42,597 nt of DNA from Eubacteriales bacterium (GTDB lineage Bacteria > Bacillota > Clostridia > Lachnospirales > Lachnospiraceae), in the NCBI GenBank assembly GCA_030533235.1, contig JAUNJN010000019.1:1-42597 (forward strand), read 5' to 3'. The notes below the pieces were generated by a model. It was not told where the DNA came from. It did not search any database and was given only the letters and a program-made list of their open reading frames with translations. The translations under genes were made by a program, and so were the position numbers. Positions 1 to 42,597 of the stretch are shown here, piece by piece. Position 1 is the first letter of the stretch. Each line of letters opens with the position of its first letter.

Positions 1-209
1 AACCCGTTTAAATACTGGCTTTCTTCTAACCTAACATTAGTATAACTTGAGCACCGGTTGCTTTCAAATCTTTTTCCTCCATTTCCATCTTCTTTGCATC
101 GATTAATAATTATAATCTTTGGATATGGAGTTAGTATGTGGAAAATCGGCAAATTTATACACATATATTCTCTTTCATATTTAAGATCATATAAATGCAA
201 GTGCAACAT
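1..209. other. Gene-free left edge
   Basis: AT-rich stretch downstream of the fliB-like gene. I see no convincing ORF with a ribosome site, no RNA gene and no U-tailed hairpin here. The plus-strand reading frame from about 58 to 315 has no Shine-Dalgarno site and runs into the fliB coding region on the other strand, so I treat it as chance. Confidence 0.5.
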
Positions 210-1403
210 CTATATCTGTGATAATATTTTCGCATCCGAAAGCTTCGGATGCGCATTTAACAACCCCTCAAGTGCCACGAGATTCTCATCCGAATGCTCA
301 ATTTGTCTTGAATAGGTGTAGCATATCTTTATCTGATCATCCACGGAAAAAGTCTTCTTGTTTTTTATATATGTCAGTAACCCCAAATCACGTATAACCG
401 CATATGATATCACAGCAAACTTTGTCATCGCGTGCACATTAAAATCATATACGCCACCCAAATAATAAGTATATATGAAATAATTAAAAATATGCTCATA
501 TTCAAAGCTTCTATCCCTCATATAGTCCGCAAACTCTCTGCTAAGACTTCTGTATTCTTCGTCGCGCATATTTATATACAGGCTGCTTCTTAATTCTTCA
601 ACCAGCTTTGGCCAGTCAGAGTTGATATTTTCCAGAACAGATAAGATATCTATGAGTTCTCTCATGTTCTCCTGACGCCGGGCGCCTGCAGTATTTTCAT
701 TTGACAATACAATTTTCCTTGCCCTCATGCTTTCAGCAAAACTGATTTCCTTCTTTGTCAGCATATCCATTTTGAGCAAAAATTCCGCCACACATTTTTT
801 CTTTTTTACCTTATGGCCAAGCTTCTCGTAATTATAAATGAGTTTTTGAACCTTTGCCGAGTAATAATATGCTCTTTTTATCCTATATTGAACAGACAGG
901 CTTCTGTCATTTATTATATCAAACATATGCCCTCTCGCCGCAAGCAACCCTCCCAACAATACCGGGTCCACCTCCGCACTGTGCGCGGACTCTTTATCAT
1001 TGCAATAACCAACAAATCTGTCACGCTTTGGATTCGCCACAATCATCCTTGCCGCAACAGGACACGACATCGAAAGTGCCGCCTCTATCAGATTTCCATA
1101 TTCCTCAAAATGTCTCGGATATCTTCTGCATGTATTACAAAAACCCGCCTCACCAAGCCGCATATACAAATCACAAAGATTTCTGTCATTTAAAAAGGCA
1201 CATCTGCTCCCGCATTGCCGAAACACACCTTCCTTGACATCCACATGCGAAAGTACAAAGTTCCGATGCTCCCCGGGAAGTGTATGATATTTGCACATGG
1301 TTTTCTCATCAATCACAATTGCCCATCCATCACAACAGGTGGCCGGACATTTATCCGCGATACATTGAAATTCATTGTAATTATACGGTTTTCTGTATTG
1401 CAT
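210..1403 (-). CDS. fliB: FliB-like lysine-N-methylase family protein
   Basis: This is a 397-residue protein. It has the cysteine-rich N-terminal region of the FliB family (CxxxxCPATCC near residues 15-25, then CGSRC, CDLY, and CNTCRRYPRH near 100), which probably binds an Fe-S cluster. Founding FliB members methylate lysines of flagellin in enterobacteria. Clostridial homologues are common and mostly untested, and no flagellar gene is nearby, so the target here is unknown. A run of GGGGG abuts an earlier ATG two codons upstream but sits six bases before the ATG at 1403, so I chose the latter. The gene stands alone after the terminator of the nitrogen operon. A perfect 10-bp inverted repeat with a 3-base loop (231-253) lies in its last codons. 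Family call good, substrate unknown. Confidence 0.75.
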   Translation of the reverse strand: MQYRKPYNYNEFQCIADKCPATCCDGWAIVIDEKTMCKYHTLPGEHRNFVLSHVDVKEGVFRQCGSRCAFLNDRNLCDLYMRLGEAGFCNTCRRYPRHFEEYGNLIEAALSMSCPVAARMIVANPKRDRFVGYCNDKESAHSAEVDPVLLGGLLAARGHMFDIINDRSLSVQYRIKRAYYYSAKVQKLIYNYEKLGHKVKKKKCVAEFLLKMDMLTKKEISFAESMRARKIVLSNENTAGARRQENMRELIDILSVLENINSDWPKLVEELRSSLYINMRDEEYRSLSREFADYMRDRSFEYEHIFNYFIYTYYLGGVYDFNVHAMTKFAVISYAVIRDLGLLTYIKNKKTFSVDDQIKICYTYSRQIEHSDENLVALEGLLNAHPKLSDAKILSQI

Positions 1404-1453
1404 AAACATCCCCCTTAACTATCTACTGTCTCAAATAATAAAATATGGCATAT

Positions 1454-1462
1454 ATTATAGCA
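1454..1462 (-). promoter_or_regulatory. Extended -10 promoter of the fliB-like gene
   Basis: On the minus strand this reads TGCTATAAT, a perfect extended -10 element, about 50 bases before the start codon. No good -35 box is seen, which is usual for the extended type. Confidence 0.5.
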
Positions 1463-1553
1463 AGAAGATTTTGCATCACATACACTATGAGCAGTTGCAA
1501 AAATTTTATTCACGACGAAAACAACTTTCAAAACGATAATGTGAATATAAACG

Positions 1554-1600
1554 AAAAAAAGCCCCACACCATAGTCCCTTTTTCGACCTTTGGCATGGGG
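1554..1600 (-). terminator. Intrinsic terminator of the pyrG-gltBD-glnA-ANTAR operon
   Basis: On the minus strand, CCCCATGCC pairs with GGTGTGGGG (two G-U pairs), with a further partly paired apical section. It is followed directly by a run of seven T. It lies about 30 bases after the ANTAR stop codon and closes the long nitrogen operon. Confidence 0.85.
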
Positions 1601-1629
1601 TTATTGTGTGCCCAAAACAAATCCACTTA

Positions 1630-2181
1630 TTATGAGTCACTGTATAATGTCAAAATCATCTGTGCCGTCTCCACGAACTTTCGACCGCAATCCATACTGT
1701 TTTTCTGAATATAGCGAAACGCTTCCGGTTCGCTCATACCATTTCGGTTAATCAATACAAGCTTCGCCTTGTCAATCAGTTTCTTTTCATCATCGCTCCG
1801 CTTCGGTGGCAATTCCCGTTTTTTCTTTGGTTTACGAACGAAGTTTGCAGTAACCATCTCGATGGTATCCAGAAGATCCGATTTGTGAAACGGCATCATG
1901 AGCTTCACCATATTATGTCGGACGCACTCTACGGACGCATCCTTTGTAAATATCACTGTACCAAAGCATTCCGGCAACATATCAGCCAGCTCAATATAAC
2001 TCATATCTCGCAGCCTTTTGGAACAAATCACCACACCGAAATCCCGGTTATTTGCCACCTGCAGAACCTGTGCTCCCGTGTCACAAATACTGATATCGTA
2101 AGGCAATCCGCTCCCTCTTATAATGCCTGCAATTGTATTAGTGTTCTCTGTCTTGGACAGTGCAATGATAATACTGCCCAT
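1630..2181 (-). CDS. ANTAR-domain RNA-binding antiterminator (NitR/NasT-like) with degenerate receiver
   Basis: This 183-residue protein has an N-terminal receiver-like fold (about 1-115), a basic linker (KPKKKRELPPKR), and a C-terminal ANTAR domain (about 130-180). The ANTAR domain has the typical K-A-K...NGMSEPEA...A/SM...A pattern. ANTAR proteins bind paired RNA hexaloop hairpins and stop formation of intrinsic terminators. The receiver lacks the N-terminal acidic pair. It carries Cys53-Ser54 where the phosphorylated Asp should be, and Met where the strand-5 Lys should be (MMPF), so control by phosphorylation looks impossible. It starts 15 bases after glnA with a strong site (GAAGGTGGAG) and is last in the pyrG-gltB-gltD-glnA operon. 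As I recall, a clostridial homologue called NitR sits next to glnA in Clostridium saccharobutylicum. Its probable targets are the four AAAGGC hexaloop terminators in this window, one of which heads its own operon. Confidence 0.88.
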   Translation of the reverse strand: MGSIIIALSKTENTNTIAGIIRGSGLPYDISICDTGAQVLQVANNRDFGVVICSKRLRDMSYIELADMLPECFGTVIFTKDASVECVRHNMVKLMMPFHKSDLLDTIEMVTANFVRKPKKKRELPPKRSDDEKKLIDKAKLVLINRNGMSEPEAFRYIQKNSMDCGRKFVETAQMILTLYSDS

Positions 2182-2196
2182 ACAAGCTCCACCTTC

Positions 2197-3465
2197 CTAC
2201 ATTTTTATCAGATATCTGTCAACCTCCCAGTCACAAACCTGGAGCATATATTCCTTCCATTCTTTTCGCTTTACAGTAACGTAGATATCCACAAACTCAT
2301 CGCCTAATATCTCACGCATAAATGTACTCTCATTTAATATTTCAACTGCATCCTTCAAATTTTCAGGCAGCTTCTTTGCACCTTCTCCGTCAGCAAGAAT
2401 CGCATCCGGATCTATTTTTTCCATAATTCCCTGCAAACCGGCAGCAAGACATACTGCAAGCGCAAGATAAGGATTGGCGGATGGATCCGGGAATCGGAGC
2501 TCGACCTTTGTCTCTCCAAATGTTCTCTTTAATTTGACAAGTGCATTTTCACCCTTTGTCGACCAGTTGATCTCTCCCGGTGCCTCAAAGCCGGATAAGA
2601 TACGCTTGTATGAATTGACAATCGGATTCGTAATCGCACAGAGCTCCCCTGCATGCTTCATAATACCACCGATAAAGTATTTTGCATCCTGTCTGTTATC
2701 AAAAACATTTTTGCCATCCTTATATAAAGAGAAATTAAGGTGCATACCGGAGCCTGCCACATCCGTCTTCGGCTTTGGCATAAATGTCGCATAAAGTCCA
2801 AATCGCTTTGCAATGGAACGCACAGCAAATTTAAAGGTTGTAAGGGCATCTGCCGTTTTCAAGCCTTCTCCCTGTCTGAAATCAATTTCATGTTGCGCAG
2901 GTGCCTTTTCATGATGTGAGGATTCGATTTCAAATCCCATTTCCTCTAAATTAAGCACCATATCTCTTCTGGCATTCTCGCCGAGATCGACCGGCCCTAC
3001 ATCCATATATCCGGCTCGTTCATGTGTCACAATCGTCGGGATTCCATTCTCATCTGTATGGAATAAGAAAAACTCACATTCCGCGTCAACCATAGATGTA
3101 TATCCAAGCTCCTGACCTTTTTTCAATATCTTTTTCAGAATTGTTCTCGGACTAAGTTCTAACAATATCCCGTCCTCTTTACAAATATCACAAATAAATT
3201 TACCAACTTTTCCCTGCTGTGGTCTCCACGGCAAAATCACAAAGGAGTCCAAATCCGGATGTAAATATAGTTCCTCCTCATACACATACTGCTCGTCAAA
3301 CAATGCAGAACCATAAACCGAATACTCGTTGTTGATCGCCCGATCAAGCTGCCCCGGTGTCACGGCAATATTTTTAAGATTTCCAAATGCATCCACAAAC
3401 TGCAAACGAATAAATTCTACATCCTCTTCCTCTATCATTTGCAAAATATCTTCTCTTGTTTTCAT
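2197..3465 (-). CDS. glnA: Type I glutamine synthetase-like protein, divergent active site
   Basis: This is a 422-residue GS I family protein with beta-grasp and catalytic domains. Metal ligands are present: ECEF, HHEKAPAQHE, and GSGMH with its His. Arg and Glu of the KRILSGFEAP segment are also kept. However, the stretch that is usually W-S-x-x-NRS-x-x-R-I-P here reads WSTKGENALVKLK (about 301-313). By Salmonella GS numbering, the equivalents of Arg339 and Arg344 are Glu306 and Lys311, that of Arg355 is Lys320, and the second His of MHxH is Asn. The usual DGSSIxGF loop is also altered (VYGSALFDEQ). These arginines contact ATP phosphates and the reaction intermediate, so activity may be weak, altered or lost. 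It lies between gltD (31-base gap) and the ANTAR gene, and a full-length GS III is encoded nearby. It may be a regulator or a ligase of a different substrate. Confidence 0.85.
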   Translation of the reverse strand: MKTREDILQMIEEEDVEFIRLQFVDAFGNLKNIAVTPGQLDRAINNEYSVYGSALFDEQYVYEEELYLHPDLDSFVILPWRPQQGKVGKFICDICKEDGILLELSPRTILKKILKKGQELGYTSMVDAECEFFLFHTDENGIPTIVTHERAGYMDVGPVDLGENARRDMVLNLEEMGFEIESSHHEKAPAQHEIDFRQGEGLKTADALTTFKFAVRSIAKRFGLYATFMPKPKTDVAGSGMHLNFSLYKDGKNVFDNRQDAKYFIGGIMKHAGELCAITNPIVNSYKRILSGFEAPGEINWSTKGENALVKLKRTFGETKVELRFPDPSANPYLALAVCLAAGLQGIMEKIDPDAILADGEGAKKLPENLKDAVEILNESTFMREILGDEFVDIYVTVKRKEWKEYMLQVCDWEVDRYLIKM

Positions 3466-3496
3466 CCAATTTGCTCCTTTCGATGCGGCACCTATA

Positions 3497-5005
3497 TTAT
3501 AGATTTGTATACCCCATCAATGATTCGTCGACAGCCTTTGCAGCCTCACGACCTTCTTTGATTGCCCAAACAACCAGAGACTGCCCACGGTGCATGTCAC
3601 CTGCCGTAAAAATCCTCTCGTTGGTAGTCTGATACTTACCGGTGCCGGTTAATATCGTATTTCTCTCATTACATTTTACCCCAAAACTACCCGGTACGTA
3701 AAGCTCACTTCCCAAAAATCCTGCTGCAATTAATACAATATCCGCTTTGATCTCCTGTTCCGTACCGGCAATCGGTACCATATTCATCCTTCCGGTTGCC
3801 TTATCTCTTTTTGATTCCAGCGAAACAGTCTTAACTGCCGTTAGATTTCCTTTTTTATCCTGAACAAACTCGGTCGCCGTCGTGCTGAATATACGAGGAT
3901 CTTTTCCGTATACGGCAATTGCCTCCTCCTGACCGTAATCCGTTTTCAAGACCTTCGGCCACTCCGGCCATGGATTACCGACAAGACGCTCCTTGCTCGG
4001 ACACGGCATCATTTCAAGCTGTATTACATTTTTTGCACCAAGTCGTATGCTTGTTCCTACACAGTCATTTCCGGTATCACCGCCTCCGATTACAACGATC
4101 GACTTTCCCTGAAGGGAACGGAACGAATAATCCTTCGCGCCAATCAGCTTTTCTGAGTCATAGTCATAGTCCATCAGCTTTTTGCTGACTTCAGACAGAA
4201 AATCAACCGCAAAATAAATACCCTTGGCATCTCTTCCCGGAATGCTGATATCTCTTGGCATCGACGCACCGCAGCATAGTATCACCCGATCGAATGCGTC
4301 CATAATTTCCTGTGCAGAAATATCCCTTCCGACATCCGTATTTGTCTGAAATGTAATTCCGGCATCCTCCATAAGCTTCACACGACGATCGATGACCCGC
4401 TTGTCAAGCTTCATATTTGGGATTCCGTAGCGAAGCAAGCCCCCGACACGGTCTTTCCTCTCAAATACGGTTACCTCATGTCCTCTTTTGTTTAAAAGCT
4501 GTGCAGCGGCAAGTCCCGCCGGACCGCTGCCAATAATCGCCACACGCTTCCCTGTCCGGTTTTCCGGTTTTGTCTCCTTGACCAAATCGTGCGCGTATGC
4601 ATATTCAATAATTGTCTTTTCATTTTCCTTTGTCGAGACCGGAGCTCCGAGAAGTCCGCACGTACATGCCGCCTCACAAAGTGCCGGGCAAACCCTTGAT
4701 GTAAATTCCGGAAAACTGTGCGTCTTAGCCAGTCGAATGTATGCCTGCTCCAAATTACCTCTGTACACGAGATCGTTTGTCTCCGGTACAAGATTATTTA
4801 ACGGGCATCCCGACGCCATACCGCCAATCATCATGCCGGCCTGACAAAACGGAACTCCACAGGACATACACCTTCCCGCCTGACACTGCTGCTCTTCAAA
4901 CGACAAGCTTTCGTGAAACTCCTCAAAGCTCTTAATTCTCTCCATAGGCGGAATCGTTACAGGTTCCTTCCTTTCATATTCCATAAATCCGGTTGCTTTA
5001 CCCAT
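3497..5005 (-). CDS. gltD: Glutamate synthase small subunit (NADPH, Fe-S, FAD)
   Basis: This 502-residue beta subunit of GOGAT passes electrons from NAD(P)H through FAD and two [4Fe-4S] clusters to GltB. Cluster cysteines are seen in CMSCGVPFC (about 46-54), CPLNN, and [12 protein letters not shown] (about 106-117). The FAD-binding [10 protein letters not shown] motif is near 160 and the NAD(P)H-binding GGGDTGNDC motif near 310. Length matches the family. It starts 15 bases after gltB with a GGAGG site and is followed by glnA, so GOGAT and a GS-like protein are made from one message. The call is secure. Confidence 0.96.
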
Positions 5006-5019
5006 AATAATCCTCCTTC

Positions 5020-8000
5020 CTACTTGAAGCTTTCATAAAATGCCTCAATCTGCGCCTTCTCATGGTCCATACCCTGTTCCTCATACATTGCTGTCATCTG
5101 AACCATCCTCTTATAATCCTCCGGAATAATCTTTTTGAATTTCGGAAGATATGTTTCGTAATCATCAAGAATCACTTTTGCCTTTTTGGAATCCGTATAT
5201 GCAAGATGTCGTTCCAGCAATTCTCTCAAAATTTCTCTATCAACCTTATTCTCAACCTTTTCCATAAGAACCATTTCTTTATTTAAATTTTTATAGAGAC
5301 AATTGTTTTCGTCCAAAACATATGCAATACCTCCGCTCATACCTGCCGCAAAGTTTTTGCCGGTTGGTCCCAAAATTACCGCAACTCCGCCTGTCATGTA
5401 TTCACAGCCATGCTCGCCGACACCTTCCACAACCGTTTTTGCACCGGAATTACGTACACAGAATCGTTCACCTGCCATACCCGCAATATACGCTTCTCCC
5501 GAGGTTGCCCCATAAAGTGCAACATTTCCGACGATGATATTGTCCTCAGCCGCATAGGAAGCTTCCTTCGGTGCCTTTAATACAAGCTTTCCTCCGGATA
5601 ATCCCTTTCCGAAATAATCGTTGCTGTCGCCTTCCAAATCCATCCGAAGCCCCGCCGGGATAAATGCCCCAAAGCTTTGTCCTCCGGATCCATGACAATG
5701 AATTGTTATTGTATCCTCTGAAAGTCCCTCATGGTGCTGTTTCGTGATTTCAGAACCAATCAACGTACCAAAGGTTCGATTAATATTTGTCACATGAACA
5801 TCAAGCTCTGTTTTATTACCCTTTTTGATTGCTTCCTTCAAGCCCTTTGTATTTGCAAGCAGCGTCTCGTCCAGCTCCTTTTCAAGCTTAAAGTCATAGA
5901 CATCCTCCGGGTGGAACGTACAATCCTCCTTCGGACTTTCAAGCAAAATGCGGTCAAGCGTAAGCTTACCCTGATTGCCGGAAAGGTTTTCTTTCTTGCG
6001 AAGCAAATCCGTACGGCCAACAAGCTCCTCAACCTTTCTTACCCCGAGCTTTGCCATATATTCCCGAAGTTCCTGTGCGATAAACAACATAAAGTTTTCC
6101 ACATACTCCGGCTTGCCGATAAAACGCTTCCGAAGCTCCGGATTTTGAGTTGCTACTCCCATCGGGCAGGTATCCAGATTACACACACGCATCATGACAC
6201 ATCCAAGTGTTACAAGCGGCGCTGTGGCAAATCCGTATTCCTCCGCACCTAAAATTGCCGCGATTGCAACATCACGACCACTCATCAGTTTTCCGTCCGT
6301 CTCAATGACAACCTGCTTACGAAGACCGTTCATAAGAAGTGTCTGATGTGTCTCCGCAAGTCCGAGCTCCCACGGAAGTCCCGCATTATGAATGGAACTA
6401 ATCGGTGCAGCACCCGTACCTCCGTCATAGCCGGAAATTAAGATAACACCCGCACCGGCCTTTGCAACACCGGCTGCAATTGTACCAACACCGGTTTCCG
6501 ATACAAGCTTTACGGAAATGCGTGCATCCTTGTTGGAATTTTTCAAATCGTAAATCAACTGTGCCAAATCCTCAATGGAATATATATCATGATGAGGAGG
6601 TGGCGATATCAGGCTGACACCCGGTGTAGAATGTCTTGTCTTCGCAATCCAAGGATATACCTTTTTGCCCGGCAAATGACCGCCTTCTCCCGGCTTTGCA
6701 CCCTGCGCCATCTTTATCTGAATTTCCTTTGCACTGCAAAGATAACGGCTTGTTACTCCGAATCTACCGCTTGCAACCTGCTTAATTGCTGAGCTTCTGT
6801 CATTTTTTGTACCGGCAGATTCCAGACGCTCATCACTTTCTCCGCCTTCTCCGCTATTTGACTTTCCGTGTAAATGATTCATTGCAATTGCGAGTGCCTC
6901 ATGTGCCTCCTCAGATATGGAACCATACGACATTGCCCCCGTTTTAAATCGCTTTACAATTTCCTCCACCGGTTCAACATCTTCGATCGGAATCGGTGTA
7001 TCACTATAATTAAAATCAATCAGGTTTCGCAGATAGCCGGTATCCTCATTGTCCGCCATTTCCGTATATTGCTTAAACTTCTCATAATCACCCTCGCGCG
7101 TTGACATCTGTAGCATATGGATGGTCTGCGGATTATAGCGATGCTGTTCCCCTTGCGCCCGCATCTTATGACGACCCACAGAATCAATTGTAAGGTCACT
7201 TGCAAGTCCGAGCGGATCAAACGCAAGTGAATGCTGATGGTCGGTTTTTTCCGCAATATCCTTTAAGGTAATTCCGCCGATTCTTGACACTGTTCCCGTG
7301 AAGTATTTATCGATAACCTCCTCCGAAACGCCAAGCGCCTCAAAGATTCGGCTGCCCATATAAGACTGGATGGTGGAAATACCCATCTTCGACGCAATTT
7401 TTACAATTCCCTGAATAATTGCGTGATCATAATCATCAACCGCTGCATAGTAATCCTTTGAAAGCAATTCCTCGTCAATCAACTGCTTAATCGTCGCATG
7501 CGCCAAATACGGATTAATTGCACAGGCACCATAGCCCATAAGTGTAGCAAAATGATGTACCTCCCTCGGCTCTGCCGATTCCAGCACAAGAGACATTGCC
7601 GTACATTTTTTTGTCTGAACAAGATGTCTGTGAACGGCCGCAACCGCCAGCAGTGACGGGATTGCCACATGATTTTCATCTACGCCTCGATCAGACAAGA
7701 TTAAAATATTAGCACCGTTTTTATATGCACGATCAACCGCAACAAACAATTGATCGATTGCACGGTCAAGCGGTGTACTTTTATAATACAGCATCGAAAC
7801 CTTCTCAACCTTAAAGCCATTACTGTTCATATGCGATATTTTCATAAGATCAAGGTCCGTCAAAATCGGATTCTTAATTTTTAACATATGACAATTTTCA
7901 GGTTTTTCCGACAGAAGGTTTCCGTTTTTGCCAAGATAAATTGTCGTCGCAGTCACAATTTTTTCTCTTGCCGCATCAATCGGCGGATTTGTAACCTGCG

Positions 8001-9573
8001 CAAACAATTGCTTAAAATAGTAAAACAACGGCTGATATTCCTTCGATAAAACGGCGATTGGCGTATCAACACCCATGGCACCAATATGTTCTGCACCATT
8101 TAATGCCATTGTACAAATCTCATCCTTATAATCCTCATATGTATATCCAAATGCCTTCTGTAATCTGATAAGCTCCTCATGGGAATAGGCAGGAACCTTT
8201 TCATTCGGAATTTTTATATCATGTAATGTCACAAGATTGCTGTCCAACCACTCTCCATACGGTTCCCTTGCTGCATAAACTGCTTTTAACTCTTCGTCGG
8301 AAACAATCTTGCCTTCCTTCATATCTACGAGAAGCATCTTACCCGGATGAAGTCGTTCCTTTTTCAATATATGTGCCTCATCAAGCGGCAGCACGCCAAC
8401 CTCTGACGATAAAATCAATCGTCCGTCATCCATTACATAATATCTGGATGGGCGCAGGCCGTTTCGATCAAGAATCGCCCCCATCGTATCACCATCTGAG
8501 AACAAGATGGACGCAGGACCGTCCCACGGCTCCATCATGGTCGCATAGTATTGATAGAAATCTCTTTCTGTCTGTGAAATTGTATCGTTGTGTTCCCATG
8601 GCTCCGGTATCAATATCATTGCCGCCAGTGCCGGGTCCATACCGCCCATAACCATAAATTCAAGCGCATTGTCAAGCATTGCAGAATCGGAACCCTCTGC
8701 CGAAATAATCGGCAGTACCTTTGCAAGATCCTCATCTGAGAAACAGTCCGTGTAGATTGTCTCTTCTCTGGCAAGCATTTTGTCGACATTTCCCTTAATT
8801 GTATTGATTTCTCCGTTGTGAACAACAAAGCGATTCGGATGTGCTCTGTGCCAGCTTGGATTTGTATTCGTTGAAAAGCGGGAATGCACAAGCGCAACTG
8901 CCGATTCATATGAAGCATCCCGAAGATCATCAAAAAATAATCTCAGCTGACCGACAAGGAACATTCCCTTATATACGATTGTTCTGCAGGATAAGGACGG
9001 CACATACGTTTCCTCATTACTTTGTTCAAACACGCGTCGTATTACATAAAGCTTTCTGTCAAATGCCAGATCGTCTGCAATGCAAGCCGGACGCTTGATA
9101 AATGCCTGGTAAATCACCGGACAGGATTCCAGCGCATTAGCTCCTAATACCTCTTTCTTCACCGGGACCTCTCTCCATCCAAGGAAAGAAAGTCCTTCTT
9201 TTTTTACAATCACCTCGAACATCTTCTTTGCCTGCGAACGCTTTAGCTCCTGCTGCGGGAAGAAAAACATACCGACACCATAGCTTCTCTCGCCGCCGAT
9301 TTCGATTCCGAGTGCTTTGCATTCCCTTTGAAAGAAACGATGCGGAATCTGTGTGAGAATCCCGACACCGTCACCGGTCTTTCCTTCTGCATCTTTTCCT
9401 GCACGATGTTCAAGATTTTCTACGATTTTTAATGCGTCATCTACAATCTGATGGCTTTTTTTACCATGTATATTTACGATCGCTCCGATGCCACAGTTAT
9501 CATGTTCAAAGGTCGGATTATACAAGCCTTTTCCATCTTTAATCTGTTGTAATTGTTCGTTATTTGTACTCAT
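5020..9573 (-). CDS. gltB: Glutamate synthase large subunit
   Basis: This 1517-residue alpha subunit of GOGAT converts glutamine and 2-oxoglutarate to two glutamates. The amidotransferase nucleophile is Cys27, exposed after removal of a 26-residue propeptide (EHDNCGIGA). The central and FMN domains follow, including GEGGE and the [3Fe-4S] cysteines in [13 protein letters not shown]. The C-terminal GXGXG beta-helix domain ends the protein. It lies 16 bases after pyrG with a GGAGG site and no promoter or terminator between them, so it should be transcribed from the pyrG leader and be under its attenuator. Full length, no damage seen. Confidence 0.97.
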
Positions 9574-9589
9574 ATCATTTCCTCCTTTT

Positions 9590-11191
9590 TCAAGAAATCT
9601 GCTTTAGAGCAGCTTCAATAAATCCGCGAAACAGTGGATGTGGGACATCCGGTCTTGATTTTAATTCCGGATGTGCCTGCGTTGCCACGAAAAACGGATG
9701 CTGTAGCAGTTCAATCATCTCAACAATGCGTCCGTCCGGAGAGATTCCGGATAATGTCATTCCGTGCTCCGTATAGGTTTGTCTGTAATCATTATTTACC
9801 TCATAACGATGTCTGTGCCGTTCCTCAATACAGTCCTTATCGTACAACTGCCTTGCCTTTGTACCATCCTGTAATACACACGGATATGCCCCCAATCGCA
9901 AGGTTCCTCCGAGATTTACGACTCCGTTTTGCTCCGGAAGCAATGCGATAACCGGATTTGTCGTATCCGGATCAAGCTCGATGCTTGCCGCATCCGGGAT
10001 GCCGCAAACGTGTCTTGCAAATTCCACAATTGCAAGCTGCATCCCAAGACAAAGACCAAGGAACGGCAGGCGATTCTCCCTTGCATACCGGATTGCAACA
10101 ACCATTCCATCCGTACCACGTTTTCCGAATCCGCCCGGAACAATCACCCCGTTTACATCCTTCAGACAGTCCGCCACGTTTTCCTCCGTCACAAGCTCCG
10201 AATCAACCCATTTAATAAACACCTCTGTCTTATTGGCAATGCCTCCATGCTTAAGTGCTTCCACAACACTGATATATGCATCATGAAGTGCAACGTATTT
10301 TCCGACAAGTGCAATCGTTACCGTATGCTTCGGATTTTGATAATCCTCCACCATCTGCTTCCACTTCGTAAGATCCGGCTTCGGACACGGAATATTCAGA
10401 CATTCACATACTGCACCGGCAAGATTTTCCTCCTCGAGCATAAGCGGAACCTCATAAAGGGACTTTGCATCCAGATTTTGTAACACGTGCTCCTTTTTCA
10501 CGTTACAGAACAATGCGATTTTCTCACGCATGCCATCATCCACCGGATAATCCGATCTGCAAACCAAAATATCCGGCCAGATTCCCATACTTTGCAAGCT
10601 TTTGACACTCATCTGGGTCGGCTTCGTCTTCATCTCACCGGATGATTTCAAGTAAGGAATCAATGTCACCTGAATCATGATTGCGTTTTCTCTGCCGACC
10701 TCTGCCTGAAACTGTCTGAATGCTTCCAAAAACGGCTGACTCTCGATATCTCCGACTGTACCACCAATTTCAATAATCGAAATCGTTATATCATCCTTCG
10801 AATCATCCTTGTATATCCGATCCTTTATTTCATTTGTAATATGCGGTATAACCTGTACCGTTCCGCCCTCGTAATCACCGTGACGCTCTTTATTTAACAC
10901 CGACCAATAAATCTTACCTGTCGTCACATTTGCATTTTTTCCAAGATTTTCATTGATAAATCTTTCATAATGGCCAAGGTCCAAATCGGTTTCCGTGCCA
11001 TCCTCTGTTACAAACACTTCACCATGCTGAATCGGATTCATTGTACCCGGATCCATATTGATATACGGATCAAATTTCTGCATCGTCACATGATAACCTC
11101 GTGCCTTTAACAATCTTCCAAGCGAGGCTGCCGTAATCCCTTTCCCAAGTCCTGATACAACGCCGCCTGTTACAAACACATACTTAACCAT
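9590..11191 (-). CDS. pyrG: CTP synthase
   Basis: This 533-residue enzyme aminates UTP to CTP with glutamine and ATP. The N-terminal synthase domain begins with [11 protein letters not shown]. The C-terminal class I amidotransferase domain has the nucleophile in LGLCLGMQ and the His/Glu pair in AHPE near the end. It is the first gene of the pyrG-gltB-gltD-glnA-ANTAR operon, an unusual grouping of a pyrimidine gene with GOGAT. The shared theme is glutamine use. It is preceded by a promoter and an AAAGGC hexaloop terminator. The initially transcribed GGGC run used for reiterative attenuation of Bacillus pyrG is not seen here. Confidence 0.97.
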
Positions 11192-11225
11192 TTCTCACCA
11201 CTCCTTCAAACAAATATAAAATAGA

Positions 11226-11276
11226 AAAGGCGTCAAAGAGACCTAAACAAATTAGGTTTCTCTGACGCCTTTGTCA
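11226..11276 (-). promoter_or_regulatory. ANTAR-type hexaloop overlapping a terminator, pyrG leader
   Basis: On the minus strand, TGAC-AAAGGC-GTCA (11263-11276) forms a 4-bp stem with a six-base loop that has A at position 1 and G at position 4. The loop and 3' arm are also the 5' arm of a long terminator hairpin (AAAGGCGTCA...TGACGCCTTT, with a GAGA...TCTC and ACCTAA/TTAGGT upper stem), followed by a modest T-rich tail. The two folds exclude each other. The device sits between a promoter and pyrG and controls the operon that encodes the ANTAR protein itself. Confidence 0.8.
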
Positions 11277-11298
11277 TCACAATATTATCATGTGACAA

Positions 11299-11327
11299 AG
11301 TTTATCATTTTTTTAAGTAAATGTAAA
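11299..11327 (-). promoter_or_regulatory. Promoter of the pyrG-gltBD-glnA-ANTAR operon
   Basis: The -35 box TTTACA (11322-11327), a 17-base spacer and the -10 box TAAACT (11299-11304) on the minus strand. The predicted start is about 15-20 bases before the hexaloop hairpin. A second weaker -10-like element (TGATAATAT) lies just downstream. Confidence 0.6.
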
Positions 11328-11442
11328 GAAAAAGTTGTTATTTTGAAGCAAAAAGTTATTTTTACTTGTTTTTCATAACATTTTCATTTTCTTTTATGCA
11401 TTTTGCATGTACTCGCAAATGCACAAACAACTGAAAACGCTC

Positions 11443-13182
11443 TTATTCTACATCCTGAAGTGCTTCAAAATCCTCTTCACCTGTACGAATCTTAACTACC
11501 TTTTCTACCGGATATACGAAAATCTTTCCATCACCGATATGACCGGTATAAAGTGCCTTCTTTGCAGCTTCGATTACATTGTCAACCGGAATCTTGCTGA
11601 CAACAACTTCTACCTTAACCTTCGGAAGTAAGGTAACATCCATCTCTACGCCTCGATACATCTCACCGGCACCCTTCTGAACACCACAACCCATTACCTG
11701 TGTGACTGTCATTCCGGTTACACCGAGATTATTCATTGCCTTCTTTAAGATATCGTAACGAGAAAGCTTTGCGATAATAACAACCTTGTACATTCCGGTA
11801 TCCGGCATCGGCATCCTTGTAACATTGACTGCTGCCTCCTTTACAACCTCGGATGCCTTTTCGTAATTTTCAGTTCCAAGACTGCTGTTCTCATTGACAT
11901 CCATTGTCATAGTATTGGAAATATCCATAATTGAGAAGCCTGCGTATGCAGATGGAAGACCATGCTCTGTAATGTCAAGACCTGTGATCTCTTCCTCCTC
12001 ACTTGTACGAAGACCAATTGTTACTTTAATCAAAAGGAATGTTATTGTAATTGTCACTGCGGTCCAGGCTGCAACCGTTACGAATCCAAGAAGCTGTTCA
12101 TTTAACTGCTTCATACCACCACCGTAGAACAAACCGTTAATCTCATTTCCCGGAACGGATGCTGTTGCAAACAAACCAACTGCAATTGTACCCCAAATAC
12201 CGTTCAGGCAGTGTACTGCAACCGCACCAACCGGATCATCGATACGAAGTACATAATCAAGTAACCAAACACCAAATACAACAAGTACACCGGCAACGGC
12301 ACCGATAATTACGGAACCGAGTGCATCTACCACATCACAACCGGCTGTGATTGCAACCAGACCTGCAAGGGATGCATTCAAACACATAGACACATCCGGC
12401 TTACCATACTTCACCCAGGTAAATATCATACATACTACAGTTGCAACTGCAGGAGCAATTGTAGTTGTGAGGAAGATTGTTCCAAGCTGTTCTACACTTG
12501 TTGCCGCTGCACCGTTAAATCCATACCAGCCGAACCAAAGGATAAATACACCGAGTGCACCGAGTGGAATATTATGTCCCGGAAAAGCATTAACCTTTGT
12601 AACCTTTCCGTTATCATCCTTTACAAACTTACCAATACGTGGTCCGAGAATCTTTGCACCGATTAATGCAGAGATACCACCAACCATATGAATTGCACAG
12701 GAACCTGCGAAATCATGGAAGCCTCTTTCAGCTAACCAGCCACCGCCCCAGATCCAGTGTGCCTCAATCGGATAAATCAATGCGGAAATCACAGCGGAAT
12801 AAATACAGTACGATAAGAATTTTGTTCTCTCTGCCATTGCACCGGATACGATAGTTGCTGTTGTTGCACAGAATACAAGGTTAAACACAAAATTTGACCA
12901 GTCAAAATTTTCATATGCCGTAAAAATGTCAAATCCCGGCTTACCGATGAAACCAACCAAATCTTCACCAAACAATAACCCAAAACCAATTGCGATGAAA
13001 ACAACTGTACCGATACAGAAGTCCATCAGGTTTTTCATAATGATGTTACCGGAGTTTTTTGCCCTCGTAAAGCCTGCCTCTACCATCGCAAATCCGGCCT
13101 GCATCCAGAATACAAGTGCTGCACCGATTAAGAACCACACAGCGAACACTTGATTATTAATAAATTCAAATATTTCTTCCAT
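11443..13182 (-). CDS. amt: Ammonium transporter fused to a C-terminal PII (GlnK) domain
   Basis: The protein has 579 residues. Residues 1 to about 400 are an 11-helix Amt channel with the twin pore histidines (AIHMVGG and AVHCLNG). After a linker, residues about 465-579 form a complete PII domain: GCGVQKGAGEMYRG leads into the T-loop, followed by LPKVKVEVVV and a B-loop TGHIGDGKI. The residue matching Tyr51, the uridylylation site of classic PII, is Met514, so control must come from ATP/ADP/2-oxoglutarate binding or another modification. Free GlnK normally plugs Amt trimers; here the plug is covalently attached. The gene follows glnN with an AAAGGC hexaloop hairpin in the gap and no clear promoter of its own, so it is probably partly read through from glnN. 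Confidence 0.95.
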   Translation of the reverse strand: MEEIFEFINNQVFAVWFLIGAALVFWMQAGFAMVEAGFTRAKNSGNIIMKNLMDFCIGTVVFIAIGFGLLFGEDLVGFIGKPGFDIFTAYENFDWSNFVFNLVFCATTATIVSGAMAERTKFLSYCIYSAVISALIYPIEAHWIWGGGWLAERGFHDFAGSCAIHMVGGISALIGAKILGPRIGKFVKDDNGKVTKVNAFPGHNIPLGALGVFILWFGWYGFNGAAATSVEQLGTIFLTTTIAPAVATVVCMIFTWVKYGKPDVSMCLNASLAGLVAITAGCDVVDALGSVIIGAVAGVLVVFGVWLLDYVLRIDDPVGAVAVHCLNGIWGTIAVGLFATASVPGNEINGLFYGGGMKQLNEQLLGFVTVAAWTAVTITITFLLIKVTIGLRTSEEEEITGLDITEHGLPSAYAGFSIMDISNTMTMDVNENSSLGTENYEKASEVVKEAAVNVTRMPMPDTGMYKVVIIAKLSRYDILKKAMNNLGVTGMTVTQVMGCGVQKGAGEMYRGVEMDVTLLPKVKVEVVVSKIPVDNVIEAAKKALYTGHIGDGKIFVYPVEKVVKIRTGEEDFEALQDVE

Positions 13183-13205
13183 ACGCCTCTCTCCTTTCTT
13201 ATAAC

Positions 13206-13246
13206 AAAAGGCACGTTCCCTATTCCACGGAACGCGCCTTTGCGTT
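13206..13246 (-). promoter_or_regulatory. ANTAR-type hexaloop overlapping a terminator between glnN and amt
   Basis: On the minus strand, AACGC-AAAGGC-GCGTT (13231-13246) is a 5-bp stem with the six-base loop AAAGGC. It overlaps the terminator arm AAAGGCGCGTTCC, which pairs with GGGAACGTGCCTTT. The T tail (TTTTGTTAT) is weak, so this may act as a leaky terminator that lets some glnN transcripts continue into amt. No convincing promoter precedes it. Confidence 0.78.
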
Positions 13247-13266
13247 TGTTTTCCTGTTTAATTTAT

Positions 13267-15375
13267 CTACACATAGAACAACATATCTGCATAGCTTGGA
13301 TACGGCATCATCTCTGCCGGAATTACTTCCTCTGCTGCATCTGCAATTGTACGAATCTCTGCCATATCTGTAAGGATTGTCTCCTGATAGAACTTTGCAA
13401 GTGCAAGACTGTCTGTCATTGCCTCTGCCTTGATACGATCCTCGATAAGCTTTTCATTCAATTCATCCAACTGCTCATACCAAGCAGAAAGCTTTTCGAT
13501 AAGCTTAAGCTCTGACTTGCAGGAAATATTTTCTGCAATCTGCTTTTTCTTTCCTACAACCGTCATAACTGAATCCAAATAATTCATAAGAGCCGGCATA
13601 AACTGGTGATTCAGCATATCAGACAGAGTCTTTGCCTCGATATGAATATTCTTTGAATAGTTCTCAAGTAAAATTTCATATCTGGACTCAATCTCACTCT
13701 TTGTAAAGATATGATGTGAAACAAAGAGATCTACATTTTTCTTCTCTATGAAAACCGGTAATACATCCGGTGTTGAACGGTAGTTGTAAAGTCCTCTCTT
13801 TTCCGCCTCAGCAACCCATTCATCCGTATAGCCGTTTCCATTGAAGATTACACGCTTGTGCTCTGCAATTGTTTTCTTCAACAGCTCATGTACCGCCTTG
13901 TCCATCTCTTCCGGAGCAACATCCTTTAATATCTCATAGAAGCCGCTAAGCTCTTCAGCCACTGCCGTATTTAATACAACATTCGGACCGGATACGGAAA
14001 TTGAAGAACCAAGCGAACGGAACTCAAATTTGTTGCCCGTGAAGGCAAATGGTGAAGTTCTGTTTCGATCGGTTGTATCCTTCATAAAGTGAGGCAATAC
14101 CGATGCCCCTGTATCCATGGCAACCATCTGCTTATTTCCAAAGAATGTATCATTTTCGATCGAGTCAAGTACAGACGTAAGTTCATCTCCGAGGAAGATG
14201 GAAATGATTGCCGGAGGTGCTTCATTTGCTCCTAATCTGTGGTCATTTCCCGCACTTGCTACAGAAAGTCTCATCAAATCTGCATATTCATCCACAGCCT
14301 TTATTACTGCTGTAAGGAATACGAGGAACTGAATATTTTCAGCCGGTGTCTTTCCCGGATCCAAAAGATTGATTCCCGTATTCGTTGTCATCGACCAGTT
14401 ATTATGCTTTCCGGAACCGTTGATTCCGTCGAACGGTTTTTCATGAAGCAGACATACAAAGCCATGCTTCTCCGCAACCTTCTTCATGACCTCCATCGTA
14501 AGCTGGTTATGATCTACAGCTACATTTGTCGTATCAAATACCGGTGCAAGCTCATGCTGACAAGGGGCAACCTCGTTATGCTTTGTCTTTGCCGGAATTC
14601 CGAGTTTCCAAAGTTCCTCATCCAAATCATGCATATAAGCAGCAACTCTTGGCTTTAATGTACCAAAGTAATGATCCTCCATCTCCTGACCCTTTGGAGG
14701 CATCGCACCGAGAAGTGTTCTTCCCGTAAAAATAAGATCCGGTCTCTTCTTGAAATCCTCTTTATCGACTAAGAAGTATTCCTGCTCAGGTCCAACGGTT
14801 GTTGAAACGCTCGTCACATCTTTATTACCGAGCAAATTGAGCACCTTGGTTGCTTCCTTGCTAAGTGCTTCCATAGAACGAAGAAGCGGGGTTTTCTTGT
14901 CAAGTGCCTCACCGCTGTAAGAACAAAATGCGGTTGGGATGTACAAGGTTCCGTCCTTTACAAATGCCGGTGATGTCGGATCCCATGCTGTATAGCCTCT
15001 TGCCTCAAATGTAGCTCTAAGACCACCGGATGGGAAGCTGGACGCATCCGGCTCGCCCTTTACAAGCTCCTTACCGGAAAACTCCATAATGATTTCGCCG
15101 TTTCCAACCGGATTGATAAAGCTGTCATGCTTTTCAGCCGTAAAGCCTGTCATCGGCTGGAACCAATGTGTAAAATGGGTTGCTCCCTTTTCCATCGCCC
15201 ATTCCTTCATCGCAACTGCAACTGCATTTGCAACATCAAGCTCCAAGTGTGTATTCTGATCAATTGTCTTTTTCAATGCTTTATATATGTCCTTCGGAAG
15301 CTTATCTCTCATAATCTTATCATTGAAAACCATGCTTCCATACATTTCAGGCAATTTCTGTGGTGTAACATCCAT
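13267..15375 (-). CDS. glnN: Type III glutamine synthetase
   Basis: This 702-residue GS III (the long form found in Bacteroidetes, cyanobacteria and clostridia) makes glutamine from glutamate, ammonia and ATP. Family segments include [10 protein letters not shown] (about 215), [12 protein letters not shown] with the metal-binding glutamates, [12 protein letters not shown] with the His, and [17 protein letters not shown] with conserved arginines. The C-terminal helical extension typical of type III is present. Since the type I-like GlnA here looks degraded at the active site, this is likely the main assimilatory enzyme. Two in-frame ATGs exist; AAAGGAG lies nine bases before the second, which I chose, and three before the first. 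It has its own promoter and attenuator just after carB. Confidence 0.95.
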
Positions 15376-15406
15376 AATCATAATCTCCTTTCATGCTTCT
15401 TTTATT

Positions 15407-15435
15407 GCCTCGAAAGCTGCGCAGACTTTTGAGGC
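15407..15435 (-). promoter_or_regulatory. Second stem-loop in the glnN leader
   Basis: On the minus strand, GCCTC pairs with GAGGC, inside it AAAG with CTTT, and inside that CTG with CAG. This gives a strong hairpin between the attenuator and the ribosome site of glnN. It has no T tail and no AnnGnn hexaloop. Role unknown; it may protect the message or space the leader. Confidence 0.5.
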
Positions 15436-15445
15436 CTAAATAAAG

Positions 15446-15484
15446 AAAAAGGCACCTTGGAATTATCCAAAGCGCCTTTGCTTT
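15446..15484 (-). promoter_or_regulatory. ANTAR-type hexaloop overlapping a terminator, glnN leader
   Basis: On the minus strand, AAAGC-AAAGGC-GCTTT (15469-15484) gives a 5-bp stem with loop AAAGGC. The same bases from AAAGGC onward form the terminator AAAGGCGCTTTGGA/TCCAAGGTGCCTTT (fully paired with two G-U pairs) and a TTTTTCTTTATTT tail. It begins only about four bases after the predicted transcription start. It also serves to stop read-through from carB. Confidence 0.85.
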
Positions 15485-15494
15485 TATGTTTTGT

Positions 15495-15523
15495 ACTATA
15501 GCACCATGTTTTTTCTTTGTCAA
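15495..15523 (-). promoter_or_regulatory. glnN promoter
   Basis: The -35 box TTGACA (15518-15523), a 17-base spacer and the -10 box TATAGT (15495-15500) on the minus strand, starting eight bases after the carB stop codon. It is a near-perfect housekeeping promoter, so control must act downstream, at the terminator. Confidence 0.85.
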
Positions 15524-15531
15524 CAGAAAAT

Positions 15532-18500
15532 TTAAAAAATTTGTGAAACTCGTATTGTCTGTTCCTCAAGCACATCAAGTAGTACCTTTACCGTGTCGAG
15601 GGAGGTAAACATTGTAACGTTGTTTTCGATGGCACAACGTCTGATTGCAACACCATCCACATAGTGAACGCCCGATAAAATCGCTCTCGTATTTATGATA
15701 TAGCTCACATAACCCGCACGAATCGTCTGCAGGATTTCCTCACTTCCCTCACTAAGCTTCCGGCGAATACGCGTCTTGATACCATGCTCCTTCAAAAACT
15801 CGGCACTGCCAATTGTGCCCTCAATATTAAAGCCCATATCATAAAAACGCTTGATGAGAGGAAGTGCCTCCTCTTTGTCCTCATCCGCCAGTGTGACAAG
15901 CACCGTGCCGTAATTTTGCAGCTTAATTCCGGATGCGACAAGTGCCTTATACATTGCACGATGCAGCTTCTCATCGTATCCGATGGCTTCTCCGGTCGAC
16001 TTCATCTCCGGTGACAAATAGGCATCCATACCCTTTAGCTTTGAGAACGAAAACGCAGGTGCCTTGACATACCATTTATCCCTTTCATCCGGATACAGCT
16101 GTAAGATGCCCTGCTCCTTCAGAGTCACACCTAAAATTGCAAGTGTTGCAATATCCGCAAGCGAATAACCGGTTGCCTTTGACAGAAACGGAACCGTACG
16201 CGAGGACCTTGGATTGACCTCAATAATATAGACATCATCGTTTTCATCTACAATAAACTGAATGTTAAATAACCCCACGATACCGATACCGAGTCCAAGC
16301 TTTTTCGTATATCTTAAAATTGTACCCTTGACCTTGTCCGATATACTAAACGGCGGATACACACTGATAGAGTCTCCGGAATGCACGCCGGTACGCTCTA
16401 CAAGCTCCATAATACCCGGAACAAATACATTATATCCGTCACAGACCGCATCGACCTCAACCTCTTTTCCCTTGATATAGCGGTCTACAAGTACAGGCTT
16501 ATCCACATCCACCTCAACCGCAGTCTTTAGGTAATGGCGCAGATCTTCTTCCTTGGAAACAATCTGCATGGCACGACCGCCCAGCACAAAGCTCGGTCTG
16601 ACAAGTACCGGATAGCCGATCTGCGCAGCCGCCTTCACGCCATCCTCTATATTCGTCACCGCAAGTCCTTTTGGTTGCGGAATATCAAGCTCCAACAAAA
16701 GCTTTTCAAATTCATCTCGGTTTTCTGCCTTCTCAATCGCAGTACAATCTGTTCCGATAATAGTTACCCCATATTCGCGAAGCGGTTCCGCAAGATTGAT
16801 TGCCGTCTGACCACCGAGAATTGCAATGACCCCCTCCGGTTTCTCCATCTCGACAATATTCATAACATCCTCTACACAAAGCGGCTCAAAATACAATTTA
16901 TCCGATGTCGTATAATCCGTAGAAACCGTCTCCGGGTTATTATTAATTATGATTGCCTCATAGCCCGCTTCCTTGATAGTCTTTACCGCATGCACGGTCG
17001 AGTAGTCAAACTCCACACCCTGTCCGATACGGATCGGTCCGGAACCAAGCACAATAATTTTCTTTTTGTCCGATATGACCGACTCATTTTCTTCCTCATA
17101 GGTCGAATAGAAATACGGGATGTAGCTTTCAAACTCTGATGCACACGTATCAATCATTTTATAGACAGGGAAGATGTTGTGTGCTTTTCGTATATCATAG
17201 ATTTCGTGTGCGGTTTTACCACCCCAGAGATCCCCGATTTCCCGGTCGGAAAAGCCCATCCGCTTTGCCCGATATAGCACATCATAATCATTGACAGCAT
17301 TTTCAAGCTCCCGCTCCATCAAGATAATGTTTTCCAGCTTCTTCAAAAAGAACATATCAATACCGGTTATTTTCGAGATTGCACCAAGCGAAACATCTCT
17401 TCTTAAAAGCACGGCAATGGCATAGATTCTGTCATCCGTTCCCTTTGTAATATACGCAAGCAACTCATCCGTAGACACGTTATCAAACTTTGGATTGTAT
17501 AAATGGTATACACCGATTTCCAAAGAGCGAACCGCCTTAAGCAAGCTTTCCTCGAACGTTCTTCCGACACTCATCGCCTCGCCGGTTGCCTTCATCTGTG
17601 TACCGAGTGTATTGTTTGCATCGTTAAATTTATCAAACGGGAAACGCGGCATCTTTGTTACAACATAATCCAGTGCCGGTTCAAAGCTTGCCAGCGTATT
17701 TGCCAGTTCAATTTCATCCAATCGAAGTCCTACGGCAATCTTCGCGGACACGCGCGCAATCGGATATCCACTCGCCTTGGACGCAAGTGCCGACGATCTT
17801 GACACCCTCGGATTTACTTCTATCAAATAATAATTAAAGGACTTTGGATCTAACGCAAACTGCACATTGCAACCACCCTTGATATCAAGTGCACGGATAA
17901 TTTTTAATGCACTGTCACGCAGCATATGGTACTCCTTGTTCGTAAGCGTCTGGGACGGGCACACTACGATTGAATCGCCGGTATGGATACCAACCGGATC
18001 CAGGTTTTCCATGTTACAAATCGTAATCGCCGTGTCATTCGCATCGCGCATAACCTCGTACTCAATTTCTTTATATCCCTTTACACTCTTTTCAATTAAT
18101 ACCTGGTGTACGGGAGACAGGACAAATGCATTTTTTAAAATATCGTGAAGCTCCGTCTCGTTATCGGCAAAGCCGCCACCTGTACCACCAAGCGTAAACG
18201 CAGGTCGCACAACAACCGGATATCCGATTTGTTTCGCGGCATTTACACCTTCCTCCATTGTTTCCGCAATCAAAGAAGGAAGCACCGGTTCATTCAACCG
18301 AATACAGAGCTCCTTAAACTGTTCACGGTCCTCCGCCTGCTCAATACTTTGAAAATCCGTACCCAGAAGCTCTACCCCACATTCTCGCAAAACACCTTTT
18401 TTCTCGAGCTGCATGGCAAGATTCAGTCCCGTCTGACCGCCGATTCCCGGAAGGATTGCATCCGGTCGTTCCATACGGATAATTTTTGCAATGAATTCCA

Positions 18501-18711
18501 GTGTAAGCGGTTCCATGTAAACCTTGTCCGCAATACTCTGGTCTGTCATAATCGTTGCGGGATTTGAGTTACAAAGAATAACCTCGTAGCCTTCCTCTCG
18601 AAGAGCAAGGCATGCCTGCGTTCCTGCATAGTCAAACTCTGCCGCCTGACCGATTACAATCGGTCCGGAGCCAATCACTAAAATTTTATGGATATCTATA
18701 CGTTTCGGCAT
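15532..18711 (-). CDS. carB: Carbamoyl-phosphate synthase large chain
   Basis: This 1059-residue chain uses ammonia from CarA, bicarbonate and two ATP to make carbamoyl phosphate for arginine and pyrimidines. It has two homologous ATP-grasp halves, starting with [17 protein letters not shown] and [17 protein letters not shown]. Each has glycine-rich nucleotide loops (GGTGGGF and FVLGGRAM) and metal-binding EVNPR. The C-terminal allosteric (MGS-like) domain follows. The start is one base after the carA stop, with a GGAGG site inside the carA end. It is third in the purF-carA-carB operon. Confidence 0.97.
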
Positions 18712-18712
18712 C

Positions 18713-19819
18713 CTACTTTCCCTCCTTCCATGCTTTCATATTCGCAATAAATTCATCGAATAAATATGCGCTGTCCTGCGGTCCCGGCGCACTCTCCGGG
18801 TGATACTGAACAGAGCATACATAATCCTCCCTACACTGTACACCCTCGATCGTATTATCCAGCAAATTCACATGCGTGACCGTAAGTCTTGTATTTTTTA
18901 CGCTGTCTGCATCCACTGCGTACGAATGATTTTGCGATGTAATTTCGATTTTATCTGTTTGCAGATTTTTCACCGGATGATTGCCTCCCCGATGTCCGAA
19001 TTTAAGCTTATAGGTTTTGGCACCGTACGCAAGCGATATCATCTGATGTCCGAGACAAATTCCAAAAATCGGACATTTTCCAATTAAATTTTTTATTGTT
19101 TGAATGGTAGGTAATACATCCGTCGGGTCTCCAGGTCCGTTCGATACAAACACGCCGTCCGGTTTCATCGCAAAAATCTCTTCCGCGGATGTATTCCATG
19201 GTACAACCGTAACCGCAATTTTTTTCTCACACATCATACGTACGATATTTGCCTTCATCCCGCAGTCAATCGCAACTACACGATAATCACACGCTGTTTC
19301 ATTGCCCTCACGGTAAATCTCTTTTGTACTGACTCGTGAAACGGCATCCCTTGGCGCTTCATACGTCTTCAACCGCTCTACGACCTCTTCGGTTCCGATA
19401 TCCGAACGTGTAATGCACGCAAGCATGCTTCCGTGTTCACGAATATGTCTGGCAATTCTTCTCGTATCGACATCGGATATGCCTACGATATTGTATTTAC
19501 ACATAATTTCCTGCAGTGTATTTAAGCTTCTGAAATTAGACGGAAAATCATTATAATCCCGCACAACAAAACCGGACAAGGACGGTATCTTTGTCTCGTA
19601 ATCCTGTTCATTTATACCGTAATTTCCGATTAACGGATACGTCATCACAACAGCCTGATCCGTATAGGAAGGATCTGACATAATTTCCTGATATCCGACC
19701 ATGGATGTGTTAAATACCAGTTCCACAATCGCATCTGAATCTGCTCCAAAACCTCTTCCGACATATTCCATGCCATCCTCCAAAATCAGTCTGCATACAG
19801 CTTGTCCCATCACGCACAT
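18713..19819 (-). CDS. carA: Carbamoyl-phosphate synthase small chain
   Basis: This glutaminase subunit of about 368 residues feeds ammonia to CarB. The C-terminal class I amidotransferase domain has the Cys nucleophile in FGICLGHQ and the His/Glu pair in [10 protein letters not shown]. The N-terminal CPSase small-chain domain is complete. The start is uncertain: GTG at 19822, ATG at 19819 and ATG at 19810 (giving MGQAV) are in frame, and none has a strong ribosome site. It lies about 35 bases after purF with no terminator, so it is probably co-transcribed with purF. Confidence 0.95.
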
Positions 19820-19856
19820 CACTCACTTTCTCATTTTTTCTCACGATATTTCATCG

Positions 19857-21227
19857 TTACACCGGGTATCTATTATCAAAGCACGCTTTACAAATCGGTA
19901 AATTTCCTGTCATACAAGGGAAATCCGAGATATCCATATAACCGAGGGAATCCGCTCCGATAGATGTACATATTTCTTCCACCGTCATATTGTTTGCAAT
20001 CAACTGCGAATTATCCGGCACATCCGTTCCGTAATAACAAGGATACAAAAACGGAGGAGAGCTGATTCTGACATGAACCTCCTTTGCCCCGCATCCGCGC
20101 AGCATATGAATCAAATTGGCAATCGTCGTACCTCTCACAATTGAATCATCAATCAGCACTATTCGTTTCCCTCTGACAACCGGTTCAAGCACACTAAGCT
20201 TTGCCTGCACCGCATTTGCACGTTCCTCCTGTGTCGGCTTAATAAATGTTCTTCCGACATAGCTGTTTTTATGAAATGTCAGCGAAAACGGGATGCCCGA
20301 CTCCTTTGCATATCCAACAGCAGCAACCAGCCCGGAGTCCGGTACGCCGGTGACAACATCCGCCTCGACCGGATACCTTCTCGCAAGCGCCATTCCTCCC
20401 GCAATTCGGGCATCATAAACATTGATGCCGTCGAGCTTGGAATCGAGTCTTGCAAAATAAATATATTCAAATATACAATGTGCACGTTCTTTAATCTGCA
20501 ACGAATGATCAACACACAGACCTTCCTTTGTAATGGTCAGTATTTCACCCGGCTCAATATCACGAATAAATTCACCCCCGACAGCCAATATCGCACAGCT
20601 TTCGGATGCAACGATATAACTGTCCCCGCATTTACCAAGACACAATGGTTTGATTCCGTAAGGATCCCTTACTGCAACCAGCTTTCTCGGACTTAGTACG
20701 AGCAATGCATATCCTCCCTTTATACGTTTTGCAGTCTTATATACCGCCTGTTCAATCGAATCGGAGCCAATCCGCTCCTTTGCAATTCGATAAGCAATTG
20801 TTTCCGAATCGGAGGTTCCGTTAAAGATTGCTCCCTCCTTTGACAGCTCTAACCGAAGTTCATCCGCATTCGTAATATTCCCGTTATGTGCAAGCGCCAG
20901 GGTTCCCTTCAAATAGTTAAGGACAATCGGCTGTGCATTTGCGACAACACTCCCACCGGCCGTTGAATACCGCACATGCCCGATTCCAATATTTCCGCGT
21001 AGCTTATCAAGAGCTTCCTTGTGAAACACCTCACTTACAAGCCCCATATCCTTATGTGTGCATATATTTCCGATCGGACCGTTCGTATCACATACTACAA
21101 TTCCCGCTGACTCCTGTCCGCGATGCTGTAATGCTAAAAGGCCCTGATAAATCGTATGTGCGACTGACTCATTTCCAAGGTTCCAAATTCCGAATACGCC
21201 ACACTCTTCTTTTACATGATCATCCAT
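19857..21227 (-). CDS. purF: Amidophosphoribosyltransferase
   Basis: This 456-residue enzyme uses glutamine and PRPP in the first committed step of purine synthesis. An eight-residue propeptide precedes the nucleophile Cys9 (KEECGVFGI). The PRPP loop is in VLIDDSIVRGTT. A C-terminal ICKAC pair and other cysteines suit the Bacillus-type Fe-S form, which is oxygen-sensitive. It is first in a purF-carA-carB operon. That arrangement is odd, because purF normally sits in a pur operon; here it is joined to another glutamine amidotransferase. It is preceded by a consensus promoter and an AAAGGC hexaloop terminator. Confidence 0.96.
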   Translation of the reverse strand: MDDHVKEECGVFGIWNLGNESVAHTIYQGLLALQHRGQESAGIVVCDTNGPIGNICTHKDMGLVSEVFHKEALDKLRGNIGIGHVRYSTAGGSVVANAQPIVLNYLKGTLALAHNGNITNADELRLELSKEGAIFNGTSDSETIAYRIAKERIGSDSIEQAVYKTAKRIKGGYALLVLSPRKLVAVRDPYGIKPLCLGKCGDSYIVASESCAILAVGGEFIRDIEPGEILTITKEGLCVDHSLQIKERAHCIFEYIYFARLDSKLDGINVYDARIAGGMALARRYPVEADVVTGVPDSGLVAAVGYAKESGIPFSLTFHKNSYVGRTFIKPTQEERANAVQAKLSVLEPVVRGKRIVLIDDSIVRGTTIANLIHMLRGCGAKEVHVRISSPPFLYPCYYGTDVPDNSQLIANNMTVEEICTSIGADSLGYMDISDFPCMTGNLPICKACFDNRYPV

Positions 21228-21274
21228 CCTATCCGCTCTCCTTTTTCCTCAAGCACAATTGTCTATTCTCTCAC

Positions 21275-21322
21275 AAAAAAAGAGGCACCTCGAACCATAA
21301 AGATTCGAAGCGCCTTTGCTTC
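21275..21322 (-). promoter_or_regulatory. ANTAR-type hexaloop overlapping a terminator, purF leader
   Basis: On the minus strand, GAAGC-AAAGGC-GCTTC (21307-21322) gives a 5-bp stem with loop AAAGGC. It overlaps the arm AAAGGCGCTTCGAA of a terminator whose other arm is TTCGAGGTGCCTC, followed by seven T. It starts about four bases after the predicted transcription start and is very similar in sequence to the glnN device. It also ends read-through from potD. Confidence 0.86.
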
Positions 21323-21331
21323 CTGTCGATT

Positions 21332-21360
21332 ATTATATTCTCGTATTTTCGAAAAGTCAA
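21332..21360 (-). promoter_or_regulatory. purF-carA-carB promoter
   Basis: The -35 box TTGACT (21355-21360), a 17-base spacer and a perfect -10 box TATAAT (21332-21337) on the minus strand, beginning only six bases after the potD stop codon. Confidence 0.87.
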
Positions 21361-21366
21361 CCGTTT

Positions 21367-22899
21367 TTAGCCTTTGTATCTGTCAGCCCGAATACGCTGC
21401 GCAACAGCAATGACCAAACATAGTACTGCCGCAATCAAAAGCCATGTTGAGAAACTTACATCCTTGATATTAAAGCATCTGACATTAATCCACATCTGAT
21501 TCGCATCCTTGCTTGCTGTCTCATCAAAATACTGCATAATTGCACTGCGTTCTAAAACTTCCTGCGGCGGGTACTGTGCGAAGAGCTGACGTTTTGTCTG
21601 CTCGGCGTCTGCCTCAATTACATAGTTTTCATCCTCATTGTCCTGCGCAAAGAAGAAGCCGACCGGATACGAAACGACATCCTCAGCATCCTCTTCCGCA
21701 CCGTAGCACCAATTCAGATACTCAAATACAGTATCATCCTCACCACCGGATATTACCGATGTATAACCGATATAGTACATATTACGGACTGCATTTTCCG
21801 GCATGGAAACAAAATTGATAAATGCTTCTGCAGCATGCTGCTTCTCGACATCATTTTTGATACCATCCTTTAGCATTACCCAGCCGTCAAACCAGAGATT
21901 GGTACATTCCTTCGGAACTGCATACTCCAGATAAACATCATCTTCCTCAGCCAAATCCATCGCATAAACCGCGTCTCCGGACCACTGGTAGTTCGCAGCA
22001 ATCTTACCGCTTACGATATCCGCTTTTCCGCTATCCGTCTCAAAGGCATATACATTATCCTTCCAATCCTGCAACAGATCCTGTGCTTCTTTTATTGTAT
22101 CCTTGCTCACATCATTCATCTCGATGGCAAGGCGTTCCTGATAGTCCGGCGCATTGATGAAATCATCACTCAAAAGCAAATCATCCTTGCATGCAGCAAC
22201 TGCAGCAAAATAGGAGTCACGAACATTATCCTTAATCGTAATCCGACGATAATAATCCGGATTATTAAATACATTCCAGGTAGATGCATCTTCTTCGGTC
22301 ATTTCCTCCGGATTATACAAAATACCTGTTACGCCCCACATAAATCCGGCTGCATATTCGCTCCATGCGCTACCGTTAATCTCATTTGTCTCAAAAGCTT
22401 CTCGAATAAACGGCGATACCCCTCGAATGTAGTAATTGTTCTCGTTCGTTTCGTCAAAAAATTCCTCGGACAACGGCTGAAGCATATCCTCTGCCATAAG
22501 CTTCATAATCATATATTCAGACGGACATACAAGATCATAGGTGTCCCCGAGCGTCAGCTGATTGTATAAATCCTCGTTTGTTCCAAAGCACGAATACTCA
22601 ATCTCCACGCGCTTTCCATATGTCTCATAATACCAGTTGCAGAAATCATCCATCATCGTCTGCTCGCCAAATATGGATACACCGTTATCAAGCTCAATCA
22701 ACTCCTCTTCATCCCATTCGCCGAGATCAATATACTCCTCCCAGTTACATACACGAAGTGTTATTACATCATCCTTTGCAAGAGCGGTTGTCTGCTTTAC
22801 AAAAGGACTTGCAACAAGCAAAACGAGTAATGTGGCAATCATAATAAGCGCTATTCCACTTGAAATCATGCGCATCATTTTTCTTCTGTTTTGTTTCAT
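21367..22899 (-). CDS. potD: Spermidine/putrescine-binding protein, membrane anchored
   Basis: This 510-residue extracytoplasmic solute-binding protein belongs to the PotD/PotF family (RVCNWEEYIDLG, YDLVCPSEYMIMKL, WSGDAVYAMD, LWFDGWVMLK). It is longer than typical PotD (about 350 residues). There is an N-terminal hydrophobic segment (about 10-35) without a lipobox Cys, and a second hydrophobic helix near the C-terminus (about 480-500, WLLIAAVLCLVIAVA) followed by basic residues. The protein is therefore probably held in the membrane at one or both ends. It is last in potA-potB-potC-potD, with a GGAGG site. Polyamine specificity is inferred from the family and operon. Confidence 0.9.
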   Translation of the reverse strand: MKQNRRKMMRMISSGIALIMIATLLVLLVASPFVKQTTALAKDDVITLRVCNWEEYIDLGEWDEEELIELDNGVSIFGEQTMMDDFCNWYYETYGKRVEIEYSCFGTNEDLYNQLTLGDTYDLVCPSEYMIMKLMAEDMLQPLSEEFFDETNENNYYIRGVSPFIREAFETNEINGSAWSEYAAGFMWGVTGILYNPEEMTEEDASTWNVFNNPDYYRRITIKDNVRDSYFAAVAACKDDLLLSDDFINAPDYQERLAIEMNDVSKDTIKEAQDLLQDWKDNVYAFETDSGKADIVSGKIAANYQWSGDAVYAMDLAEEDDVYLEYAVPKECTNLWFDGWVMLKDGIKNDVEKQHAAEAFINFVSMPENAVRNMYYIGYTSVISGGEDDTVFEYLNWCYGAEEDAEDVVSYPVGFFFAQDNEDENYVIEADAEQTKRQLFAQYPPQEVLERSAIMQYFDETASKDANQMWINVRCFNIKDVSFSTWLLIAAVLCLVIAVAQRIRADRYKG

Positions 22900-22901
22900 C
22901 C

Positions 22902-23708
22902 TTATGCTTCCTCCCTTCTGCGACGATTGACATCGCCCTTTCCGGTCAGATTCATAGCAACTACAACCAGAATTACAATCGCAAATATCACAGTTGAAAG
23001 TGCCCAGAGTGCCGTCTTGATTTCTGTCTGAGACCCCTTTGTCGCATTTACAACGTAGGTACTGATTGTGTCAAAGGTTGCAGGCTTTGTATAGCTTGCA
23101 ATGAAATAATCATCAAGCGAAAGTGTAATCGCAAGTGCAAAACCCGAAACCACACCCGGCATGATCTGTGGCAACACAACCTTACGAAGTGCAAATGCCG
23201 GCTTTGCGCCAAGGTCAAGCGCTGCCTCGTACAAGCTGTTGTCCATCTGCTTAAGCTTTGGTACAACCGAAAGATATACAAACGGTGCAGACAAAACCGT
23301 ATGTCCGACAACAAGCGGAATGTAGCTTTCTTTACTGATATTGAATGTGACGATCAACAAAATACAGATTGAAAAACCGGTTACGACATCGGCGTTTACA
23401 ACCGGCACCTGATTCATGGACCCAATAAAGCTTGCTGCTCCCTTTTTCGAATAAAATGCACCGATTGCTCCAAGCGTACCAAATATCGTAGCCAAAAGTG
23501 CAGACACAAGTGCCAAAACAATCGTACCAAAAATCATGGATTTTAGTTCATCCTTCGTAAACAAGGTCACATAATTCTGCATGGAAAAGCTGTGAATCGG
23601 TCCGATATTCGGTGCATCCGTAAAGCTGTATACAACGAGCATCATAATCGGAAGATACATCACTGCAATCATAATTGTAAGAAATATAATCGGAAATGCT
23701 TTCTTCAT
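22902..23708 (-). CDS. potC: Polyamine ABC transporter permease PotC
   Basis: This 268-residue inner-membrane permease has six predicted helices and the EAA loop (EAALDLGAKPAFALRKVVLPQ) that docks on PotA. It overlaps the potB end by one base in an ATGA-type junction, and its ribosome site AGGAGG lies inside the potB end. It pairs with PotB to form the channel. Confidence 0.93.
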   Translation of the reverse strand: MKKAFPIIFLTIMIAVMYLPIMMLVVYSFTDAPNIGPIHSFSMQNYVTLFTKDELKSMIFGTIVLALVSALLATIFGTLGAIGAFYSKKGAASFIGSMNQVPVVNADVVTGFSICILLIVTFNISKESYIPLVVGHTVLSAPFVYLSVVPKLKQMDNSLYEAALDLGAKPAFALRKVVLPQIMPGVVSGFALAITLSLDDYFIASYTKPATFDTISTYVVNATKGSQTEIKTALWALSTVIFAIVILVVVAMNLTGKGDVNRRRREEA

Positions 23709-24508
23709 CAGAGAATCGCACCTCCTCTCGAGCCTGCGTCTTCCTCCTCATAGCGATTCGTACACAATGTAAAAATCAAAATGATAAGCAACAGAACGAG
23801 TGCAATCATAGAACCGTTGTGCCAATCGTACGCTGAGAAATAGCTGTTAATCAGGCTGCCCATGATATATGTGCTGTTGTACAACATATCAAGTACAACA
23901 TAGTTTGTCATGGATGGCAAAAATACCATAACAACACCACTAATGATACCCGGAACCGAAAGCGGCAATGTAACCTTGAAAAATGTCTGCACCGGAGATG
24001 CACCAAGATCATTTGCAGCCTCCAAAAGACTCACATCAAGCTTTGAAAGCGTCGTATACATCGGAAGTATCATAAACGGAAGGAAATCATAGGTCATGCC
24101 GATGACAGAGTTTAAAAACGGATGAAATGCAAGATTTCCCTCTATCAATGTAAGAATTTCCTTGAGTGCAGTAATACGAAGTGTAAAATTGATCCACATC
24201 GGCATTACTAAAATCATAACAAACACAGCCTTATGACGTATGCTGCTGCGAGCCAAAACATACGCAATCGGGTATGCCAAAAGAAGACATACTACCGTCG
24301 TTACAACGGCAAGCACAAAGCTGTAAAACAATGTTCCGATCGTATTCGGATCGGTAAAAAAGCCTTGTAAATTTGCCATTGTAAATTTGCCCTCTCCGTT
24401 TGTGAAGGCATAATATATGATGATAAACAGCGGTGCAACCACGAAAAGTATGAGAAACAATGCATACGGAATGCCAAGCTGTTTTCTTGAAAAGCGAAGT
24501 GCACGCAT
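23708..24508 (-). CDS. potB: Polyamine ABC transporter permease PotB
   Basis: This 266-residue permease has six predicted helices and the EAA loop (LLEAANDLGASPVQTFFKVTLP). AGGAGG is eight bases before the ATG at 24508 and only two bases before an in-frame GTG at 24514, so I take the ATG. It starts about 33 bases after potA in the same operon. Confidence 0.93.
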   Translation of the reverse strand: MRALRFSRKQLGIPYALFLILFVVAPLFIIIYYAFTNGEGKFTMANLQGFFTDPNTIGTLFYSFVLAVVTTVVCLLLAYPIAYVLARSSIRHKAVFVMILVMPMWINFTLRITALKEILTLIEGNLAFHPFLNSVIGMTYDFLPFMILPMYTTLSKLDVSLLEAANDLGASPVQTFFKVTLPLSVPGIISGVVMVFLPSMTNYVVLDMLYNSTYIMGSLINSYFSAYDWHNGSMIALVLLLIILIFTLCTNRYEEEDAGSRGGAIL

Positions 24509-24541
24509 TTTCACTACCTCCTATCGTAAATGTAATAAGAA

Positions 24542-26002
24542 TTATTTTTTGAGGGAAAGTTCTGCCTTATCCTCCGGAATAATCAGACTGATTCTATCAT
24601 CCATATTCCAAAGATATTCATCATCAACAATGAAATCCTCGTCCATATCAGTTCTTACTACATAACTATAGTGGTCGCCCTTATAAATGAGGTTGATAAT
24701 CTGACCTGCGATCTGTCCTTCCTCGACATCATCACTCATCTTAATGTCTTCAGGCTTAACGGCAAGAATCACCTTCAATGCGTCTGTATCAATTTCATCT
24801 CCGTGTGCATCCGATAATCTTCCATCCTCGGAAAGCTTCGCACCCGGGATAAGCTTTGTCAAATCACAAGGAATTGTACCATCCATAATTTCAAGATAAT
24901 ATTGATTCTTGTCATAAACAACTGCAGATTCCATCTTATTTACCGTCTGTTCTGCAAGCATAATATGAATACCATCCGGCTCAATATCAAGACCCACTCG
25001 GTTGCCAACCTCTGCCGACTTCGTAGACTGAATCACGATCTCGTTTTTACCGGATACTACTGTAATTTCATAATGAACACCCTTAAATACAACCGATGTA
25101 ACTTCACCCTTGATGGCACCTTCTGCCTCAGTCGTAACGATTACATCCTCCGGTCTTACAACCGCATCAATATGTGTTCCCTTAGGCACATCATCTAAGC
25201 ACTCAAACTCCGCACCGCAAAAACGTACCTTTAATTTGTCTGTCATAATACCGTTAAAGATATTGCTCTCGCCGATAAAATCCGCGACGAACGCATTTTT
25301 CGGCTCATTATATATATCCTCCGGAGTACCGATCTGCTGCATCTTACCTTCTGACATAACAACAATCTTGTCAGACATTGTAAGTGCCTCCTCCTGGTCA
25401 TGCGTTACATAAATAAACGTAATTCCGAGCTTCTCGTGCATGCTCTTTAACTCAAGCTGCATCTCTTTACGCATCTTGAGATCAAGTGCACCGAGCGGCT
25501 CATCCAAAAGAAGTATCTCCGGCTCGTTAACAAGGGCTCTGGCTATGGCTATACGCTGCTGCTGACCTCCCGAAAGTGTTGACACTTTTCTGGTCTCAAA
25601 TCCTTCAAGGTCAACCATTTCCAAAACTCGCTTGACTTTTCTTTGAATCTCTGCCTTTGGAAGCTTCTTTAGCTTCAAACCAAATGCAATGTTATCAAAA
25701 ATGTTTAAATGAGGAAATAGCGCATATCGCTGAAATACCGTATTAATCGGTCTTTCATATGCCGGCATCTTACTGATGTCCTCTCCGTTTAATAAAATTT
25801 GTCCTTCTGTAGGAATGTCAAAACCTGCTATCATACGAAGTGTCGTCGTCTTTCCGCAACCGGATGGTCCGAGAAACGTCACGAACTCACCTCTCTTCAC
25901 CTCAAGGTTAAAATTGTCCACCGCAGCGAACCCATCCTCAAAGCGCTTTGTGATAGATTTCAGTTCAATAATGTTTTCGTTTGAACCAGTTTTTCTTTCC
26001 AA
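24542..26002 (-). CDS. potA: Polyamine ABC transporter ATPase PotA, with extended C-terminus
   Basis: This 486-residue ATPase powers polyamine import. It has Walker A GPSGCGKTTT, signature LSGGQQQR and Walker B ILLLDEP in the first 230 residues. Then come TOBE-type beta domains. The usual PotA ends near 350-370 residues. Here an extra section of about 110 residues looks like a second TOBE-like repeat (VKPEDIKMSDDVEEGQIAGQI echoes VRPEDVIVTTEAEGAIKGEV), which may bind a regulator or ligand. The start codon is TTG at 26002, eight bases after AGGAGG. First gene of the pot operon. Confidence 0.93.
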   Translation of the reverse strand: MERKTGSNENIIELKSITKRFEDGFAAVDNFNLEVKRGEFVTFLGPSGCGKTTTLRMIAGFDIPTEGQILLNGEDISKMPAYERPINTVFQRYALFPHLNIFDNIAFGLKLKKLPKAEIQRKVKRVLEMVDLEGFETRKVSTLSGGQQQRIAIARALVNEPEILLLDEPLGALDLKMRKEMQLELKSMHEKLGITFIYVTHDQEEALTMSDKIVVMSEGKMQQIGTPEDIYNEPKNAFVADFIGESNIFNGIMTDKLKVRFCGAEFECLDDVPKGTHIDAVVRPEDVIVTTEAEGAIKGEVTSVVFKGVHYEITVVSGKNEIVIQSTKSAEVGNRVGLDIEPDGIHIMLAEQTVNKMESAVVYDKNQYYLEIMDGTIPCDLTKLIPGAKLSEDGRLSDAHGDEIDTDALKVILAVKPEDIKMSDDVEEGQIAGQIINLIYKGDHYSYVVRTDMDEDFIVDDEYLWNMDDRISLIIPEDKAELSLKK

Positions 26003-26067
26003 TTCCCAATCCTCCTTCTGCCATACTCCAAAGCATGTATTTCATTCTTTCTTTGGTGACATATATT

Positions 26068-26089
26068 TCGCTTTTTTGCAAAAAAGCGA
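26068..26089. repeat. 22-bp perfect palindrome in the potA leader
   Basis: TCGCTTTTTTGCAAAAAAGCGA is perfectly symmetric apart from naming strand. It begins within a few bases of the predicted potA transcription start. It has no T tail in the potA direction, so it could be an operator or a 5' stabilising hairpin. Confidence 0.5.
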
Positions 26090-26096
26090 TAGATGA

Positions 26097-26105
26097 ATTT
26101 TATCA
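26097..26105 (-). promoter_or_regulatory. Probable potA extended -10 promoter
   Basis: On the minus strand TGATAAAAT, an extended -10 element about 95 bases before the TTG start. The -35 region (TATGCA at 17 bases) is poor. Confidence 0.4.
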
Positions 26106-26194
26106 CAATTTTAAATGCATGCATATATGGAATGTTCCATATTTTTCGATGTTTTTTTGTTATTATTCAACAATATTTTTTGCAGCTATTTTAC

Positions 26195-26234
26195 AAAAAA
26201 AGGTTGGTAAACATTCTAATCATATTTACCAACC
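26195..26234 (-). terminator. Intrinsic terminator after the 26258 gene
   Basis: On the minus strand, GGTTGGTAAA pairs with TTTACCAACC, followed by seven T. It separates the small envelope-protein genes from the pot operon. Confidence 0.88.
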
Positions 26235-26257
26235 AATTGCTTCCTTACCATATAATA

Positions 26258-26662
26258 TCAATCAAAAATCGGTGCACTGATTTTAAAGTACATATATCCC
26301 TTTGCACGTTTTCCACGCACGGTTATTACGTAATCTCCATCCGATGGGATTTCGACAAACGTATCCTCCGATGTCACATTGTCCGCGCTGTAAATCGGTT
26401 CCTCGCCCTTTTTTTCAATCTCAACATCCATTTCCCCCTTTTCAATTCCGATTTGAACGGAAAGATACTGTCCCGCACGCATATGCATCGTGTGGGAATC
26501 CTTTGTATGCATGGATGTAAATTCCATATTGTATTCCGTCGGATTCTTAGTTCTGTCACCCTTGTACCATGTCGCCGCCTTCAGCCAAATATCCAAGGCA
26601 AACACCAATACGATAAAAAATCCTGCGATAAACCCAATGATCCACTTTGTCTGCTTCGACAT
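26258..26662 (-). CDS. Single-pass membrane protein of unknown function
   Basis: This 134-residue protein has one hydrophobic N-terminal helix (about 7-25) followed by a beta-rich extracellular part. The tail (MHMRAGQYLSVQIGIEKG, then GDYVITVRGKRAKG) resembles small secreted beta-sandwich domains, but I recognise no family with confidence. It begins five bases after the SCP2-like gene and is probably co-transcribed with it. Confidence 0.7.
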   Translation of the reverse strand: MSKQTKWIIGFIAGFFIVLVFALDIWLKAATWYKGDRTKNPTEYNMEFTSMHTKDSHTMHMRAGQYLSVQIGIEKGEMDVEIEKKGEEPIYSADNVTSEDTFVEIPSDGDYVITVRGKRAKGYMYFKISAPIFD

Positions 26663-26667
26663 ATTTG

Positions 26668-26970
26668 TTACCTTTCCTTCTGTCCGTGTTTATTTGCGAT
26701 TTTGACATTTACCTTCCCTAACAATCCGATCTTGTATGGATTTCCTTCAATCCAGACATTCCCATCCTTACATGCATCCGCATAGGTAATCCTACGCTCC
26801 ATAAGATCACAAAGGGTCTTGGTATCCACACGCACGCACGCATCATGGTTGTAGTAATCATACGGCTCCACGCAAACATGTCGTTCGGGAATCTCGATAT
26901 AAAATGTACCGGCCGCTTCCCCTGTTACATTGACCTGAACAGCAATGTGTTCATACTCATCATATGTCAT
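26668..26970 (-). CDS. Small SCP2-like protein, tentative
   Basis: This is a 100-residue soluble protein. The pattern (VTGEAAGTFYIEI, then VDTKTLCDLMERRITYADACKDGNVWIEGNP split by helices) follows the order of SCP2 sterol-carrier domains: beta sheet, helix, A-x-x-x-G-x-x-x-I-x-G. That suggests lipid binding, but key residues are only loosely kept. The start at 26970 has GGAAGGGGGA six bases upstream; the earlier ATG nine codons up lies before that site. First gene of a two-gene unit. Confidence 0.5.
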   Translation of the reverse strand: MTYDEYEHIAVQVNVTGEAAGTFYIEIPERHVCVEPYDYYNHDACVRVDTKTLCDLMERRITYADACKDGNVWIEGNPYKIGLLGKVNVKIANKHGQKER

Positions 26971-27014
26971 AACAATTCCCCCTTCCCATGCTATCACAGT
27001 ATGTTTGTAAATAC

Positions 27015-27023
27015 ATTATAACA
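27015..27023 (-). promoter_or_regulatory. Extended -10 promoter of the SCP2-like gene
   Basis: On the minus strand TGTTATAAT, a perfect extended -10, about 50 bases before the start codon. Confidence 0.5.
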
Positions 27024-27098
27024 TCTATGTTCCTCATTTCATAGTAAATAATTCTTCACAACGCAATGCTACTCCCGCAATTTTACCATGATCCCATA

Positions 27099-27127
27099 TT
27101 GACCATATCATCACGCTATGCTATGTT
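27099..27127 (+). promoter_or_regulatory. Promoter of the secreted BECR-like gene
   Basis: TTGACC (27099-27104), a 17-base spacer and TATGTT (27122-27127), about 30 bases before the ATG at 27159. Confidence 0.6.
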
Positions 27128-27158
27128 TATGAAAATAACACCACATGGAGGTTCTGTT

Positions 27159-27602
27159 ATGAAACAAATGAAATCCGGTTCCAAGTACAGTATTTTCAGT
27201 TTGATTATCATTGTAGTTGTCGGCTTTTTCGTACAGCTTTCTTCCAATCAATCAGAGGATAAACATCAAGCGACTACAGAGCAGGGAATTATCTCTACGG
27301 AACCCGAGCAAGCAACCGAGACAACTTACACATTTCGCAGTAAGTCCTATTTAGACAGTCACTTCGAGAAGCACGGTGGTGAGTTCGACGACTCCTTCGG
27401 CTACCAGACGGCTGCCGACTATGAAAAAGTAGCGAACCGCGTCATAAATGACCCAAATTCACTCCATAAAATCGAAGCCGAGGATGGTGATGATATCTAC
27501 TACCTCGAAGCCTCCAACGAATTTGTAGTTGTAGCAACGGATGGCTATATCCGAACCTATTTCCGACCGAACGACGGCATCAATTACTATAACCGTCAAT
27601 AG
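27159..27602 (+). CDS. Membrane-anchored BECR-like (ribonuclease toxin fold) protein
   Basis: The protein has 147 residues. A hydrophobic helix (about 11-27) anchors or exports it. A low-complexity acidic/Thr linker (30-56) follows, then a compact domain (57-147). The domain has HFEKHGGEF (68-76), a spaced Y-x-x-x-A-x-x-V helix, EDGDDIYYLEASNEFVVV (108-125) and DGYIRTYFRP (128-137). This order (H-x-x-K-H-G-x-E-F, then NEF, then DGxIRTYF) resembles the Barnase/EndoU/colicin/RelE-like (BECR) nuclease domains at the tips of contact-dependent toxins. Here it is not on a large toxin and no immunity gene is adjacent. The start is set by TGGAGG seven bases before the ATG. It is convergent with the rhomboid gene. 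Fold assignment is from memory of motif patterns. Confidence 0.6.
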   Translation: MKQMKSGSKYSIFSLIIIVVVGFFVQLSSNQSEDKHQATTEQGIISTEPEQATETTYTFRSKSYLDSHFEKHGGEFDDSFGYQTAADYEKVANRVINDPNSLHKIEAEDGDDIYYLEASNEFVVVATDGYIRTYFRPNDGINYYNRQ

Positions 27603-27613
27603 CGATGCCCTTG

Positions 27614-28192
27614 CTAGGCATTTCGTTTTTCTTTGTTATATACAAAACCGGAGATTGCACCGATAATGCCACCCAATACATGGGACAGATTGGAGACATT
27701 ATCATCGACCATAATGCCCTCATACACCTGCTGACCAATGTATATGACTGCAACCAAAATAAATGTAATCGGGATTTCACCCTCCCGAAAGCTTGTAAAC
27801 GAAGACAACAGAATAAACGCAAACACAACCCCGCTGGCTCCGCACAAAGCAACATTTGAAAAGAAGATTGCATTCAAAATTGCCGTGATAACTGCCGTGA
27901 TTGCTATGACCTCGATGAGATTTTTTCCACCGTATTTTTCCTCAAGCAGCGGACCAAGCAGGAGAATGTACGACATATTGCCGATAAAATGTGTCCATCC
28001 GCCGTGTCCGAACACATGCGTAAACATACGCAAATATGTGAGCAAATTTGTCATCGATGCACGATACGTCATAAACAGCTTCATCGTAATCTTTCCATCC
28101 GAAAGTTCTCCAAGCAGCGTCGCAATAAAACAAATCAACGCAAATCCCAAAACTACCGGTGCATTCAATGAAATCTTAAATTTTCCCTTCAT
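27614..28192 (-). CDS. Rhomboid family intramembrane serine protease
   Basis: This is a 192-residue six-helix membrane protein. It has all rhomboid motifs: HFIGN (His and Asn of the oxyanion region), GASGVVFA with the catalytic Ser, and SHVLGG with the catalytic His. It cleaves transmembrane segments; the substrate is unknown. It starts 17 bases after the YolD-like gene with a GGAGGG site and is probably the last gene of a polymerase-YolD-rhomboid unit. The single-pass proteins nearby (26258, 27159) are possible substrates by position only. Confidence 0.9.
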   Translation of the reverse strand: MKGKFKISLNAPVVLGFALICFIATLLGELSDGKITMKLFMTYRASMTNLLTYLRMFTHVFGHGGWTHFIGNMSYILLLGPLLEEKYGGKNLIEVIAITAVITAILNAIFFSNVALCGASGVVFAFILLSSFTSFREGEIPITFILVAVIYIGQQVYEGIMVDDNVSNLSHVLGGIIGAISGFVYNKEKRNA

Positions 28193-28209
28193 ATGTTCCC
28201 TCCATTCAT

Positions 28210-28635
28210 TTAATTTTTTTCTGCAATTTCGATATTTACAATCCGTTCCATAAAAATATGCAATCCATTTGTTAATATTATTTCATGCATTACCATATCA
28301 ACCTTCTTTAACGTTCCGATAATGACCTGATAGGAACCACCCGCCTTACGCACATCCGGTTCAAAGTAGGTGATTTCCACCTGTTTGCCGCGTTCCCCCT
28401 GCTCCATCAATATTTGCAGCTTCTGATTTAACTGTTCCTTTACATCCTCGTCCGGTTCAACCCAAACCGAGGTGTATCTCGCCGTTTCCCAAATCGCCTC
28501 TTCATGACCTGTAAGCGCTGCAAAAGAACCGAACTGCGCCGCCCGGTCATGCATACTCATCCGCACCCGATTTGTCGGGAACGGATAATCTGTTTCTAAT
28601 ATATCTTCATACGGAAACTCTGCCTTCTTTTCCAT
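28210..28635 (-). CDS. YolD-like protein
   Basis: This 141-residue protein has the YolD-family signature near the N-terminus (MSMHDRAAQF.SFAALTGHEEAI) and a C-terminal small beta domain. YolD proteins are encoded beside Y-family polymerases (for example UvrX-type) in many Firmicutes and are thought to be UmuD-like partners in translesion synthesis. Here its ATG overlaps the end of the polymerase gene, which supports coupled translation. Confidence 0.85.
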   Translation of the reverse strand: MEKKAEFPYEDILETDYPFPTNRVRMSMHDRAAQFGSFAALTGHEEAIWETARYTSVWVEPDEDVKEQLNQKLQILMEQGERGKQVEITYFEPDVRKAGGSYQVIIGTLKKVDMVMHEIILTNGLHIFMERIVNIEIAEKN

Positions 28636-30164
28636 TATGCCTTATGCCCTCCGATTTGCTGATTTCTGGAAATCGTCGTTGCGCCCTCTTTCAGGTTCAT
28701 CCCCTTAAGCACCGCATTCTTACCGAATTTTTTTTGCAAATCAAGAATTGCTTTCTGCATATTCTTTTCCTTTACCAAGGACAAATCCTCCGCATTCTTT
28801 TGCTCTGTCGCTTCATACGTGAACAAGTCAAGCTGTTCATAGACGACCTTTTCCTCCGCTTCCTTTTCCGGTATCGTATGGTTTGCGACCACATTGATTC
28901 TTCGCACAAGTAAATGCTCGTCTACGACCTCATCGAACAGCTCCATAACCGCGTCCACAATCAACCTTGTGGACGAGCAATAACGATTCAAATTTTTGCT
29001 TCCGTGTGCATGCTTCGGAACCTTCCGACCGTAACGGTCTATTGTAATTTCTCCCTGATATGCTTTTGCCCGGTTTGCATCCATAAGATTTTCGATATCA
29101 TAACCAACCGTAAGTACCATCTGGTCCGTCACAAGCCCTTTGTCAACCAAATCCAGCACCAGAAGCTCTGTCATCTCCCGTACAATCAGTCGTGCATGCT
29201 CATAGTCATACGGTTCATGCAACACCTGCCCGGTACTAAGACTTTTGTTTTCCGGTTTGTATGCTTTTATATCTGCCAAAGTGCAAGGCTCATAGCCCCA
29301 TGCATGGTCAATCAACAATTCTGCCTGAATGCCAAACAGCTTATACAACAAATCCGGATTATAAAAATCACCTTCTCCGCCAAGTGAGCATCTGCAAATA
29401 TCTCCCATCGTATCAAGTCCGTTTGCGTGAAGCTTTTTTGCTGTTCCCGGTCCGACACGCCAAAAGTCTGTTAGCGGCTTATGGTTCCACAAAAGCTTTC
29501 GATACCGCATCTCGTCAAGCTCTGCGATACGTACCCCATCCGCATCCGGCTCAATATGCTTTGCAACAATATCCATTGCAATCTTACATAAATAAAGATT
29601 GGTTCCGATACCTGCCGTAGCCGTTACCCCGGTTTCCTCTAAAACATCATGTATCATCTTCATCGCAAGCTCATGCGCCGTCATCTTATACGTGTCAAGA
29701 TATGCCGTCGCATCGATGAATACCTCATCTACCGAGTACACATGCATATCCTCCGGTGCAACATAACGCATATAGATATCATAAATCCGGGTACTGTATT
29801 CCATGTAAAGTGCCATTCTTGGCACAGCAACAATATAGTCAACCGCAAGATTCTTATCGTTTTCCAGTTTTAATGCATCGTAGCTTTCTCCTGAAAACTC
29901 ATGTTCCCTGGCAAACTGTTTCCGTAGCGCATTGACTTCCTTTACCTTGGAAACGACCTCAAACAATCTCGCTCTTCCCGGAATACCATGCGCCTTCAGT
30001 GATGGTGACACCGCCAGGCAAATCGTCTTCTCTGTCCGGCTTTTGTCCGCCACTACAAGGTTTGTCGTAAGCGGGTCCAATCCTCGCTCAACACATTCCA
30101 CCGATGCATAAAATGATTTCAAATCAATAGCAATATAGGTCCTATGATTATCTTTTCGATTCAT
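28635..30164 (-). CDS. Y-family DNA polymerase (UmuC/UvrX type)
   Basis: This 509-residue translesion polymerase has AIDLKSFYASVE (about 12-23: catalytic Asp, steric-gate Tyr), and YSVDEVFIDAT (about 143-153: catalytic Asp-Glu). A helix-hairpin-helix region and little-finger domain follow. It is longer than DinB (about 350-420), with an extra C-terminal tail of about 90 residues. The site AGGAAAGGAT precedes the ATG. No LexA/SOS box is evident in the 68 bases upstream. It forms an operon with the YolD-like gene and rhomboid. Confidence 0.9.
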   Translation of the reverse strand: MNRKDNHRTYIAIDLKSFYASVECVERGLDPLTTNLVVADKSRTEKTICLAVSPSLKAHGIPGRARLFEVVSKVKEVNALRKQFAREHEFSGESYDALKLENDKNLAVDYIVAVPRMALYMEYSTRIYDIYMRYVAPEDMHVYSVDEVFIDATAYLDTYKMTAHELAMKMIHDVLEETGVTATAGIGTNLYLCKIAMDIVAKHIEPDADGVRIAELDEMRYRKLLWNHKPLTDFWRVGPGTAKKLHANGLDTMGDICRCSLGGEGDFYNPDLLYKLFGIQAELLIDHAWGYEPCTLADIKAYKPENKSLSTGQVLHEPYDYEHARLIVREMTELLVLDLVDKGLVTDQMVLTVGYDIENLMDANRAKAYQGEITIDRYGRKVPKHAHGSKNLNRYCSSTRLIVDAVMELFDEVVDEHLLVRRINVVANHTIPEKEAEEKVVYEQLDLFTYEATEQKNAEDLSLVKEKNMQKAILDLQKKFGKNAVLKGMNLKEGATTISRNQQIGGHKA

Positions 30165-30232
30165 CGAATAATCAATCCTTTCCTGTCTCGATAAATCCCA
30201 CCGCCGAAACTGAATGGATGTTTTGCTATCGT

Positions 30233-31390
30233 CTATTTCCGATCAAGCAATACGACAACATCATCCTGAACAAGCCGTGTTGCATCCTCCGGCTTTACGA
30301 CACGATTTTTGCGACGAACCATAAGAATACAAGTTTTCCTTGATATATCCAAATCACGTATTTGCTGATTAATCCATTCATGTCCTTCGGCAAGACGAAC
30401 CTCCTCGAGACGTGCATACACCGAGTTTTTCTCTGTACTTGTAAGGAGTAATTGGTCATATTCCTTAATTACAAAGTCATCCTGCGGTGAATAAGCCTCA
30501 CTTCCGCGAATAATTCCTGCGATATACAATCCCGCCGGTAGTGACAGTTCCCTTATACATTTCCCGCATTCCGGTTCATTTTCATCGATTGACAACGTAA
30601 CAAAATCTGCCTGTCGTCCTTCATATCGGCCGGTCTTTATCCTTGTATAGTATTCCACAAAACCGGCGCTTATAATACCGGTTGGTATCGCAACGAGTCC
30701 GACCCCCAAAAATGAGATAATAATCGCAACCGCTTTTCCGGCAACCGTAACCGGATAGATATCTCCATACCCGACCGTAAGCAACGTTGAAACCGACCAC
30801 CAGATACCGGAAAATGCATTATCAAAATTTTCCGGCTGTGCCTCGTGCTCTAAACTGTACATACACATCGAAGACATCAAAAGCATAATAAAAATAATAA
30901 ATGTCGCCGATAAAATCTGATTTTTCTTTTCTTTTAAGACATCCGTGATGACGTTAAATGCATCATATGTCGCGTTCAGCTTAAATAGTCGCATGATTCG
31001 CACAACACGAAGCATACGAAGTGCCACAAACCCATTAGAAAACAATGGTGCAAAATAAGACGCAATTGTAAGCAAATCTACGATTCCGTAAAAGGATATA
31101 ATAAATTTCCATACGGCACGTCCCTTTGGCAATCCTTCATATAGATAAGGAGCCGTCCAAAGACGGAGCAAATATTCAATAGTAAACACGATAATTGTCA
31201 CAAGCTCAATGCCGGACAAAATCGGTCGCAAATAATCAAGACTATCGAAGGTTTGCAAAAATGTTACCGTAATGCTGATTACAATTAACAAAGATATAAC
31301 TATATCAAACATTGTGCTCGGAACATCTGTCTTATTTCCTATTTGGATAATGCGAAATATTCTTCGCTTTGTCTTCTCAAAATCGCTCAC
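30233..31390 (-). CDS. Voltage-gated-type potassium channel with TrkA-C (RCK) domains
   Basis: The protein has 385 residues. Six helices include an S4-like segment (LRMLRVVRIMRLFKL) and the pore filter TLLTVGYGD. The cytoplasmic tail has two TrkA-C-like portions (about 245-310 and 325-385), which sense ligands and gate such channels. Start is GTG at 31390, seven bases after AGAGGG; an ATG just upstream is out of frame and stops within seven codons. It is transcribed divergently from the SulP gene. The next gene on its strand is the polymerase, 68 bases on, so read-through is possible. Confidence 0.92.
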   Translation of the reverse strand: MSDFEKTKRRIFRIIQIGNKTDVPSTMFDIVISLLIVISITVTFLQTFDSLDYLRPILSGIELVTIIVFTIEYLLRLWTAPYLYEGLPKGRAVWKFIISFYGIVDLLTIASYFAPLFSNGFVALRMLRVVRIMRLFKLNATYDAFNVITDVLKEKKNQILSATFIIFIMLLMSSMCMYSLEHEAQPENFDNAFSGIWWSVSTLLTVGYGDIYPVTVAGKAVAIIISFLGVGLVAIPTGIISAGFVEYYTRIKTGRYEGRQADFVTLSIDENEPECGKCIRELSLPAGLYIAGIIRGSEAYSPQDDFVIKEYDQLLLTSTEKNSVYARLEEVRLAEGHEWINQQIRDLDISRKTCILMVRRKNRVVKPEDATRLVQDDVVVLLDRK

Positions 31391-31419
31391 AGTTCATCCC
31401 TCTTTCCATAGATATATAA

Positions 31420-31449
31420 ATTATAATAAAACGTTGACAGTTCCGTCAA
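31420..31449 (-). promoter_or_regulatory. Promoter of the K+ channel gene
   Basis: The -35 box TTGACG (31444-31449), an 18-base spacer and the -10 box TATAAT (31420-31425) on the minus strand. The -35 is part of a GTTGAC-N6-GTCAAC inverted repeat (31433-31450) that could be an operator. Confidence 0.65.
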
Positions 31450-31455
31450 CATTTC

Positions 31456-31505
31456 TTTCATTCTTCCCAATGTTTTTGTCTTTCATTCTTCCCAATGTTT
31501 TTGTC
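31456..31505. repeat. 25-bp tandem duplication
   Basis: Two exact copies of a 25-base unit (TTTCATTCTTCCCAATGTTT plus TTGTC) lie head to tail between the K+ channel and SulP genes, just upstream of the probable SulP -35 box. Confidence 0.9.
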
Positions 31506-31516
31506 GCTATTTCCCC

Positions 31517-31545
31517 TTGTAAATCGGCATATTTTGTTCTATCAT
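31517..31545 (+). promoter_or_regulatory. Probable SulP promoter
   Basis: TTGTAA (31517-31522), a 17-base spacer and TATCAT (31540-31545) on the plus strand, about 57 bases before the start codon. Confidence 0.5.
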
Positions 31546-31601
31546 TTTGACTTGTGAAATTCGATCACAAACAGAGTGAAAAAAACAGAGAGGAAAATCA
31601 A

Positions 31602-33257
31602 ATGAATTCATTAAAGTACATCAAACCAAAGCTATTTAGTACACTAAAAGGCTACACAAAGGAACAGTTGATCAAGGACATCGTTGCAGGTGTCATCGTT
31701 GCGATCATCGCGCTCCCGTTATCCATCGCTTTAGCGATTGCATCCGGTGTCAGTCCTGAACAGGGTCTGTATACAGCCATCATGGCAGGATTTTTCATTT
31801 CACTGTTAGGAGGCAGCCGTGTACAGATTGGCGGTCCGACGGCCGCGTTTGTTGTTATCATCTACGGTATCATATTAGATTACGGTATGTCCGGTCTTAC
31901 GGTTGCCACATTGCTTGCAGGTATAATCATGATTCTCATGGGATTGTTTAAGCTCGGTAACTTGATTAAGTTTATTCCAAAGACCATCACAATCGGTTTT
32001 ACATTTGGTATCGCAGTCGGCATTTTTGCCGGTCAGTTAAAGGATTTCTTCGGTCTTACAATGGGTGCAGTTCCCGCAGAGTTTGCAGATAAAATCAAAG
32101 CCTATGCTGAAAACTTCCACACGATAGACCTTGCAACGTTTGGAATCGGTATGCTTGCGCTTTTGATTCAGATTTTCTGGCCAAAGGTCACACAAAAAAT
32201 CCCGGGATCCCTTGTTGCAATTATTGTCACAACCTTAATCGTACAGCTTGGAAATCTTTCTGTTTTAACAATTGGTGATTTATATACAATCAAGGCAGGT
32301 TTTCCTACCTTTACAGTTCCGGAATTCAGCTTCGGCCTTGTCAAGAAGCTCATTTCTCCGGCATTTACAATCGCAATTCTCGCATCGATCGAGTCATTGC
32401 TTTCCTGCGTTGTATCCGATGGTATGATCGGCGGTCATCATCGCTCAAACGCAGAGCTTGTCGGCCAGGGTGTCGGTAACATGGTATCCGCACTCTTCGG
32501 CGGTATTCCTGCAACCGGTGCGATTGCACGTACAGCCGCAAATGTAAAAAATGGTGGACGTACACCGATTGCGGGTATCGTTCATGCCATCACATTACTT
32601 TTGATTTTATTGTTCCTCATGCCATATGCATCTATGATTCCTATGACATGTCTTGCAGCCATCCTGATTATGGTTGCTTACAACATGAGTGGTTGGAGAA
32701 CCTTTGTACGCATGCTAAAAACCGCTCCAAAGAGCGACATTCTCGTACTTGTTGTTACCTTCCTCCTCACGGTATTTTTCGATCTTGTCGTTGCTATCGA
32801 AATCGGTATGGTTATGGCCGCCTTCTTATTTATGAAGCGTATGTCCGATGTTGCCGAGGTGAAATCCTGGGTTTACAAGGAAGATTTGGATATGAATGAG
32901 ATTTCGGAGCACACCGATTTAAAGGTGGTTCCTAAAAATACAATGGTTTATGAGATTAGCGGTCCGATGTTCTTTGGCGCTACAACAGATTATCTTGCGT
33001 TTGCAAACGAAAAGCACAAGAACGTGTTGATTCTTCGTATGCGTAATGTACCTGCTATGGATATTACGGGTCTGGAATCTTTAGAGGAAGCATATGCAAT
33101 TTGCCGGAAGAAGGGAATCCGCTTACTTCTCTCTCACGTAAACGAGCAGCCAATGCACGTTATGAAAAAAGCCGGCTTTGTAGAAAAGCTCGGTGCTGAA
33201 AACCTCTGTGTAAATATCGATGCAGCACTTGCTCGTGCCAAGTCGTTTGAAGCATAA
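31602..33257 (+). CDS. SulP family anion transporter with STAS domain
   Basis: This 551-residue protein has the SulP membrane domain (about 14 helices; GLYTAIMAGFF and a P-T-A pore segment near 80) and a C-terminal STAS domain (about 440-545, MRNVPAMDITGLESL). SulP proteins carry sulfate, bicarbonate or dicarboxylates; the sequence alone does not decide which. Start at 31602 is chosen because GAGAGG lies seven bases upstream; a longer frame 16 codons earlier has no site. Single-gene unit with its own terminator. Confidence 0.92.
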   Translation: MNSLKYIKPKLFSTLKGYTKEQLIKDIVAGVIVAIIALPLSIALAIASGVSPEQGLYTAIMAGFFISLLGGSRVQIGGPTAAFVVIIYGIILDYGMSGLTVATLLAGIIMILMGLFKLGNLIKFIPKTITIGFTFGIAVGIFAGQLKDFFGLTMGAVPAEFADKIKAYAENFHTIDLATFGIGMLALLIQIFWPKVTQKIPGSLVAIIVTTLIVQLGNLSVLTIGDLYTIKAGFPTFTVPEFSFGLVKKLISPAFTIAILASIESLLSCVVSDGMIGGHHRSNAELVGQGVGNMVSALFGGIPATGAIARTAANVKNGGRTPIAGIVHAITLLLILLFLMPYASMIPMTCLAAILIMVAYNMSGWRTFVRMLKTAPKSDILVLVVTFLLTVFFDLVVAIEIGMVMAAFLFMKRMSDVAEVKSWVYKEDLDMNEISEHTDLKVVPKNTMVYEISGPMFFGATTDYLAFANEKHKNVLILRMRNVPAMDITGLESLEEAYAICRKKGIRLLLSHVNEQPMHVMKKAGFVEKLGAENLCVNIDAALARAKSFEA

Positions 33258-33258
33258 T

Positions 33259-33300
33259 AAAAAGCCGTCCGGTTCATCTTACAACCGGACGGCTTTTTCA
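33259..33300. terminator. Bidirectional intrinsic terminator
   Basis: AAAAGCCGTCCGGTT pairs with AACCGGACGGCTTTTT, with runs of A before and T after. It can end both the plus-strand SulP gene and the convergent minus-strand gene at 33317. Confidence 0.92.
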
Positions 33301-33316
33301 ATACGGATTTATGACA

Positions 33317-34189
33317 TTACAGCATTCCTGACTTTTTAGCTCCCACAAACATAAACGTAAACACAGCCACCATAAAAATATCAACAATCAACAGTATCGA
33401 CGCTTTATTGCACGCATACACAATTCCGACAATCACAATAGCAATTGCAATCAGTGACAGCATCAAAATCAAAATCCATTTACTTTCATTTGCCGTTGAT
33501 GTTCTCCCTTGTTTCACCCGCCGGTCGATCATCGGAAAATAATTTCTGAGAAAATTAGCATCGTATTTTGATTTTCCGATTCCTGCAAAGCTCACCTCTC
33601 TGTGGTAATCTGCCGATTTCCCGAAAAAAGCCTGTCTCGTGTGACCAAAATTACGCTTATCAAAATGTAATGTATAAAGAAACAAAAGATCAAACAGATA
33701 ATCATATCCATCCATTATACAAAGACAATATTCATCCAACATCTTTTCTGTCTTTTCAAACTTTACAAGCTGTGCAATCTGAACATGATCCTTGTAAAAT
33801 ATTTCAAACATACCTCCCGGTACAGACCAAGAATAAGCCTCTATTGTTTCATTATTATACTGCATGACATAATACAAATCTTTCATCATTCCGACGGACT
33901 GAATACTTCCTCTTTGCTGACCATAATTATCTGCCAGTCGCCCATTAAAATCTATAATGAACGGCAAGTGACATCCGTCTGATAAATGCGGTTCAAACCA
34001 AAGAACCGTATTTCCGTATATATCCATCACCTGCATCGATCCAACCTTTTTCATAAAATCCTGCATTCCGGTACGAAGTACGACTCCATACTCAGATGCC
34101 TGAAAGATTTGCTGACCATTTTGCTGTACCTGTTTTATCCATATCTCACGATTACGTCCCGACAAGGTTCCACGTATTACCTGCTGCAT
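33317..34189 (-). CDS. Unknown protein with two C-terminal transmembrane helices
   Basis: The protein has 290 residues. Residues 1-230 are soluble. The first 130 (phrases such as YGVVLRTGMQDFMKKV, VMDIYGNTVLWFEP and DLYYVMQ) recall repeated beta strands of the tubby/LURP/scramblase kind, but this is a weak impression. Two hydrophobic helices (about 238-262 and 265-287) end the protein, so the domain faces the cytoplasm if the tail hairpin is correct. Start at 34189 has GGGAGG six bases upstream. It has a probable extended -10 promoter (34219-34227) and stands alone. I do not recognise a family with confidence. Confidence 0.6.
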   Translation of the reverse strand: MQQVIRGTLSGRNREIWIKQVQQNGQQIFQASEYGVVLRTGMQDFMKKVGSMQVMDIYGNTVLWFEPHLSDGCHLPFIIDFNGRLADNYGQQRGSIQSVGMMKDLYYVMQYNNETIEAYSWSVPGGMFEIFYKDHVQIAQLVKFEKTEKMLDEYCLCIMDGYDYLFDLLFLYTLHFDKRNFGHTRQAFFGKSADYHREVSFAGIGKSKYDANFLRNYFPMIDRRVKQGRTSTANESKWILILMLSLIAIAIVIVGIVYACNKASILLIVDIFMVAVFTFMFVGAKKSGML

Positions 34190-34218
34190 AACGATACCTC
34201 CCATATACCTTCTATGTT

Positions 34219-34227
34219 ATCATACCA
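34219..34227 (-). promoter_or_regulatory. Probable extended -10 promoter of the 33317 gene
   Basis: On the minus strand TGGTATGAT, about 30 bases before the start codon. Upstream (34258-34292) an interrupted inverted repeat (CGAACC/GGTTCG with inner CGTG/CACG) may be a binding site. Confidence 0.4.
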
Positions 34228-34360
34228 CAATCGATGCAGAATAAAAACAAATTCCTTCCCCGAACCACTCTTTCGCGTGTACTTTCACGGGTTCGCCTGT
34301 CCTTATATAGCTATTTTTACGATTATTTAATAAAATTTAATATTTATCGATAAAAAGTTG

Positions 34361-34389
34361 TTGACAAACGTATCATCGTGTATTATTAT
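34361..34389 (+). promoter_or_regulatory. Promoter of the DUF2975-HTH pair
   Basis: TTGACA (34361-34366), a 17-base spacer and TATTAT (34384-34389), followed by AAAGGAAG eight to ten bases before the ATG at 34443. Confidence 0.82.
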
Positions 34390-34442
34390 GCATTTAACGA
34401 CAAACATTAAAAATTTAATTTTTTGAAAGGAAGAAAACAATT

Positions 34443-35147
34443 ATGAAAGAACAGGCAATTAAGAAAGTTAACACCATCGGTAAAGTCGGAGCAATCATTT
34501 CCAAGATAATAAGCATCCTTTTAATCATGGGAATGATCGGTTCGCTCATCGGAACGATTGCATGCTATGCATTACCAAAGGAGCTCGTCACCGTAAAACT
34601 CAACGGCTCTGCAATCGTCACATCTGATGTAAGCAAGATTAAGACACTCTCCGAAAATCAACAGAAGGACCTCTCGGAAAGCTTTCAGGAGGCTCAGGAA
34701 GGAAACGGCAGCTTCGATGTAAACGGTTCAGACTACTACATCGGTGATTACTCCGTTAACAAAAATGGTTTTACACTTGACTGTCATGCAAATCTCACAA
34801 GCTTCAACATGCGCAACATTGCAAACGTTTGCTTAATCGGTTTTATCTCTTGTGTTTTTGCATATATTAATGTATTTGCAATCCACAAGCTTTGTAAGGA
34901 ATTGCGCGACTGTCAATCTCCATTTGAGGAAGGTATCATCAAAAAGCTTCAGTTTGTAGGATATTCCTTCATCCCTTGGGTGTTTATTTCCGGTATTACA
35001 AGTGCCGTTATTCAGAATCTGTTAGGTGGTTCCTTCGCTTTCAGCTTTAACGGAAGTGTCGTAATCTTAGTACTTGTCATCCTTGGACTTTCCTACATCT
35101 TCAAGTATGGGGCTCTCCTTCAGGCAGAGTCTGACGAAACATTATAA
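34443..35147 (+). CDS. DUF2975-family membrane protein
   Basis: This 234-residue protein has four predicted helices: two early with a long extracellular loop (about 45-120) between the first and second, then helices near 125-145, 175-195 and 205-225. The layout and the partner HTH gene fit the DUF2975 pairs common in Firmicutes. These pairs behave like a membrane sensor plus a small regulator, but the signal is unknown. It shares its promoter with the next gene. Confidence 0.8.
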   Translation: MKEQAIKKVNTIGKVGAIISKIISILLIMGMIGSLIGTIACYALPKELVTVKLNGSAIVTSDVSKIKTLSENQQKDLSESFQEAQEGNGSFDVNGSDYYIGDYSVNKNGFTLDCHANLTSFNMRNIANVCLIGFISCVFAYINVFAIHKLCKELRDCQSPFEEGIIKKLQFVGYSFIPWVFISGITSAVIQNLLGGSFAFSFNGSVVILVLVILGLSYIFKYGALLQAESDETL

Positions 35148-35159
35148 GGTGGTGATTAC

Positions 35160-35414
35160 ATGGGAAAAATCATTTTAAGACTGGACCGTGTTATGGCGGA
35201 CCGAAAAATCAGTCTCAATGACTTATCCGCTCAGGTTGGCGTATCCAATGTCAATCTCTCCAAAATAAAAACCGGTAAAATCAGTGCCATCCGCTTCTCC
35301 ACATTAGAAGCAATTTGCGAGACACTCAACTGTCAGCCGGGTGACATATTAGAATACGACCCGATTGCAAGCAGTGATACAGAACCCGAGACTGCTCTTA
35401 TGGACAAAACATAA
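35160..35414 (+). CDS. Small Cro/CI-type HTH regulator (YozG-like)
   Basis: This 84-residue protein is almost all HTH_3/HTH_26 domain (LNDLSAQVGVSNVNLSKIKTGK, written as helices 2-3; then FSTLEAICETLNCQPGDILEY). It starts 12 bases after the DUF2975 gene with a GGTGG site. It probably regulates its own pair, as such duos usually do. A short Glu/Asp-rich tail follows. Confidence 0.88.
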   Translation: MGKIILRLDRVMADRKISLNDLSAQVGVSNVNLSKIKTGKISAIRFSTLEAICETLNCQPGDILEYDPIASSDTEPETALMDKT

Positions 35415-35425
35415 CTACACATAAT

Positions 35426-35713
35426 AATCCGCAGTGCATCTTCCTTATAGGATTAGGGTGTCAAAAGCCTCGTGTTCAATTTTATCCCGGCAGATTGCAC
35501 AAATAAAAATGTCTGAATGGCTTTTTGTGCTATGGAGATGAGACACAAAGAAGTGTGGAAGCCTCTTCTGAACACACTTCTTCGCATCAAGTGGCTCATC
35601 GGAATGGTTTGCACAACGGAATGAAGACATTTTTATTTGTACAATCTGCCGAGGCACTGTATCAACAGGGGATTTTGACACCCGAATCCTTATAGGAATA
35701 TGCACTGCGGATT
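35426..35713. repeat. 288-bp imperfect palindromic element (MITE-like or structured RNA)
   Basis: This fills the 309-base gap between two convergent genes. Its outer arms match over about 40 bases (AATCCGCAGTGCAT at both ends on opposite strands, then TTCCTTATAGGATT versus TTCCTATAAGGATT, then GGGTGTCAAAA). Further in, GGCAGATTG-ACAAATAAAAATGTCT matches its inverse copy with one difference (35489-35514 and 35625-35650). Next TTGTGC/GCACAA, GATGAG/CTCATC, and an apical AAGAAGTGTG/CACACTTCTT stem (around 35548-35582). Almost the whole element could fold back as one long hairpin. No transposase and no clear target-site duplication is visible. Open frames of about 86 codons inside it have no ribosome site and I take them as a by-product. 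Confidence 0.85.
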
Positions 35714-35723
35714 TTCGTTTTAA

Positions 35724-37634
35724 TTATTCTTCATATTCAATCACTGTATCCGTAAGCTTTCGCTCCATATCATGCCTTGCCTTTCGATGCTCCACCGTAT
35801 CAAATATAATTGAAAAGTCATAATCCTCCGGATACAATTTGTCGGCAGGCACATGCAGCTTTACACGCTTATGATTAATCTCGATTTTTCCGTGCGGCAT
35901 CTGGATACGCATCATACCCTTCTCGTTGATCGGTGCACATACGATACCGATTTTCTTGTCCGGATAAACCATAACACTGTCACCGATATGATATTCCTCT
36001 GACAGATTTTTATGCTGCGTCTGCTTTTTGATTTTTGTAATCTGCGGTCCTCGGTTTTTAGTTGTGTACGCTTCCTTTTCGTTATCATCGAGAAACTCAT
36101 ATTCCGCAACCGCACGCTCGCCGTAGGCAGCCTCGATTGCGGTTTTTAACATACCTTTTGGCATGCCCAGCTTTTCTGCTATATAAAACGCACAGCTCTC
36201 TCCGGCTTCACCGACAATCATCCGGTAAGTTGGTGAAAGTGTCTCCCGATCGAACGTCATACGTGCATTTACAATGGAGTCGGTTCGTTCTGCATACTCC
36301 TTGACTTCCGGATAATGCGTCGTTACAAGAAACAGGCAGCCTTTTTTTCGAAGCTCCTCCAAAATGGATACGGCAATACCCATACCCTCAGTCGGGTCGG
36401 TACCGGAACCAAGTTCATCCATAATGACAAAGCTTGATGCATTTGCACTCTCAAGTATCGATAACACATTGTTAATATGGGCAGAAAACGTAGACAAGTT
36501 TTCCGAAATATTCTGTCCGTCACCAATATCACACAAATAAGAGCTACGCATACATATATTAGCCTTGACGCAGCAAACATGAAGTCCGCACTGTGCCATC
36601 ACACAATTTAATGCAACATTTTTTATTGAAACTGTTTTTCCACCCGTATTCGGACCGGTGATGACAATTCCCTTTCGTGCACCTCCAATCGTAAGATTCA
36701 GCGGTACACACTTCTTACGATCCATCAACGGGTGTCGCGCTTCTGTAAGCTTTATTGCGTCATCGGTATTAATATCAGGTTCCACACAACATAAATCGAT
36801 ACTCAGCTTGCCCTTTGAAAATACAAAGTCTAACATCTCAATGACACGCACATTTTCTTCCATCGCAGCCGTACATTCGCCGACCATTGCGGTAAGCGTA
36901 TACAAAATCTGATAAATTTCATTTTCTTCATCAATACGAAGATTCTGCAGCTCTTCAAAATATTTTGCAACCGCTGTCGGCTCCATAAACAATGTATTTC
37001 CGGTAGAGGATTTGTCAATCACACTGCCCGGCACCTTGAAACGCCATTCCTTTTTGACCGGTACGCACAATCTGCCGTTTCGATATGTTGAGTAAGAATC
37101 AGCCATGCAATCCTTATAGGTATGCATTACCTGTTCCGCACGCTGTTTCATCTTTTCCTCGGTTGTAATGATTTCCGAACGAATGCGAAGCAGATTGGCC
37201 GAGGCATGGCTGTCAACCTGACCATTTCGAATCTGACGCTGAATCTCCTCTCGCAGATCATCTAACGAATCAAGATTTTCATCGTAATAAGCCAGTGAAA
37301 TATTTTCCGTTCTTCCGCGTCTTAAATAATCCTGCATGCGCTTTACTGCCGTTAAAGCACCTGCAACCCGCTCTAACTGATCGGTCGTGAGCAGCTTTCC
37401 ACAAACGGCAAGCGACATAATCTCCGGTATCTCATCCACTGACGCAACCGGCGGTGTACCATACTGCTCAATCATAAAACGTCCCTCTGTCGTATCCTTT
37501 TGCTGCTTGCGAAGCTCCATTTCCGAAAGAATCGGCACGCAGCCAATTATCTTATCCTTTGCAGCCTGTGTAACTGCAAGTTCTGACCACATCTGTTTTA
37601 TTTTAATAAATTCCATATTGTCTGTTATATTCAT
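35724..37634 (-). CDS. MutS2-like ATPase lacking the Smr domain
   Basis: This 636-residue MutS-family protein has a core/lever region (about 1-290) and an ATPase domain with Walker A TGPNTGGKT (about 325), Walker B VIMDELGSGTDPTEG (about 405), and the THYPEV switch. After that come a basic linker and a small beta section (HIGDSVMVYPDKKIG), and the protein ends. Full MutS2 is about 780 residues and finishes with a Smr nuclease domain (LDLRG motif), which is missing. MutS2 in Bacillus acts on collided ribosomes and is also linked to recombination. The start at 37634 follows AAAGGATG; an earlier in-frame start 20 codons up would lie inside the attenuator hairpin. The leader carries tiny ORFs and an intrinsic terminator. 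Confidence 0.85.
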   Translation of the reverse strand: MNITDNMEFIKIKQMWSELAVTQAAKDKIIGCVPILSEMELRKQQKDTTEGRFMIEQYGTPPVASVDEIPEIMSLAVCGKLLTTDQLERVAGALTAVKRMQDYLRRGRTENISLAYYDENLDSLDDLREEIQRQIRNGQVDSHASANLLRIRSEIITTEEKMKQRAEQVMHTYKDCMADSYSTYRNGRLCVPVKKEWRFKVPGSVIDKSSTGNTLFMEPTAVAKYFEELQNLRIDEENEIYQILYTLTAMVGECTAAMEENVRVIEMLDFVFSKGKLSIDLCCVEPDINTDDAIKLTEARHPLMDRKKCVPLNLTIGGARKGIVITGPNTGGKTVSIKNVALNCVMAQCGLHVCCVKANICMRSSYLCDIGDGQNISENLSTFSAHINNVLSILESANASSFVIMDELGSGTDPTEGMGIAVSILEELRKKGCLFLVTTHYPEVKEYAERTDSIVNARMTFDRETLSPTYRMIVGEAGESCAFYIAEKLGMPKGMLKTAIEAAYGERAVAEYEFLDDNEKEAYTTKNRGPQITKIKKQTQHKNLSEEYHIGDSVMVYPDKKIGIVCAPINEKGMMRIQMPHGKIEINHKRVKLHVPADKLYPEDYDFSIIFDTVEHRKARHDMERKLTDTVIEYEE

Positions 37635-37656
37635 TTTTGAATCATCCTTTCTATAC

Positions 37657-37691
37657 ACAAAAAACCATGGACCTACACGAGCTCCATGGTT
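37657..37691 (-). terminator. Intrinsic terminator / attenuator before mutS2-like gene
   Basis: On the minus strand AACCATGGA pairs with TCCATGGTT, followed by six T, and it ends about 10 bases before the ribosome site. The upstream bases ATGGT (near 37700-37710) could pair with the first ACCAT as a competing antiterminator. It may simply end the acyl-CoA synthetase-fabF operon, but its closeness to the start codon suggests attenuation. Confidence 0.75.
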
Positions 37692-37737
37692 CAATAGACT
37701 ACTACCATATCAATCAATAAACTAATGTAAGACGAAA

Positions 37738-37788
37738 TCACTTATTGTGCGTACAATAAGCGAGAGGGCAGACTACGAGCGTACTCAA
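37738..37788 (-). CDS. Possible 16-codon leader ORF 2 (TTG start)
   Basis: Reading frame TTG...TGA encoding LSTLVVCPLAYCTHNK in the mutS2 leader. GGGG lies eight bases before the TTG. Its last codons form a perfect 8-bp hairpin (CTTATTGT/ACAATAAG), so a ribosome stalled here would block that hairpin. Weak but suggestive. Confidence 0.3.
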   Translation of the reverse strand: MSTLVVCPLAYCTHNK

Positions 37789-37809
37789 TGAAACTACCCC
37801 TTGCAATAT

Positions 37810-37848
37810 TTATTTTGCAATTTCAATCTTTACATCAACAATTAACAT
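37810..37848 (-). CDS. Possible 12-codon leader ORF 1
   Basis: ATG...TAA encoding MLIVDVKIEIAK, with GGAG six bases before the ATG, in the mutS2 leader. No match known. Could be a leader peptide for translation-linked attenuation of the mutS2-like gene. Confidence 0.4.
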   Translation of the reverse strand: MLIVDVKIEIAK

Positions 37849-37885
37849 GCAATTCTCCAAAAATTAATATAATTACTATGCACAA

Positions 37886-37914
37886 AGCATAGCACATTCG
37901 TTTACAAAACGCAA
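37886..37914 (-). promoter_or_regulatory. Probable mutS2-like gene promoter
   Basis: The -35 box TTGCGT (37909-37914), a 17-base spacer and the -10 box TATGCT (37886-37891) on the minus strand, beginning four bases after the fabF stop. It would give a leader of about 245 bases. Confidence 0.5.
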
Positions 37915-37917
37915 CCC

Positions 37918-39168
37918 CTAGCAATACTTACGTACGACAATGCTTGAATTTTGTCCGCCAAATCCAAATGCATTTGACATTGCTACATCGACCTTCTGCT
38001 TTCTTGCTACGTTTGGTACATAATCAAGATCACATTCCGGATCACTTGTCTTAAGGTTTAAGGTCGGTGGCACGATATCTTCCTGTACCGCTTTGACACA
38101 GGCAATTGTCTCGATGACGCCTCCGGCTCCCATCATATGTCCGGTCGAGCCCTTTGTCGAAGAAATCGCAAGCTTAGAAGCGTGTTCTTTAAACAACGTA
38201 TGGATTGCCTTTGTCTCGATCACATCTCCTTTTGGTGTAGATGTACCATGTGTATTAATATAATCAACATCCGACGGACGGATGCCTGCCTTTTGCAAGC
38301 TCTTTTCCATACAATACACGGCACCGATTCCGTCCGGATGTGGGGATGTTACATGATATCCGTCTGTGCTGTTCGCCCAGCCGATAATCGACGCATGGAT
38401 ATGTGCATTTCTCGCCTTTGCGTGTTCTTCTGTCTCAATTACGATACAGCCGCCGCCTTCGCCCATGACAAATCCGTCACGCTCCGCGTCGAACGGACGA
38501 GAGGCAGTCGTCGGATCATCATTTCTGGTCGAGAGGGCATGTGCTGCCGTAAGTCCCAAAATGTTTAATTCCGAAATTGCTGCCTCCGCACCAACACAAA
38601 GTACAACATCTGCCTCGCCGCTCTTTATCAGCATAATACCGGTTGAAATCGCATCCGCACCGGATGAGCAGGCTGTCGTTACCGTAAGACTCGGTCCACG
38701 AAATCCCTTTGCAATCGCAATCTGCGCTGCGGCAATATTTCCGATAATCTTTGGTACAAATCGAGGACTTACCTTGCTATGTGCACCTGTACTAAGCTCC
38801 TCCTGTGTTTTTGCTATCGTTGCAAGACCTGCATATGCGGTACCAACAACAATACCAATACGCTCTGCAGGTACCTTACGTTCCTCCGTATTTTCCGGGT
38901 TTAGACCGGCATCCGTCAGTGCTTCCTCTGCTGCCGCATAACCATACTGCATAAACAAATCCATTTCCCGTGTCAGTTTCTTTGGCATGTACTGTTCCGG
39001 CTCGAAATCCTTCACACATGCGGCAAACTGTACCGGAAGCTTCGATACGTCAAATCTTGTAATCGGTGCAACTCCGCACACACCATCAATTAATGACTTC
39101 CAAAAATATGGCACCCCGATTCCAATCGGTGTAACTGCACCCATACCAGTGATTACTACGTCTCCCAT
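37918..39168 (-). CDS. fabF: Beta-ketoacyl-ACP synthase II (FabF-like)
   Basis: This 416-residue condensing enzyme has the Cys-His-His triad in TTACSSGADA (about 165), NTHGTSTPKGD (about 305) and KGSTGHMMGAGG (about 340). Length and motifs match FabF. It extends acyl-ACP with malonyl-ACP. It starts nine bases after the acyl-CoA synthetase stop with a GGAGGGG site, away from any acpP, fabD or fabG, so it may be a dedicated rather than general FabF. Confidence 0.93.
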   Translation of the reverse strand: MGDVVITGMGAVTPIGIGVPYFWKSLIDGVCGVAPITRFDVSKLPVQFAACVKDFEPEQYMPKKLTREMDLFMQYGYAAAEEALTDAGLNPENTEERKVPAERIGIVVGTAYAGLATIAKTQEELSTGAHSKVSPRFVPKIIGNIAAAQIAIAKGFRGPSLTVTTACSSGADAISTGIMLIKSGEADVVLCVGAEAAISELNILGLTAAHALSTRNDDPTTASRPFDAERDGFVMGEGGGCIVIETEEHAKARNAHIHASIIGWANSTDGYHVTSPHPDGIGAVYCMEKSLQKAGIRPSDVDYINTHGTSTPKGDVIETKAIHTLFKEHASKLAISSTKGSTGHMMGAGGVIETIACVKAVQEDIVPPTLNLKTSDPECDLDYVPNVARKQKVDVAMSNAFGFGGQNSSIVVRKYC

Positions 39169-39177
39169 GTGCCCCTC

Positions 39178-40878
39178 CTATTTATCCTTTTTCTCATCCT
39201 GTGCCCAGTCGCGCTCCTTAATTTCCACTCGGCGAATCTTACCACTCACTGTCTTTGGCAATTCCTTGACAAACTCAATCAGCTTTGGACGTTTGTAGGA
39301 TGCAAGATTTTGCTTGAAGAATCTATTCATCTGCTTCTTCAATGCATCATCCCCTTCTACCTCATCTGTCAAAACAACGGTTGCCTTGATTGCCTGACCA
39401 CGGATTGGGTCCGGTACTGAAGTAACCGCACACTCCAATACATATGGCAGCTTCATAATTTCATTTTCAATCTCAAACGGACCGACACGATAACCGGTCG
39501 ACTTTATTACGTCATCCACACGACCTACATACCAAAGGTATCCGTCATCATCCATATATGCGGTATCGCCTGTATGGTAATACCCCTCATAAACAACATT
39601 TTCGGTACGTTTTTCATCAAGATAGTATCCCATAAACAAGCCGGCCGGCATTCCCTTTTTCACATTGATTACAATCTCACCGGTTTCGCGTTCATCACAG
39701 ATGGATCCGTCCGGACGCATAATCTGGACATCATATTGCGGACTCGGCTTTCCCATGGACCCCGGTCTTGGCTGCATGCCCTGTAAATTACATACGGTAA
39801 GTGTCGTCTCTGTCTGACCAAAGCCCTCCATAATACGCATGCCGGTCTTGCGATAAAACTTCTCATAAATCTCAGGATTTAATGCCTCACCTGCAGTTGT
39901 AACGTTGGTAAGTGATGACAAATCAAATTTATCCAGATTCATATGCACAAGCACTCTGTATACAGTAGGCGGTGCACAAAATGTTGTAATCTTGTACTTT
40001 TCAATCATCTCTAATATATGATTTGCGTAGAACTCATCAAAGTCATACGTAAACACAGCCGCCTCACACAACCATTGTCCGTAAAGCTTGCCCCAAAGTG
40101 CCTTGCCCCAGCCGGTATCACTAATTGTAAAATGAATGCCATCGCTTTGTACCTGCTGCCAATATTTGGCTGTCACATAATGACCGAGTGCATATTTGTA
40201 CGTATGCTCCGCAATCTTCGGATAAGAAGTCGTACCCGATGTAAAAAACATAAGCATCGGATCATTGCCACCCGGAACCAACGATGGCTTCTTAAACTGC
40301 GAAGAAAAACATTTCATATCACGGTTAAAATTACGCCAGCCTCTCAAGGTTGAAGAACCAACCATAATCTTTGCCTTTAATCCGTCATAATTTTTAGCGG
40401 CACGCTCAACCTCTACAGCAACCTTACCATCTGCCGTACATATGACAGCATCGACCTTAGCTGCCTTGAAACGATATTCAAAATCCTTTTTTACAAGTAA
40501 GTTTGTCGCCGGAATTGCTACCGCACCGATCTTGTGTAACGCAAGAATCGCAAACCAAAACTGATAATGACGCTTTAACACAAGCATCACGCGATCTCCG
40601 CGTTTTATTCCGAGAAAACGGAAATAGTTTGCTGCCTTGTTGGAATACACCATCATATCCTTAAATGTAATCCGACGCTCCGTACCATCATTTGCGATAT
40701 GTAACATCGCAAGCTTATCCGGTTGTTTCTTTCCAAGCACATCTACTACATCGTACGCAAAATTGAAATGTTCATCATCATGAAAAGAAATCGCATTCAA
40801 AACACCCTGTTCATCTGTTGATACAGAGATATATTTTCCTGCGATTCCTTCTGCCGGTTGCATAATAACATCCTTCAT
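39178..40878 (-). CDS. AMP-forming acyl-CoA synthetase (medium-chain/acetyl type)
   Basis: This 566-residue ANL-superfamily enzyme has the P-loop FFTSGTTSYPK (about 210-220), the GFGQTETT motif (about 335), YHTGD (about 425) and the C-terminal GRVDDVIKSTGYR hinge plus catalytic Lys near TVSGKIRR. It activates a carboxylic acid via acyl-AMP to a CoA thioester. Overall features fit ACSM/acetyl-like members; the chain length is not readable. First gene in a two-gene operon with fabF, under a strong promoter. Confidence 0.9.
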   Translation of the reverse strand: MKDVIMQPAEGIAGKYISVSTDEQGVLNAISFHDDEHFNFAYDVVDVLGKKQPDKLAMLHIANDGTERRITFKDMMVYSNKAANYFRFLGIKRGDRVMLVLKRHYQFWFAILALHKIGAVAIPATNLLVKKDFEYRFKAAKVDAVICTADGKVAVEVERAAKNYDGLKAKIMVGSSTLRGWRNFNRDMKCFSSQFKKPSLVPGGNDPMLMFFTSGTTSYPKIAEHTYKYALGHYVTAKYWQQVQSDGIHFTISDTGWGKALWGKLYGQWLCEAAVFTYDFDEFYANHILEMIEKYKITTFCAPPTVYRVLVHMNLDKFDLSSLTNVTTAGEALNPEIYEKFYRKTGMRIMEGFGQTETTLTVCNLQGMQPRPGSMGKPSPQYDVQIMRPDGSICDERETGEIVINVKKGMPAGLFMGYYLDEKRTENVVYEGYYHTGDTAYMDDDGYLWYVGRVDDVIKSTGYRVGPFEIENEIMKLPYVLECAVTSVPDPIRGQAIKATVVLTDEVEGDDALKKQMNRFFKQNLASYKRPKLIEFVKELPKTVSGKIRRVEIKERDWAQDEKKDK

Positions 40879-40990
40879 TATCGTGTGTCCTTTCTGTTAC
40901 AATCTATGTATTGCATACATTCGAAACATGCATGCATCTGAAATAGTATCAAACCATCTTACATGTAGTATTAAAAACCACATCTCGTAT

Positions 40991-41019
40991 ATTGTAAGAC
41001 TAAAAAGACAGAATGTCAA
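40991..41019 (-). promoter_or_regulatory. Promoter of the acyl-CoA synthetase-fabF operon
   Basis: The -35 box TTGACA (41014-41019), a 17-base spacer and the -10 box TACAAT (40991-40996) on the minus strand, about 112 bases before the start codon. The leader between has several CATGCATGC-like repeats (around 40927-40935) of unknown meaning. Confidence 0.82.
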
Positions 41020-41075
41020 TATTGCAACCTTTCATTTATTCTGTTAATTTTATTGTTTCATTTTCCGGACGGTTT

Positions 41076-41843
41076 TTATAAGCTGATTTTTTTCTCCAGC
41101 AATGTAGCACTTCCAATATAGGCAGCTACCGCAGATGCCAAAAACCACAGGATAATCGGCAAATGGTCAAGAACATCCTTTGCAAAAGCAGAGCTTACAT
41201 CGAAATCAAGCGTCGGCAACTGATAACCAACAGCGTATACAAGTACGATTATAACAACAAACAGTAATACACCAATCGCACCCTTTCCCTTCTTGTTCTG
41301 AAGAATCGTTGCACTAAGTGAAATTGCAAAATATGCGACAACCACCGTCATATACGTAACAAGTAAAAACAGGAAAATAAACACCAAAATCTTAGCAATC
41401 ACTTCTGACCAGCTGCCACCCATTTCGTTATATAGCTCTTCAATAGATTTAAGAACATTACCAAATGAAAACTTATCCTCGCCAATCCGGAAGCCGGTAA
41501 TAAATAATACTGCAATGACTGCAACCATAATGACACCATTTATCAGATTTGTAAGCAGCTTTGCCCCCAAAATCTTGTAGCTGGAAACCGGTGTCATAAA
41601 CAATAAATATCCCGATTTTTGTTTTAATTCCTTACTGTAGCTTGTAACGCCGAAGATCATTACAAGGAAATAAGAAATGTATGCCGCAATCAACAAAGTA
41701 GTAAGTGCCGCGCTAAAATGAATCTCATCCTCCAAAACATATGCAGAAATAAGAAGATACACTTCAATCATTGCATATCCGCCCAACATACAAAGCAGAG
41801 ACGTTAAACTTTTTCTATACTCATATTTTATCATTTTTAACAT
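41076..41843 (-). CDS. ABC-2 type transporter permease
   Basis: This 255-residue membrane protein has six predicted helices (about 20-40, 50-70, 100-125, 150-180, 190-210 and 230-250), the usual ABC-2 permease plan. It follows the ATPase gene and starts at 41843, eight bases after AGGAGG; an earlier ATG is only two bases from that site. It forms an exporter or a bacitracin/stress-type efflux unit with the upstream ATPase; the substrate is unknown. Confidence 0.85.
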   Translation of the reverse strand: MLKMIKYEYRKSLTSLLCMLGGYAMIEVYLLISAYVLEDEIHFSAALTTLLIAAYISYFLVMIFGVTSYSKELKQKSGYLLFMTPVSSYKILGAKLLTNLINGVIMVAVIAVLFITGFRIGEDKFSFGNVLKSIEELYNEMGGSWSEVIAKILVFIFLFLLVTYMTVVVAYFAISLSATILQNKKGKGAIGVLLFVVIIVLVYAVGYQLPTLDFDVSSAFAKDVLDHLPIILWFLASAVAAYIGSATLLEKKISL

Positions 41844-41855
41844 TTTCATTTCCTC

Positions 41856-42542
41856 CTATGCATAAATCTCTTTATACATGTCTACTATCGATTTTCCGTA
41901 TTTCTCACGTATCATTTCTGCGTCATCTGCCAACACACACGTACCGTTTTTTATAAAGATGGCATAATCAACAATCTTTTCCAGCTCATCCACCAAATGC
42001 GATGATATTACGACTGCAGAATCATCACTGACATTTGCAATAATTGTATTTATGATTTTTTCACGTGCAATAATATCAATTCCGTTTAACGGCTCATCCA
42101 ATAAAATAACCTTTGCACTTCTTGATAAATTCACTGCAATTTTAAGTTTAGCCATCATACCGGAGGACATTTCTCTTGCCTTTTGTGCCGGGTTTAAGTC
42201 CATCTCCGCAAGCAGCTTCATGTATTTGTCATAGTCGAAATCCTCAAAGAAATCCTCGTAATATTTTCCGATATCAATACATGTCATATATGAAAAGAAA
42301 TACGCCTCGGTCGGCATATATGCAATATCGGCCTTCGTCTTATACGAAATCGGCTCGCCCTCTAACGTAATCGTTCCGGAAGACGGCTTTGTAATTCCCA
42401 CAATCATCTTCATCAACGTTGACTTACCACTTCCGTTTGGTCCGAGCAGTGCGTAAATCCTGCCACCATGTATTTCCAGATTCAAATCCGAAACAGCTGT
42501 AGTCATCAAATATTTCTTTTTCAAATTCTCACATTTTAACAT
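41856..42542 (-). CDS. ABC transporter ATPase
   Basis: This 228-residue nucleotide-binding subunit has Walker A LLGPNGSGKST (about 35), signature SSGMMAKLK (about 130; the usual LSGGQ is changed to MSSGM), Walker B VILLDEP (about 150) and the switch His in ISSHLV. Similar short ATPases pair with ABC-2 permeases, often behind a GntR-type regulator; that position is outside this window. No good ribosome site precedes the ATG, so the start is provisional. The downstream permease is 12 bases away. Confidence 0.88.
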   Translation of the reverse strand: MLKCENLKKKYLMTTAVSDLNLEIHGGRIYALLGPNGSGKSTLMKMIVGITKPSSGTITLEGEPISYKTKADIAYMPTEAYFFSYMTCIDIGKYYEDFFEDFDYDKYMKLLAEMDLNPAQKAREMSSGMMAKLKIAVNLSRSAKVILLDEPLNGIDIIAREKIINTIIANVSDDSAVVISSHLVDELEKIVDYAIFIKNGTCVLADDAEMIREKYGKSIVDMYKEIYA

Positions 42543-42555
42543 AATATATTACTTC

Positions 42556-42585
42556 GGCTGTTAAATGTCACAATATTTAACAGCC
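42556..42585. promoter_or_regulatory. 11-bp inverted repeat upstream of the ABC ATPase gene
   Basis: GGCTGTTAAAT (42556-42566) and ATTTAACAGCC (42575-42585) are perfect inverse copies eight bases apart, 14 bases before the ATPase start. There is no T tail. It could be an operator for a dimeric repressor or a hairpin near the ribosome site. Confidence 0.55.
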
Positions 42586-42597
42586 ATATATTTCAAT

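Follow-up and report, generated by a model that had tools for sequence, protein, structure and literature searches.

A putative ANTAR antitermination regulon for glutamine and ammonium metabolism with single-hexaloop leader sites in Lachnospiraceae

The window (the whole stretch of 42,597 nucleotides that was analysed) carries, on its minus strand, genes for ammonium uptake, for glutamine and glutamate synthesis and for glutamine-consuming enzymes, together with the gene of a NitR-like ANTAR protein. This locus raises the question of whether one ANTAR protein could control all of these units by antitermination, and through what RNA site. The first-pass annotation had described, in the leaders of purF, glnN, amt and pyrG, a hairpin with the same AAAGGC hexaloop on a 4-5 bp stem, and had noted that the 3' part of this hairpin doubles as the 5' arm of an intrinsic terminator. 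We found all four hairpins, and in every leader the GGC of the loop and the 3' stem arm are the 5' arm of the terminator. The features, all on the minus strand, are given below with the E values of our covariance model R1 for the hairpins.

21355..21360, minus strand: purF promoter, -35 box TTGACT (best promoter match, spacing 17 nt)
21332..21337, minus strand: purF promoter, -10 box TATAAT, 14 nt ahead of the loop
21307..21322, minus strand: hairpin GAAGC AAAGGC GCTTC of the purF-carA-carB unit, loop 21312-21317 (E 7.8e-4 in its own genome)
21284..21314, minus strand: purF leader terminator stem, overlapping the hairpin, then a U-rich run at about 21274-21283
19857..21227, minus strand: purF (TIGR01134, 491.9 bits)
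18713..19822, minus strand: carA (TIGR01368)
15532..18711, minus strand: carB (TIGR01369)
15518..15523, minus strand: glnN promoter, -35 box TTGACA
15495..15500, minus strand: glnN promoter, -10 box TATAGT, 15 nt ahead of the loop
15469..15484, minus strand: glnN hairpin AAAGC AAAGGC GCTTT, loop 15474-15479 (E 3.7e-9, this site being among the 40 sequences from which R1 was built)
15451..15476, minus strand: glnN leader terminator stem, overlapping the hairpin
13267..15381, minus strand: glnN, type III glutamine synthetase (GSIII_N PF12437, 273 bits)
13231..13246, minus strand: amt hairpin AACGC AAAGGC GCGTT, loop 13236-13241 (E 0.011)
13210..13238, minus strand: amt leader terminator stem, overlapping the hairpin
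11443..13182, minus strand: amt, ammonium transporter fused to a P-II domain (PF00909 and PF00543)
11282..11287, minus strand: possible extended -10 of pyrG, TG-A-TAATAT, 9 nt ahead of the loop (read by eye)
11263..11276, minus strand: hairpin TGAC AAAGGC GTCA of the pyrG unit, loop 11267-11272 (E 1.7e-4)
11229..11269, minus strand: pyrG leader terminator stem, overlapping the hairpin
9590..11191, minus strand: pyrG (TIGR00337)
5020..9573, minus strand: gltB (PF00310/PF01645)
3497..5005, minus strand: gltD (TIGR01317)
2197..3465, minus strand: glnA-like gene with a degenerate active site, the proposed sensor partner (Gln-synt_C, 344 bits)
1630..2181, minus strand: NitR-like ANTAR protein, degenerate receiver and ANTAR domain (PF03861, 58.9 bits)

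Since the 3' part of the small hairpin is the 5' arm of the terminator, the two structures cannot coexist. Folded alone, the terminators of the four leaders had energies of -21.0 to -29.0 kcal/mol compared to -2.9 to -4.9 kcal/mol for the small hairpins. The small hairpin alone is thus 17-26 kcal/mol weaker, and a trans-acting factor would therefore be needed. Scanning both strands for a stem of at least 4 whose overlapping terminator scored 20 or more gave exactly four such composites on this contig, the same four whether AAAGGC or any A..G.. hexaloop was used. In 60 dinucleotide shuffles of the window, AAAGGC gave 0 composites and any A..G.. loop a mean of 0.17 (maximum 3). Run on the draft genome, which is 87% complete at 2.28 Mb, the covariance model gave one further weak match (E 0.73), where a promoter, a 4 bp hairpin and a terminator lie ahead of a gene for a PucR-family regulator. 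A match of the model in G000 (L241, E 1.69) did not have the appearance of a leader site and was discarded.

The differing but paired stems of the four hairpins had been read as compensatory change, and this reading held when covariation was checked on 76 related, promoter-anchored sites. With pair 1 (C-G) fixed by the search pattern, a stem of at least 4 bp was present in 57 of the 76 sites, compared to a mean of 24.2 and a maximum of 36 in 5000 shuffles of the arms. The signal was strong at pairs 2, 3 and 4, formed in 72, 71 and 61 sites (shuffled means 55.8, 57.1 and 41.5), and weak at pair 5. The covariation score was 0.531 against 0.244 for shuffled arms, with none of 500 shuffles as high, and it was at most 0.199 when the partner was slid. 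In the relatives the loop is AAnGGY as a rule, with A1, G4 and the C-G closing pair. A1 and G4, which the annotation had given as features of the hexaloops that ANTAR proteins bind, also came out of searches of glnA leaders that were blind to the loop, in 19/20 and 16/18 of the C-G-closed candidates, while most glnA leaders beside an ANTAR gene in these two sets (39/58 and 58/74) had no C-G-closed candidate with A1 and G4.

The element also follows the ANTAR gene across genomes, as had been predicted. Outside the family of the window (assigned to Lachnospiraceae by nearest named relatives), it was found in 40 of 115 ANTAR-positive and 4 of 121 ANTAR-negative genomes (p=1.6e-10); the whole class sample gave 46/124 and 4/121, the four ANTAR-negative genomes with model matches being G161, G166, G230 and G322. 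Inside the family, the pattern with a stem of at least 4 gave 43/131 and 1/19 (p=0.014). The corresponding values by R1 were 96/131 and 2/19 (p=2e-7), a comparison that is partly circular because the same family supplied the sites for R1 (40 of 51 eligible ones). One of the two family exceptions is G137. A site of this genome is among the 11 eligible ones left out of R1, and the contig stops 9 nt past the glnA match, at the place expected for the ANTAR gene. All of these counts ignore phylogeny.

In other genera the element precedes much the same genes, with the addition of asnB, argD and a GlnQ-like transporter gene. At 67 sites the downstream genes were amt (19), glnN (17), gltB (6, one weak), glnA (4), pyrG (3), purF (3), ABC ATPase (2, one GlnQ-like) and carA (1); 12 of the 67 did not match window proteins, among them three asnB, two argD and one agcS. 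Several sites precede the glnA-ANTAR pair itself. Covariation and co-occurrence thus support the proposed regulon linking ammonium uptake, GS/GOGAT and glutamine-consuming enzymes. Judged from sequence, we consider the regulon well supported and binding by the ANTAR protein putative. The regulon idea itself is already known: passages of PMC3369931 (Ramesh 2012) describe ANTAR leaders ahead of genes for ammonium transporters, P-II and glutamine and glutamate synthesis.

One ANTAR gene was found in the draft genome. Its product scores 58.9 bits with PF03861 (cut-off 27.3), matches the Pfam receiver at E 0.053 and aligns to 6wsh (EutV), 1s8n, 4akk and 1qo0. The predicted structure (mean pLDDT 86.9) has a receiver-like part of alternating strands and helices and a three-helix part. 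In an 18-row alignment, the column of Asp54 of EutV holds Ser in the window protein and either Gly or Ala in the remaining 17 sequences, so that this receiver-like domain lacks the phospho-acceptor Asp. Among five RNA-contact residues of EutV, numbered by offset from the printed chain, only Met172 (M163 here) is invariant. In the window protein Tyr164 is replaced by Phe, Arg168 by Gln, Asn173 by Asp and Arg175 by Gly, and the Tyr164 column holds His in 15 of the 18 rows. With these replacements, recognition may differ here.

The leader sites described here have a single hairpin, without the tandem P1 and P2 hexaloops of ANTAR-target leaders. Within 70 nt upstream, a second A..G.. hexaloop on at least 3 bp was found at none of the four window sites and at 12 of 66 sites in relatives, against a shuffled mean of 12.3 (7 against 5.2 with 4 bp); an upstream P1 hexaloop was absent in 14 of the 16 loci listed out of 21 examined. 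The -10 box ends 9-20 nt ahead of the loop in 24/29 and 54/66 sites, and a promoter score of at least 12 was reached in 49/66 sites compared to 2/66 shuffled ones. At this distance the RNA ahead of the loop is some 3-14 nt long, so there is no room for a second hexaloop in most sites, and the hairpin, lying directly behind a near-consensus promoter, would be the first structure of the message. A dual site could still have been missed through a start farther upstream or a degenerate P1. The best promoter match lies elsewhere in 5/29 sites (pyrG and amt of the window included) and 12/66 sites; the promoter script found no close promoter at window amt (38 nt), and at pyrG it favoured a box ending 26 nt ahead of the loop instead of the extended -10. 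Two loci beyond the family carry a possible, doubtful A..G.. hexaloop, L254 at 8 nt and L245 at 12 nt upstream, and the antitermination sites described in passages of PMC3369931 and PMC8934654 are dual. Given the lack of any excess over shuffles and the close -10 boxes, we regard missed dual sites as unlikely.

That the hairpins are bound by some other protein, or by a factor merely co-occurring with ANTAR, is about as improbable. Such a reading would accommodate the partly kept EutV contact residues and the matches in the four ANTAR-negative class genomes, but it sits poorly with A1, G4 and the C-G closing pair recovered in the loop-blind sets, with the strong co-occurrence outside the training family, and with the several sites ahead of the glnA-ANTAR pair; the exception G137 has its contig end where the ANTAR gene would be expected. 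Far less probable still is that each of these is simply the intrinsic terminator of the preceding gene, with the small hairpin as a by-product of pairing between A-run and U-run. AAAGGC...GCCTTT is a common terminator layout, and the pattern without a promoter also matches unrelated stretches (25 weak rows). However, these rows, which lack a good terminator, form few stem pairs (1-2 in 18 of the 25, counting the first, which the pattern fixes); moreover, at purF, glnN and most relatives the hairpin is separated from the preceding gene by a promoter, the two arms of the stem covary, and the downstream genes form one metabolic set. Glutamine defines the regulon, which might suggest an RNA-only attenuator or a glutamine riboswitch, yet only one 4-5 bp hairpin and no structured aptamer precedes the terminator, and the window had no Rfam match at gathering. 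For five loci, Rfam gave just two chance-level matches, far below threshold and away from the leaders. We consider this the least probable of the alternatives.

Our preferred reading, to which we assign a probability of roughly 0.8, is that a glutamine/ammonium regulon is controlled by one NitR-like ANTAR protein, which acts as an antiterminator at sites with a single hairpin. When the protein is not active, the terminator would win and RNA polymerase would halt within about 50-60 nt. When active, it would keep the small hairpin and allow read-through into purF-carAB, glnN, amt-PII and pyrG-gltBD-glnA-ANTAR. The ANTAR gene would then be positively autoregulated through the pyrG leader; the gaps of 14-31 nt across pyrG-gltB-gltD-glnA-ANTAR are consistent with this. 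Because the receiver-like domain lacks the acceptor Asp, the signal is perhaps not passed by phosphorylation. It might come from the neighbouring GlnA, which would hold the ANTAR protein in a ligand-dependent manner, by analogy to AmiC for AmiR and NasS for NasT.

In the family, 127 of 133 ANTAR genes have a glnA gene immediately upstream (one sub-cut-off ANTAR row, G038, stands outside the 133), as have 78 of 80 at named loci. The window GlnA falls below the TIGR00653 cut-off and has D50Y, R339E and R344K relative to the B. subtilis enzyme. Catalytic residues were placed by alignment to 4lnf, with the residue numbers of Salmonella GS; N264, which varies in unlinked GlnA too, was left out of the count. 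On this alignment the window copy does not have all the catalytic residues of an active type I glutamine synthetase. At least one of 13 catalytic residues was lost in 46/76 ANTAR-linked GlnAs (all were kept in 30/76) compared to 0/12 unlinked controls, which are high-scoring and from other families. The 76 comprise the window copy and 75 full-length copies from the 80 named loci nearest the window protein, after three short-frame copies of the 78 were dropped, and being so drawn they lean to kin of the window. Outside the family only 2/15 ANTAR-linked GlnAs (L366 and L370) had a loss, in a class-sample check of 30 loci that left out lower-scoring linked copies (e.g. G150, G157, G163) and the partial L363. 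The proportions below the TIGR00653 cut-off did not differ significantly between linked and unlinked GlnAs (42/127 against 3/19, p=0.18); two of these three unlinked copies, G137 and G126, sit at contig ends. GlnA dN/dS was 0.03-0.084 in ten pairs, of which six were of copies with at least two losses, one had a single loss and three were intact; dS was saturated for the two window pairs (2.4 and 2.5), and another two pairs gave no computable value. By parsimony, copies with at least two losses require five changes on the tree, at least two of them forced by supported branches. GSIII is present in 148/150 family genomes. We tentatively propose, as a suggestion that may well prove wrong, that GlnA is a non-catalytic or dual-role GS homologue and a glutamine sensor, which binds the pseudo-receiver ANTAR protein and frees it by glutamine state, opening or closing the one-hairpin leaders.

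The glutamine synthetase-TnrA/GlnR system of Bacillus subtilis pairs an active enzyme with a DNA-binding regulator, whereas here the regulator would be an RNA-binding antiterminator and the synthetase may be enzymatically dead. That glutamine synthetase can act as a nitrogen sensor by binding a regulator is described for GS-TnrA in passages of PMC6316151. In AmiC-AmiR and NasS-NasT a ligand-binding partner holds the ANTAR protein inactive, as outlined in part of PMC3795266; the putative partner here is instead a glutamine synthetase homologue. With EutV/EutW of Enterococcus faecalis, as presented in portions of PMC3369931 and PMC8934654, our sites share the A1/G4 hexaloop, the C-G closing pair, the terminator-overlapping 3' arm, the nitrogen theme and an ANTAR protein in the genome. 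EutV sites, however, have two hexaloops with a short linker, both required, compared to one here, usually at the transcript start, and EutV is phosphorylated on Asp54, where Ser, Gly or Ala stands here. Sections of PMC6316151 and PMC4676874 report that antitermination by NitR of Clostridium saccharobutylicum induces GS/GOGAT genes upon nitrogen limitation. The role of an ANTAR protein in ammonium assimilation is shared, but here the regulon extends to purF-carAB, pyrG, amt-PII and GSIII, with asnB, argD and a glnQ-like gene added in relatives; the GlnA encoded next to the ANTAR protein has often degenerated in its catalytic residues, and the RNA element is defined. Among the matches listed in open-licence literature, nothing beyond the cited papers concerned single-hexaloop ANTAR sites, a pseudo-GS with ANTAR, or ANTAR with purF or asparagine synthetase.

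Passages of PMC8934654 (Walshe 2022) redefine the minimal ANTAR target as one hexaloop, ask why antitermination still needs two, and urge bioinformatics on single-hexaloop motifs. The sites reported here are a large natural collection of attenuators with one hairpin, spread over dozens of Lachnospiraceae genera and further Clostridia, which makes the question of one or two hexaloops directly testable. They outline a regulon centred on how glutamine is supplied and used, and they draw attention to a degenerate glutamine synthetase that selection maintains next to an RNA-binding regulator. If the proposed role of GlnA is true, these bacteria would pair an enzyme-derived sensor with an RNA antiterminator, leaving catalysis to GSIII.

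The minus strand of the window carries four gene groups, with one leader at the head of each:

Leader unit 1, minus strand: purF-carA-carB; hairpin stem GAAGC/GCTTC, loop AAAGGC.
Leader unit 2, minus strand: glnN (type III glutamine synthetase, GSIII); hairpin stem AAAGC/GCTTT, loop AAAGGC.
Leader unit 3, minus strand: amt fused to P-II; hairpin stem AACGC/GCGTT, loop AAAGGC.
Leader unit 4, minus strand: pyrG-gltB-gltD-glnA-ANTAR; hairpin stem TGAC/GTCA, loop AAAGGC.

The first-pass annotation had described AAAGGC hairpins overlapping terminators before purF, glnN, amt and pyrG, and all of them were recovered. In each leader, the loop GGC and the 3' arm of the hairpin form the start of the terminator. 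A scan of the window gave these four hairpin-terminator composites and no others, and the AAAGGC composite was absent from 60 shuffled windows; the observation is not due to chance. The ammonium transporter and P-II regulator share a single reading frame (11443-13182, minus strand). Spermidine/putrescine-type ABC transporter genes adjoin purF upstream (21367-26002, minus strand), and a FliB flagellin lysine methylase is encoded downstream of the ANTAR gene (210-1409, minus strand).

Computed energies are -21.0 to -29.0 kcal/mol for the terminators compared to -2.9 to -4.9 kcal/mol for the small hairpins. We infer that the ANTAR protein switches between the two structures. At low ANTAR activity, the terminator would form and the message would stop after about 50-60 nt. 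At high activity, the protein would trap the small hairpin as it emerges from the polymerase, and the genes would be transcribed.

The differences among the four stems had been read as compensatory, and this was tested in related sites of 150 genomes of the window's family (Lachnospiraceae), one per genus. The promoter-anchored pattern, in which the loop and closing C-G pair were fixed and the remaining stem was free, matched in 66 of the 150 genomes and gave 101 rows after removal of duplicates, 76 of them with a good terminator. In 57 of these 76 sites, 4 bp or more form between the upstream and 3' arms; across 5000 shuffles, the number of such sites averaged 24.2 and never exceeded 36. Pairs 2, 3 and 4 are formed in 72, 71 and 61 sites (shuffled means 55.8, 57.1 and 41.5), with changes mostly between A-U and G-C. 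Pair 5 is formed in 37 sites (shuffled mean 26.0, maximum 37), and pair 6 is no more frequent than chance among the 76. Over 65 distinct rows and five pairs, the covariation score was 0.531; shuffles gave 0.244, with none of 500 reaching the observed value, and sliding the pairing partner gave 0.199 or less. Pairs changed on both sides numbered four, no different from shuffles.

Loop identity was assessed with loop-blind searches. In the region upstream of glnA-ANTAR from 60 genomes, 58 of which had glnA, a candidate was any hexaloop that overlapped a terminator (score at least 18) and had 4 bp or more in its stem. Candidates were present in 27 of the 58 leaders, and A1 and G4 (loop positions 1 and 4) occurred together in 19 of 20 C-G-closed candidates versus 1 of 13 others, the loops being AAAGGC, AAGGGC, AAGGGT, AATGGC, AACGGC and AAGGGG. 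Among 74 named glnA leaders, for which the terminator score had to reach 20, candidates were present in 20; the 18 that were C-G-closed all had G4, and 16 had both A1 and G4. These two bases are given as the ANTAR determinants of the hexaloop in PMC3369931. Across both sets, all four bases (A, G, T, C) are seen at loop position 3, and two named leaders (L327 and L338) have G in place of A at position 1. Most glnA leaders had no A1/G4 C-G-closed candidate (39 of 58 and 58 of 74, respectively); some glnA genes without a leader candidate, including that of the window, are internal to an operon.

No A..G.. hexaloop of at least 3 bp was found within 70 nt upstream at any of the four window sites, and such upstream hexaloops occurred in 12 of 66 relatives, compared to 12.3 by shuffling. 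The best promoter is usually near-consensus among 29 sites (those of the window and 25 from loop-blind glnA leaders), and the distance from the end of the -10 box to loop position 1 is 9-19 nt in 24 of them. It is 15 nt for glnN and 14 nt for purF; by best match, pyrG (26 nt) and amt (38 nt) lie outside this range, with a possible extended -10 for pyrG, read by eye, 9 nt before the loop. Among 66 promoter-anchored sites, the -10 box lies 9-20 nt before the loop in 54, and the promoter score is at least 12 in 49 versus 2 of the shuffled sites; since these sites were chosen with a TATA nearby, the independent part of this result is the -35 match. With a start about 7 nt past the -10 box, about 3-14 nt of RNA would precede the loop, that is, the 5' arm alone. 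In EutV systems, by contrast, both hairpins are required; Walshe 2022 (PMC8934654) asks why EutV-type sites need two, having shown that a dimer touches only a single hexaloop at any one time. Because of this difference, we class the elements, as judged from sequence, as an ANTAR attenuation variant and not as plain members of that kind.

No ANTAR protein other than that at 1630-2181 (minus strand) was found in the draft genome. The profile of its family aligns with EutV (6wsh) and Rv1626 (1s8n) across most of its length and with NasR and AmiR in the C-terminal part; the receiver half reaches only a Pfam E of 0.053. The structure of the protein is predicted with confidence (mean pLDDT 86.9): strands and helices alternate through the first half, and three helices close the chain. 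Where EutV has Asp54, the window protein has Ser and 17 relatives have Gly or Ala. Of the EutV RNA contacts, the plug residue Met172 is retained, Phe stands in place of Tyr164 (15 of 18 rows have His), and the others differ. The system resembles that of NitR in Clostridium saccharobutylicum, for which a review (PMC6316151) reports induction upon nitrogen limitation.

With the pattern, family sites co-occurred with ANTAR genes (stem at least 4: 43 of 131 ANTAR-positive versus 1 of 19 ANTAR-negative genomes, p=0.014; stem at least 3: 50 versus 1, p=0.0037), the p values here and below treating genomes as independent and ignoring kinship. The covariance model gave 96 of 131 versus 2 of 19 (p=2e-7), which is partly circular because it was built from 40 sites of the same family. 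One of the two exceptions, G137 (the other being G109), has a contig that stops 9 nt past the glnA match, at the expected ANTAR position. Outside the family, where the comparison is free of training circularity, the association persists (40 of 115 versus 4 of 121, p=1.6e-10); in the whole class sample it is 46 of 124 versus 4 of 121. In another genome (G208:C5:49380-49500), a pair of same-strand model matches separated by 41 nt may represent two attenuators in series.

In the draft genome itself, the model returned the four window sites, of which that of glnN was a training sequence, along with two shadows on the reverse strand and a pair of weak matches. One weak match, on contig 2 outside the window (L240, G000:C2:39031-39065, plus strand), has TTGACA, TATAAT, a hairpin CAAC AAAGGC GTTG and then a terminator before a PucR-family regulator gene, and the regulon therefore probably has five units. 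Downstream of 67 of 69 sites with a stem of at least 3 (window sites excluded), the DNA resembles amt (19), glnN (17), gltB (6, one weak), glnA (4), pyrG (3), purF (3), an ABC ATPase (2, one GlnQ-like) and carA (1). The other 12 resemble no window protein and include asnB (three), argD (two) and agcS (one). The shared theme is glutamine production, import and use. Covariation, the loop-blind A1/G4 result, co-occurrence and this gene set support the earlier interpretation of the window leaders as an ANTAR regulon.

A glnA lies directly upstream of the ANTAR gene in 127 of 133 cases in the family sample and at 78 of 80 named loci. The window GlnA lacks active-site Asp50, Arg339 and Arg344 (Salmonella numbering, with the sites located by aligning to B. 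subtilis GS 4lnf). Among 76 ANTAR-linked GlnAs (the window copy and 75 of 78 named copies with a full frame), 46 lack one or more of 13 catalytic residues, 38 have a non-conservative loss, 32 have at least two losses and 30 keep all 13. In the class sample (30 loci), losses were found in 4 of 17 linked copies (window, L361, L366, L370), or 2 of 15 outside the family, and in none of 12 full-length GlnAs not adjacent to ANTAR, one of which (L345) is two genes upstream of an ANTAR gene. Copies with at least two losses need five changes on the GlnA tree, at least two of them forced by supported branches. The dN/dS of close copies is 0.03-0.084 in ten computable pairs, of which six have at least two losses, one has a single loss and three are intact; both window pairs are saturated for dS. 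GSIII is present in 148 of 150 family genomes. One Clostridia genome (G191:C1:2277616-2280980) has a glnA (580 bits), a divergent glnA (402 bits) and ANTAR in tandem, an arrangement in which a duplication may have set the second copy free.

We infer that linked GlnA is retained for a non-catalytic role, at least in degenerate lineages. As the simplest option, we propose that it may be a ligand-sensing partner of the ANTAR protein, like AmiC and NasS (PMC3795266). A nitrogen ANTAR regulon is not in itself a new idea; the new points are the single-hairpin, start-proximal architecture and, as a proposal, the degenerate GlnA partner.
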